DNA of 64,000 nucleotides, taken from the NCBI GenBank assembly GCA_947034895.1, contig OX344763.1, positions 60,407,093 through 60,471,092 on the forward strand, in the 5' to 3' direction. The position numbers and the translations under genes were made by a program. Shown here in pieces: positions 1 to 64,000 of the stretch; the first letter of the stretch is position 1; each line of letters begins with the position of its first letter. This stretch comes from Rhytidiadelphus loreus (Eukaryota; Streptophyta; Bryopsida; Hypnales; Hylocomiaceae). Below the pieces are notes generated by a model that was given only the letters and a program-made list of their open reading frames with translations, was not told the DNA's origin and searched no databases.

Positions 1-2237
1 TTACACAATATGTATAAGTGAATTCAATATAGTAACTTGTGACCTTTTCAAAATCCCATATCAATTGGAACTTATAATATAAGCTAATATTAGAGAAGTT
101 TTGGTCCATGAATGGGCATATGACCAATAGTTAATGGGGACTTCATGACCATAAGTTGTAGTTGACAATTTGGGCCCATTGGATTCCACATTTTGACTTC
201 ATAAAGAAAAAAAGGGAATTAAAGAACATAATAAAAGCAATTTAAAAAAAAAATTAAACAAAGAATACATCAATCTTGTTCCATGTGTTTTCAAACAACT
301 TAGTTTAAGCATTCCAGCACTTTCGATTTTCACTTGGTATGAAATTTACAATTCTTTTTTACACCCTATTTTTTTAGGTGAAGACGCTTTCCTTGGTATA
401 AAAAAATTATTTTCTTTTTGCACCCTATTTTTTGGAATAAGTCACGTCCTTTGGTTGTTGTGATTGTTTTATTCTTTTTTCACTTACTTTATTTCCTCAA
501 AGCACTTTGGGTGGTGTTAGAGGGGTCTTTTTTTCCGTACACTATTTTTTTTGGTGAATCTTTTTTTGGGGTGAAATTTTTGTGCATTTTTTACACCCAG
601 CTGGTTTGATCCACTGGTACACCTATTTGTTAATACAGACCCTACTAAATACAATACAAGGAATCCCAATGACTAGCCTCTAAATTACATGTACAACAAT
701 TAGTGGTCCCCATTTATAGGCTACCTAACTTACTTATAATGGATTTTCCCCTTTCAATGTCTCCTACTTTATTTGTAAATCCTTTATAAATTTTAATTGA
801 AAAGAATAGAACCTTACCTATCTTTGGTCGCACATGGTTTAGGAAATGCACTAAGTGATCTACTTGGGCATTTATTCAATACAATCAAGATTTATTTGAT
901 TGTGAATAATAGTGTACAGAAGAAAGAATTTTAGGGAAATTTACATCTTATGTTTTATACCATATATTCAAGATCAAGATAATTATCTTCAAATCTAACC
1001 CTTCACTTTATATCGAAATATCAAAATAAAATGTGCAAAAAATATACTTACCTATAATATTAATATTTTTTAGAACATATTTATTTTTGTTTTAAAAAAT
1101 GAATCCAAATACAATCTTTTGTTGTTAGTGAGGTGACAAGTAGCCTCTTCCTCATAATGTATAATAAAATATAGAAGTGTCCACATACAATATTTGCAAT
1201 TATCAAGTGATCTACATATTATACAAAAAAGGAGAGAAGGATGTCAAAGTCACCTTTAAATAAATTGTAACTTCTACACTACTCCAGACATTAAATTTAA
1301 GGTGATTGAGACACTACTAACTATAGTATGATTTCAATTCTTCACATAATTTTCTGTAATTAACTCCAAATTTTTTCTAATACTCAACAAAAAAATGTAG
1401 AATTAAGGGTGACTTACACAGCATTGAAGATTACATGCACATGTTTATTTGATTTACATCAACCTCCATCGTGGTCATAAAACTTTAAGTACAAAAATTA
1501 GAAATCAAATAATCATTGAGTGTATTGGGTGGAAAGTCATTTCCAACTACTCTAATCAATGCAGTTTAACCTTCAAAACCGGTGATTGCATACTGCACCA
1601 CGACTTCATGACTGGTGACCGCCGAGACACTACCCCCCGCCACTGCTGATCGCCGGTCATCGTCTCGCACCTTTCCAGTGTGCCAGGGTTTGCACTCTGC
1701 AGCTTCGCTCAGTCTTTCTTGCGTGGTCCAAACTTTTTTCTAGTCGGACGTTGGCACTTGAGCGGCTGAGGGTCTGACTTCGCGTGTGCAGGAGTGGGAC
1801 AAACTCGGTCTTTGCGTGTGAATTAGGAGACAGGTTGTGTCTTCCGACCCTTGGCAATCGTGCGTTTGTATTTTTTAGATTTGGTTTGGTTTAGGAACTG
1901 CGATGATAGGTCTACAAATTTGGTGATCACTTCAGATTGACTTGAGCGCCGTCGCATTGCGTTCTGACATTTGCAATAGGCAGTGGTGAGTGCTTTCAAG
2001 CAAGCCCCTTAGTACTTCACTTGTTTAGGGTACATTGCTTCTGAATTCTGTTTGGTGTGGCTACGGACAAATTGATTAGAAGATTCTAGACTTCTACAAT
2101 GTTGTATTTCTTCGGGTTTAGTGTGAAGGGCAACTGTCATGAGTCATTACTTCATGAGTGAATTAGATTTCTTGTTGAATTTAGGTACGGTAACCAAATT
2201 TTTTGTATTGGATGCTATGGGTTTTGGGTTTAGGTAG
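1..2237. other. AT-rich upstream DNA, no gene recognised
   Basis: The first 1.6 kb is AT-rich with short chance frames only. From about 1600 to 2237 the base composition becomes more balanced and the sequence leads directly into the RING gene starting at 2238, so this part may hold its promoter and 5' UTR. A pyrimidine-poor TTTAG just before the ATG could be a splice acceptor. No RNA gene or mobile-element terminus was recognised. Confidence 0.5.
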
Positions 2238-5200
2238 ATGAAGAATTCACATGGAACGCATTCGGGTAAGGGGAAGGTCAGTAAGGGCAATGTGGGTAAA
2301 GGGAGGAACAGTGCGATTTCAGCCACACTTTCAGCCAAGGACAGTGGGCGGAAGGAGACTGAGGACGCAAAGAAAGAAAGGGAGGATTCCAAGAAGGGGA
2401 GAGCTCCTCCATGCACAGAGGACGACCACCACAACGATGAAGAAAGAGATTACGGCGATGAGGAAGAAGAGAGCGCAGCTGTGGATAGAAGTGGAGGCTC
2501 TCGAAAGAGACCCGCGTCGAAAGCGAGGAAGACGAAGATTTACCAATCTCCACAGGATGTAGACGTGGAGATTTCAAACTTGAAGCCACCACCGAGGGTG
2601 CTGACTCGAGAAGATTTTGCTAAGGAGTACAATCTTTGCGATCAATCACAACAGAATCCTCATCGTTATAGGAAGGGATCATTCCCTACAAAATTGGTGA
2701 GGAAATATTTCGGTGAACCGGTAGGTGAGGGTGGGCGAAATGGGTTCTCTTGGCAACAATGCGAGCACTCTGATTTGAGGGCAAGGATTAAGGAGCTCCA
2801 TCCGATTTTGTATCAGCATAGTGCTAGTGAGGTACTTGGATTGTTGAAGGTGCACTTTGCAGAGGGAGTGGCGTTGGAGTATGAGAAAGGAGAGAACGAG
2901 GTCAACTGGTGTTTGTTCGGGGAAGAAACCAACAAGCGTCAACGGAATCGGTATGACCAAGACTTAAGAAAACTTCAGGCTTTGAAGACCAGTTTACAAA
3001 CGGTTTCGAAACCTGTGGAAATGCGGGGTGTGGAGTGGCGGTCCATCAAGGTGGAGCCAAGGTTAAAAGCCGTCAAGTTGGAAAGAGGTCAGGGTGTGGA
3101 GAAAAAATCGGATCTGTCACGATCCAAACTTGGGGAGACGAGTGGGGAGTCTGGGGTGTCTGTAGATTTTGTAGGGCTTCAGTTGCAGCGAGGATTGTCC
3201 AAGGAAACTTGCACGGAGCGACAATTGGAGGTGGAGTCACTTATGAGTGTGATTCACATGGAAGGGGATGTGTTGAAGATTGATCACAAGGAGGCAGAGT
3301 CCAATCTCGAAAAGTGCCGGTGGAGGAAGAGGGACATGGAGAGCCTTGTAGGCACTTTCCAGGGCCAGATGGAGGAAAAGTTCCAGCTGATCGAGCAGAT
3401 GAAGAATCGTGGTGACAATGTGGGGCGCGAACTAATCAAGTTAGAGATGGTCCAAGAGCAATTGTCATCTCAAGAGAAAAAACTGTCTGAAGCGAAGATC
3501 CAGCTTGATTTAGCGGATACAGCTATGATCGCATTGACACAGAAGATCCAATGCCATCAACTGCAGTTTGATGCATTGGTGGTTCAATCGTGGTCCCTCA
3601 AGAGGGGGAGGACGTGTACTTCGTTTTGCCCAAGACCCATGTTGTATGCTCCTTCGGAAGAAACTACTTTACAATTGAGAAGCTTCAGCGAGCACACAAC
3701 GTTCATCGACCTTGCACTATGCTCCCTGTGCTCCTTTCCATTCCCTCATAGTGACATTATTGTTTCTTCATGTCGACATTTGTACCACTCATTTTGTGCA
3801 GCAATTATCTTTGTCAATAGTAACAAATGTATGGCTGTGGGTTGCAAAGCAATGCAGCATCCTGAGTGGCATCGCAGTTTTGGCTGGGGGGAGCCTGGTC
3901 CAGACCTGGTGGAGAGGGCGCTCATGCTTGGTCTTGCCAAGGAGAGGAAGAAGATCCTGCAGGACCGATCAGATGTGGCCAAGGCTAAGTGTCCCACTTC
4001 TGGTGAGTTAGTTATTATTTCTTGCAAATTGTGATCTTCATACAATGCATAGATGTATTCCCGTGAACTTCTATTCCTCTCAAGTCCTACTAGCATAATG
4101 CAGAACTTAAATTATTTGCAGAACATTCTACATTATGTTTAGAAATGAGAATTTATTTCTCTTTAGTTTTTATCCTAGATACTTGACTCCATTCTACATA
4201 ATGGGTACGCAATGTACAAATAATAATCTAATTTACTCCATTCTGCATAATGGGTACGAAGTGTACAAATAATAAGATAAGGAAATATTTGCACCGATTT
4301 GTAACGTTTGGCTTTAGCCATAAATGTTCCAAATGTAGTTGCGGTACTTATAGAAATACAATATATTTGTTGAATAACACAGGTTTTAGTTTAAAATATT
4401 CAGAATACAATTACGTCTGTTATTTACATGGCTGTGAAATGTACTTATGAGGATCACTATTGCAGCAGATCAATAAAAACGAAACATAGTTACTTACATA
4501 TTACAGTTAGTTTTTTCCCTCATTTTCCAGTCTTTCATTGTATTATGTTTTTGTACTGATACTTTTCACACAAAAATCCACTTGTTTGTATGTACACTAT
4601 ATTATAGAGTGTATAGCTGGAATCTAAAGATCGTGTGTATAATATACACACAATGAATGTAGTTTACTAAATGTACTATGTGCATTGAGGCTGAAACTGG
4701 TGTACAATGAAACGGACTTCGTGTACTCTTTGATTTCTCTTTTTTTTTATTGAAATATACTTAGTGCCCTAGTTTGTATGAAAATATACTTCAAGTATTG
4801 TCAATTCAATATTGAAAGAGTACTATTGTATTATCACGTACTAAATGTATGGTATGTATTTGAGTTTGTGTAAATCGCAGTGATTAGGTTCTGTATTTAA
4901 ACTACTACATTTGTATCAAATGCACTTAAAGGTCAAAATTACACTACTTTTCTACATTTCTTTTTTTTCAGTTACTCTTTTCTTGTGATGACACTTTTCA
5001 TACATGATTTATTTTCTCTTTTTGTATAGTATGTAATACTTTACAGAACTTGGTTGTTTGAAACGGTACTCGTAGTATACGTAAAGTAATGAACTGGATT
5101 AAATGTATGTCATGTATCATGGCTGAAGTAGATTCCATTGAAAAAGTTTTGGTGTATTGTTTCAATTTTTTAATTTTATACTTAACGTATTTCTTGTCCT

Positions 5201-6867
5201 GGTTTGTATTCAAATGTACATATAGTAATGCTACTTGACCAGTGAAGTAGATGTATTATATTGATATGTACTAATAATTTTATTTTTTTTGAATTCGTGT
5301 TTAAGGTACGAGTTGTTTGTGGTCATGTAAGTTTCTTCTCTTTTATGTTTGGGGTATGTAGTGTGACTTTAATTAGTTTAGAAGAGGAGTATTTGTAATT
5401 CAAGTGAACTGAAGTTCATTTGTGGCTCATTGTGTAGCTGCTGGCATGAAGTTTGCCCATCCTGCAAACTCTCCAGCGAATTTCACGGAGGGAGCAACTA
5501 GCCAAGCCGTTTGCTCAGCGAAGGCTACTGATTGGGGAGGTGTTGGAATGCTCAAAATGGGAGAAGACATTGATCTAGAAGAACCCACAGATCCGAAGGA
5601 AAAGAACAAGAGACCCTGGGATGAAGTGGACAGCCCGGCTTTCAAAGCGAAGCCAAAAAAGAAGAAAAAACAAACGCAGAAGGCTTTCACCAACAAGGAC
5701 ATGCTTGAAGAGCCTGAATTCAGTTCATAATTGGAGTCTAGTGAAGATGGGCTTGCAAAAAAGGTGTTGAACCTGCCCTCTAGCTCTGGTACCACTATTT
5801 CGGCCGGAGGTGATGCAGATGATGAAGTAAGCAAATTACCTCTCGGAAAGTCTTGGAACCCAATTGAAATTAGTCCCCATAAACTGCCGCTCACGACGCT
5901 ATTACTTGGAGCACGGGATGATTACACATCCAGTGTAAAGGCTTCTGTGTTGATGACAGTTGGAGAAACTAAGCGGGCAAGCAAGAAGGAAAAAGAGCCA
6001 GCAAAGGGGGCTGTAGTATTTCAGGGATACGTTGGAGAAGGGATGGATGTAGATTATGGAGATGTTGACGGGAAGCCAGTAGGGTTTGGAGATGAGCTTG
6101 AGGAAGTGGTGCCTTTAAATGAAGGCTCAATTCGTCAACTCAAAGAAAAGGGGACTTCTGATGTAGGGGAGGAGATGGGAGTTGGGAAAGCAATTGTTGG
6201 GGAGGGAAAGGGCAACGATGAGGGAATTACTGTGGAGGAGGAGGGCAATGCTGAGGGAACTCTTGGAGAGGAAAAGCACAACACTGAGGGATTCGTTGTG
6301 GACAAAAATGGTTCTGAAGAGGGAGATGTTGGGGAGGGGACCAATTCTAATCAAAGGGGTTCTGTTGAAAGAAAGGGTGAAGGTGACGGTGATGTTGGGA
6401 ATGGAAATAATACTGATGAGGGTTGTCAGGTACTTGTTCGGGAGGAACACCTAACAGGATCAGAGGAAGAGAAGGAGCAACTTGTGGAAGTAGACCCGCA
6501 AGCTGGATCAGAGGAAAAACAGAAACAGCTCGAGGGAGTGGCCCCTCAATCTACGAAAGTAAAGAAATTGAAGAAGAAGAGAAAGGTTCCGATAGAGGAT
6601 ATGAAGAATTGCAAGTTGGTGGAAGTTGGAGAGGAAGCCCACACATCGATAGAGAACCTTCATAGTTCAGAGCATAGTACTTTTTCTGAATTGACTAAGA
6701 TAGCAGCCGGGGGGGTGGATGACAGTAGTGAGGCAGTAGCCTCCACCGTGGACCCCAACCCAATCCTTTCACGTCCATGCAGAAGAAATACGAGGTCGCG
6801 GCTAGTAAACTTGACATTGTCTACACAGGTAGACAAACCTTCGTCAAGAAAGCGTGGACGATCTTAG
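2238..6867 (+). pseudogene. Coiled-coil / RING-finger protein gene, two exons, one in-frame stop
   Basis: Exon 1 runs 2238-4002 and exon 2 5438-6867. The donor G|GTGAGT at 4002/4003 and the acceptor TGTAG at 5437 are both in phase 1, so the two frames join correctly. Exon 1 begins with a charged, low-complexity, NLS-like region, followed by a globular segment at about residues 130-260, a long glutamate/lysine/glutamine-rich coiled coil at about 350-450, and a RING-like finger at about 490-540 (C-x2-C, then C-R-H-x2-H-x2-C, then C-x4-C). The last pair is spaced wider than in a canonical RING, so zinc binding there is uncertain. Exon 2 is acidic, rich in G/E repeats, with lysine-rich patches and a basic C-terminus. 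A TAA at 5728-5730 interrupts exon 2 but the same frame is open on both sides, so this looks like a nonsense mutation. RING proteins are usually E3 ubiquitin ligases; that role is inference. It lies directly upstream of the SUVR-like gene on the same strand. The architecture resembles the gene at 50378. Confidence 0.6.
4003..5437 (+). other. Large AT-rich intron of the RING gene
   Basis: The intron is bounded by GTGAGT and TGTAG. It is very AT-rich and contains many near-repeats of GTACAAATAATA and ATTCTGCATAATGGGTACG (for example near 4195-4260). No gene was seen inside it. Confidence 0.5.
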
Positions 6868-7064
6868 TGTTTGTTTGCTTTTTCGAATCTGCAGTTCTGG
6901 TTAGAATCTCCGTCAGCTACGGAGGAGGCACACAAGCAAAGCTTTGTATATTGCCTTCGGAGTGGAGGCTCCTAAAACAGAGACTACATTTTCGTGGACC
7001 AGACTTCTTTGTGGATTGCTCTAGGATTTTCTAATGTGGGTTGTTTGAATGTGTTTAATGTAAG

Positions 7065-8044
7065 GTGGCCCGTTGTATTATACTGAAGACTTGTCGCGGG
7101 GCATGGAGGCGCTTCCGGTTCCTGTAGCTCCGCATGATTCTCCATTGCGTTCTTTCAAGTATATGACTACTAGTATGGTCCACAAAAATGCTCATTTAAT
7201 TCCTTCCACTGTTGGGTTAGGGAAGGGTGAGTTTTGTATTTGTGGCAAGCAAGATTGTTTGACTGCAGTGGTTCCTTGTTAATGTACAAAGGAAACTAGT
7301 GGTGAATTTGCCTACAAGCCTGGTGGATTACTGAAGGACCATTTTCTGCGAAGTAGTCGTGATGGAGGACGGACTTTCATTAGGGAGTGCAATGTTAAAT
7401 GTGGATGCCACCGTAAATGTGGTAATCGTGTTGTTCAGCAAGGGATGAAGTATTCAATAGAAGTTTTCCTTACAATGCACACGGGATGGGGGATTCGAGC
7501 TGTTAATTCTATCCCCAAAGGTGCGTACGTATTTGAGATGATTGGGGAGATACTGACAAATCGGGAGATGGCGATGAGGAACCTTGTAGTCCACGGTGAT
7601 CCGTCATACGCTTTGCAACTTGATGCTGACTGGGCCACTGAACGAAAATCGAATGACAACACGGCGTTGTGCTTGGATGCCACTCACTATGGAAACGTCG
7701 CAAGATTCTTGAATCACAGGTCAGACATGTTGCATACCTTAAGGAATGTTCATTTTATTTTATTACATGTCGTTTATGTTGTTTGTTTAATTGGCATTCC
7801 ACTACTTTCATACAGATGTGGAGATGCAAACCTCGTGGACATGCCTGTGAAGATTGAAAACGCTGGGAAGGACTTTTACCATGTTGCATTTTTTGCAAAA
7901 CGAATCATTCAAGTGAAGGAGGCATTGACATGGGATTATGGCATTGATTTCCAAAATAGAGATCCAGATTTGCCATCCTTTGCTTGTAAATGTAGAAGCA
8001 TACTTTGTAGAGATACTAGTTCACCATTACAGGCCAAGTGGTAG
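7065..8044 (+). pseudogene. SUVR-like H3K9 methyltransferase (pre-SET/SET/post-SET), one in-frame stop
   Basis: The frame shows, in order, a pre-SET cysteine cluster (CICGKQDCL; further on, ECNVKCGCHRKCGN), the SET start with the AdoMet motif GWGIRA, the catalytic-site motif NHRCGDANL, WDYGIDF, and a post-SET CKCRSILCRD. NHRC is split by a 96-bp GT-AG intron (7720-7815); because 96 is divisible by three the frame also stays open through the intron. NHRC...DANL together with WDYGIDF is typical of plant SUVR proteins, which methylate histone H3 lysine 9 and silence transposons. A TAA at 7280-7282 falls inside the pre-SET cluster, between VVPC and CTKETSGEFAY, with the frame open on both sides; the copy is therefore probably dead unless the stop is bypassed. 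The N-terminal WIYLD domain found in several SUVRs was not seen; upstream exons could lie in, or be fused to, the RING gene. The acceptor at 7064 requires a phase-1 donor that I could not place. Confidence 0.8.
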
Positions 8045-9041
8045 CCAGCTTATGGCAAGTAAGATTATATTAATGGATTACATTGCAGTACTGCAATGTA
8101 TACCACTAATATGGTTTTACCTGAAATGTGATGGTTCAACTTACCTTGTACAAACTTGGCAATAGTATAGAGGTGGTTTGACTTGATAGTTTGTTCTATG
8201 GATGTAAGTCATTTGTATTTTGAAGATTTAGAAAATGGATAACAATTTAATTGAAATTTTATCCAACTAGATGATCATTTGGGATAGAGGGAGTGTAATT
8301 TATCCATTTCATTTTCAAAAGAGATCAATAGATAGAAGCTTTGTACTTCTTGTATTGTATTATACATTCAAACTATTGTTTTGAAATTGTCTAAAATAAT
8401 TTCTACAATTGGCTCTAGTTCTTAACTCTCTCATTGATTTGACAAGTGTGAGATTCCAAAATTATTTTTCCGATTACTTGCTTGGAATTGGAAGTCTTAG
8501 TTTGTAGAACTAGAATGGCACAATTCACCTCTTTGAATTTAGTCTACCTGCCTTCAATTGTTAACTCTGTATTTCATCCAAATCCCTAAACCGCCCTATA
8601 ACATCTTTCATGTTCAAAGAGTTTCAATAGAAATAGAACATTCATAACAAAAGTGTCACAAAATTTTAAAAAAAAAATAGCTATACATGAAAATACAGTA
8701 AACATACGTAGTGTGCTTTTATCAGCCAAAATGAATTGAAGCTCAGGAAACAATTCTCTTGCCTTAGTTGTACTTTTAAGTATAACAAAATACTATTTTG
8801 TAGTACATTCGGGGTACAAATAGTATTACAAAATACTATAATTCTAGTATATGTATTTGAGGTACAAAAATACTATCACTCTAATACATTTGAGGAATAA
8901 ATAATATGACAAAATACTGTAACTCTGGTTCATATATTCGAGGTACAAAACTACTCTAACTATAGTACATTTGAGGAACAAATAGTATCCACTAATACTA
9001 GGACAGAGATTAACAGTAACTGCAAGGAAATACAAGAAATA
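8045..9041. other. AT-rich spacer with short degenerate tandem repeats
   Basis: No gene was found. From about 8755 to 9005 a degenerate repeat of roughly 40-55 bp recurs, built on AAATACTAT, TAGTACATTTGAGG and TACAAATAGTAT. Confidence 0.5.
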
Positions 9042-12000
9042 CTACTCATCATTGAATGCCCACCATTCTCTCAAGGCATCCTCACACACACGCTGCGATT
9101 CAGAGGACATCTTATACACAGGGGTTCCCTTGACCCTATGAGTTGCAAGTGTCATGTGAAATTTGCAGGCCCTAACAAGATGTGCATCTACATGTGCATC
9201 AACTGCCTTGTCACAGAACACATAGGTCTTGTCTCTACGTCCAAATTTCTTGTAGTATTTTCCCCGGATTACAACATCTCCTACCTTGAAGATTCCACCC
9301 CATAGACAAGTGAAAGGCTCCTCCAAAACAAACTTTGTCCTTTGGCACTACAGAACGTAGAATTGCACACCATCCTCATTGTCTTCCTCTGCTGGGATCA
9401 TAAAGTTGTCTCCGACTTGAACCATGTCACCAATTTCCACTGAAACTCCATCATGTAGCCAATTCTCAACTTCGTCCATCTCCTCGACTTGTTCAGCAAC
9501 TGCAGTATTGTTGACAGGTACTAGTCTTTGCACCTGCCACTCCTGTACGTGTGAAGACATCTCACAATCATCCCAGTGACCATCAACACATGGAATGCAA
9601 AAACAAGACAATGCCCGAGTTTTGAGAAGTGTAGGATCCATCATTGAAAATCCCATGATAGAGTATAAACTCTTCGAACCGGGAATTGTGTTGCATTTCA
9701 AAGTGTTGTCTTCATGATTCACCTCCTTCTCTCCAATGTGCCAAAATACTCTGGACAGAGGAGATGTCTTCGATTGAGTATAGGAGCTCACAACCCGCTC
9801 AGTGTACTTCTCCTCCAAAAATTGCACAACTTGAGAGGCATTCTGTAGTGGACGAAGTGGGTTTTGGATTTGTTCAGCTACAAGCGCCCTCTTCACAACT
9901 GCACCTGCACCATCCCATTCTCCTTTCCCATGAGCAGATTCAAAGAAATTCCAACGCATGTTACAACCTCCAGTGACCATTGGGTACCGTGCTACAAAGA
10001 ACATTGCAGTAGTACACTTGAACTGGGCACTACACCCATCACTAAAAACCCAATGCTCCTCCATAGAGAGCCCGGCATCCACCAACCAATCCCAATGCAA
10101 AAGCAAACAGTGTTGTACGAAAGGTGAATCATGGTCCTTGTCATCCGAAATATAAAAATGTGTTTGCTTCACAATCTCATCTCTCTCCCTCCACATGGTG
10201 ATATGAACCAGAATTGTGACAGAAGTGCTAAAGTAATACAAACTTTGAACTTCATTTTGAATAGCAAATGAGTAATTTTCAGCATAGTCAATGTGTGAAA
10301 CGACCACTCCCTTTGGAACATTTGCCATCATCAATTGGCATTGTTCATCTTGCCACCTGGCTCGAAAATTGTGAGTGATGAAGGTTGTGATTGTCTTCTC
10401 CATGTACGAGAGGAAGATGTGTGGAGCGGTCTCCTTAAACACTTCCTTCAAACGCTTCTTTGGCCTGCCTGTGTTAGCATCCACCCCAACTTGGTAGTAC
10501 TCAAAGCACTTCCACTTCAAAGTAAATGAAGTGGCACTAGACAACTCCAATGCATAGAATTTGAATAGATGGAAACCACAGTGAGGATAGTCTCCCATAA
10601 GGCATTCTAGCCTATGCCAGATGTTGAATTCTCCCTTTGGACAGACGCAAGCTTCCCAGATCAAAGTGATTCGTTTGTAGATGTGCGCATGTGCTTGACA
10701 GCCTCCCTCCCCATCGCCTACACAAATCACACACTCACAAGTGCACTGCAAGGTTCCATGCAACCCTCTTACTCTATCCCTTCATTGACTCAAAGCAACC
10801 ATCATAAAATCCATCTCGACGTGGTAAATGCAACAACATGTATTCCTCTCCTTCAGTTTCCTCACCCACCAAGGCTTCAACCTTTCAAAAGCTCTCTGTC
10901 GCACACTACATTCTGGATGTGCTTCTTTGAAGCGTAAGAAGAAACAAGTCTGCCAAATACATAAAACCACCAAGGAAAAAATACTATTAGACACCTTTTA
11001 GTGTTTCTTAAGCTGACCTTGAACTGAACTGATAGTGTATGCTATAGTGGAAGCATACTTTCACCATAGTATACTGAATGTACCTTGTTCAAGTACATGT
11101 CTACGATATTGAACTATATTAAGTACAAACTTAGAACTTCCATAATACAAAATAGAATACTAAGTGAACCATGTTCAAGCATTTGTACAATATTAAACTA
11201 TATTAAGTACAAACTCAGAACTTCCAGAGTACAAAATAGAATACTAAGTGTACCATGTTCAAGAATTTCTACAATATTAAACTATATTAAGTACAAACTC
11301 AGAACTTCCAGAGTACAAAATAAAATACTAAGTGTACCATGTTCAAGCATTTTTACAATATTAAACTATATTGAGTACAAACTCAGAAATACCATAATAC
11401 AATACATATTAGAAACATTTAATTAATACTTAAGGTGTCATTGAACTCCGCAATTGGTACTGAATAATACTAATTGCACTAATCATTCTAAAAACACACA
11501 TTACTAGTCATACTAATCATACAAAATATACATATTAAGCTGTACTAATTGAATAATACTTTCACCACAGAGTATATTTCTACTTTTATTATTTAAATGT
11601 GTAGATTTCTAGTGTATATAAAGTACGCACTTAGAAATACCGTAGTGCAATAAATATTTTGAACATATAAGTATAAGTGAAGTTTTGTTTCAATTCCGCA
11701 ATTTGTACTTCATCAAAATAAATCATGTACTATTATGTTTAGAAGTATTGTTTGCATTCTCTTAGAAATACTTTCAATGCACTCAACTAGTCATTGCTTA
11801 AAAAAATGTGTTAAACGTATAGATAAAGTCAACTATGAGTACATACTAAGATTGGGAACAATAAGAATTTGGAACGCAGATACTTTGAACCACCTTGTAG
11901 TATTGTTTTCAATAGTTATACTTGCTGGAATGTGATTATTGTATTATACTATTCTATACAGAATTCTATGACTACTTTGTTTATTTAGATATGCATTATT

Positions 12001-13087
12001 TTTGAGTGTATGAAGTATAACTTTAGAACTACCATAATACAAAAAGTATTAAAACACTTGATTAGTTTTGAAGTTGAGGTGCAACTCCAGAAGACCAGTA
12101 CTTGCATTATATTATAAATGTTCTCATTGTATTGGACGCAGAAGAATGGTATTATTTGAACACATCAGAATAACTATCTATAGTTAACTAGGGTGGTATC
12201 AATATAGTTTTACCTAACCAAGGAGTTAAAGTACACAAAACAAAGCCAAAACTCCGAGAAGGATACTTGATGGTAACACTTACCTGAGTCTCACAAAGGT
12301 AGTGGATAGGATGAGGCTCAGCCCACTGCAGACGCCCCTCTTTGTGGCTCACAATGTCCTTCTTATTTGGTGACACCTTTGTCTGACCATTCCACCATGC
12401 ATGTACACATTCTTTGATGTAATCTGATAAACCTACTCTTTTGAGTCTTTGCAGTCGTAGCCTTGGCACTGATTCTTGAACATCGGATGCAAAAACCCTT
12501 CTTGTCAAAGCAAGGTTTATGCTCTCATTTGTTGTTTGCAGAACTCGTGACAACCCTCTCACCCTGTCCGTACCCAAACTCACAGCAGCATCTAGTAACG
12601 CACTTTTCCTTGCTAAAAACTCGTTGGAATTGGCTACCTTCACTAACTGTAGTTCATGTTTGTAGTTTTCAAGGAAGGAATGAATGACCTTAGCATCCTG
12701 TGGCCTGGGATAGTACACAAGTAACAAAGGCCTCATAATGTCATGGCGCATAAGTTTCTCCATGACATCCCTCCTACTACGTGGACCTGGACAAGTTCTC
12801 AAATCCTCAACTATATACTCTGCTAGGCGCAGGGATCTCCGAGTCAAGTCCCTCACTAGTAAGAAATCATGCTCTTCGCGATCTGGATCTAGAGGTTCAT
12901 CTGCTAAAAGTTGAGCCTCTTGCACTCTCACTCTGTCACGTGCTCTTTGACGAGCCTTCCTTTCTCTTGCATTCTCTGTAACCATAGAGAGGACCTCTTC
13001 ATGAATCCTGGCCTCAGCGATCCTAGCAGTAGGACCGAGACGACTACTGCCATTCTTTGACCGCTTTCTCTTAGCAGCATTGCCCAT
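9042..13087 (-). pseudogene. Uncharacterised DDE-like transposase gene, two exons, two in-frame stops
   Basis: Reading on the minus strand, exon 1 is 13087-12284 and ends in CAG|GTAAGT. The intron 12283-10950 ends in TTTGGCAG, and exon 2 is 10949-9042; both junctions are phase 0. Exon 1 has a basic K/R-rich start (possible NLS) and a long helical charged region. Exon 2 contains three acidic motifs in the order and spacing of an RNase-H-fold transposase: HIDYAENYSF, VFSDGCSAQFK, and HGKGEWDGAGAVVK. From memory this pattern belongs to a family common in eukaryotic genomes as unannotated mobile-element proteins; I know no established name for it. The C-terminus around 9042-9326 resembles a small chromatin-reader-like beta fold (FKVGDVVIRGKYY), which is inference. 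In-frame stops sit at 10784-10782 (TGA) and 9350-9348 (TAG), with open frame on both sides. The DDE role is inferred from motif order only. Confidence 0.6.
11079..11405. repeat. 87-bp tandem repeat, about four units, inside the DDE-gene intron
   Basis: Four consecutive units share ACAATATTAAACTATATT, AAGTACAAACTCAGAACTTC and AATACTAAGTGTACC. The unit length of 87 bp is divisible by three, so all units stay open in one frame and produce a spurious repetitive ORF. Confidence 0.75.
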
Positions 13088-13271
13088 GAAAACAAAACTA
13101 GTAGAGAGAAGATTTGGGAATATCAGTCTTTAGTCAACTACGCAGAATCGAAGTACATAGTTGAGGAGTTGGGTACAAGTGCACTAGGTAGATTTAGGCA
13201 AAAAAAACCCGAGAAGAACTTCCCTAGAGGACAAAAAGAAACTCACCTAACGAGGACAAGTTATGCCCATG

Positions 13272-13643
13272 TTACAGCACCATTGATTCGCAACTAGTTG
13301 TAGGTGAACCCCTCATAGGTGAAGCCCTCCCAACAGACAGAGAAGGTGTGTACTCAAAGCTTGTAGTTGGATAACTATCGGAATGAGTAGAGACCGTACT
13401 AAAAAGTGCACGCCTAGAAGACTCTTCTACGGTGTTGCACTGGCCTAGATAAAACTCTGTCTTGCCTTGCTTAGACACTGGAGTTTCCGATATGTATCCT
13501 GAATCACTAGTCCACTTAGAACATATAGAGCCCACTGGAGTGGTTGAAGTAGAGAGAAGGTGAAAGGACGTCTCTTTTACAGGGAAGTAAGAGGTAATGA
13601 GTTTTTGAACCAAACCAGGGTGATCATGGGTCGATTTAGACAT
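13272..13643 (-). CDS. Small serine/threonine-rich protein with a canonical PIP box
   Basis: This is a 123-residue ORF starting at ATG 13643 and located about 180 bp upstream of, and on the same strand as, the DDE-like gene. Residues 13-20 read QKLITSYF, an exact match to the PCNA-interacting-peptide consensus Q-x-x-[ILM]-x-x-[FY]-[FY], only 12 residues from the N-terminus. The rest is low-complexity, rich in S/T/P, with no recognised domain. It could be an accessory ORF of the same element, an upstream exon of that gene, or a chance frame. If translated, the motif would be expected to bind the sliding clamp PCNA at replication forks; this is known PIP-box biology, not shown here. Confidence 0.4.
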   Translation of the reverse strand: MSKSTHDHPGLVQKLITSYFPVKETSFHLLSTSTTPVGSICSKWTSDSGYISETPVSKQGKTEFYLGQCNTVEESSRRALFSTVSTHSDSYPTTSFEYTPSLSVGRASPMRGSPTTSCESMVL

Positions 13644-13843
13644 CTTGTAGAGGGACCAGTAGAGACAACAGCTCAACCTTGGAACAACAACTACGGAAGG
13701 ACTGCTCTCTCATGAATCTTTCTTGAACAATACATTGAGACCACAGTGAAGCAATTAACAGTAGAGAAGATAGCGACCCTAAACCTTCAACTTGGAATCC
13801 TTCATGTACAACCTCTTGCTGTTGTACCCTACAATTCACAACA

Positions 13844-14845
13844 CCTAGGAGTCAACGATCTCCTTGTTGATACAACAAGAGGTAAGTAGAAAGACTCACA
13901 ATGTGCTTTCAAGTATATTCTAGTAGATACAACAAAACGTAAACAAATAGACTCAACATGAGAAACAAGGATGATTGTGCTCGCAATGAACTCCAAGTTC
14001 ATACAGTAAGAGGTAAACAGAAAGACTCAACGAAAGAAACAATGACGTGCTCTCAACCAGCATGCATTCGGAAGGATAGAGGGAAGTTTTTTTCCATAAA
14101 TCAGTGTTCCGAACCACTTAGCAAACATGCATAGCGCAATTCAACAAGGAAGACGGGAGTCGCATGAGAGAGACGATGTTGCTGGCAGCGGGAAATCCTA
14201 GCATCATCAAGATTGGCGGTCGCTGGAAATAGAAAATCCGAAATTCATGGCGGCAGCTGCAACGATCGAATATTCGACAAGTACTTCAAATACACTAAAA
14301 AATACTTTTGTACTAAAAACATGTAGAAAGAAGCAGAATTTTTTAGGATGAATATAAAAAAATTTGCAAATTTTGACGCCAAGCCATTCCAGAACTAGAT
14401 GCAGGCATCCAGAATCAAAATTCGATTTACGGAAAACGTACTTTTCAAGAATGTTATTCCTTACCAAAAAATCAGTACTATTTTTGTAGATATTTGCCAA
14501 ATATGTGATGTAGTTAGGAATTTGAATGCAGATTCAGATAGAGGAAACTTTGTTGTTTTCTGTGATAAAAGGAAAGTAGAAAAATAGTTCTTTAAGGCCC
14601 TGAATTTTGTACTTTTCTGTGATTTGTAGTACTGTGACATTTTAGTAGTCATCTAAAAAAGTACTTGTTTAACAACATGAAATAAGTTTTTAAGCAAATT
14701 CAAGAATGCTCCAAGATAATTAACATATATAGTCTGTAGGAAAATAATATGAGAGTCTGAAAAAAGACTTTTAAGATCGAGTATTACGAAGTATAAAAAT
14801 ATGTTTACTACAGATTTTGTATTGTGACCTCAAAAGTACAAGGGT
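13844..14845. other. Spacer, no gene recognised
   Basis: There are short chance frames only. A weakly repeated segment containing GATACAACAAGAGGTAAGTAGAAAGACTC and variants recurs around 13868, 13928 and 14000, giving three diverged copies of about 65 bp. Confidence 0.4.
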
Positions 14846-17620
14846 CTAGTGTACTTCCACCCCAGTATCTCTTCTGATTTGAGACTTCCATGCTGTCATC
14901 AAGGCGTTTGTTTCCTCCCAAACTGGTGGTTCAGCTTCATCGACCTTCCAACGCAAACCTCTTTCACTATCCCATCCTATGTAGTTGTTCTGAACATCCT
15001 CATTTCGGGATGTTGGACGAAAGTATTGAATGAGCACATAATTTGGTTTCTCTGGATTACAAAAAGGGTTAAACAAAGCCCTTGCAATCCAAACTGGTCG
15101 AGTATCAGCATCTGCGGGTTGAATTGCAACAAAGTAGCCTTTGAAGAGATCTCGAGCGACCCTGAAGGATGGTTCTGGGCATCCTCGTAAAGGCCCGATG
15201 TAGGCGTCATCTTCCCCGAACTCTTTGCGAACCTCACCATCTTCATTTAATTCGTCAGCAGTAGTTGCTTCAACACGAGTAGTCAACCAAAAACCATCCT
15301 TCAAAACCAAGGATGGATCTACTGGTTCTAGCAATGTTTCCTTCACACCACGCCAATAGTGTATCAAATGCTCATACCGTCTTCGATATTCTCCACTTAC
15401 ATCTGAATCGCACAAATTCTGCCAATATCTCACAAATCCAGATATGCCTTTCAGAATGTCCTCCATGCCTCTCATTGCCCTCTGTGGAATTGGCAAAGGT
15501 GCCCCACGAGGCCACAAACTTTGCCCTCCTGCATCTTCTTTCCACAACTTAATGCCTCTACCTTCTTCCCCTAGCCATTCTACGTCAGTGCACAACAATT
15601 TGTATTTCATGACTAGACACCCACTTGAATCTAGGTAGAACTTGACTTGTTGTGGCTTCGTGTGTCCAATGAGCCTGTCATCACCATCAAGAAATGATCC
15701 TTCAATAAATCCCTTGAAATCTAGCACCTCTTCTATAAGGTGAGGGATAGTGGGAATGGATTCCACATCCATGAAGGACTTCATGAGAGTAGGGATTGTT
15801 GGAAAACTCTCCTTCTTCAATAGCATGCTCCATCTTCCAAACAATGCATCAATGTCATCATGTGTGTGGCCAACAATCATAAAATTTACATAAACTTCAC
15901 GAAAGATTTTGTTTGCCACAAGTAGAGACCAAAAACCAAAAACGAATCTGTTTTTGTTGTCCCCAGTAGCATTATCCATTTGCACATTGAGAATGGGTGG
16001 CAATGGTGTTGCAGGAACCAATGTGTCCGTTGGTGGGGGTAGTGAGGCTTCACACATCTCTGCGCCTTTCAAGACCGCATCAAACAAAGTGGTAGACCTC
16101 GAATTCATGAACAACTGCCGAGAAGAAGACTTTGGTGGTTGTTTGAGGTCCCGCAACAACTTCGCCATTGAACCAATGGTGTAATTTGAATCATGGGGGA
16201 AAAGGTCTAAGCCGTAATGTGCATACCGCACATCAGCATGACCATGTGCAATCATGCCAGTCACAGACAAAGGCAACTTCATTAGGCTATCCAACTCTTT
16301 ACTCTTATGAGAGAAGACCAGAAAAGCTGTTTTGGCATGATCCATCTTCTCATGCATAATTGTCAAACACTCGTGTGGAAAATTATGCGATCGATACCGA
16401 TTTGCATAGTACAACTCCCTATGTGCTCGAGCTATAGCCAGATGTTTATCAAGTAACATCTGCCACTTCAAACAAGTTTGTGATCCAGATAAAGTACCCT
16501 TAATAAGCTCTCGTAGTTTGTCACACTTCGCACAACGGGCAAAATTATCTCCAGGCTTCTTTACATCGTACTTTGGGAACCTGGAAGATCTAATCTTGCT
16601 CAAATTTGATGAAGAGACCTCCTTCAGTCCGAAAGCAACATTGGTTTCGTTAATTTTTGCCATCTGTCCCTTCCATTGAAAAGTTGCCAAGAGAATCATG
16701 GAGACAACCTTGTCTCTTGACTTGAGAGTCCGAGTACGATGTGGCATGTGATCCGCCTCTTGCTCAAGAATGCACTTCAACGTAGCTGTAGCTTGTTGAG
16801 TATGCATCCTAGTCTTCACTTGCCCAGTATTGCCATGAACCGTTGCTTCACGACCGTCCTTCTTATATGCTTGGTAGCGGTAGAAGGTAGACTCTGGAAC
16901 CCCAGAAATAAACATCCACGCTCGCATGCAAACATCTATCCCATCAATTGTCACCATCCTTCTCCCTGCATAGTCACAATGCATTTGTCTATGCACCTCA
17001 GTCTTCATGAAAGCTCTGTGCTTGAATGTAGAATTCTGGTACATGCGTTCCCGAAAGGCTTGAATTTTCTCTCTCGGAAACGGCTGCACGCAATTTTTGC
17101 TACAGCAAACCTTGCTTGAAACTATATTGATAGAGTCTTGAGTGAGTAGGCTTCTCGTTTTTATGCATGTCTCACGAGGCGGGTTCCGAATGTCACTTGC
17201 ATACGGTCGAACAAATGTTCTCGATGGTGGATTCAAAAGACTCGCTTGCAAACGATTATAATTATCTCAGGCTTCATGGTCATGCAAACTTGCTCCTCGG
17301 CAGTGCACTAATGTGATTGGCCAGACTATCAATGAGTACACTTGCTCTTCGGGGATGTCAGCCTCAGAAAATGATTTACAAAGATGAACAGCCACGTTCT
17401 CATCCCCAAGCGGACCATTCGCTCCAAGCATCAAGTCCGAGTTCACGCTATGACAAGTACCTTCACCAACAAGTACTCCTTCAACGTTGTATAGAGTTAC
17501 ACACTTTGTGTTCCACAGACGATGAGGAAGACCTTCGCATTCGGGAACGTCCACATGAGGCACTTGTACCTCAGTGTCCAAGAAGTCCATGTCACTGAAA
17601 TCCTCAGCCGTGGAATTCAT
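14846..17620 (-). pseudogene. DUF7869-type gene, copy 1 (transposase-like), one in-frame stop
   Basis: The frame is 925 codons from ATG 17620 to TAG at 14846, interrupted only by TGA at 17269-17267. The N-terminal region (about residues 20-100) matches the exon at 39862-40142 (shared CEG-P-RLW-TK and CHSVNS motifs), and the remainder matches 58709-61262. The core carries NVQMDNATGDNKNR and VGHTHDDIDALFGRW, which are hallmarks of the DUF7869 family as I remember it. This family is widespread in eukaryotic repetitive DNA and looks like an RNase-H-fold, DDE-like protein. Conserved cysteines lie near residues 155-165 (SSKVCCSKNCVQPF) and around FARCAKCDKLREL. At the stop the copy at 58709 reads Gln (HEVQDQYN against HEA*DNYN), so this is a nonsense mutation rather than a gene end. 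Function is uncharacterised; a mobile-element role is inferred from copy number and context. Confidence 0.75.
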
Positions 17621-17740
17621 GATGTCTATATATTACAATGTCAGAATGAAAAATGATAAGAATTAATTTCATATACAAATTTACAAAATAGTAGTATAAA
17701 GAATTCAGTTTCAATAAAACAGGCCACAATCGAGAGACAA

Positions 17741-18109
17741 ATCATCTCGAGTCGAGCTGATCTGTAGATCTCCCAAATTATCAAGTCTTCTTATGAAATT
17801 AGAAACGAAAATATTGAAGTTGACTCCTTATCATATTCCAGAACATCTTACTCAATTACATATGAGTTCATGATTTGATATTTAAGCAAAAGGTGAGTAG
17901 ATATGCAATCAAAACATGTGGAAACGTAATGTAAATATAAAGGCATATCAGACAGATTAAAGTATGGAATATTTCACCCACTTTCATGTCATACTGTATA
18001 TCAGCTCGAGTCGAGCTGATATACAAGGACAATATATCAGTCTCACTGACCTTCAATATTACTAGAGACGATTTGCATTGATTTGCGTATCAGCTCGACT
18101 TGAGCTGAT
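17741..18109. repeat. 21-bp palindrome family, three copies
   Basis: The copies lie at 17741-17761, 18000-18020 and 18089-18109. The consensus has arms ATCAGCTCGA and TCGAGCTGAT around one central G or C. The copy at 18000 is perfect; the other two each have one mismatch. They lie immediately left of the GC-rich island. Confidence 0.85.
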
Positions 18110-18638
18110 TCACACCTTCTCGTTTGTGGAAGTACGCAACATCCATATAAACATAAATAATAGTCAATAGTAATATATAGATTAGAAATTTTCAAATTTT
18201 CCGTAATAGGTAGGGAATAGAAAGCCTAGAACTAGAAATAGGAATTAGAGGCTTTACGGAAAACCTTAAACTGTAATTAGGGTTACAGTTAGATCCGGAA
18301 ACCCTATCCGGAAACCCTAACCCTAATCCGGAAACGGGAAAGTTCCGGCCGAGTAGGCCCTAGAGCCTAGTCCGCCTAGGGAACTTGCGGGAACGCTAGG
18401 CCGAAAAGCTACTTAACCCCCGCTGTCTCCTTCATTCTTCCTCTTTCTCCGCGTAATTATCGCGATGGCGCTTAGTGAGTGAAAGTGTGGTGAGATAGGA
18501 ACGCGTTAGGGAGAGAAGGGGAGGCCGGTGCCGATTGCACCGGAAAGTAGGACGGAAGATTAGCGGAAACTTAGCGGATCAGGCGACGGAAACTTAGCGG
18601 AAACATTAGCGGAAGTGAGTCGGAAGTGAGGATAGAGA

Positions 18639-20567
18639 ATGTCGGTGGTTATGGCAGGGCCCAGTGTGCTACGGAAGTCAGGGATCACGGCCCGGATGAT
18701 CAGTCCGGAAATCCCTGAGAATCTGGAACACCACCATCAGCTGGAGGACGACTTGACGGATATGGGGTGTCTAGGGTTCTTGAAAAGACCCTGGAACATC
18801 CTGAGCGAGGAGATGATAGACGAGCTAGTCTACGGCGCTCCGAACCAGTATCACCTGACCGTTAGGGGTCGTCCAAAGTCCTGGACAGCAGAGATATGGG
18901 CCGGAGTCTATTTCGCGTCCACTAGAGGATCCGAATGGGCCGGCCGAACGGAAAAATTCGCCGCAGATAGGTTCCGGAACCCGGCGGATCCGAAGGAGGG
19001 TTACACCGCGTCTGACTACCGGAACCCTAGGGATCAGAGACTCCTAGAATTTCTCAGCTCAATCCTGTATCCAGAAAAGCCCAGCCGGATTATAGTTACC
19101 CTAGCAAATACAATCTTTGGAGCTCTAGGGGAAAGAGTGAAACCGGCCCCTAGACCAGTTAGTTGGGGGCTCATTATCCAGTCGATAATGGATAAGCTTT
19201 CCGGAAACCTGGTGGGAAAGAAATCAAGTCCCATCAGTCTGTACCTCCTCCACTTGTACCACAAGCAGGAGGTACTTAGCAGTCCGGAAGACATCATCTA
19301 CCGGCAGGGAGATAGCCTGCTCCGGTACGGTCTTCCTCCGGATTCGGATCCGACGGATGAGGAGCCGAAAGAGGAGGAGAAGCCGGAACTAGAGCATGAC
19401 TCACCGGATAGGCACGACTCCCGCCGGAAGAGCACGGACCCGGAATCAAGAGGGAAGAGCCAGCTTTCGGACCCTGTTCCATCCCGGAACACTGATCCGG
19501 ATTTGGATATCTTCGAGTCGACAACCTCCTAGCTGCAGAGTCAGAAGGCATCAAACGACCGGATGGCCACTCTGATCCGGAGAGTCTGCACGGTATTGAA
19601 GGTAGCGGACGAGACGGAGATCGTGGAGGCGATCAAGAGCAGACCGGATCCGGAGATGATTCGCCTGCTGGAGGGACGAATCCGGGCAGTGGAGGCGGAA
19701 CGCAATCATCTTCAAAATCGCGCAACATGGGCAGAGAGGGAGATGAACACCGCCAACAAACGCGCGACGGATGCAACGGAGCTGGTCCGGAAGCTGAGGG
19801 ACCTCATCGACCCTCCAACGGATATCATCACTAGATCCGCGCTCTGGAACAACCAGATGACTCGGGAAGGTCATATTTCCGGAACCAAGGTTATAAAGAT
19901 CTTGGTAAAGTTTGAGGCGCGGATCGAGGTCGCATTGAAGGAGATGTGCCAGTTGGTCGGCCACTTCGATCCGCTCAGCAAATTGGACGCCTCGCTATTT
20001 CCGGAAATACCCGGAGGAGAGTTCCAGGAGACAACATAGCTCAACCTGGGAGCACGATCGTCGACCCAGCAAGCACTCGGAAGATCCTTGGTGCAGAAGA
20101 AAATTACGGATGGGAGGAGGATTCCGGATCCGGTTTTGACGCCCCGGACTACTTCGGTAAACCTCTTCCCACCCATTCCGGATGCCACTACAGAAGTAAC
20201 GGCGATGACGGAGGATCCGGTTGGGATTCAGAATCCGGCCCGGACCCATCCAGAGGAGTTCACACACATGCAGCAGCAGACTCCTCCGCGGCCACCACCA
20301 TCGACCCCCATTGAGATCATTGACCTGGAGAAGAAGAAGGCCACTCGGCAGAAGGTCAGCAGCGATTCGGAGGAGGTTCTCGAGTCGGATGAAGAGGAGG
20401 CAGTAACGAACTCGTCTTCCGAGTCGGAGTATGCGGAGACGGATCCGGGTCCGCCAAGGACCCGATCCGCAACGAAGTCTACCCCGCCGAAGCAGATCCG
20501 GTTGAAGGCGCCAACCCGGATTTCGAAGGGCGGAACGTCGGCGAAGAAGGCGCGGAAGGGTAAATGA
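18639..20567 (+). pseudogene. Gag-like / plant mobile-element structural protein, two in-frame stops
   Basis: The frame is one of 643 codons interrupted only by TAG at 19530-19532 and TAG at 20037-20039; all three open parts are in the same frame. The N-terminal third is globular, with RNPADPKEGY, YPEKPSRIIVTLANTIFGAL and ISLYLLHLYHKQEVL. I remember this pattern from repetitive proteins of seed-free plants that resemble retroelement gag regions. The middle is acidic/proline-rich and then an amphipathic coiled coil (about residues 310-440). The C-terminus is disordered and basic (SAKKARKGK). No zinc knuckle, protease, reverse transcriptase or integrase was found, so if this is a retroelement it is non-autonomous. 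The coiled-coil part aligns in layout with 61992-63883. Codon use is strongly GC-biased, unlike its neighbours. Confidence 0.6.
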
Positions 20568-21000
20568 CTAGGTTGCGTAGTTGGATTGTTAGTTTTAGTG
20601 TTTTGTCTTCATCGCGGGTTTTCCGGATGTGGGACCCGCTGATCCGGAATACTAAGTAGTTCCGGATTTCTAGGAATTTAACGGCTTTCCATTTTTCCCA
20701 GAACGGTCACTTTGGCCGTTGTCCGGATTTTCAGTTGGCCGTTGGCCGCTTTTTCTTTGGACCGTTTTGGTCGTGTTGTTTTGGTTTTTAAGGGCGGACC
20801 GGCTTGTGGCCTGTCATTCCATTTTGTGTCATTCAATCTGAGCACCCAAGAATAAACACCTTGGGAATCATTATCTTGCGTATCGCGTCCTGATTACTTG
20901 TGTGTGGGTGTATCTAGGAGAGTGTGCAAGGTAGGAATCCGGATTGGTTGGTATCCGGATCCGGCTGAAGGTGTTTTGTAGAATAGTTTAGATTGAACTT

Positions 21001-21425
21001 GAGGAGCTATGCGTGGTGCCTTTAAATCGCTGGAACGGTGATCCGGTGGGATCCAGTAGTGGTCAGGGAACTAATCCAGAACTCATGAGTAGTTTCGTGC
21101 GGAAGTCAGCAGCCGCCAAGTGGAACATTCCCAAACCATCGGAAGGTCTGCCAACCTCAAGAACGGTCAACAGCTAGGAAGTAAGTCCTTTAGTTCCGGA
21201 TTCCAACTATCCACGGTTGTTTTGCGGTTGAGTCTAGTTTACAAGTGAGGAGCTGTGCGTGGTGCCTTTAAATCGCTGGAACGGTGATCCGGTAGGATCC
21301 GGTAGTGGTCAGGGAGCTAGTCCGGGAACTCGAGAGTAGTCCCGTGCGGAAGTCGGCAACCGCCTAGTGGAATATTCCCAAACCACCGGAAGGTCTGCCA
21401 ACCTCAGAAGTAGGCAAAAGCTTGA
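21001..21425. repeat. Direct repeat, about 170 bp, twice at a 246-bp period
   Basis: GAGGAGCTATGCGTGGTGCC at 21001 and its near copy at 21247 each begin a similar block of about 170 bp that ends near CTGCCAACCTCA. The repeats lie in the non-coding right part of the GC-rich island, downstream of the gag-like frame. Confidence 0.75.
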
Positions 21426-22103
21426 TCCGGAAAATAGCTGAGTGTCGTTGTAGTAAGGGCGGGTGAGGGTGTATCTCTGCGTGACCTACCTTCCGGGTGG
21501 CCACCCGGAATGTTGTGAGAGGGACCATCTTTCCTCCTTACCGGACTGAGAACTTTGAGGACGAATAGTTGTTTATTGTTTAGGAGTTGATAAGCGTGTT
21601 ACTTGAGTGGTGATGTTCCCCACCCCTCGGAAAGAGCAAGTGAGGACCCTCTGAGGGTAAAACAGAGGTACCAAAAACCGGTGTGACAGATAGTGAGAGT
21701 AGAAATCCGGATCAAGGTGGATCCGGATCTGATTCCGGAAGACAATATTTCCGGAACTTGGTGTTTGTATTGTGCCGGATCCTACAGGGATTGTCATTTC
21801 CGGGTAGATCCGTAGTTCCGGAAACTTATCTATCGCGACAACATCTGGAATTCCCTGGGACGATAACTCGTGTCATCTTAACGCTTTTGTGGTGTTAAAG
21901 ATACCTACGCCTAGACTGCGCGTACGACATCGTTCAAGTTAATTGTATATAATAAATTAATGTATTCAAGTTCAATGTATTCAGGTTCATTGTACATAGT
22001 CGATCAATATTCACACAATGATTCTTAAGTTCAGATGGATCATAAATAGATTGAGATGATACATAATGTCTTGCCAACGTAAAGAATATATTAAGATTTG
22101 TAA

Positions 22104-22217
22104 ATCAGCTCGAGTCGAGCTGATTAGCGAGATAGATTATTATTCTCGACCTTTGTTATTCCTTCCGCATGGGATTCACATATGAATAAACTGCACATCA
22201 GCTCGAATCGAGTTGAT
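22104..22217. repeat. 21-bp palindrome family, two copies
   Basis: A perfect copy lies at 22104-22124 and a two-mismatch copy at 22197-22217. Together with the three copies at 17741-18109 they flank the GC-rich island on both sides. Confidence 0.85.
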
Positions 22218-24740
22218 ATGCTGGCCCATTAGAACATGATTCTATTAATAGTACCTGGGGTTTGCGGCGCAGTTCTCGGAGTTCAGTTCACACTACAATT
22301 ATTCGATTGTGGAGAAATGTGCTAGGAAATCAAAATGAATTGCACCCTGAATGCAACATCATTATCGTTTTTGAATTGCACAGATTGAATAGAAGTATAC
22401 AGAATCAACGAACAAAAATCTCAAAAATAAGTCTGCGAATATGAATACAAAATCAACGAACAATAATCTCAAAAATAAGTCTGCGAATTCTATGAACGTA
22501 GAGGAGTGTAGTGGCTGAGGAATTGCGACTGACTTATAGTAATCGAAGTGCGGTGAAACACTTCCTCTCAGAATGTAATGGTACAGAAAGCAACGTACTC
22601 CTAAAGACCTCTTCTAGCCTCCCCAAACATGCACAAAACTAATCATTACATGCTGAATACAATCTGGAAAGAAGAAATGCGCAGAGAGGTTCATACAATT
22701 GAAGAAGAAGTGGGAAATGAGGTTTGGAATTGGGGTGACGACGTACACTTCAATGTATGGCGGGAAGAAAAGAGCGCCATCTTCAGAACGTTTTGAAATG
22801 AGAATTTCTGAAAGTCGGGAATCCCTGAATACCATGGACCTGCCCACCTTTACCCCAGGAAACGACACAAAATGTTTGATACAGTAGTTGACCCCACGAA
22901 AATTGTGGTGTCAACAAGGTTGATGAGATTCCTTTTGAAAAAAAATGTTGACTTTCCTAACTATCGTGGCTCTACTTCGGGTCCGCGGCCTCTTGGTTAT
23001 CTACAACGTCAATATCACGGGATCTTCACATTCCATGTATTAAAAGTAATATAACAGTTGCCTAGGAGTACCTTTTCAATTTTTAGTAAGTTGGAATATC
23101 TTTGTGTCTAGTTTTTAAAAAATGAGTAACTTTCGGGGTTCCCCCCCCCAAAAAAAGGCAATTTAAATCTTCCATAAATAAATTGATAATGAAGGATTTA
23201 CAGTAACTTTTAGTAGTTGTTGGATTAGGGTATAGGGTTTAGGGTTTAGGGTTTAGAGTTAAGGTTTATCATTGTTTTGGATTGGCTCTAGGAATCATCA
23301 AAACACTTGCATAATCCAATAAAAACACGATTTTCGGGTTTAGTAAAAATTAGAATTTGAATGACAAATGTTTTGAAACAAATGAATGCAAATACTTTCA
23401 ATTGGGAAGCCATTTCATTTTTGCTTCTCTTTATGCAATGATTTCTTGCACTTGAAATTCCACAAATATCGATCATAGATAGAGAAGAAGATTCACTACT
23501 TATTTCATATGTAGCTAATTCTAATAGCAAAGCTTCTCTGCAAAGAAACAAGTGTTTTCATTATTGATTATATTCCTCTAATCTAATGTAAAAATATAAA
23601 CCAACAAACTTATGAAACAAAAACTTAAGCACCCAACCTACTCAAGAACTCCCAAAAATATGCACTTCGTAGTCTCTCACTTTGAATGATTTTGTATGTG
23701 AAACTAAAAATTGGGGCAACGGTCTTGCCCTGTACTTTAATGACTGTCCAAAAAAATATAATGTCATGAAAATTCACGTAAAGAAAATGGTAAAACATGT
23801 TTGTGCAAGTTGCATTTATTCCTAAACTCATGCATTCAAAAGGATATGCACGTTTGGGTGGTCACTTTCAATGATTTTATGCGTGAAACTAAAAATTGGG
23901 GCAATGCTTTAATGACTGACCAAAAAAATATAATGTCATGAAAATTCACGTAAAGAAAATGGTAAAACATGTTGTACAAGTTGCAATTATTCCAAAACTT
24001 TTGAATTCAATGTGCGATTTCTTTCATTGGTGCTTATTTTGACCTTGTATGTTAAATTATAATTTAGGGGTATGAATCGGTCATTGTACATTATACCCTA
24101 AACCTTCAACCCTTAAACAACCTCAAATCTAAATATGAAATTCATGTGAAACGCTACTACGTGAAAACTAAGTGACTTGACTACTAAAACCATGTAGTAC
24201 TAGTTACAATGATGCGAAATGAATGATGTTTGTTAGATGACATTATTTAATGTTACATAGAACTCTAAAACCGAAATTGATTTATGAAGTCTCGAACCAA
24301 TGAGCTTTTTAATTGTGTCATAATAACGTGGTTGCCTCCATCACACGAAAGTTATATATTTGCTACTGCTTCTCTGATTTGTTAAATCTCATTGTGTACA
24401 AACAATAGTGAAGTTAGTCATGAACCCTCCCAGCCTCGTGCAGTGCATCTTTATAGTAAAACATACAAAGCATGTAAAGAATGATTTTTGGTTCATGAAA
24501 GATTGACCAAAAAACAATCCCTGCAAGAGAGAAGTGTAACTGTGCGTCTCACTTCCAAATTTGGTGTAAGTAAATGATTTCTAGAGTATTATGACATTCA
24601 ACGAAGGTTTAATATTTTATGATCATAAGGTTAACTAAAGAAAAAGGACTCAGTGACCCACAATTTTATGCTTCCAGCTATGCATTGTATTATTACTTGC
24701 TTGCATTAAAGTTTTTTTGTATCTTCCAAAAGGTTAGTGT
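22218..24740. other. AT-rich spacer with telomere-like tract and a direct duplication
   Basis: No gene was recognised. A short plant-telomere-type tract (TTTAGGG repeats) lies at 23233-23256. Segments 23679-23840 and 23868-24015 are a diverged direct duplication of about 150-160 bp, sharing GAAACTAAAAATTGGGGCAA and AAATATAATGTCATGAAAAT. Confidence 0.6.
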
Positions 24741-24744
24741 AGGA

Positions 24745-25570
24745 CTGGACAAGTCTGGGTATTCGGACACGTCCGAGTATAGCAGACAGGTCCGGGTATA
24801 CGCAGACAGGTCCGGGTATAGCAGACAGGTCCGGGTATTCGGACAGGTCCGGGTATACGCAACTCCAGCATGTCCGGGCAATGACGGAGCTAGGGTTTCG
24901 TGATTTCTCACGCATTGTTTTGATGCGGTTGTTTGTTTCACTTTCCCCTGCGTTGTAGTAAACCGTCGTGCATGCTTGAGAGCGTGGGGGCTTCTGCTGG
25001 TGTTAGGGTTTGGTTTCTTTGGTGAGGCTTCTGTTGGAGGAGGTTTCTGCTGCCGTTAGGGTTAGATTTCTTGGCGGGGCTTCTTCTTGTGTTAGGGTTT
25101 CGTTTCGGGGCGGGGCTTCTGTTGGAGGGGCCTTCTGCTGGAGGGGGGATTTTCAAACCGCGCGCTGGAAGCGTTAGGGTGAGATTCAGGCGGTGAGGCG
25201 CTTGCCAACGGTCTTCACGGAGCGAGATTGAGTTCGGGTTCGTGACATTGAGGAGCTTCCGGACGGTCTTCACGGAGCGAGATTGAGGAGGCTCGGCCGA
25301 CTTCAGTGAGTGGTAATGTACTTCAATTCTTGGGTGCTGGGGTTTGTTGCATTTGCTGCGTGTTTGGTTTCCTAGAAAGGCGCTGATTGTTTCCTTCCTG
25401 GGCGCTGCATGTTTGGTTTCCGGGTTTTGTTGCACTTGTTGGGCACGTATGCTGGACGTTGAGGCGTTGAGGCGATTGGTTTTGTTGCACTTGCTGGGCA
25501 CGTATCCTTCCGGGTTTTGTTGCACTTGCTGGGCACGTATGCTGGACGTTGAGGCGATTGGGGTGGTTTG
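24745..25570. repeat. Tandem and dispersed short repeats
   Basis: From about 24755 to 24860 the units GACAGGTCCGGGTAT and GCAGACAGGTCCGGGTATA recur several times. From about 24985 to 25140 there are repeats of GGCTTCTG(C/T)TGG and GTTAGGGTTT. From 25415 to 25560 blocks of about 60 bp containing TTTTGTTGCACTTG and TGGGCACGTATGCTGGACGT recur. The resulting reading frames are repeat artefacts. Confidence 0.65.
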
Positions 25571-26755
25571 CTGTCTTCACATTTGTAGGAGTGTGGAAGC
25601 TTCAACAAATTTGGTTGATCAAACCTGCATTTCCGAATGCGACGTTATGTACTTTGAGAATTTTTATTTAACCATGATGTGGAACAGGAGTGTGAGGATC
25701 AGCAAGAATACACCTTGAGATTCAACTGAATGGCTTGTGTGTGATTTCGCAACGGAGGATTTGGTGACTGGTGTTCGGTGTGATGTCTTGGTTTAGGGTT
25801 TAGAATTTTCCTCAGGGAGGAATCGACTGCGGATGGTCTTGTAGAGCGCACCATTCCACTTGCGACTTATTTGACAACACTTCGAGTGAAGAAGACAAAG
25901 CCGCCGCCAAGATTTAGCAACACTTCCTCTGCAATCCCTTGGTAAGTAACAACGTTCATAACCTAATTTATGTGTTTCTGTAAAGGTAACAACCAAGCAT
26001 TTGATGTGGAAAGAGGGCAATGTTAGATTTCATGATCTTGAATGTTCTTCAGCATTACATTGTCCTTTTTTTGGAACCTTGCTTGCATGAGCATATTGAA
26101 CATATCCAACCACTGAGGTGATGTACTACATAACCGAACGAGGGTCGCCTGAGTCGGAAATTTAGTGGTTCTGAAATTTTTGTGACTTAGTGAATGTGTG
26201 AGTTTAGGTATTCATTGTTTTGAAATGTCTATGAGTTTGTGAATGTGTGATTCTTGCAAGTGTGAGTTTCTTTGTAAATTTGAAGTTGTTATTTGCAAAT
26301 GTTGTGCGTACTTGGCAATTGCGCAAGTGCTCATGTGAGCTTCTGTCTGTCTGAATTCAGCAATTCCTTGCAAATGTTGAGTGATTAATTTGTTGTTCAT
26401 CTTGACAATGTTGTAGGATTTGGAATTCCATTTGTCTTTTGCGTTTTAGGATTTTGACAGTCAAGGTTTTCTGGTTCTGAAATTTGCAAGTGAGTTTCAA
26501 TTCTCAGTTCTCTAGCAACTGTATAGGCTCTCACTTCGGGTAGTGGACTTGGGGTTCAATGTCCAAGGTTCAGCTTGGCATTTAGGATCTCCATTTAGGT
26601 TCTCACTTTGGGTTCAGGGTTTCGGGTTCAACGATTAGGGTTTAGGGTTTAGCGATCAGGGTTTAGGATTTAGGTCGAAACCCTAATTAAAACAGAGAAC
26701 TCAATGCAAGAGTCACTGCTAAACCCGACCAAAAAACCGAGTCCAGTATTTGCAG
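25571..26755. other. Spacer, no gene recognised
   Basis: There are only short chance frames. A degenerate telomere-like tract (GATTAGGGTTTAGGGTTTAG) occurs near 26633. Confidence 0.4.
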
Positions 26756-27067
26756 ATCAGCTCAATTTGAGCTGATCTGCTGCGACAATTCTATACTCAC
26801 ATTCCCCTCCTGACCAAGTATCAATTAAATAAATAAAAATAAACCAAGCAGATCAGCTCGAGTCGAGCTCACCCGCAACAACAAGTCAGCGTTAAATTTC
26901 TCGAAATATTAATGCACAAAGTATAATGTTTTCAAACAAAACCGGTTAAACAACCAACATACATACATACTACCAAACCAAACATATCATAATGAAATTG
27001 GACAGTCCTACTTGTTCGGAAATTAACAGATGCCTTAAAATAACGGATCAGTTCGAGTCGAGCTGAA
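26756..27067. repeat. 21-bp palindrome family, three copies upstream of the INGQHS gene
   Basis: The copies are at 26756-26776, 26852-26872 and 27047-27067, each with one to a few mismatches to the arms ATCAGCTCGA/TCGAGCTGAT. They lie within 350 bp 5' of the ATG at 27107. Confidence 0.75.
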
Positions 27068-28566
27068 TCACAATTGTCACTAATTATTTGCAAATGAATA
27101 TGCAGGATGGAAGATCAGCTTGAGAGCTTGAACATGTACTTCCAGAAATCAGAAGTTCAGTTCTCCGAAGAATGCAAAGGACTAGACGAAATCCTTATTG
27201 AAGGCAAATAGTGGGAATTTAAAGAACCCGAAAGAATTGAATCCTGGAGTCTTTCCATGGTTCCGTTTACAAATTTGATAATCTTCTCCTACAAATTCAA
27301 GAACGCCCAGGTCTTCATCCAGTTGTCGTTCGAGGAAAAAGTCAAAGACGTTGAAGTTGATGCCCATCCAATAATAAAAATTAAGTGTGTCACTACTAAA
27401 CCGGGGATCCCAAGTGCCGAGCAATACCACTTCACAATATGTATTAATTCTCTCCTCGTTCCATTTTCCATGACCCCCTTCCTTCAGAGCCTTGAGCCTA
27501 CTCCATTTAGTGACGAGATAAAGGAGCTGGAAAAGAAAATTGACAGAAGGGAATATCAGAACGTTGACGGGACACCTCTGAACGGAAAAAGGCTGTGCTC
27601 TAAAATTCGAGCACTATTCAATGACTTCAACACTTTGAAGGGGAAGCTAGAAATGCAGACAACTTTGAATAAACCACAGTCTGTATCAATTGATATAGTC
27701 AGCGGAGGTGGTAGTGAAGCCTCTCGCAGGAACGCTCCCCAAGCATCTGGTTCCGGTTGTGGGAAGAGGAAATCCTTGGCACAGGAGAGGCCACCACCGC
27801 GAAAAAGCGGAAAGAGAAATGAGGCGTCTCCGTCAACGACCAAGCCATTGGAGAGAGCTTCAAATCAATCTGGATTGGTTGAGGGAAGTTATGTAGAGGA
27901 AATGATGAATGTCCCTCACTCCCGAGCCACAGACAGGAAACCAGACTATAAGCTTGTGAGCGAAGCGTACAAGCGCTTCTGGACAACCTGTGAGGACGCA
28001 TATGTCTTCAAGGTGGACGACAAGAAGGAAATACCGATCAAACAGCTTATTGGAGCTCCGGCCACATTCAATATTCGATCGAAGGAGAACCGACTTGTCG
28101 AGGATATGATAACATACTTGGTCAACATGCCAGACATGTCGACGAAGCAAACACTATGTGTTATGCCAGTAGGCGTCAACATTAAGCCAACAAGCTGGGA
28201 TGAAATCAAAAAAAGAAAGTTCTACATAATAAATGGACAGCACAGTGTAGATGTGAGCAAACAAATTGTCTCAGAGAATAGTGATTTTCCTGATGACATC
28301 AAAGACCAATTTTAGAAATGGAACTGTTTCATTGTTTGGTCCATCGACGGGGAGAAACTTCGAAATATCTCGGCCTACTACAACCGGGTCAACCATTTCG
28401 TCGCAGCTAAGCCGTCATGGGCAACTAACATACTGGGCACACGCACAGTGTGGATGGAGATGGGGAGTCCGAAGAATCCCGTGCAAGCTCAGTCCGTGGG
28501 AACAGTCACAGCAACGAGACGGATAGTTGAGAACTCTCGTAACGCAGCAAAATTCCATGTATGTAC

Positions 28567-28666
28567 ATCAGCTCGATTTGAACTGAAATGCCTTCCTTCA
28601 ATCTTCTTGAATCGGTTGAATAAAAAACTTCCAAATTGATTGCAAATCAGATCGACTCGAGCTAAT
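28567..28666. repeat. 21-bp palindrome family, two degenerate copies in intron 1
   Basis: The copies are at 28567-28587 and 28646-28666, both inside the 143-bp intron (28559-28701) of the INGQHS gene, and both with several mismatches. Confidence 0.65.
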
Positions 28667-30138
28667 ATGCAATTGCTGATCCCCTTTCTCATTGTTCGCA
28701 GGAGTTTGAAAAGGCTGTATACGTTCGGTTCTCCTTGATCGACATCAACAAGAATTTACAAATTTCCAAGAAGAAAGGCAAGGAGGAGAAGCTAAAACTC
28801 ACAAATGAGTTAAAGTTGATAACAAGTCCAGAAGACGTCTATAAACTCTAGAGCGATGTTATCACAAATGCCGCGCATGGAGAGCTCATCAACGCGGACA
28901 CGGAGAAGCAGTTCAATACAAGGACAGACTGGAATCCCGAGAACTGTATGTTGATGAGAGAATTCTTTAAGTTTCTCAGGAATTTGAGTTATGATGAACT
29001 TGGGAAGCTTGCAATGCATATTCTTAACCAATCTGGTGGGAAGCGCAATCTGCCATATCCGAAGGTGACTATCAAGGCGATCTCATCGGTCCTAGATAGT
29101 TGCTATACAACAAAAGAGTGGGCAAAGCGGCGGAAACGGAAGCATTTAGTAAAGAAGGAATTGCATACAATCAACCCAGATCTCGGTCTACTCAACGTCA
29201 GAAATGAAATAATAACTGAAAATTGGAAGGCGTTCAAGAAGGACTGGTGCGTTACGAAAGCCACCATGGACGTTCTTCTCGACCGGCCTGGAGAGGCGTA
29301 CTTTGCTCAAGCAAAGCAAGTCAGATCAAAGAACAAGAGCTGTGCAGAACTATCGGAGCACGCCTATGAGTTCTTTAAGGTCTTCCTAGAGCACAGGAAG
29401 AACTTTGTGAAGCCCACAGCGGCTGGATACTACCGAACGTACGAAACCGAGAAGAATACTCACTCGGATTGGATGAAGTACGCCTGGGTATCGGATACAC
29501 CGAGGAGAATGGCCCTCGGTGTGATTGATTTTAGGAACTTGCCTGGGATTGAGAAGAAGGAGAAATCAACAGTCGATAATCCTTTCTTCATCGAAGTTAT
29601 TACATCTTTGTGCAAAGCAAAGAAATCGACATTCAAGGAAGTTCCGTCGTGGCTCTTCATCTGTGCAGATGAAAAAGAGCAGGCTCAAATTCTTAGCTTC
29701 GTAGAATCGAACGAAGTCTTGAGCTCATATACTGCTAACTTTGCAATGTATAGCGCGGGCAAGCACGATAGATTGTGCAATCTTCCAGTGTCAAAGACGC
29801 CGAAGAAAGTGTTGCTCATGTTCTTACAATGCACAAGCAATACGAATCCTGTTGAAATTCCAAAAGAGTTTGGCTGCCCTGAAACAGCTTGCTACATGAA
29901 GGCAAGGACTTACAACGAGCTTGAGTACCGTATTTACAATACGGAATTACGCATGGAATTTTACTTATGGCTCATTAAGAAGTTCTGCAATCCTGGCATG
30001 TGCGTATTCTCAAGATTTGCAGGTGGAAAATTTACATGCGCTGCTATGGTACGAACTAGTCCCAAAATAATGGTTGCAACCAATTCATTCATCGTGATTG
30101 TATTGACTTATGATCATTTTTGTTCTTTCATGTGTATG

Positions 30139-30159
30139 ATCAGCTCGACTCGAGCTGAT
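30139..30159. repeat. 21-bp palindrome, perfect copy in intron 2
   Basis: Both arms are perfect, with a central C. It lies in the intron 30049-30209 of the INGQHS gene, about 50 bp before the acceptor. Confidence 0.85.
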
Positions 30160-31312
30160 TCGTTACTTGATTCTACCCTTTGTCTAACATTTAGTGTTCG
30201 GTTGTGCAGATGAGTTCGATTGATATTTTTGCATCAGGTCCATCTGAGCTCGGACCCTGGTGGCAAGATATCTGTACCAAGGCCTTGACTTTAGACAAGT
30301 CGGACTTCTTGGAGAGTGGATACCTTGTGAAATCTTCAATCGTCCCTCCAGGATTACAGACCCCTTCATCGTCATAGTGTATACTGCGATCCAGTCAGGA
30401 GTCACCTCGCACTCACCTGAGGAGGCTGCCTACTCCAGTAGTCGACAGTGTTGAGGAGTTATCCTCAAACGACACAGACGATGGAGAAGACATTGATTTG
30501 ATGGAAGTTGAGCGGTTAGATGACATGCTGACGCCAACAAGTCGCATGTTTGGTGATGTCCCGGGATTGTCTGGTTCGTCGATGCTGCCACCCTCGTCAC
30601 AGACTCCATCTGGGGCTGCGCAAAAGAGAAGGAAACGAGATACCATGGCAAGCGTTGTACAACAGATGGCAGATATGAACCGAAGGAATAACGAGACCAT
30701 TGCAACAATGCAGGAGTAGAATGAGTTGTCGCAAAAGCGAACTAAGCTCGCTATTGCGACATTGTGAGCCGAACAAGCTGAACAGCGGGAACTCAATATG
30801 CAAATGCATAAGAATACGCAGTAGTGGATGCAGAACAAGTCTCAGACAAACAGGGACTTCTTTCAGGCCCTATTGACAGGGAAAGTGATTTCACCGTTAG
30901 CGTCAATTGCTCCGCCGGAGTCGTCAGCACAGTTGTTGCTTCGGGAACATCTGACTACGTCCAACGTCAGCGGAGCATCAAGCCATCCGGTGCCGCTGAG
31001 CCAACGTCCTCCTTTACCTGCCGATGCACTTCAATCTCCACCTTGTCCTCCATCAAGTGATCCGTCGGCGTCAGCTGCTATATCTCCACCTCTTCCTCCT
31101 ACGGATGATCCATCGGTGTTGGCTGCTACACTTGACTCTCCGTCAGATGAGCCCCTTGGTGGATTGGAAGTGGCGTCATCATCAGCGGATGTTGCCATTG
31201 GGCACAACCTGACCTTAGATGCTTCCGACGTGGAAGTCGGAAGTGGTGTGCAACCCGCCGATGATCCACCAGTAGGTTGTGCCCAATGATCACCCGTGCA
31301 TTGTTTTGTAGT

Positions 31313-31333
31313 TTCAGCTCGAATCGAGTTGAT
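31313..31333. repeat. 21-bp palindrome copy between two genes
   Basis: It has three mismatches to the arms. It lies between the end of the INGQHS gene and the FCP1-like gene, and is followed at about 31349 by an open stretch encoding DIAFIFGGPPCPRVVG. That stretch could be a further exon; its function is unknown. Confidence 0.65.
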
Positions 31334-31507
31334 TTGAGTGGTTGTGCGGCAGGTGTAGATATAGCATTCATTTTTGGCGGACCACCATGCCCAAGGGTTG
31401 TGGGTCCTAGAGTTCAGATGTTTAGATCTCAGTTTTGTATCCTAGAATTCATTTTAAGAGCATGTAATATATGATTTTCTCACGGACCGTTATGTATTCT
31501 ATGTTCA

Positions 31508-32672
31508 ATGGCAGGCCCTCTGAATCTTCCAATTGTGAATGATATTTGTCAATCCCCCTGCATTCACACTTGTATGCAAGCACCACCGATCATCAATGAC
31601 ATCTTTGCAGCTACTAACTGCTCCAATGAACATATCGCCCAAGCCTCTGATTTGGGTACTGCACCTACTAGACTTGTAGATGCGGATCACTCATCGAATG
31701 CCACGGAGAGAAAGGTACAATAAGTCTCTTACAATTATATCTGATCCTAGGATATTTCGGCATCGCGTTTTGTTGTTGATCACCATTGATTTCTTGAATG
31801 ATCTGTTTCTCCTGGACGTAATAAGCCAATATTTTGATTGTAACTGGTTCTACAATTCGTCCGTTTCCTAGCAGGAATGCGATCCTATCGTAGCTCTTGA
31901 GGGAACCTCTGAGACCATCCATCGTCCATTGAGGTCCGGGGTGGTGGAGAAGTGGGTCAACGTCATCCTGGACCTCAATGGGATTCTATGTGTAGCCGAA
32001 GATTGGAAGTCCAAGGGGCCGGTGGCATAGTTCAACCACTACTCTGAGCCACATTCTGCGACTATTGCCGCGATTGTGGGGCCGAAGGCGGTGTACGTTC
32101 GGCCCAATTGCTCTACGTTTCTAATTGAATTAGAGAAGATTGCATTTATTTCAGTATGGAGCTCCATGAAGAAATCCACCACTGATGAGGTTTCCAAGTA
32201 CCTATTCCGTAACGGAGTCATGCCCATTCATATTTTGGGACAAGACTCTTGCAAAACTGTTAAGGTCAGGGATAGGGCCGGAAGATTGACGTCCTATAAG
32301 GAACCGGGGACTCAGAAGGATTTGTTCCTTAAGAATATGGATTCGCTCCTCTCGGGGTTCCGAGGGTGGTTTACTTGCGAGAATACCATTATAGTGGACG
32401 ATAGCCCCCGAAAGCACATCATGAACAAGCCGGAGAATGTAATACTTCCGGATTCATGGTCAAATCGGGGAAATGGGGACAAGGACTCATTTCTCATGAA
32501 TGTACTATTACCTTGGTTCAAACGATTGCATGTGAACGACAGCGAGGGGCTAAGGTCTTTTCGGTCGAACGGCCCAGGGAGGATTGGTCGTAGAATGCTC
32601 TGCGATGAAAGGGGGCGGCGGGAGTACGACAGGCTCCTAGAAGTAGTTCGTGGGTCAGCTAGTGTTAGTTAG
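31508..32672 (+). pseudogene. FCP1/NIF-like HAD phosphatase, two exons, one in-frame stop
   Basis: Exon 1 is 31508-31714 (donor AAAG|GTACAA) and exon 2 is 31875-32672 (acceptor CCTAGCAG); the junction is phase 0. Exon 2 shows HAD motif I as VILDLNGILC, then VYVRPNCSTFL, ISVWSSMKKS, and motif IV as IIVDDSPRKHI followed by NVILPDSW. This order is that of the NLI-interacting-factor/FCP1 family, which dephosphorylates proteins such as the RNA polymerase II tail. In motif I the second acidic residue of D-x-D is Asn (DLNG). From memory, plant members with DLNG exist, but loss of that general acid/base usually weakens catalysis. A TAG at 32028-32030 interrupts the domain between motifs I and II. The C-terminus is basic. 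Confidence 0.7.
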
Positions 32673-32694
32673 TGCTAGGCTTAGAGATACGTAG

Positions 32695-32715
32695 TTCAGA
32701 TCGGGTCGAGCTGAT
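32695..32715. repeat. 21-bp palindrome copy
   Basis: This is a degenerate left arm with a perfect right arm. It lies in the 150-bp gap between the FCP1-like gene and the ORF at 32826, and is the last copy of this family seen in the window. Confidence 0.65.
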
Positions 32716-32825
32716 GTGTGATACATTGTTGTACCTAGACATATCTTTTCGCAATCATTGTACCTCATTGTTCCTCTGCGAATGGGTGGTATGTGGATTA
32801 CTAATTTACACTTGTTGCAATCCAG

Positions 32826-33464
32826 ATGGCTAGCACGTCCATGGCCCCTGCATCTCATGGTCACCTCCAATGCCATGTGTCAGCCGATTCTATTTTGGAC
32901 TACGGGCAATATGTCATCCTTAGTACCGGGAACTTTTTGTGCTCTGCTCCCACTGTCAACTCGTCTATGGACTTTTCTGTGGTGCCCATTGAAGACGGGG
33001 TCGTGGATAGTCCTCCTGATCGAAGGCCGCGCTTGCCGGTGTCTTGTTCACCATCGCCGTTGCGTTCTAACGACCGTAATGGGTCGCCTAAGTCGACGTC
33101 TGCATTAGGCAAATTGACACAGAGAAAACTCTATGAAGACGCCAACTATCCAATGTCTATGCCGGAGTTGAATCTACAGGTTCCCTCTCATGCATGTCAG
33201 GATGTTCTAAATGTCTCAGTTATTCCACCCACACTTCCTCGTCATAGAGGACCGTCTCATGTGAAGAGGTTCAGAAGAAGAGATGATGGACGATCATGTA
33301 CTACCCAGAGCTCTAGTCGGAGTTGGGATTCTTGGGAGCGAAGGTCTTTGCAAGCGCAACGGAGGGAGCATTTCCGCCAACAGGGAGGATCTAACAAAAC
33401 TTATAGTCGAGGACCTGAGATTCTAAAGGCCATGGAGAAATTGAGGGTTAACTCGAATTGTTGA
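32826..33464 (+). CDS. Basic, serine/arginine-rich disordered protein
   Basis: This is a 212-residue ORF preceded by an acceptor-like TTGCAATCCAG directly before the ATG, so it may be a downstream exon of a longer gene. The N-terminal half is neutral (LHCHVSADS type); the C-terminal half is rich in R, S and Q (KRFRRRDDGRS, SRSWDSWERRS, QRREHFRQQ). No domain was recognised. It is the last frame of the palindrome-marked region. Confidence 0.45.
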   Translation: MASTSMAPASHGHLQCHVSADSILDYGQYVILSTGNFLCSAPTVNSSMDFSVVPIEDGVVDSPPDRRPRLPVSCSPSPLRSNDRNGSPKSTSALGKLTQRKLYEDANYPMSMPELNLQVPSHACQDVLNVSVIPPTLPRHRGPSHVKRFRRRDDGRSCTTQSSSRSWDSWERRSLQAQRREHFRQQGGSNKTYSRGPEILKAMEKLRVNSNC

Positions 33465-34072
33465 TAGATGACTGTAGTAGAATCCCGATTGGTAGTCTTG
33501 GATACATATTGCGTAGAAGTATGTACATGAAACTTGTCCACAATATGCCGTGTATATATCATTCTTCGTCATTGTTGTGGCACTCTTCTTCTTTTATACG
33601 TGATATGCGTTAATATTTCTGAATTCTTTCCATGTCATTGTAACTTTTGCCATCATTTACGTGTTTTGTATGTCACTCCATTGCATTTCTGTTTTCATGA
33701 GAGAAATTATCCTATAAGTTTAGAATTTTTGTGATTGCTACGACTCTCATTTCCCTGGAAAACTCTCATTTTAATGAATATAGTGTTTAGACACCTATGT
33801 ATTAATAGTTTTAGAAATGAGTTCATTTATTTTTCTGATATAAATTCATATTGTACGTACAATCTTTTTTTTTTAAATGTTTCACTTCTATTTCCCTTTA
33901 CATGTTTAAATAAGATTAAGCTTTCCCTTTACATATATACTCTTGTTATAATATCACAACTCTTATGCAATTTTGCACTCAAAATTGGTGTGCATACTAA
34001 TAAGCAAGCTCTTTAAACATCCATACGATTAGATATTGAAAGAAAATCAATTAGCTTCAATGGGGATAACTA
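33465..34072. other. AT-rich spacer, no gene recognised
   Basis: Only chance frames were seen. The sequence TGGGGATAACTA at 34061-34072 is the likely left target duplication of the TIR element that follows. Confidence 0.4.
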
Positions 34073-37000
34073 CGGCGATGCTAGTATGTGAGCCTAAGAG
34101 CATGAGCTTGTGAGCCTATGAGCCTATGAGCCTGTGAGCCTCCAATTTTTTTTTTTCTATTTAGAAATTATAAATCCATTGGGGACCTATGACCGTAGAA
34201 TTAGATGGAAGGATCTATAGTCCGACTAAACAACAAATGAATATGCTATTAATGATTTTGTACCAAAACATTGAACCACGGGCCTTTATATAAATTTAAA
34301 GGATGAAAATGGTCCACCTATTTTATTTTAGTTTTTGAACTATGCTTTAAATTTTTTAGAAATATCTTGAATATGAAAAATATAAAATGAACATAGTAGA
34401 TATATATTATACACCAAATAAATGTATTAACCCTTAATATTCTAAATGACCATTTTGCTAATTGATGTCCCTTTTTTTTAACTATCTTTATTTAAATTTT
34501 ATTTATTTATTAAATAAAAAACATTTTTAATAAATAGAAAACATGATTAATTCAATGGTAGGAGTTTAATTGAATTCTAAGTTAAATTTCATTTTCTAGA
34601 ATTTCATAAAGTTCAATGGTGGAGTGTGATTTAAGACTCATGTTTTATTGTTCAATTTGGGCACAAGATGAAGTTTTAGGCATTGAATGAAATTGTTGCA
34701 ACATCATACAAAGGTCAATTCAATTTGAGAAACAAGACAATAAAAATCAAAAATCAAATCATGAAAATAAAGTGATTAATGGCTGGAGGTAGTAAGGTGA
34801 AAAATTTCAGCATGCAATATATGGATTCTACTATAGGTGAAAGATAAGATTAGTGGAAAATAATTATTTTGAGGATGTCAAAAAATAAATAAAATGAAGA
34901 GAAGAAATTGTCGAATTCAACAAGAATTAATTGAGCAAATTGTTGTAAGAAAATAATTTTTTTAATACAAGTCAAAATGTTCAAAGATCATGTATAATCA
35001 AATAAATTCTTGATGAAAATCTAAAGGAAATTTTACAATGATACTTTGTGAGGATGGAGGGTAAAGAGGTGGTTTTATAATGAAATCCATTGTTCCTTAT
35101 GAACCTTCAAAGGATATGGGATAATTTGAAGATTGAACTCCTACTAATCTTAATGATTAATATATCCCACATGCGTTGCTTCACTTCCTACCATCCAATT
35201 TGTATAAAGATTTTATCTTCCTCAATTTTACAAACATTCAAATAAGTGACTCTTGAGGTTTTGTGATGAACATTTTGGATTTTATTCAATATAATGTTGA
35301 ATTTCCAAAATATTCATCATGAAAGTGCCAACCTTGTCCTTCACTTATGGTGGTATGTAGAGAAAAAATTGTGGTCTTTAAAACCCCAGCTGTTAACGGC
35401 GGGGGTAACAAGGTCCATACAAGAAGTGACGTTGGATCCTTTGAAAGCGTAGCCGTTAACGGTGGGGATTAGCAAGGTCCATAAAAAAAACAAAGTTACA
35501 ACTCTAAACCCCTCGCCGTTAACGGTGGGGGGTAACAAGGTTCATAAAAAAACAAAATTGCATCTCTAAACCCCCGCCGTGAACGGCAGGGGGTAACAAG
35601 GTCCATAAGAAAAATAAAGTTGCATCGGCAGGGGGTAACAAGGTTCATAAGAAAAACAAAATTGCATCTCCAAACCCCCCGCCGTTAACGGCGGGGGGTA
35701 ACAAGGTCCATAAGAAAAATAAAGTTGCATCTCTAAACCCCCCGCCGTTAACGGCGGGGGGTAATAAGGTCCATAAAAAAAAATTGTATCTCCAAACTCC
35801 CGCTGTTAATGGCGGGGGTTAGCAAGGTCCATAAAAAAAACAAAGTTGCATCTCCAAAATCCCCGCCGTTAACGACGGGGGATAACAAGGTTGATAAAAA
35901 AACAAAGTTGCATCTCTATATCCCCCGCCGTTAACAACGGAGGGTAGAAAGGTCCATAAAAAAACAAAGTTGGATCCTCTAAAAGCACAGCCGTTAACGG
36001 CAGGGGGTAGCAAGGTCCATCGAAGAAGCAAAGTTGGATCCTCTAAAAGCGCAACCGTTAACGGCGAAGGATAGCAAAGAATACATGAACTACAATGTTT
36101 GACTAAATCCTAACATTTGTTGCCCTAAATTGCAACCTTGAAAATTGCACCCGTCAACGATTGGGGGTAGCAAGGCACCTTAAAATCTTTGAAATCTAAA
36201 CATTTCAAGCTAAATTTCAAGATGCTATTGTAGTTTTGAGGTCATAAATGACTCAATATGCATCCGTTTTTTATATGCTATATACCATTGGAATCATGCT
36301 TTCAAAGTGCAGGAAATGATATAAAGTTTCGAAATTTGTCTTTAACAAAAAATTACACATACATTCAAAGTTAATATCAATTGAGGTAATTATTTCCTTA
36401 CTATCTTGTTTGAACTTTTAGCATGTAGGTGCTATTATTATATTTTTGTTTGGTACAAACCCTACCCAAAAGGTTTATAATATTACACTTTGCAATTTTC
36501 CATGAACTTGTACTTGTCCTCATTATGTAAATATAAACGAGGCCTCTATTGGAAAACGTGACATGTACATAAACTACAAACACATTTATTATATCTTTCA
36601 TTATTTGTGTAAATTTGATTATAAGATAGACACATTCATCTACGCTCCTACCTTCAACTTGGATGAAATAAAGCAAGTAATTGTTGTTGTTAGAATGATC
36701 AAGACGTGCGAGTATTCAAGTTAGTTGGTAGATAATAGCATGATATGAAGTAGATACGTAGTATCAATATATTATCTTCAAAATCTCTAAATTCAAGTAA
36801 AAAAGTATTATTTTCATATTCCAATATGTATTCTTTGTTGCAATAAAAAAATATTTTATTATGTACACAATGCTCTACATCCTACGATATTTTCACTACA
36901 TTTGTTTTCCTCTTATCTTTGGAATTCACTATAAATTATATGTAATCTCACTTGATCAATTTACCCTCAAACAACCTCTTAGAATGTAATATAAATTTCA

Positions 37001-37243
37001 AAACATGCAATAGCACCAACTTCCCAAGCTTTTAGATATAAAATCCACAGGCATAGGTCCCGCGGTAATAGGTCATTTTTTTTCTAGACATAGCAATTTT
37101 GGTGAAAAAAGATCAGTCTTTTAACTTTTTAACCAAAAATATTTACAAATTACATCATGTTTTACATTTCTAGGCTCTAGGCTCACACAATCCCTGCTCA
37201 CCGCTCTTAGGCTCACGCTCACACGCTCACATGCTAGCGTCGT
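34073..37243. mobile_element. TIR element of about 3.2 kb without a transposase
   Basis: The left end reads CGATGCTAGTATGTGAGCC, followed by tandem GAGCCTATGAGCCTAT-type octamers. The right end, read on the opposite strand, gives CGACGCTAGCATGTGAGC followed by GTGAGC repeats and GAGCCTAAGAGC. The two ends are therefore imperfect inverted repeats with repetitive subterminal parts. The flanks are TGGGGATAACTA (34061-34072) and TGGAGATAACTA (37244-37255), an 11/12 match that fits an 8-12-bp target duplication. That length fits a Mutator-like or similar element; the superfamily is not certain. No coding frame for a transposase is present, so the copy is non-autonomous. The interior holds the hairpin satellite at 35380-36180. 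Confidence 0.6.
35380..36180. repeat. Palindrome-centred satellite, about 60-63-bp unit, roughly 13 units
   Basis: Each unit has a GC-rich palindrome (best copies have arms CCCCCCGCCGTT and AACGGCGGGGGG) and an A-rich linker with GGTAACAAGGTCCATAA and CAAAGTTGCATCTC. Units at about 35681 and 35745 have perfect palindromes. Units at both edges are more diverged. One unit near 35630 is truncated to its right half. All minus-strand frames over this region are satellite artefacts. Confidence 0.85.
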
Positions 37244-37255
37244 TGGAGATAACTA

Positions 37256-38220
37256 TAAGCCCATACTTTTTTTTCATAGTCAAAACACATGTTACTAAAA
37301 ATAAATAACGACAACTTAATCTTTTGATATTATTTTTTGTCGTCTTCCAACATTTTTATAGATTGAATCATTTTTAAGAAGATTTATTTATAGCCTTCAA
37401 AATTTGAAATAGAAATGTTATAGATTACATAGGAGAAGAAAACACAACAATATCATAATTTGAGGATTCAAAGATTATAGTATTTAGGGTGAACATTAAA
37501 ACTATAGAAATTTTTCAATTCAATTCTCGTTTTGCATGTGAAGTCTAAAATTAAATTGAAGTTTGTCACCTAAATCATGCAAGGTTGGAAAGCCCAATCA
37601 ATTTCTGCCTAATCAATTTATAGCTTCTAAAGATGTACTATACATTTTTGTGAAATGAATTTTTCTATTTAAGATGTAGGGCAAGGATTCTATTGCAACC
37701 CTTCAAAATGGGATTACTAGTCAAAGTATACTTCCAAAACATCATTCCAAAAATATAAACTTAAAAAAAAAGCAATCACGTAAGGGTTTATTGAACTTGA
37801 AAGTTCTTTAGAAAAAACCCCTAAACCATGTACATGTAGGGTTGAAATATGTATTCAAATTTTTGAACAAGTATGTCCATAGAACAAGATGAGGAGGGCT
37901 ACTCAAAAAAATTAGTTCCACAGAACCCCGAATGTTTAAAAAAAGTTTGTATTCCTAATCCTTGAAATGTAGAACTCCTGAATTCTCAACCCTAAACCCT
38001 AAACCCTAAACCCTAACCCATCAATCGTACATGGAACTTTACCCAGAAGGCCATAAAGTTCATAGGATTCTTTAGATAATTTTTTTGTACCCGACAAAAC
38101 AATTAATTAATATCGACATTAGTTTCTGGAAATAGCACCTTCTTTGGGTAGAAAAGCTTCTTTGTTGGCATCAACCTAATTATTCTAAAGTAACTCATTT
38201 TGGAAGATTCTAAGGCCGCC
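37256..38220. other. AT-rich spacer with telomere-like tract
   Basis: No gene was recognised. A perfect plant-type telomeric tract (CCCTAAA repeats, about four units) lies at 37988-38019. Confidence 0.5.
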
Positions 38221-39861
38221 AGCTTTTAGTGAATGCATCTGTCAACGGCTGAAAATAGTGTTCCCCTATTTCTATTCGGGGTTCATGAGGAACGTTTGAA
38301 AATCCCGCGCCTTGTTCCCAGGATAACCTTCGTTGAACTTTGCATGACGCGTCTAGCGGCGAAGGTGATCCTCCCCCATTCCCTCATGCTAAACTGTCCA
38401 TTGTCATTTCCGCCATCTACACTCAGAATCCTCCCGCGTGCGCAACTTTGCATTGTCATTTTCACCGTCGTCATTCAGAGTCCTCCCTCACACACAGCTT
38501 CGCATTGTCATTCTCGGCGTCTGCGCTGAGAATTCTAAATCTCTTTTTGTTGTATGCTTCACGTTTGTTGTGGCGATCGTCATTTTATTACGTCTCTACG
38601 GTAGTGAGGTTTCTCAAATTTTTGTACGCCGGGTTGCAGCAGACAAATTATTTGACAAGATTCCGGGTTCGGGTACGCAATACATGTCCCACAATCTCTC
38701 TTCAGTTTCCTCCAGCATTCATGATTCCGTTTTCTGTTGCATGATTTGTTGTTTTATCTCTCATGTGACCTCCGTCATAGTTCGATCCCCGACTCCCCGT
38801 ATCTGTATTGCGTAAGTTCTGAACTTTTGTTTTTCGATTAATTTTCGGTTAGCCTGTTGTTGGAATTTGGAGAATACACGGATTGTGTAGACCTATTGGA
38901 AAGTTTCTAGATAGTACCTGTACTGTTCTGTAGGTTTAGGTATATTTCAGTATTTTCATATCGAGTGCGGGACGCATAGACGTGATTCCGTCAATTTTGT
39001 GCATGACATTCCGTCGCTCATGGGGTGGTCTATGGGAGAGGAATTCCACAATGCCCACCGCATTTTCAGGATTATCATATAAAACCATAATATATGAGCT
39101 CTACGTAAAATATAGAATGGATTTACACTCGAATCGAGTTAAAGAGTGCAAAAAGGGTTGGACGAGGCGGTTTAACTCAACCCGAGTTAAATCATACTCA
39201 GAGAATTAATTACTGAAATAACCTTGATCATGAACTATCTAATGTACCTGTGGTCACTCGTTTAACTCGAATCGAGTTGAATATCCCTTGACTTGAAATT
39301 TTTTTAATACCGGAGGATATTTATATTAATAAAATCCTGGATCCCAGAATATTTAGGCATCTGATTATATATACCTGCAAAAAAAATTCGCAATGAAAGT
39401 TTTACTCGAGTCAAGTTAACAATGTGGTCAGTTGTTTAATTCGAATCGAGTGGACTATCCCTTGACTTGAGAACATTTTAATACCAGAGGATAAATAATT
39501 ATATAATTTTGGATCCCAAGATTTTTAGGCATCTGATTACATATACATGCAGAAGAATTTTCCATTGATATACTTTAACTCGAGTCGAGTGGACTATCCC
39601 TTGACTTGAGAACATTTTAATACCGGAGGATAAATAATTATATAATTTTGGATCCCAAGATTTTTAGGCATCTGATTACATATACATGCAGAAGAACTTT
39701 CCATTGATATACTTTAACTCGAGTCGAGTCAACTAGGAAGGATGTTTAGTGAAATTATTCTTGAAGATAGTGACATGAGCTCTAGATACTAGATTATTTA
39801 ACTCGCCTCGGGTTTAAAATGTCCATGTCTGATAATATGTTTTTTTGCACCCACAGATCCA
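38221..39861 (+). promoter_or_regulatory. Putative 5' region and intron of DUF7869 copy 2
   Basis: From 38395 to 38530 a block of about 57 bp recurs three times (CATTGTCATTTCCGCC, CATTGTCATTTTCACCG, CATTGTCATTCTCGGCG). From 39264 to 39730 there are three tandem units (one of 174 bp, two of 139 bp), each starting with an AACTCGAGTCGAGT-type palindrome and containing CTATCCCTTGACTTGA. The acceptor-like CACCCACAG at 39856, followed by ATG 39862, suggests the tandem array lies in a 5' intron of the DUF7869 gene. No separate protein-coding gene is supported here. Confidence 0.4.
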
Positions 39862-40142
39862 ATGGCTGCTCACCGCCAACCTCTTCAGGAATACTCTTCT
39901 GATGAAGGAGAGATTGAAAATGATACGATACAAGACTTCGTCATTCCAGATTGTGAAGGCATCCCTCGGAGGCTATGGAGCACGAAAATTGTCCTCCTCT
40001 ACAATGTTGATGGAGATGTGGTTGCTGAGGGAATCTGTCATAGCGTGAATTCCGAACATGTTGTGGGTAGCACTAGTTCCCTTGGAGACTCCCTTGTCGC
40101 CGTTCAGATATCCAAATCACTGCGGCCTACTTAAGTTCCTGA
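39862..40142 (+). pseudogene. DUF7869 gene copy 2, 5' part (interrupted by the giant hAT)
   Basis: The encoded peptide shares CEGIPRRLWSTK, LYNVDGDVV and CHSVNSE with the N-terminus of copy 1 (17620-17350). Homology continues through SKSLRPT and VPD up to 40142, where the hAT element begins. A TAA at 40132-40134 falls where copy 1 has Asp. GTTCCTGA at 40135-40142 is the left target duplication. The rest of the gene resumes at 58701/58709. Confidence 0.8.
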
Positions 40143-40355
40143 CAGGGTTACCAGGACGTCCAGATGTGAGGACGTCCGTCTGGACATCCAACGTCCGCGT
40201 CCGGACCCCCCCGGACGTCCAGTTTTTCTGTTTTTTACCTAGGGTAAATTAAAAGTTACCTTGCTCGGGGCTTCCGACGGCCTAATCGAACGGTCCGATC
40301 GGGTATGCTCTTCCGACGGTCTGATCGGATGGCCACATCCGATCCGATGGCCTGG
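40143..40355. repeat. Left terminal and subterminal motif array of the hAT element
   Basis: After the terminal repeat come GGACGTCC/GGACATCC units and then two exact TCCGACGG with GATCGG/GATCCGATGG variants. Subterminal arrays of this kind are known transposase-binding regions in hAT elements; binding here is inference. Confidence 0.7.
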
Positions 40356-40359
40356 TTTA

Positions 40360-41938
40360 ATCAAGCCCTTTTCCTAACAAAAGTATAATGTATGAGTGAA
40401 AAAAATTTAGAAATAAAAAATTTTAATTCTGAAAAATCTTTGTGTTGCCTGGTCTCCCAAGTTTTGAGTTACATGGGCATAACTTTTGTAGAAGGGTACC
40501 GATTGAGAAAAAAAATTATATTTTCACAAAGGTTTTCCATTTTTCTATCTTAAAAAAAAATTTAAGAAAATCAGGAGACAAATTCAGCCCATAGGTATCA
40601 ACCTGAAATCCATTTGTCAACGGAAGGGACACTTTGTCCTTTAGAGGTTCAAATGAGCTATGAAAAGAAATTGAACCCATTGTTGAACTTTGGTATACAA
40701 TAAGTTTTGTTTAAGGTCCCTATTGACGGTCATGGAAATTATTCTAACAAAAAGAAAAAGAAAAAGGTACAAGGTCTAAATACTAAATAGCGTCGAAATG
40801 CACGATGGTACTATTTTGTTAGGGTTTTATAGAAATGCCATTTTTTTAATTAACAAGGATTTAGGCCCAAAAATTAACCCATTCTTGTACTTTAGGGAGT
40901 ATTGAAAGAATCCCCATTTGAACTCATGAAAGTAATTTGACTTCGAAAAAAATTAAAATTCTTAAAAATTCTGTATCGTTCCCAACTATAGAATTCAACA
41001 CATTTTTATTCTAAGCATTTCTTTCTTAAGCCCTAAAGGACCGAGCCATTTTCTAGGTCCAAAATCACTGAAAACTGCCATTCCAGCTGCGATCATTCAC
41101 GATGTTGTGAAAATGTTTTCTTTGAAAATGTAACCGTAAGATCTTGAAGTGAACTTGTATGAGAGGGTGTGGTAAACTTTTTGTGAGTTTTCACCGTACG
41201 GATAGAGAGATATTTGCATTCAAAGTCTTTTTTTTTTAATTTTTTTTTTCACTATGCCCCAGAATTTCAGATGCCTTTGACCGCCTCATGCTCAATTTTT
41301 TTGCACTACACACCATAAAATTAAAAAATTTTCTTGTAGGTATTGAAGTTGGGCATATGCATACCAATTTTCAAAGAAATCCAACACACCTAACACCTCC
41401 AAAAAAATTTTGCAATGCCATTATGCCACAATGTCCCAAATATTGACAATGCACTAAGTCATCTTCGAATCAGTTTTCCCACCACATACTTTGAGATTTT
41501 GAAAATCCGAACGATGGATACAAAGGCATACTTATATTTGACAAGCGAGAAATTTTTGTTTGGGAAAATTTCAAAATCTGAGATTCCTATGACCTTCTGA
41601 AGTTTGAAGCTGCTTGGACGATGGGGTTTATAAAGCTTAAAATGAAAACAATCTCTACACACCCTTGCTAATTGCCACCTCAGCATTCAACAACAACAAG
41701 TAGTGCCCTTTTCATTCAAGTCATATGTATCTTTCATAGTTTCATGTGACAAAAAATCATAAGCATTACTTACTCAAATACACCGAACTTTCAAAATGTA
41801 TAATTATCATATTCCACATATATGGTCATACATCAACATTGCATAATTAGGCACTATATAGTGTGCACGCGTACATCCTCATTCTATATTTACTACATAC
41901 CTCTATAGTTCTATGCTACTATAAAGTACGTTGAACTA
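40360..41938. other. AT-rich interior of the hAT element, no gene recognised
   Basis: Only chance frames are present between the left subterminal array and the 3' end of the kinase gene. Confidence 0.5.
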
Positions 41939-43435
41939 CTAATATGAATGGCGGAAGTGCTCATCCGGCACAAGCCAATTGCACCGACCGGAAAAGAAAT
42001 TGATGATGTGAGACAAATCGCCACGGTAATTTGAACCTTTACTGCAAGGCCACTCCATGTATGAGTGAAACATAAGGGCCAAAACGTGGTGACTCAACTT
42101 CGTCAGTTCAGTTGATTCCCGATGCAACTTGTAGTATTCTTCAGACATGCAATCCTTGTTGATGCGTTGAGCGAGTTTACAAACCGCATATTCTTCTGAT
42201 GCACGTGATAGATTTGGAATGATTGACCCATCTGCATCTCTTTTGTGCACATATGCAATCTTCGGGTCCACCCACCACCTCTTTCTCAAAGCCTCCTCCA
42301 TGTCACTCGCATATGTAAACGTGTACAAAGACTTCATTGGTTCAGAAGCTACGGTAGTCATGCCCCAATCGCAGACTCCAATGTACACGCGTGACTCGTC
42401 TTCAGGAAAGTGAAACATTATGTTGTCTGGAGAGATGTCATTGTGAAGATGTCCAGAAACGTGCACCGCATTCATGATGTGCAATAATGCCCATGCGAGT
42501 TGCGTGCGCTTCTTCCTAAATCGTCCGAGACGGTAAGCTTCAATGAACTCTACCTCTGTTGGCCTCGAATAGTGCAACCGAATGGCAATGTTGTCTGAAT
42601 AATCATTATCCAAGTGCATCATGTGCCGTAGTGTTCCGCCATTCCACCAATACGAATACCCTTCATTTGTTGTTCCATGAACTGCAGCAAACCGTATAAC
42701 TCCAGGATGTGGAATCTGCACTGCCATTGACTCGTTCTGGTGTTCCAATCTCGCAAGATGAGGCTGTGTGCGGTGTTGATTGGATAGCTTTGCTGCAAAC
42801 TCCCAAAATGTAGCTATCCCTGGACACCCTTCAATTCGAACCCTACGAATTGTTGCATATCCACCCTTCATGGTTTTTTGGTCTTGAGCGATTACTCGTG
42901 TTGTGTCGGGAAGCGCTATGAGGTGTTATCTGCCCCGATCCAGTTCAGCCACTCCATCAGTGCTATTCCACCAACCCAAAGATCCTCGTCTGTTACGGCT
43001 CTTTGCAAACGGCTTGCATCGTGCAACAAACAAGTCAGCTTTCAGAATGACTTCACGAAAATCCTCATCATTTTCCCGATATTGAGAGCCATACCTTGCT
43101 AGCACCATTGATGCATTCCACAATGCATCGTGGACCCTATTCTCCAAGAATTTTGGAAAGCCTTTCTTCTCCGTCTCGTGGTGCCATTCTGGAATGCTAA
43201 GCGCATTCATCATCAGTTGCCACATGTCCGCCTTGAATTTTTGCGAGCACTCCTCGTTGTACCTAATGTATTTGTTGTGTAGTGACATCGTGGTTTCCGA
43301 CTCATAGAAATTGACGATCAACTTGATCAAAAATCTCTTGCATGCATCAGAGGGAATGTCCCTACTTGCCTCATTGTGTGAACCTCCTTCATGCTCCATT
43401 TGTTTCCTCTTTGCAGCCTTCTTTGTTCGTGGCAT
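41939..43435 (-). pseudogene. Divergent protein kinase carried by the hAT element, one in-frame stop
   Basis: The frame starts at ATG 43435 (MPRTKKAAKRK, a basic NLS-like start) and has 499 codons, interrupted by TAA at 42928-42926. The first ~165 residues are a helical domain of unknown function. After the stop come a glycine-rich loop (GGYATIRRV), a candidate ATP lysine in EFAAK, the PHPGVIRF region after the C-helix, the catalytic loop HLHNDISPDNIM (HND in place of HRD, with catalytic Asp and Asn kept), and CDWGM in place of DFG. All catalytic residues are thus present in an unusual form. Because the stop falls just before the N-lobe, either the gene is dead or a downstream ATG at 42871 gives a kinase lacking the N-terminal domain. 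Phosphorylating the transposase or host factors would be speculation. The gene has its own upstream motif array at 43622-43850. Confidence 0.7.
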
Positions 43436-43621
43436 CGTGATGAACTTCTTGTACGAATGAATATTCGCAAAATGAAATGATAATTTCAAGTTCAAGTGAA
43501 ACTCGAACCAAAACTGGAAAAAATGGCAATAAGGGGCCCCCAAAATCGCACTCTTGCTTTTTTAAGAAGAGGAACCAATGGGGGCATGAACCACCAAGCT
43601 CTCCGCTTCACTCTTGCAATA

Positions 43622-43850
43622 TGCAAGGGAGAAAACAAAAGTGAGGATCGGACGGGCCTGTCCGACTCTCTTATACCTTTCCGATGCCCTTTTCCGACGC
43701 ACGGTCCGCGTCGGAAATCCGACGCCCACGACGCGGCCGACAGATCGGACGGCCGATCGATCCGACGGCCCCCGCGAGGTGGACGGGCTGCCGTGCGACA
43801 GATCGGACGGCGCGGCAGTTCGACAGATCGGATAGCTCCGATAAATGGTA
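43622..43850. promoter_or_regulatory. TCCGACGG-type array upstream of the kinase gene
   Basis: The array holds several ATCGGACGG(G/C) and CGACAGATCGG units, one exact TCCGACGG, and TCCGACGC variants, in GC-rich DNA 190-415 bp 5' of ATG 43435. It is the same motif set as at the element ends. Confidence 0.6.
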
Positions 43851-43859
43851 TTTTCACCC

Positions 43860-45930
43860 CTTAATCCTTAAGGGTGAGCATGCCAAATTTGGTCGTTTTA
43901 AACTGAATTTTGGAAATTAAAACACTTTCCTAACCTCATTTGACTGTGAGGTGTAAATGAGATGTGAGGGCACGGGAATTTCGCTTCCAATGAGCCATTG
44001 GCCATAAAATTTGGAGCAATAATGAGTTATCTATGGCAATTTGAAGTTGGGATTTCTAAAGTTTCAAAATACACTGTGGGACATGTTTCTCTATCAAATT
44101 TATTTGTATATAACGAAAGGGAGCATGAAAACTTCACCATAATGTTCATTATAATTTTTCCTATTTTCTATAAAAATTTCATCATAAAGTGAGCTCTTTT
44201 GTAATTACTACGATTTTTCAAAGATAGAAACTCTAGAAAATCTTATAAATTTCATTTTTTTCCCAAAAAATATTAAAAATTCAGATCTGATAGAAGACAT
44301 GAATGGTTATTTGTGAAAAATAATAACGTAAATTAAATGATAAAATTTTGATATGAAAATTTGATTCCAAAAGAATTCAAGAGTTTGCTTGGGGCTCCTT
44401 AGGCCCTAAAGGGTTAATCCTTTACTTCCTAAGAAGCCCATTTTCGGCCTCACATTTTTGCAACAATTTCGAAGAGTTTATATGGAGATTTTTATTTATT
44501 TTAATAAAAATATTTCTTTTAAACCAATGCATTCAATATTCTTTTTCTTTTTGTTTGAAACAAATGGACAATTTGCATGCAATATTCTTCACTCAAGCTA
44601 ATGATATAATGAAATTTTTCATTTAGATTATACTTTCCACGATACGGACATTCAAAGTTTGTAACTTAAAATCATGAATTAGCATACCAAGTGGAAGAAA
44701 AGAATTTCTTTCAAGATAATCCTATGATAGCCCACAAAACAAGAAAATCCATAACTTTCGCATCATGAATCCAATTGGAATGAATCAAAGCATCCCATTT
44801 AGAAAAATCCAATATAATATACAAGAAAAAAAAATCATTTTTGATTCAAATTTCTAGTGGATTTTTTGGGTTGCTCGGTCTCACCCATTTTGAAGTTAAT
44901 AGGATATGGTGCAAAAAAATTTGCGCACGGACACCAACAAAAACATAATATATATATTCCCTAAAAACTCATCAATTTATCTATCTTATGAAAAAATTCC
45001 TGAAAATTTCAACAAAAAATGAGACCACCCAAAATTCATTTTGGCCCCCTTTACTTGACAAAATCACAAAATTCGTTAAAGGAGGAGGTCCACAAAACAA
45101 AATTACACCATGTAAGGGACGCAACTAAATTTCAAAGAATTGAAACAACTTCAAGTATTTTTCAAGGAAATTTCATTGATATATTGAGAAAATTGACTTG
45201 TAAATCAAGTCCTTTCCAATTATGTACATGAAGCTTCATGGAATTAGTTATGAAATTTTGAATGCAATTTTGGAAATAGAAAAAATAGGAATGCACTTAC
45301 ATTAGTTAAATTTAAGCACTCTTTCTTTATGTTTTTCATAGGAAGAAGAGGAAGATTACCAAATATTGAAACCGTGACTCCAAACATTTTTGTCCATCAC
45401 AATTCACAAGGCTCAAGGTGTGTTGGACATAGGTGTACTAGTAAGTGACAATTTACTTTATGTAGGAGGGTCTACAAAATATAACATGCTACTTTATGCT
45501 TTTTTTTAAATAAAAATTAGGTAACAATAAGTTTGAAGCACTTCAATATTTTCCATGGACATCGAGGATAAACAATTAAACATGCCATCTACGATGGTGC
45601 ATTGATATTTTCACATTCGAATGACAAAATGGTAAAAGCTGGGCCATTGCTATACTTAGCTTCCAAAACACCATGGCTTGATCCATTGCATAGCAATGGC
45701 ATTCAATAATACCATGAACATGAGAAATCTATCATTCTAATAATATATTTCAATACATCGCAATTGTAGCGGTTTTGCATTGTACGTGACGACTGACGAC
45801 CACTCATTGACACCATTACACTATGCTTGCTACATTCTATATTGCATCATTGTATGGAAAACAACTAAATCTAAATTTAGAGCCCATATTGTAAGACAAA
45901 CAATACAATAGTGTATTAGTGTTTGATTCG
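43860..45930. other. AT-rich interior, no gene recognised
   Basis: This is a very AT-rich stretch between the kinase promoter region and the 3' end of the minus-strand gene at 45934. Only chance frames were seen. Confidence 0.45.
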
Positions 45931-45933
45931 GCT

Positions 45934-46938
45934 TCATTCGGAATCTGAATCCGTGTCATCTCTCTGACTTGGGCCTGTAGGACCACCACCATAAACACCG
46001 AGGTATGGTCCTCCGCCATAGTAGTCGGGAACATATCCGCTTTGCCCACCTCCTTGTCCATAATTTGCGGAGGAAGGACCTCCAAAAGTTGGAGGAGGAA
46101 TTGAATCACCGTGGAGTGATCCTCTTTGAATTGAACCGCCATAATAAGAGCCTCCAACGTTTTGAGAGCCATGTTGGGTGTCATGGCCATAGTGTGAACC
46201 ATAGGACCCATGTGGTGGGTCATATGCACCACGGTCATGTTGGTAGAATCCATCATACCCATCTTGTCGACCACGGTCCTCTACGCTTCTACGCATCGCT
46301 TCTTGCATTTGTTGTTCGTATTCAATGTCTTCTCGATCTTTTTTACGCTCGTGCTCCTCTCCCAATGTCACTGGTGCTGGAGCTTCACCCTCATCACCGT
46401 CACTCGACCATTCATCTTCTCCATGTGGCACCACAACTGCAAGAAATCCAAACTGCCCTCGATTGGACCACTCTGGCTGGCAATCACTTGCAGCAGTCCA
46501 GCTAGTATAAATCATTGCATCATTCCGATTCAGACTATCCACATGTTTCCCATAAATGGTACGCCAATCCACATCTTTGTGGAGTACAATCTCTGCCCAA
46601 ACCATAGCCATGTTAGAATAGTTCATTATATTAGGTTTGGAGTCACGTAAACCCGTTGAATGCGTTACTTCTTCGTAACGGTGAAGAAAGTGTCGGCTCA
46701 TACATGTGGACATTTGTCCTTCCCATCGACGAACTTGGCCTTCAGCACGTTCTCGTGACCACATTTTGGAGAGGTGAGTCATCTTGACGTACTTCTTGCA
46801 TGTGGTGCAGTCCCAAACTTTCTTTGGCTCTTCTTCCCATCCATCTTCAGCTACGCAATTAGGGTTTTCCCAGTCAACCCAATTCATATCTTGAGATTTC
46901 CCTTTCTTACTCTTACTTGATGGTTTAGGGCGAGACAT
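45934..46938 (-). CDS. hAT-cargo protein: shared CK-VKM-H domain plus G/Y/H-rich tail
   Basis: The start is ATG 46938 (MSRPKPSSKSKKGKS, NLS-like), giving 334 residues with no internal stop, the only fully open cargo gene. Residues about 30-130 share a pattern with the N-terminus of the 50378 protein: CKKYVKMTHLSKMW here and CKQFVKMYHIDKLW there, then HFLHRYEEV / HFVHRSDEV, then NYSNMAMVWAEIVLHKDVDW / NYSTASMVYAELIFGRKVDW. This is a paralogous domain I do not recognise. The C-terminal third is low complexity (SYGSHYGHD, GGSYYGGS, YYGGGPYLG), a prion-like composition often linked to condensates. Its motif array lies 5' at 47200-47530. Function is unknown; it may be an accessory to transposition. 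Confidence 0.65.
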   Translation of the reverse strand: MSRPKPSSKSKKGKSQDMNWVDWENPNCVAEDGWEEEPKKVWDCTTCKKYVKMTHLSKMWSRERAEGQVRRWEGQMSTCMSRHFLHRYEEVTHSTGLRDSKPNIMNYSNMAMVWAEIVLHKDVDWRTIYGKHVDSLNRNDAMIYTSWTAASDCQPEWSNRGQFGFLAVVVPHGEDEWSSDGDEGEAPAPVTLGEEHERKKDREDIEYEQQMQEAMRRSVEDRGRQDGYDGFYQHDRGAYDPPHGSYGSHYGHDTQHGSQNVGGSYYGGSIQRGSLHGDSIPPPTFGGPSSANYGQGGGQSGYVPDYYGGGPYLGVYGGGPTGPSQRDDTDSDSE

Positions 46939-47199
46939 GATAACCTTGATTACAATGAAGATAATTGATGTCCGAATTTTTCCAAAAAATTGCACCAAGT
47001 GCACCAAGTGCTTCTCACTTCAAAATTCAAATGCAATGGAGTGAAATGGTTTTCTAATTCACAGTTCCTCGCATCCAAGAAATTATTCAAACCACATCAC
47101 TTAAAACCATCAAGTATCCAAGCACAATCGTTCACACACCAAACCGAAAGGGGCGCGCAGAGCCACAGATTCACATCGGGCACTGGAAAACCCACTTCG

Positions 47200-47530
47200 G
47201 GAGGGAAACGGCTGTGGAAAAATGAGGCGTCGGAAACGCTATTTATGGCTTCCGACGGCGCTTTAGGGTCCGTCTGAATCGGACGACCTGTTTTCCGACG
47301 CCCCCATTGTGCGGCCCGAAATTGTCGCACGATGGATCGCACGGTCACCGAGAAAGTGTGGACGCACCAATATGCGGACGAACAGCTCGGACGGGGCGTC
47401 GAAAGCTCGGACGGGGTGTCGGAAGCTCACACGGGGCGTCGGCAAATCGGACGGGGTGTCGGTTTCGGCTTTCGGGACCGTCGGAAGGTCGAACGGGGCG
47501 TCGGAAGGGCGGAGGGGCCGTCCGGCGAGG
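47200..47530. promoter_or_regulatory. TCCGACGG-type array upstream of the 46938 gene
   Basis: The array contains TTCCGACGGCG, GACCGTCGG, repeated GCTCGGACGGGG(C/T)GTCGGAA units and TTTTCCGACGCCC. It is GC-rich, about 260-590 bp 5' of ATG 46938. The unit CTCGGACGGGGCGTCG recurs four or five times in tandem. Confidence 0.6.
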
Positions 47531-47904
47531 AGAATTTTGGAAAACAAGGGAAGTTTTGCCCCTTTCGAAATTGCAGGCTTTGCCCTGCAGCAGGGGCAAT
47601 GAAGGGGGCAATTCAGCATACCCTTTTGGGGCCCCCCTGTGAGCACGTAAAAAATTTTGGAACTGAACCGTACGATCTAAAATGTTACTTGTAACACACT
47701 AAACCCTTGTATAACATGTAGAAGGAAAATAAGAAGAAGAAAGAAGTACGGAATTTTTGAATTCCCAAATTCATGAGGGTTTTGCTATGCCCTGGAAAAA
47801 TTAGGATCCCATTGCTTCGAAATGCGTAATTTTTTGGATAAATCATGTACATCCTCTAATTCTCTTTCTTGAAATAATTGTAGAAATTATTGAACTACGG
47901 TTAT

Positions 47905-48474
47905 CTCGGGGGGTCATTTAGAGTGTCCATTAGAAACCAAGTGCGAACAAAACTTTGGACCCCCTATATATTTTTTGAATTTTAAATAAAACAAAATTAA
48001 AAAAATATGAATAGATTTTCCTACTTTAAAAGTTTATATTTTGAATTATTGATATTTGTATTTGTTAATAATAATTAGTTACAAATTTTTGAAGTAAAAT
48101 GATACACTGTAGAATTGAAAAATAGCTTTCACACCCCTCTATTATATAAGAAAAAATTGTCTAAAAAATGAACAAAAAATTCCTAAAAATAACTCATTAT
48201 TGAAAGCTCATTTTGAATTGAATATTGACTCAATGGTCATCTAAATGTGTCCTCTATAATTATTTCAATTGAAAAACATGCCATTTTAGTTCATTTTCAA
48301 GTTTCAACCTCTTCTAGAAATCATTTCATATTTTATTTGAGCTGGAAGTTTTGGCAATAAAAAGCTATAGTCATTATTAAACAATGTTCAAAATTTTAGG
48401 TTGAAATTATAGTTTATTAGAAACCACTTGTTCACACGTGATTTGTTATAGTAGAACTAAGTGCACCCCCCAAG
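47905..48474. mobile_element. MITE copy 1 (570 bp), nested in the giant hAT
   Basis: The left end is CTCGGGGGGTCATTTAG and the right end CTAAGTGCACCCCCCAAG, forming inverted repeats. The flanks ACGGTTAT (47897-47904) and ACAGTTAT (48475-48482) are an 8-bp target duplication with one mismatch. The whole interior is closely similar to 62602-63165. There is no coding capacity. An 8-bp duplication fits the hAT superfamily. Confidence 0.85.
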
Positions 48475-49740
48475 ACAGTTATGGCCTTATGGGGCACTTA
48501 CAACTGCATTTTCTGAGTAAAGAAAGAGAGATTCCATAATTGTTGACCATGTAAAAGTAGAAAAACTACCTAGAATAATTTATTTGAAGAAATAATTATT
48601 TTTTGCTCAAATGTGCCCACTCTCTTTCAGTTCCACAAAAACCTGTAGAACTTTTTTTCTAATTAATAGTTATCAATCTCACTAGCAATTGCATGCAGAA
48701 ATGAACTCTAAAGATTTATAGATTTATTTTGGCAACACTCAAGAACATGCTCTAATAGGCTAGAACTTTGAATAAAGAGATTATCCATAATTCTATAATA
48801 TAATATATTTTTGTGCAATACTGCAAGGTATGAAAGCTTAACATTTTGTCATACATATAATTAATGAAACCTAAATTAATAGATTAATGAATTCAAGTTT
48901 AGAAAAATTGGTGAAGGCCTTAAAGTTGGCCCCTCTCTCCCCCTTCTCAATGAAATGAAAAAATATATCAATATAGGGTATATGGTTCAAATTTTCCATA
49001 TTACAATGTCATGAATTCATGAATGAGTAGTACATTTTACAAGTAAATAAAAAACTTTCAAATGATCATATGTGACGTTCTCCTTCTATTAATTCTTGTA
49101 CATGAGTGATCATCATATTCAATTGTCAATTTTGTGGGACAACCTTTCACTTCTGCAATTTCCACGGTGCCATGTAATAATTCATACCCGGAAACATAGA
49201 AATGAATAACTAATTAGTCGACAAGGTTCACATGTATAGTACATTTAAATTATCACATGTAGACTACAAGTTCAATGGATCAATTACACAATGGTTTCTA
49301 CATTCAAATTACATTTCAACCAACATTTCCACATTGACTTTTTAAATCATATCTTAAAATCATAGAAGAAGTCATGTACTTTGTGGATCCAAAAAAATAA
49401 ATGTCTTCAAATTGCAATGTAATTATGTATCCATGTAACCATGTAGAGGGCGAGCCAAAATTGCTACTAGTGGATATTGGGATGGTGGGAATACTCGGTG
49501 AAATCGTAAAAGTGATGCCGCATGCTGCACCAATTTTTTGTTGAGCACGTGAATATTTTATATGGAAATTTAATAATTTGTAGGGTTTAGGGTTTAGGGT
49601 CTAGGGTCTAGGGTTTAGCATTAAAAACAGTCTCACAATGTAGGGAAGAAAATGAACAATAAGCTTTCACACATTGGATGCTTTCTACATTTCATTGATT
49701 ATTTTTTACAGTGATTTAACTATTTCAAGGATCCGTTGTT
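48475..49740. other. AT-rich interior with telomere-like tract
   Basis: No gene was recognised. A TAGGGTTTAGGG-type tract with GTCTAGG variants lies at 49581-49620. Confidence 0.45.
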
Positions 49741-49754
49741 TGAATAGTGCGTAT

Positions 49755-50170
49755 ACAGTTGGAGGATGACAGTTCAGCAGGTCCGTGCAGAGGAGACGAT
49801 GGCCTGATCGGAGACCTGAAGACCTAAAATCCATCTGACGGCCTAATCCGACGGCCACGGCCTGTTCGGTCCGTTTGATCGGGTGCAGGCGACTTCGAAA
49901 CTTGGTCTTCCGATGGCCCGATCCGATAGCCCGATCCGATAGCCTCGGCGTCTTCGATCCGATGGTAGCGTTCGATCCGACGGCCTCATCGGCCGGTGAC
50001 GTCGGATCTGACGGCCTCTTCCGACGCCCTCATCGGATGGCGACAACCTGTTCGGTCCGCCCGATCGGACGACCAGGTCCGATCCGACGGCCCAAAGTCG
50101 GACGGATCGCGGTCCGGAACCGAACTAGTATTAGGGTTGGTTTTGGACGGCTATATGATCGGACGGGCCC
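49755..50170. promoter_or_regulatory. TCCGACGG-type array upstream of the coiled-coil/RING gene
   Basis: The array has three exact TCCGACGG plus many CCGATCGG, GATCCGATGG and TCTGACGGCC variants. It lies 210-620 bp 5' of ATG 50378. Confidence 0.65.
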
Positions 50171-50377
50171 TTCATTTCTTTTCACTTCTTCTCTCCAAGC
50201 TTGCCAAGTCAGATGTGCTACTGTTGCCTCTGGCGCTAGTTGCTCTTACTTGGTGGAGAGAAGGGGTCCAACATATTTTATTACGGTGTGACTTTGGCAG
50301 ATTTAAATTACCTACACGTATATTTCAATTGACCGAATTTTTTACTTTGAATTGCTCTTCAATTCAAAGTACCAAGC

Positions 50378-53300
50378 ATGGCCGCGGAAGGTGATGGAGG
50401 GGCTATTGGGACGACTTCAACACAACCTCCACCGAAGAAAATTAAAACAAGGGGGGCCGGACATGCGTTGCAGTATGACATTTTAGATGATCCGAACATC
50501 AAAGCGGAGCCTGACTGGGAGAAAGTGGAGGCCGAATATTGGAGCTCTAAAATGTGCAAACAATTTGTCAAAATGTACCACATTGACAAGTTGTGGCCTC
50601 GGGATTGCCACGCAGCCCACACAAGATATTTCAATGGTAAGCCGTGGACTTGCAAGGATAGTCATTTTGTACATCGATCAGACGAGGTGTGGAAGGCCCT
50701 CTTTGGCAATAAGGCAAGGAGTAAAGGATACATAAATTACAGCACGGCATCTATGGTGTATGCAGAACTCATATTTGGTCGGAAGGTGGATTGGAGCACG
50801 TTTCCAACGACATCGCAATTGCCGCTTCAACTTCCGAAAAATCAAAAGGATATTCCCGATTTATACAACCACGGGGCACAAACGGTTGAATCTAAAATAG
50901 TATTAAAAAATACTAGAACACCTACAATGAAGGTTTCACAGGGTGTAGGCAACGCAGTACAGTTGGACCCCATACAACTAGGAGCGGAGGCCACCAATGC
51001 CTCTACGGGAGGTGTATTTCGGAAGGTCAATTTCAAGGATCCGGAGACTTGTTTACCCACCTCGGTTCATGTACCAATCACAGGGGAGCAAAGCATTGCT
51101 CCAAACAAGCACGACCTCGTGAAAGAAGTTGCCCTCTCTTCCTCGTCGCGAGAAGACATGGATGAAGACAAAGTTGCAAGAGCAAATGCTACAATTGAAC
51201 GGCTTATAGCCAGCGATGCTCTCGATAGTTTGAAGTACGTTCCTCCAAACGTGGACTCGCCAACGCCGCCTAGTCCAATATTGAGCCCGATCCGTGAAGT
51301 TCAACCGTCAGGTCTGTTCGTAGAGCGACTTCAAAACGTGGCAACGACCTCCAATATTGATGGCGAGGAGATTGTGCGCAAGTATCCGCTCTTGTGCACT
51401 TTAAGAAGATTGCAATATGTAGGTCAAATTCCAAATCCGAAGCATTTTGAAATCATACTTAGGTGCGGAGTTGAGTACCCATCTCAAATGGATGGATCGA
51501 GAGAAGGTGAACCCGTGAACGAGGCCGAGTGCTCTACGGCAACCGAAAACAAACTTAGGCTTCACGATTTTGTGACATCCGCTCAAGCAATAACATGTTC
51601 TGCTGAAGCTGTAGCGGAAATGGCCCCGTCGGCTATGGAATTGGCCAGAAATTTATCCACATTATCGCATCCACTATTGAAGGGTGGATTGGCTTTTCAC
51701 AAGTTTGCTAGTGGAGCGCTAACACTTCTTGATGAGAAGTACAACTACTTGAAGACAATTGTGGAGTTGGAGCAGAAGAATGACGAGTGGAGTAAAAAGT
51801 ATGGAAGGGTCGTTGAAAATTGTGAGTCATTGGGAAGGCAATTGGTGGCGTCAAGGAGGAAGTATAGCGAAAAATATTTGAAAGAACGAAATGAAAAAAA
51901 GGGCCTCTCTACAGTGGAGATCCAACTACCGAGGTCGCAAGAAACTCAAGAAAGCGATCAACTCTCTCTTCCATTTGAGAAGGCCAAAGCAGTGGAGGAG
52001 CTTGAGACCAGAAAGGTGGATGAGGTTCCAACTTGGAGCGAGTTGAATCGAAGATTGAATGAGGTAAACCAAGAAAATGCCCTTCTTCAATCGAGGTTGG
52101 ACCGGATGAAACGAGTGGAGAACATGGATGAATGTCTACTGGCGAGCGGATCGGAGTCTCGGTGGTTGACATGGATACAACAACTTCAAGACAAACCGTC
52201 TTTAGCATCTCGGGCAATGATCGGGGTTCGCACCCTTGCAATGAAGTCGGATGAAGATTGCAATGTCGTTGAGGTTGCTTTGAAGAAATTCAAGAATGCG
52301 GTCAAGCAACATTCTTGGGGGTCTATGCCAATGACATGTTGGGGAGACATGGATGCCATGTACGAGCGGTTGAACCACGCCAAGAAGGAATCGCTAGCCC
52401 ACAATCGCGACATCAATTGAACTTTTGAAGTAGAAGAAGGATGGACTCCTTACACAATGCTTTCAGCACACATCAAGAAGAACGAGAAGATAGTTGTGCA
52501 TGGTTCTAATCCAGGCAATGAAATGTTGAAGGGTCATTGTAGCATTTGCCAAGGTCCTTTTGGGCCTGAAGGAGCCTTCACCATGGGCCATTGTCGCCAC
52601 GTTTTTCATATCAAATGCGTTGTGCAAGCATCTCTGTTTCGATCCGCTTGTGCCGAGTGCTGTTCTCCTTTGAGTCCTAGGTTCTACGAGATGTTTGGCA
52701 TCTTGGAAGGTATGCCCTCCAGCCACGAATACAATAGATGGACTCTTCCACTTGAGCAAGGGCCATACAAATTTCAGAATTATTTGCATTGGGGAAACCC
52801 CTCATATGAGATCCGTCCGAACAGAAGTATGAATTGTATGATGCATCCATGCAACCGGTGGATTCCTTCATGTGGATGACCCAAAATATGGAAGTGGAGT
52901 TGCGGGCTTGTGCCATTGATGATGGCGAGGCTCGTGAATTGTTTTGTCGCAGTATGGGAGGGCATTGGAGCATGCAACACCATAAATTTTTCCGGTTTCC
53001 CGAAAAAGAAGTACAGAAAGGGCCAGATGGCAATTGGATAGAGGTGGAGCATCCTCTTGGCTTCAGTGAACAGTACGAGGCATACAATCACGTTCCCATA
53101 GGCAGGGCACTATTCTTATCTAAGCTGGAAGAAGCTGCATCAATTCGTGTTCAGGTGGAAACGGATGGAGAATCAAACAAAGGGGATTCGTTCGTGGAGG
53201 TGGCAGGGGCATTTGATAGGAGGGTGGCCGACATCATAGGTCAATGGAGGGCGTTCCTATTGGAAGGAGTCACCGAAGGGTTTAGGGTAAACAACCCTAG

Positions 53301-53625
53301 TGATGACCATATGGTGAATGTGTTGGTAAATCGAGTGGACGTTGCTCTGAGAGCCTTGAAGGCGATGGATGTGGATTTGACTCCGAAGCGCAAACTAAAG
53401 CGGAAGATTGAAGATGACGATGACTATTCTCCGGAAACAATACGACAATTTGTCGTTGTTGACAGGGCAACCAAATCAAATCGGTTCTTAAGCTCAACAA
53501 GCCCTGGGGGAATTTCTCGTCGCGGAAGTCCAAGGATTGCCGCTCAAGTGGCGCAACGCAATCCAGAGGGGTCCTCTGGTCTGTCTGGTGGTTTGGGAGA
53601 TGGCAACAATGATAGAATTAAATAG
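50378..53625 (+). pseudogene. hAT-cargo coiled-coil/RING protein, one stop and one frameshift
   Basis: The first 680 codons (50378-52420) are open. They begin with a shared domain (residues about 45-135; CKQFVKMYHIDKLW and NYSTASMVYAELIF), followed by a linker and coiled coils at about residues 460-560 and 590-640. TGA at 52418-52420 is followed in the same frame by a clear RING finger at 52538-52655: CSIC, CRHVFHIKC, CAEC, i.e. the C3H2C3 pattern. Between about 52805 and 52834 the frame shifts by one base to the last open part (52834-53625), which carries a helical region and a bipartite NLS-like TPKRKLKRKIEDDDD. The order coiled coil then RING then charged tail mirrors the gene at 2238. RING proteins normally recruit E2 ubiquitin enzymes; an accessory role for this element is inference. 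An intron instead of a frameshift is possible, but no good GT-AG pair was seen. Confidence 0.6.
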
Positions 53626-53777
53626 AAATGGACCAATAGATCTATTGCAATAGAAGAAATAGAACTCTATACTCGATAGACTTTTGTTTTAATGTCACGA
53701 GGTGAAAATAGTAGTAAATAATTGTAATCACGGCATGTCTTGTTTTGCCTTTAACATCTACGTATGTATGTCTTTTT

Positions 53778-53915
53778 TATATATACATATATATAAATAT
53801 ATATAAATATATAAATATATATAAATATATAAATATATATAAATATATAAATATATATAAATATATAAATATATATAAATATATAAATATATTTATTTAT
53901 TTATATTTCAATATT
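53778..53915. repeat. AT microsatellite (ATATAAATATAT)n
   Basis: This is a near-perfect run of ATATATAAATATATAAAT-type units. The frame reading repeated IYKYIN across it is an artefact. Confidence 0.9.
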
Positions 53916-54119
53916 CATGATATGTATGGATCTTTCAATGCATGCTAGTTTGTTGAATAGGTTGGTCAAATGTTGCTTTTTCTTCTTTCGCTATGATATA
54001 ATGATTTGTTCATAGAATATGTAGTATTTTTTCCATTGTAACATTATTTCATTGCAAAAATATGAACTCCAAATTTTTTTGGCACAAAAGGCTCTAATCA
54101 ATTCCTACAAACTTGTTAG

Positions 54120-54260
54120 TATTGCTTTGCACAACTAGTGTTGTGCACCACTCACATGCTTGAAGGTATTAATCAGAGCCGGGATTTGAACCTGTGACCT
54201 CCCCAATTGGAAGAAGGCAAGTTCAAGTGTTTGGATAAGCCTTGGACACTTGTGCTGAAA
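54120..54260 (-). repeat. tRNA-derived SINE-like fragment
   Basis: Read on the minus strand, CACAGGTTCAAATCCCGGCTC contains an exact RNA polymerase III B box (GGTTCAAATCC). The surrounding GGAGGTCA and downstream text resemble plant SINEs. No complete cloverleaf or poly(A) tail was established. Confidence 0.4.
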
Positions 54261-54314
54261 GTGTGAAACAGTTCTATTTGAAACTGAACTACGAGAAGTC
54301 CTGAATCCGAATAA

Positions 54315-54450
54315 AAAGATCGGACGGGCTGATCCGACGGCCAATTCGGACGGCCAAGTCAGATCAGACGGCCTGTTCCGACGGCCTGTTCCGACGAGCT
54401 GGCCCGATCCGACGGCCCAATCCGACGGAATGTTCGGACGAGATGGTCAA
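54315..54450. promoter_or_regulatory. TCCGACGG-type array upstream of the transposase
   Basis: This is the densest array: four exact TCCGACGG within about 115 bp, plus TTCGGACGGCC, TCAGACGGCC and TTCCGACGAG variants. It lies 355-490 bp 5' of ATG 54804. Confidence 0.7.
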
Positions 54451-54803
54451 ATTGAATGGGCCATTCTGGGGAGAATGAGTCCGTTGGTACTGTTTTAAAA
54501 ATTCATCTTTCTGAATAATGGTCAGCGCCACCTGTATTCAGCTGCAAAGTATAAGTAGAAGAAACAAGGCGTATGATTGTATGAAGGCACTCCAAATCCA
54601 CTGAACACTACGATTTCCAAGGGCTTGGAGCTGCAATTTATTTTGTGTCCCTTGCTTGGTAATGCATCGTTTGGTGGAAGGGGGGCCTTGAATTTCAAGG
54701 CTTTGTGCACGACCCTAAACCCAATTTTAAACATTGGTTCACTTGTGTTTACATTTTCAAAAACTTGCGAATTTGAAGAAGTTCAAGTTTGGAACTTGTG
54801 ACC

Positions 54804-57800
54804 ATGAGCAAGGATTTTGCCTCTTGGTATGTCGTCCTTTCGGCGAGTAAAATACAATGCAAGGCTTGCAACAACGTGTTTTCAAAGAAAACGAGCTGTA
54901 TGTTGAGTCACTTAGGATATGAATCGATTCCCGGTTCTCGTGATATGGGAGTGAGTTTGTGTCCCAAATTGTCATCGGAAACTCGAAGTCTATTTCTTCG
55001 ATGCAATGGGGCATTTCCACGAAGACCTGTTCGCGGAAATGTGGATGTCAACAACTTGCCTATGGTTGAAAGCGATATGTCAAATGGGAGGGGCATGCCA
55101 TGTTCTACGCAAGAAGATTCTTGTACAACACCGGAAGAAGTCGTTGGAGGGGGTTCCGAAGTAACTCCAAGTATGCAAACATGTAGCGGACGTGACATTC
55201 GCAGGGCCTCAAGCAGTAGGCCTCAAGCAGTAGGCCTCCAACACAAAGTAGGCTTTTGGATGGTTTTCAAGAAACAAAAAAACAGAATTTGAATGCAGTG
55301 TGGGCCAATTTCTTTTATGCGGCAAATATACCCTTTTCAATGGCCCGAAACGTAGCTTTCAGAGAAGCGGTGAAAAAACCCTCCGAGTATGGTACGTCCT
55401 ACACTCCGCCATCATATCATGATCTACGGCATAAATTGCTTGATCAAGCCAAGGCAGATGTCGTGGGGAAGGTGCATAGAAGGACCGAAGACAGCGTCAA
55501 GAAGTTTGGAGCAACATTGTCCATTGATGGATGGAGCTCAGTTACAAACCGTCCACTGATCAATGCCATGCTTGTATCTTTAGCGGGTGAGCAATTCCTT
55601 GGATCGGTGGATACTAGTGGGGTGGAAAAGACAGCACAATATTTGGCCACAATTTTAGAAAAATTCATAAAGCAGGTGGGTCCTACGAATGTGGTGCAAG
55701 TGAGCGCAGACAATGCTCCAGTGAATCCGGCAGCATGGAATTTGGTAACGTACAAATATCCACACATTTTTTTTCAAAGATGCGTGGTGCATGCCTTGAA
55801 TTTGTTGCTCAAAGATTGGGGAAAGGAGAAATGGATTGAAGAGTCGATAAAAAGAGCCCAAACTGTAGTGAATTTCTTCAAGAAAAGACACATGCCACTT
55901 GCTATATTTCGGAAGTATGAGACAAAGTACAGTTTGTTGAAGCCGGTGGAAACAAGGTTTGCCTCTGTGTTTATCATGATTGATCGTTTGTTGGAAGTCA
56001 AAAGAGCATTGCAACAAAGTGTGGTGGATCCACAGTGGGTGGCATATGTGAATACACTCAACGACAATGGCAAAGCCAAATCTCGCACGAAGTCTCGTGA
56101 TGTGAAGAGGTTCATTCTAGAGGAGCATTATTGGGACCGGTGGACAAATTTGCGGGAATTGGTGGCCCCCGTTGTATATGGTCTACGTGATTTGGATGCA
56201 AAGACGCCATGCATGGGTAAGGTGTTGCATATTATGAGGAATTTAGAGAAACATGTCCTTAGCCTAGAAGGGCATCTTTTTTGTTTGGCAACAAACCTCG
56301 CCAAACCATTGGAGCGATCCTTTTTCAAACGCCGTGAAATGGAGGAGACAAATTTACATTATGCAGGAGCTCTTTTGAATCCATACCTTCTACATGATAA
56401 GGATCTAGCCGACGACCAAGATGCAATGGACGCATGCAAGCGTGTTCTAATGAAAATTTGCAAACAAGGAGAGTACGCCTCAGTGGTAAAAGAATTTGTA
56501 GCCTTCCGCCATAGGGAACCTCCGTTTCACAACATGTTGAACCCGGATGAGCAACAATTGTCGGCGCATGCTTGGTGGGATTTTGAAGGTGCATGTGGGA
56601 AGCTCATTGCTCCAATAGCCAAGCGAATTTAGGCACAACCGGTATCCTCGTCTTCATGTGAACGAAATTGGAGTAGTTATTCTTTTGTTCACAACAAATC
56701 TCGGAACAAGTTGACAACGCAAAGGGCGACAGACTTGGTGTATGTGTACACCAATTCCAAGGTCTTGGCAGCATCAAAGGAAAATGATGAGAATAAGTGG
56801 TACGATGACAACGTGGATTCGGAAGATTCAGAGGGGTTTATCTCGGACGACGAGGAGGATGGTGGGTCAGTTGGGCCTCTATTGGATGACGAAGATGCCA
56901 TGAATTACGACGGGCACAATTTTGATGATGAAATGTTCGATAGTCCAAGTCGGCCCAATGAAGATCTTCGAGCCAATGATCGAGACATCTATGACTTTCC
57001 CTTGGATGAGGATAATGATGGGTATGATGAAGATGTACCTTCCATAGCTAGATTTGTGGATGGAAGTGGATTCATGAGTAGCGAAAAAGTTCTATCGGAA
57101 AAAGAAGTCGCTTATGTAGAGGCCAATGAGAGAACGATTCCCAATGATGGGACTCAAAGAATGGATGAAGATCTTTTTCCACTTAAGTCTCCGTTTAGAG
57201 GAGTGTTGCGAGCGGAAGAAAATGACAAACACATCGGCAAGGGAGGACGTGAGCCTTGGGAGGTGAATGTCAAAATGAACGTTGGCAACACGAGTGTTGA
57301 GTCAACCATTGTATTGGCAAGTGCGAACAGTGGTCACCCAAATATTCCAATCCCTAAGGCAAATGAAGCGGAGAAGAATGTTGATCTATGTGTGGTGGGG
57401 TTTAGAAGTCCAATTTCGTGCATCAATGGAGAAGCCAAGAAGGAACTCATGCAAGATTTTGAAGTACCACCATCTAGCATCCCTCCACGTGCACAATTGA
57501 AAACCCCTAGTCAAATTTCGGATGGCGTTGGGAGCTTAGGGCTTGGAAAACGGATTGCAAATATTTCAAAAGAAAGGCGGCCTAGTCAAGGTATTTTATC
57601 ATCCACGGACGATGACAAGGATGAGACATTGGCTTCAATGTTCATTCGGCATTCTCGTAATGCACCACCACGACGGCCCCCAACAATGTCAGTGCCTAAA
57701 CCACAATCTTCAATCTCACCGAAGATAATCATTCATGGAGGCAGTGGAGGGCCCTCAACAATAAAATTAGAGGGCGGGGGATCACCTAGAGCCAATAAGA

Positions 57801-58141
57801 AGAGAGTCATGCAACCTTTTGCAATATCCCTGTTGAAAAAAACAAGAGCCATTGGAAACCCTCTTGATGCACATCCACATGTTTCAAAGAGGAAAATGAA
57901 AAGTGTTGTTGGCATTAAGGAACAAAATGGGAAATCTTTATTAAGAGTAAAAGAAGAACTCAAAAAGGCCAAACGAAGAAGAAGCCTTTCATCCACGCAA
58001 GTACAAGAGGGAAGAACGTCATGTCTAGGCTCTTCATCAGATGATATGGAAGACACATCCGACGACGAAGACGCAAGATTGGGAAATGGGTGTGAGAGTA
58101 GTGGGACAGAGGTGAAAGGAGATTTTGATTACAATCCTTAG
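54804..58141 (+). pseudogene. hAT transposase with BED finger and long acidic tail; one frameshift, one stop
   Basis: The start is ATG 54804. A BED-type finger follows (C19-x2-C22-x13-H36, then C53). The frame changes at 55205-55232, where GGCCTCAAGCAGTA is duplicated in tandem; 14 bp accounts exactly for the shift into the frame that opens at 55256. The core shows ATLSIDGWSS (first Asp), VQVSADNAPVN (second Asp), RCVVHALNLLLKDW (the C-x2-H motif) and, near the end, SSSCERNWSSY with the RNKLTTQRATDLVYVYTN dimerisation part that defines the hAT C-terminal domain. A TAG at 56630-56632 falls just before SSSCERNWS. After the dimerisation domain the same frame stays open for about 460 more residues, acidic at first (DDEEDGGS, DEDNDGYDEDV), then basic (KKAKRRRS). 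hAT transposases usually stop soon after that domain. As it stands the copy cannot make a full transposase. Confidence 0.85.
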
Positions 58142-58499
58142 AAATAGAAAGGACATAGGCTTAAATGTTCATGTGCTCATATTACATAAAGCATAGATTG
58201 TCGTACTGACAATTGATTGTTAGAGACTTTGATTGTAATACTCCTAAACTTATTGATGGTGGTAATACCATTATTTTTGAAGGGGGCACTTAACCAAAGA
58301 TGATTTCAATCCAAAATATCAATTGATTGTGTCATTTGTATGTTGCTTTTCTACAATGAAGCATGATATACTGCAAGATGATGAAAAAAATTAAAAAATT
58401 AGGCTTCATACTTGTGGTAATTGAAATGCTTTTGAAAGGCTAGAGGATCATGATGATATGATTGTTAATCCTGTTTCAACCAGGGTTGCAATTCAGGAG
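58142..58499. other. Short AT-rich spacer to the right terminus
   Basis: No gene was recognised. CAGGGTTGCAATTCAGG at 58483-58499 is an internal copy of the terminal sequence, inverted relative to the right end. Confidence 0.5.
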
Positions 58500-58700
58500 G
58501 ACAACTGCGACTGCGTCGGAATTCCGACGGCCCGAGGCAACGTCGGAATTCAGACGCCGGAATTTACCCCGAGGTAAATCGGACGGACGGCTCTGTTTTA
58601 TCCAACGTCCCCCGCATCCGCCACGTCTGGACGTCCTCGCGTCCGGATGTCCGCTTTTTGGACGCAATTTTGGGCTGGACGCTCCAATTCGTCAACCCTG
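58500..58700. repeat. Right subterminal array and terminal repeat of the hAT element
   Basis: The region contains one exact TCCGACGG, GTCGGAATTC twice, AATCGGACGGACGG, and GGACGTCC/GTCCGGATGTCC units mirroring the left end. It finishes with CAACCCTG. Confidence 0.7.
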
Positions 58701-58708
58701 GTTCCTGA

Positions 58709-61262
58709 AGACTAGAAGTACTCACTTCGTGCTTGGCCCATTGACCGGGTGTTTCTAAATGGGGCCAGCCTCAATGATCACGAGGTTCAAGACCAGTACA
58801 ATCGTCTGCAAGGGAGATTGTCTCAAGGATCCTCCTCAGGTGCGAGACCATATACAAGCACTGTGAGGAATGCTCCTCCTCCTCAAGCTTCTGTTAAAGC
58901 AACCAATCTACTCAGTCAAGAGTCTATCAATTTAGTATCAAGCAAAGTGTGTTGTCCCGGAAACTGCGTCCAACCTTTTCCAAGAGAAAAGATTCGGGCT
59001 TTCTGTGAATGCATGTACCACAAGACATCCTTTGAATTCCGCTACCACATGAAGTTGGACGTTCATCGACAAGTTCACCGTGATGCTCAGGGGAAAAGGG
59101 TGGTCACTCTCGAGGGGACTGATGTTTGTATGGCGGCATGGCGGCATATTGCGGGTGTCTCCGAATCTACCTTCCACCATTTCTAAGGATATGCTGCAAG
59201 AGGTGATCAAGCTCAACCACATGGAAATTTGGAAACCCAGAAGGCTCGAAAGCATTCGTTGCAAGCCTTTGCAACATTGAAGTGTGTGCTTGAGAAGTCA
59301 GCTGATCATATGCCGCATTGCACGCACACTCTTGCATCTAGGGAGAAGGTCGTCTCTAAGATTCTCCCAGCCACCTTCACTTGGAAAAATACGCTACCCG
59401 AAGTCAACGCTGCAAATGCTGTGTTCGGGTTGAAGGAAGTTTCTACATCGAATATCTGTAAAATCACGAAGTTGAATTTTCCTGAATACTCTGTGAAGAA
59501 ACCTAGGGATAATTTTGCTCGTTGTTCAGATTGTGATAGATACCATGAACAAAGAAGAATAGCCCCTATTGGATTACGACGGAAGTGGGACCACCTCCTG
59601 GAGAAACACAATGCCTGTGCTCGAGCTCATCGAGATTTATACTATGCCAATCGGTACAGGTCAAGCGCCTACCCTCATGAATGCCTCACAATCATGCATG
59701 ATAAAATGGATCATGCCAAAACAGTGTCTCCAGTGTTCTCACACAAAAGCAAACAACTTGATGGCCTCACAAAGTTGCCGGTATCAGTGATCGGAATGAT
59801 TGCTCATGGGCACGGTGACGTCCATTATGCTCATTACGATCTTGATGTCTTCTTGCAGGACTCTAACGACATTGTGGGGTCGTTAGCGAAGTTGTTAAGA
59901 GACCTTGAACTTCCTCCAAAGTATTCCTCCCGTGAGTTGTTTGTTGGATCGGGCTCGGCTCCTTTTTTTGAAGCAGTGTTGAAAGGGTCTGAAATGTGCG
60001 TATCGTCACTTCGGCCACCGCCTGAAGTCCCCATTGCAGCCACTCCCCTTCCTCCAGTTCTAAATGTTCAAATGGATAATGCTACTGGAGACAACAAGAA
60101 TCGATATGTCTTTGCGTTTTGGTCCCTCCTTGTAGCAAAGAAGATCTTCCGAGAGGTTTACGTGAATTTCATGTTAGTTGGTCACACACATGACAACATT
60201 GACACTTTGTTTGGAAGATGGAGCATGCAATTAAAGAAGGAAACGTTCCCCACCATCCCAACTCTCATGAAGTCCTTCATGGATGTAGTTTCTATATCTA
60301 CAATTCCACACTTGATTGAAGAGGTACCAGATTTCAAAGCCTTCATAGAAGGCTTCATTTTGGAAGGAGATGAAGCACTTGTTGGCCATACGAAGGCACA
60401 ACAATTCAAGTTCTACCTCAATTCGGTAGGTGTTCCAATTATGAAGTATAAGAGGTATTGCACGGATAGTGATTGGCTTCCAAAAGAGGGGGGAATCAAA
60501 TTATGGCGAGAAGACCCTAAAGGACGGAGTCTATGGCCTCGTGGTGAACCCCTTCCAGTTCACCACGTTCCCATGCGGTGTGTGGAAGACATCTCTAAAG
60601 GGATATTGGGGTTCATCAAATATTGGGAGGCATTATGCAACAAAGACGACAGTGGGGAGTACAGGAGATGCTTCGAGCATTTGTTGTTCTATTGGCGTGC
60701 AGTAAAAGCATGCTTGGTGCAACCTATAGTACCATTCGAGACGTTGAAGGATGGTTTCTGGCCTCACACTCGAGTGGAAACCACTGTAGAGGACGAACTT
60801 GATGACAATGGTGATGTTCGTGAAGAGTTTGCTAAGGATGATGTTTTTGTGGGGCAACGCCGCGATCGGCCATTACCATCTTTCCGAGTGGGTCGTGATG
60901 TTCATAAAGACTTTTTTGTCGCCCTTCGTCCGGCTGAAGGTGATACAAAACCCGTATGGATTGCTAGAGCTTTATCTGATCCTTTCACAAATTCGGAGCA
61001 TCCAAATTGTATCCTGATTCAGTATTTTCGGCCTACAGCAAGGGGCCAAAATGTTCAAGACTTTTACATTGGTTGGGACTCTGTAAAGGGATTGCGTTGG
61101 AAAGTAGACGAGACCCAAGAACCTATTTGGGAAGACACAAATTCCCTCATCACTGCATGGAGGTCCAAGGTCAAGAAAGACACAGTAGAGTGTGTCCTTA
61201 GAATCCCTACTGCTCAGGTTCATGTCATCAACGAGAGTTTATCTTCGTATAATTTGGATTGA
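58709..61262 (+). pseudogene. DUF7869 gene copy 2, 3' part
   Basis: The frame resumes at the target duplication (GTT CCT GAA GAC TAG AAG TAC TCA) and follows copy 1 closely: YSLRAWPIDRV against YSLIVWPITLV, then GASLNDHE, SSKVCC, CVQPFPREKI. In-frame stops are TAG 58713-58715 (Gln in copy 1) and TAA 59184-59186 (CAA Gln in copy 1). The core motifs NVQMDNATGDNKNRYVF and VGHTHDNIDTLFGRW are intact, the second with Asn for the second Asp of THDD. With the 5' part the gene totals 945 codons, against 925 in copy 1. It ends at TGA 61260-61262, with a C-terminus longer than copy 1 by about 18 residues. Confidence 0.8.
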
Positions 61263-61991
61263 ACATGTACTAATTGTAGTGGCCTTATTTTATTGTATTT
61301 GAAGTTAAGTTTAATAGTTAGTATTCCAGAGCAATGGTATTGTATAACCATAGACAATTTTATATGATTTATTAGCGTGTATTGTAGAGCGTGCCTGGTG
61401 TGGATTGGATTTCATAGTTCTGTATTAGAATTACTCCTATACTTTGTGTGTTGTCACTTTTATAGCGAAGTGCACCTAATACTTATAGTATTTAATATAT
61501 TTTTTTTTATCATATTATACATGTGACAATCTATATGATGGCATCATTTGATTATTAATTCACTTTGTATGTCATTGACTTTTAAAAGAACATTTACTTT
61601 GTATGTCTTTGACTTGAAAAAAAATATGAATTGCAAAAATTTGTAGTGGGTAGGACCACTTTTTATTTTGTTAACATGTCAAGCACTTGTCACAATTTTT
61701 GATAGGGGGCCGGTTGGTTGTTCTCACATTCCTGCCAGAAAAATTCACTTAGCAGTACCAAGTCATGTATATCATATAGCTGCTCATACGAGTTCAATGA
61801 GAATCGAACTCAGACCACCTGAATGAGATAAATAGCCTCTTACAACCAACCATCCAGCTCATGACTTGGTGTTCAATAAAGACGTTTCATAACATATATA
61901 TGGAAAGAAATATTATCAAACTAACCAATAATTTGTCAAACATGCGCTAAACAAATGAAACTGTCATTTTAATGGAAATTACAACTACCAA
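61263..61991. other. AT-rich spacer with SINE-like box B
   Basis: No gene was recognised. On the minus strand near 61795-61860, GGTCTGAGTTCGATTCTCATTG resembles a tRNA-type B box, suggesting another degraded SINE. Confidence 0.35.
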
Positions 61992-63883
61992 ATGGAAAAA
62001 TTTAATTATGCTTCACTTGAATTTCCTTCAACGCAAATTCAATTTCCCGATCAAAAAATGGACAATATTATTTTGGGAGGTCCCCAATCTCCCAAAATAA
62101 TGAATATGATGTTAGATGAGGAATTAGGGAGAGGTTCGAGAGCTTCTTCAAAGAGAAGAAGAAACATTGAGAGGAGATTAGCCTTGGAGAAGAGGAAAGA
62201 ACCCTAGGAAGAGGAGAAAGTTTCCCTAAAGTTGGAAGCGAAAAGAGAGGATTTCCTAGGGAGGGTCATTGAGGATCTAGAGAGGGTTCGAGCTAAGATG
62301 GACATTGAGGGAAGTGTAGTCCGGAATGCTTGTGGACTGCTAGGAGAGATTGAGGTGTTTGAGTTTGGAGAGAGGATACAGGATCTGATCTAGAAAAAAG
62401 AATCCTACAAGGACCGGATTACGAAGCTGACTGAGAAGAACGAGGCGTTTCAACGGCAGATAGAGAAGAGATCAAAGGAAAATATGGAGGTGAGGAAACT
62501 TTCCTCGGAAACAAAGGATACACTTAGGCGGATCCGAACATTCGTGGATATTTTCGGGGACGTATTAAACAAGGCTAAGCTCCTTGATGAGGAGATTTAT
62601 ACTTGGGGAGGTCACTTAGAGTGTCCATTTGAAACCACGTGCGAACAAAACTTTGGACCCCCTATATACTTTTTGAATTTTAAATAAAACAAAATAAGAA
62701 AAATATGAATAGATTTTTCTACTTTGAAAGTTTATGTTTTGAATTACTGATATTTTTATTTGTTAATAATAATTAGTTGCAAATTTTTGAAGTAAAAAGA
62801 TACATTGCAGAACTGAAAAATAACTTTCACACCCCTATATTATATAAGAAAAAATTGTCTAAAAAATGAACAAAAAATTCTTAAAAATAACTCTCTATTG
62901 AAAGCTTATTTTGAGTTGAATATTGATTCAATGGTCATCTAAATGTGTTCTCTATAATTATTTGAGTTGAAAAACATGCCATTTTAGTTCATTTTCAACC
63001 TCTTCTAGAAATCATTTCATATTTGATTTGAGTTGGAAATTTTGGCAATAGAATTCTATAGTCATAATTAAACAATGGTCAAAATTTTAGATTGAAATTA
63101 TAGTTTATTAGAAACCACTTGTTCGCACGTGGTTTGTTGTAGTAGAACTAAGTGACCTCCCCGAGGATTTATAAGGACGTCAATGAGGCAACAAGGAGGT
63201 CGGTTATTGTTTTGGCAGAGTACTCGGAGACGATGGAAAAGATCTTGTACGAGATCCGAAATGTTCTCCAATAATATCGCTCGAAGCCAAATCCGTGGGA
63301 GGAGAAGAAGTTCAGCCCAAGGAAGGAGACTGCCCCAAAGTTGGATATTCCAACGATGTCCCTTCCAGCACCTGTAAAGCCCAAGGGGAAGAAAGATGAA
63401 GAAAAGACCCCAGCGAAGAATGTTTCCAAGTTGGAAGTTGGAAAGGAAGAAGGGACTACACCCGGATCTGGATCCAAGGTCCAGACTCGGAAGTCAGGAT
63501 CGGAATTGGATACACCCCACAACAAGGACTCACGGCTATCATCGAAAGAGCCGAACACGACAAAGAAGAAAATGACGTCTAAGCAAGGAAGAGAGGCGTC
63601 CTCAATGAGTCAACAATCAAAGGAAGATGAGTCACAAGATTACTCGAGATTGGAGGGTGGCCAGTTGGAATCCGGTTCCAAACCAAACTCTGATCACAAG
63701 TCAGATGAGGAGGAGGAATTTGATCCAATCCCCATCTCTCCTTCGAGCTTCAAGAAAAAGACTACGACGCCATCAAAAGGGACAATAGCAATAGGTATAA
63801 CACCGTCAGCCAATAGTAAACAACCACCTAGGAAGGGATCCGCCAAGTATGAGGAACCTTCTCCTAAGAGGCCTAAGAAGTAA
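61992..63883 (+). pseudogene. Coiled-coil gag-like protein gene interrupted by a MITE, three stops
   Basis: The frame opens at ATG 61992 and runs to 62601 with TAG at 62205-62207 and 62391-62393. It is then split by MITE copy 2 plus target duplication (572 bp) and resumes in exactly the shifted frame predicted (LLDEEIY joined to KDVNEATRRSV). A TAA follows at 63272-63274, and the frame then runs open to 63883. The protein is a K/E-rich coiled coil (about residues 60-230), then a disordered K/S/T/P-rich tail ending in a basic patch (SPKRPKK). The layout and spacing match the second half of the GC-rich gag-like protein at 18639-20567, suggesting distant homologues, although composition and codon use differ. 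Function is unknown. Confidence 0.55.
62602..63165. mobile_element. MITE copy 2 (564 bp) inside the coiled-coil gene
   Basis: The terminal inverted repeats are CTTGGGGAGGTCACTTAG on the left and CTAAGTGACCTCCCCGAG on the right, matching over 17 of 18 bases. The target duplication GATTTATA is perfect, at 62594-62601 and 63166-63173. The interior is closely similar to copy 1 at 47905-48474. It is non-coding and of hAT-type by duplication length. Confidence 0.92.
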
Positions 63884-64000
63884 GTAGTATAGCTTATAGA
63901 GTAGGAGTAGGCCAGTAGGCCAAAAACTCAAGTTTTGGGGATGTGGGAAGCTACTAGTTAGTTGCTTTTGATTTAGATGCACCTGGTCATCTAGTTCTGG
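63884..64000. other. 3' flank of the coiled-coil gene
   Basis: This is a short non-coding end of the window with AGTAGGCCAGTAGGCC repeats. No feature was recognised. Confidence 0.3.

Follow-up and report, generated by a model that had tools for sequence, protein, structure and literature searches.

hAT transposons, with Ac, Tol2 and Hermes as well-known examples and the DUF659-type elements in plants, usually carry a single gene within a few kb. An N-terminal BED zinc finger is common in the superfamily, although not universal, and capture of gene fragments by hAT elements is known. CACTA (En/Spm) elements have CACTA ends and a 3-bp duplication, and Mutator/VANDAL elements have a MULE transposase and 9-bp duplications.

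The terminal inverted repeats of hAT elements are given as about 5-27 bp in passages of PMC12506042. The same passages treat ToxhAT, a 14-kb element of fungi, for which a non-autonomous Tc1/mariner-like nature with a TA duplication is now proposed. Enlarged CACTA (En/Spm) elements of 16-20 kb with 4-5 ORFs are reported from Chondrus crispus (Kojima 2013, as cited in a passage of PMC6431247). VANDAL Mutator-like elements encode VANA, VANB and VANC, and the excerpted description of VANC in PMC5735166 names DUF1985/DUF287 and no kinase or RING.

Literature searches aimed at a multi-gene hAT element found none. The window, the whole stretch of 64,000 nucleotides analysed here (Rhytidiadelphus loreus, contig OX344763.1), contains a hAT-type DNA transposon of 18,558 bp at 40143-58700. 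Very probably it is a member of a lineage of large cut-and-paste hAT transposons that carry several genes, the extra ones under selection.

Element ends, target site and copies

The element starts with the terminal inverted repeat CAGGGTT (40143..40149, + strand) and finishes with its counterpart at 58694..58700 (- strand; AACCCTG on the + strand). It is flanked by a perfect 8-bp target-site duplication, GTTCCTGA, at 40135..40142 and 58701..58708. Such ends and an 8-bp duplication, on which the original prediction relied, recurred in a set of 10 full-length family-1 copies, namely the window element and nine others from the genome. All 10 copies ended at the same bases, and the 8-bp duplication, different for each copy, was perfect in 8 and had a single mismatch in 2. 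The left repeat was exact in 8 of 10 copies and differed by one mismatch in the other 2, while the right repeat was exact in all 10; the two copies read from a second family had an identical left end. The terminal inverted repeat measured 7 bp (CAGGGTT) in family 1 and 10-11 bp in family 2. Right-end matches stopped at query 1000-1005 (58699-58704) in all 39 scored places besides the window. Scoring covered 40 of 359 candidates, and these candidate numbers are not copy counts.

Both subterminal regions (40143..40392 and 58451..58700) were rich in GGACG/CGTCC, with 8 motifs per 250 bp at each side. Among seven elements, this motif occurred 7-14 times per 250 bp at each end compared to 0.35-0.98 times inside. 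The left region of other copies was a variable array with units of about 70-80 bp.

The insertion interrupted a DUF7869-family repeat gene on the + strand, whose 5' part lies at 39802..40134 and whose 3' part lies at 58716..61262 (ORFs 58716-59186 and 59187-61262). When the element was removed, the joined flanks matched 16 uninterrupted paralogous places (281-286 bp at 89-94%), all spanning the insertion site. The one such empty site inspected base by base, L041, contained a single GTTCCTGA, as anticipated. The target gene had also been predicted to rejoin in frame and in register with another DUF7869 gene, copy 1. The register held, with a tblastx match of 104 aa (55%, query 143-454) crossing the junction at 342, but the frame was not open, as stop codons were present at 40132-40134 (TAA), 58713-58715 (TAG) and 59184-59186 (TAA). 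L041 had the TAG in common but GAA where the target has the first TAA. The target is therefore a decayed or multi-exon repeat copy and not a demonstrably intact gene.

The four genes were found in the same order in 10 of 10 family-1 copies, and the kinase and transposase genes were both at the expected offsets in all four probed places. The copies were 1.7-2.7% apart (10 compared), with differences mainly of the C to T / G to A type. The 10 family-1 copies are recent (about 2% divergence) and have decayed largely by C-to-T changes. The window copy was decayed in three of four genes, and none of the 10 family-1 and two family-2 copies read had all four genes open, so that no autonomous copy was seen among them.

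The second family of the same genome (two copies read) had the same ends, 8-bp duplications in both copies and the same four genes. Gene 2 was relocated and inverted relative to family 1. The DNA alignable between the families consisted of the four genes and two short stretches upstream of the transposase and kinase genes. In at least 19 of 41 scored gene-3 places, one of the 42 scored family-2 transposases lay downstream in the same orientation, at a distance of 0.8-1.2 kb. The claim that one element unites a transposase with three further genes is confirmed in the 10 family-1 and the two family-2 copies. Together with the gene-3/transposase pairing and the four probed places, these copies refute the idea that the internal genes are chance neighbours.

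The four genes

The hAT transposase gene (54804..58141, + strand; 1107 aa in copy C5_14.2) encodes a possible BED-like finger, DUF659, a hAT dimerisation domain and a long C-terminal extension, the extra part being about 450 aa. The dimerisation domain PF05699 scored 34.0 bits in P0004 (cut-off 21.4). The BED finger model PF02892, with a cut-off of 20.6, reached 22.6 bits in the window ORF and 16.7 in P0004. Family-1 motifs were SIDGW with D237, SADNA with D298, CVVHA from 322 and SSSCERNW with E615, which we take to be the D, D, E and CxxH residues by the Hermes motifs; family 2 had the same motifs, with the second reading STDNA. In the window copy, 14 additional bp follow the BED part, and TAG at 56630-56632 is a stop.

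The kinase-like gene (41939..43435, - strand) encodes 498 aa in copy C5_9.9; in the window copy, TAA at 42926-42928 interrupts the frame. In an alignment of 18 proteins, including 17 of 39 homologues, the kinase motifs K366, N482-D483, N488 and D506-W507-G508 (P0001 numbering) were invariant and H481 was nearly so. Pkinase scored 20.6 bits in P0001, below the 31.7 cut-off, and 17 of the 18 members matched at E 0.01 or better. The 39 homologous proteins showed 28-75% identity, and the homologues of the extra genes that are named from a plant were kinases of the moss Ceratodon. No relatives of the kinase were found in the viral contig collection or the prokaryote genomes. The kinase tree, restricted to homologues longer than 450 aa, had 31 rows and was poorly resolved, with 15 of 28 inner branches open.

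Gene 2 (45934..46938, - strand; 334 aa) is open in the window copy and ends in a tyrosine/glycine-rich tail. Its N-terminal domain of about 130-150 aa is common to gene 3. Homologues comprised 56 proteins (34-68%). The structure model was good for the N domain only, and no fold match was found in PDB (best E 2.0).

Gene 3 (50378..53625, + strand; 1084 aa in copy C5_9.9) encodes the shared N domain, a long helix predicted at low confidence and a RING finger. In the window copy it is broken by a stop TGA at 52418-52420 and, near 52791, by a 1-bp frameshift that is absent in the other nine copies. Seven of the eight RING-H2 zinc ligands were invariant in nine aligned proteins; the eighth was His in eight of them and in the window copy, and Tyr in C5_9.9 (P0003). 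In PDB, the gene-3 profile matched RING finger protein 24 (2e-7). Pfam RING models stayed below the cut-off in P0003, and one was barely above it in the window ORF (27.5 vs 27.0 bits). The gene-3 RING protein is likely an E3 ubiquitin ligase.

Eight homologues of gene 3 were found (34-48%), and no relatives were found in the viral contig collection. Its structure model had a mean pLDDT of 46.8, mostly under 50, and its tree of 10 rows was poorly resolved, with 4 of 7 inner branches open. The N domain of genes 2 and 3 gave a weak zf-C3HC match in 3 of 26 members (best E 0.0054), which serves as a lead only. One homologue of each of the two genes lies on contigs of equal size, 17,649, which hints at linkage of genes 2 and 3 outside this genome.

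Selection and possible roles of the extra genes

The dN/dS values between families (NG86) were 0.20 for the kinase, 0.29 for gene 2, 0.33 for gene 3 and 0.33 for the transposase; with dS as high as 0.71-1.33, these ratios are rough, and those for the kinase and gene 3 come from NG86 alone. Third-position excess was significant at p 3e-15 to 3e-5. Judged from these sequence comparisons, all four genes are under purifying selection between families. Ratios from shared variants within family 1 were about 0.3 for genes 2 and 3 (10 and 50 variants), 0.95 for the kinase (16 variants) and 0.84 for the transposase (46 variants). Since this variation is recent, star-like decay, within-family selection is uninformative for the kinase and transposase.

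The same genes in two families, the between-family dN/dS of 0.20-0.33 and the homologues elsewhere indicate that the extra genes are old, selected parts of the element. Their retention in at least two families suggests that they aid the spread of the element rather than being stray passengers. The transposase would bind the terminal CAGGGTT and the subterminal repeats rich in GGACGTCC, cut the element out and insert it elsewhere, generating an 8-bp duplication. The three other genes would work on behalf of the element. The RING protein may pair with the small protein that has the same N domain, both recognising one target, which could be element DNA, the transposase or a silencing factor of the host. 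The kinase-like protein may modify the same pathway. Our leading, though tentative, guess is a module directed against host silencing or degradation of the transposase.

Ranked second after anti-silencing, and rather unlikely, is a role of the extra proteins as parts of the transposition machine, such as a complex holding distant ends together. The 18-kb length is long for a hAT element, and the shared domain in two proteins and the long low-confidence helix in one would fit a multiprotein assembly. However, kinases and RING E3 enzymes serve regulation rather than structure, and the well-studied hAT transposases act alone, which counts against such a machine. It is quite improbable that an ordinary hAT element carries Pack-type host gene pieces without function. 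Such capture by DNA transposons is known from Pack-MULEs (in passages of PMC6431247), the kinase has a low-scoring similarity to ordinary protein kinases, decay within single copies was near neutral, and the shared family-1 kinase variants displayed no constraint. Against this stand three full-length genes maintained under selection in two families and in a rearranged order, full-length homologues elsewhere, and uninterrupted frames of 498, 334 and 1084 aa (kinase-like gene, gene 2 and gene 3) together in one copy. Captured fragments were rejected on the copies and the between-family dN/dS.

Some copies do contain nested insertions (about 3.4 kb in C1_65.0 and about 5.2 kb in C5_14.2), as would a nest of repeats in which a hAT element inserted beside or around others and the genes are there by chance. 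This origin is very improbable and is refuted by the 10 copies, all of which show one common order of the four genes, the same ends and their own duplication. The least probable origin, to which we give almost no credence, is a virus-derived or Polinton-like element with a hAT-like integrase. Size and gene number are in the Polinton range (as given in part of PMC6431247), but the gene ORFs scanned with Pfam contained no polymerase, ATPase, protease or capsid family, the 8-bp duplications and CAGGGTT ends do not fit, and the kinase and gene 3 lack relatives in the viral contig collection.

Returning to anti-silencing, we tentatively propose a bryophyte-wide, long-lived giant hAT lineage. A conserved self-defence or regulation module of kinase, RING E3 and small partner, which the ancestor common to the families may already have had, would let an 18-kb element amplify against silencing, as VANC does for VANDAL elements but with different proteins. 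A hAT lineage keeping these genes under selection would mean that multi-protein programmes can arise in cut-and-paste elements, and the extra proteins provide a concrete set for asking how a DNA transposon evades host control.

Comparison with known systems

The element resembles the hAT superfamily in its 8-bp duplication, short CAGGG-type ends, D-D-E and CxxH residues, C-terminal dimerisation domain and repeated motifs near both ends, and perhaps in a BED-like finger. Unlike the usual hAT element, it measures 18 kb rather than a few kb, carries three extra selected genes and has about 450 aa of additional C-terminal transposase sequence. ToxhAT was formerly called a large gene-carrying hAT, hence the likeness, and the Tc1/mariner-like proposal in the cited passages makes the difference.

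Polinton/Maverick, Teratorn and Starship are likewise large multi-gene eukaryotic elements, but they use other integrases or recombinases. Pfam scans covered the gene ORFs, with short ORFs left out. In the scanned ORFs no polymerase, viral or tyrosine-recombinase domains were found, and the absence there of protein-primed polymerase B and retroviral-type integrase places the element outside Polinton/Maverick.

The CACTA elements of Chondrus crispus are also enlarged cut-and-paste elements with several ORFs; they differ in superfamily, ends and duplication. The CAGGGTT ends and 8-bp duplication separate our element from CACTA/En-Spm. The 8-bp duplication separates it from Mutator/VANDAL, as does the absence of a MULE domain from the gene ORFs covered by the Pfam scans. 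VANDAL elements nevertheless share the combination of a transposase with non-transposase proteins and arrays of short target motifs, and provide a precedent for an element-coded anti-silencing protein (in the relevant part of PMC5735166). The difference, as far as that account extends, lies in the Mutator superfamily and the DUF1985/DUF287 of VANC there, versus a kinase and a RING protein here.

Delimitation of the element and its family-1 copies

In the window (C3:60407093-60471092 of the 407-Mb genome assembly G000), the element starts with CAGGGTT at 40143 and ends with AACCCTG at 58700, and the target-site duplication GTTCCTGA lies on either side of it at 40135-40142 and 58701-58708. To locate the boundaries in other places of the genome, both ends were used as queries. 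With the right 1 kb, matches stopped at query 1000-1005, the predicted end, in 39/39 places besides the window, among the matches listed (40 of 359 candidates scored, window included). Among the left-end matches listed (40 of 2950 candidates scored), many began at query 9, the predicted first base, and the rest began further inside, since copies differ in their left subterminal part. Next to the left end, several copies have tandem units of about 70-80 bp in a variable array.

The 40 left and 40 right scored places formed 13 same-strand pairs 17.7-24.3 kb apart, window included, and the window copy was compared with nine of the other 12. These ten family-1 copies were 17.7-22.4 kb long, and their aligned parts were mostly 95-98% identical to the window copy. 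The 8-bp duplication was present at the expected bases in all ten, including 9/9 fetched copies; it was perfect in eight and carried one mismatch in two. The right AACCCTG was exact in 10/10 copies and the left CAGGGTT in 8/10; the remaining two have a mutated left end, and their duplication was located by seeking the right-hand 8-mer beside that end. The originally predicted 18.6-kb multi-gene hAT element with CAGGGTT ends and an 8-bp duplication is real and correctly delimited.

GGACG/CGTCC was crowded at both ends, with 7-14 occurrences per 250 bp versus 0.35-0.98 inside (raw counts without a shuffle control, in 7 elements of the 12 read). These ends resemble those of known hAT elements, which carry subterminal repeats bound by the transposase.

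A stretch of about 675 bp (window 44949-45624, element 4807-5482) was shared by the window copy and copy C1_6.98 and absent from 8/9 fetched copies, and copy C5_14.2 carried about 5.2 kb of other DNA at this place. In copy C1_65.0, gene 2 contains a nested 3.4-kb insertion (locus L017, ~6316-9747), which itself includes an open frame of 643 aa. A repeat at 47908-48474, within the window element, and at 62606-63165, outside it, was 91-93% identical and is probably a separate small insertion.

The DUF7869 target

Uninterrupted matches to the joined flanks (283 nt) were found at 16 places, with 89-94% identity over 281-286 bp, and 20 further places matched at 68-70%, among the matches listed (40 of 71 candidates scored). 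L041, the sole empty site read, contained a single GTTCCTGA. These sites are paralogous, not allelic. The target is a DUF7869-family repeat, found in the window at 14864-16870 and 58716-61262, so that the interrupted gene belongs to a repeat family. Rejoining of the split gene, also predicted originally, was confirmed in part. The frame across the junction was in register with copy 1, the other DUF7869 gene of the window, but the joined frame was not open; it contained stops, one of which was also present in L041.

At C3:82075670-82104460, about 28.5 kb of other DNA splits another DUF7869 copy at a different point (query 185-190). A full-text literature search found no paper on DUF7869. The window also contains ORFs at 2238-4031 (weak RING-like match), 7283-8041 (Pre-SET and SET histone-methyltransferase domains) and 14849-17266 (minus strand, DUF7869), and the region 2238-17266 may be another multi-gene mobile element.

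Four genes conserved in two families

Copy C5_9.9 carried three of the genes with open frames, namely the kinase-like gene (498 aa), gene 2 (334 aa) and gene 3 (1084 aa); for the transposase (1107 aa), the frame was open in copy C5_14.2. None of the ten family-1 copies had all four genes open; in the window copy gene 2 was open and the other three were broken. The breaks were mostly private to single copies. Over the four genes, copies diverged by 1.7-2.7%, with private changes of 0.7-1.0% per copy.

Domain matches in the transposase were DUF659, at 123.7 bits, and the hAT dimerisation domain, at 34.0 bits against a cut-off of 21.4. Its motifs SIDGW, SADNA, CVVHA and SSSCERNW are presumably the D, D, CxxH and E of Hermes. 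The best PDB matches, to Hermes (E 0.059) and to other transposase chains, were not significant. The kinase-like protein kept the catalytic Lys, HND...N and DWG in both families, and these residues were invariant or almost so in 18 aligned proteins, which included 17 of 39 homologues. In gene 3, seven of the eight RING ligands were invariant in 9/9 proteins; the eighth is a His, also in the window copy, with Tyr in its place solely in C5_9.9. A long helix was predicted at residues 399-518 of gene 3 with low confidence. Genes 2 and 3 have an N-terminal domain in common (30% over 128 aa, E 3e-19), which was modelled confidently in gene 2 (pLDDT 83-96, about residues 21-150), and this model had no match in PDB.

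With a distant gene-3 homologue as the query, 41 gene-3 places were scored among the matches listed (of 2700 candidates), and two were read as family-2 elements. They measured 14,734 bp, with the perfect duplication AGTACGGT, and 18,135 bp, with the perfect duplication CCGATAGA; both had the ends CAGGGTTGAC. Both carried the same four genes as family 1, and neither had all four open. Gene 2 lies on the plus strand to the left of the kinase gene in family 2, whereas it lies on the minus strand between the kinase gene and gene 3 in family 1.

Protein identity between the families was 67.6% for the kinase (dN/dS 0.20, NG86), 68.9% for gene 2 (0.29, NG86; 0.31, YN00), 50.1% for gene 3 (0.33, NG86) and 60.1% for the transposase (0.33, NG86; 0.25, YN00), and the differences were in excess at third codon positions. 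In the DNA comparison, only two short non-genic stretches were conserved: one of ~105 bp upstream of the transposase gene (window 54600-54703) at 89-90%, above the genes themselves, and one of ~159 bp upstream of the kinase gene (window 43511-43664) at 78-79%. Both are possible promoter or regulatory sites.

Among the family-2 transposase matches listed (42 of 1575 candidates), 14/42 places had no internal stop. When the 41 gene-3 places were compared with these 42, both among the matches listed, at least 19/41 had a same-strand transposase 791-1218 bp downstream. Kinase and transposase were both at the expected place in all four of the 41 gene-3 places probed, with 95-99% identity to family 2. 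The finding as a whole exceeds the original claim, being an old, multi-family, multi-gene hAT lineage. At C3:43647585-43655723, a family-1 right end and a family-2 transposase share a strand and are 2.5 kb apart; this may be a nested or recombinant element.

The protein collection contained 39 kinase homologues, 56 of gene 2, and 8 of gene 3 among the best 7993 candidates scored. Two kinase homologues were named from the moss Ceratodon purpureus, one representing 126 member sequences; another, filed under a Bacilli bin, was taken for contamination. From these homologues, the host is likely to be a bryophyte, for instance a moss. P0005 (gene 3 homologue) and P0056 (gene 2 homologue) were each listed on a contig of 17,649 bp, and this shared figure suggests linkage of the two genes in another organism.

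Possible role of the extra genes and comparison with known systems

The element would move by ordinary cut-and-paste, carried out by its hAT transposase. Since the three extra proteins were retained when the families split, unlike nearly all non-coding DNA, they must have served the moving element. Their probable activities, those of a ubiquitin ligase, of a partner sharing its N domain and of a kinase-like protein, fit a regulatory role.

No multi-gene hAT element was found described in the full-text literature on multi-gene or giant hAT elements and on hAT in mosses that was covered, which included few subscription papers; this absence does not establish novelty. ToxhAT has since been proposed to lie outside the hAT superfamily (PMC12506042). 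In the main text of a giant-transposon review the word hAT is absent, and the nearest precedent it offers comes from a red alga, whose CACTA elements are enlarged. As for function, the extra proteins might act in anti-silencing or, as a second guess, might help with transposition; the former is ranked first because VANC in VANDAL elements sets an anti-silencing precedent (PMC5735166). The tandem array at the left end of the hAT copies recalls the motif arrays bound by VANC.
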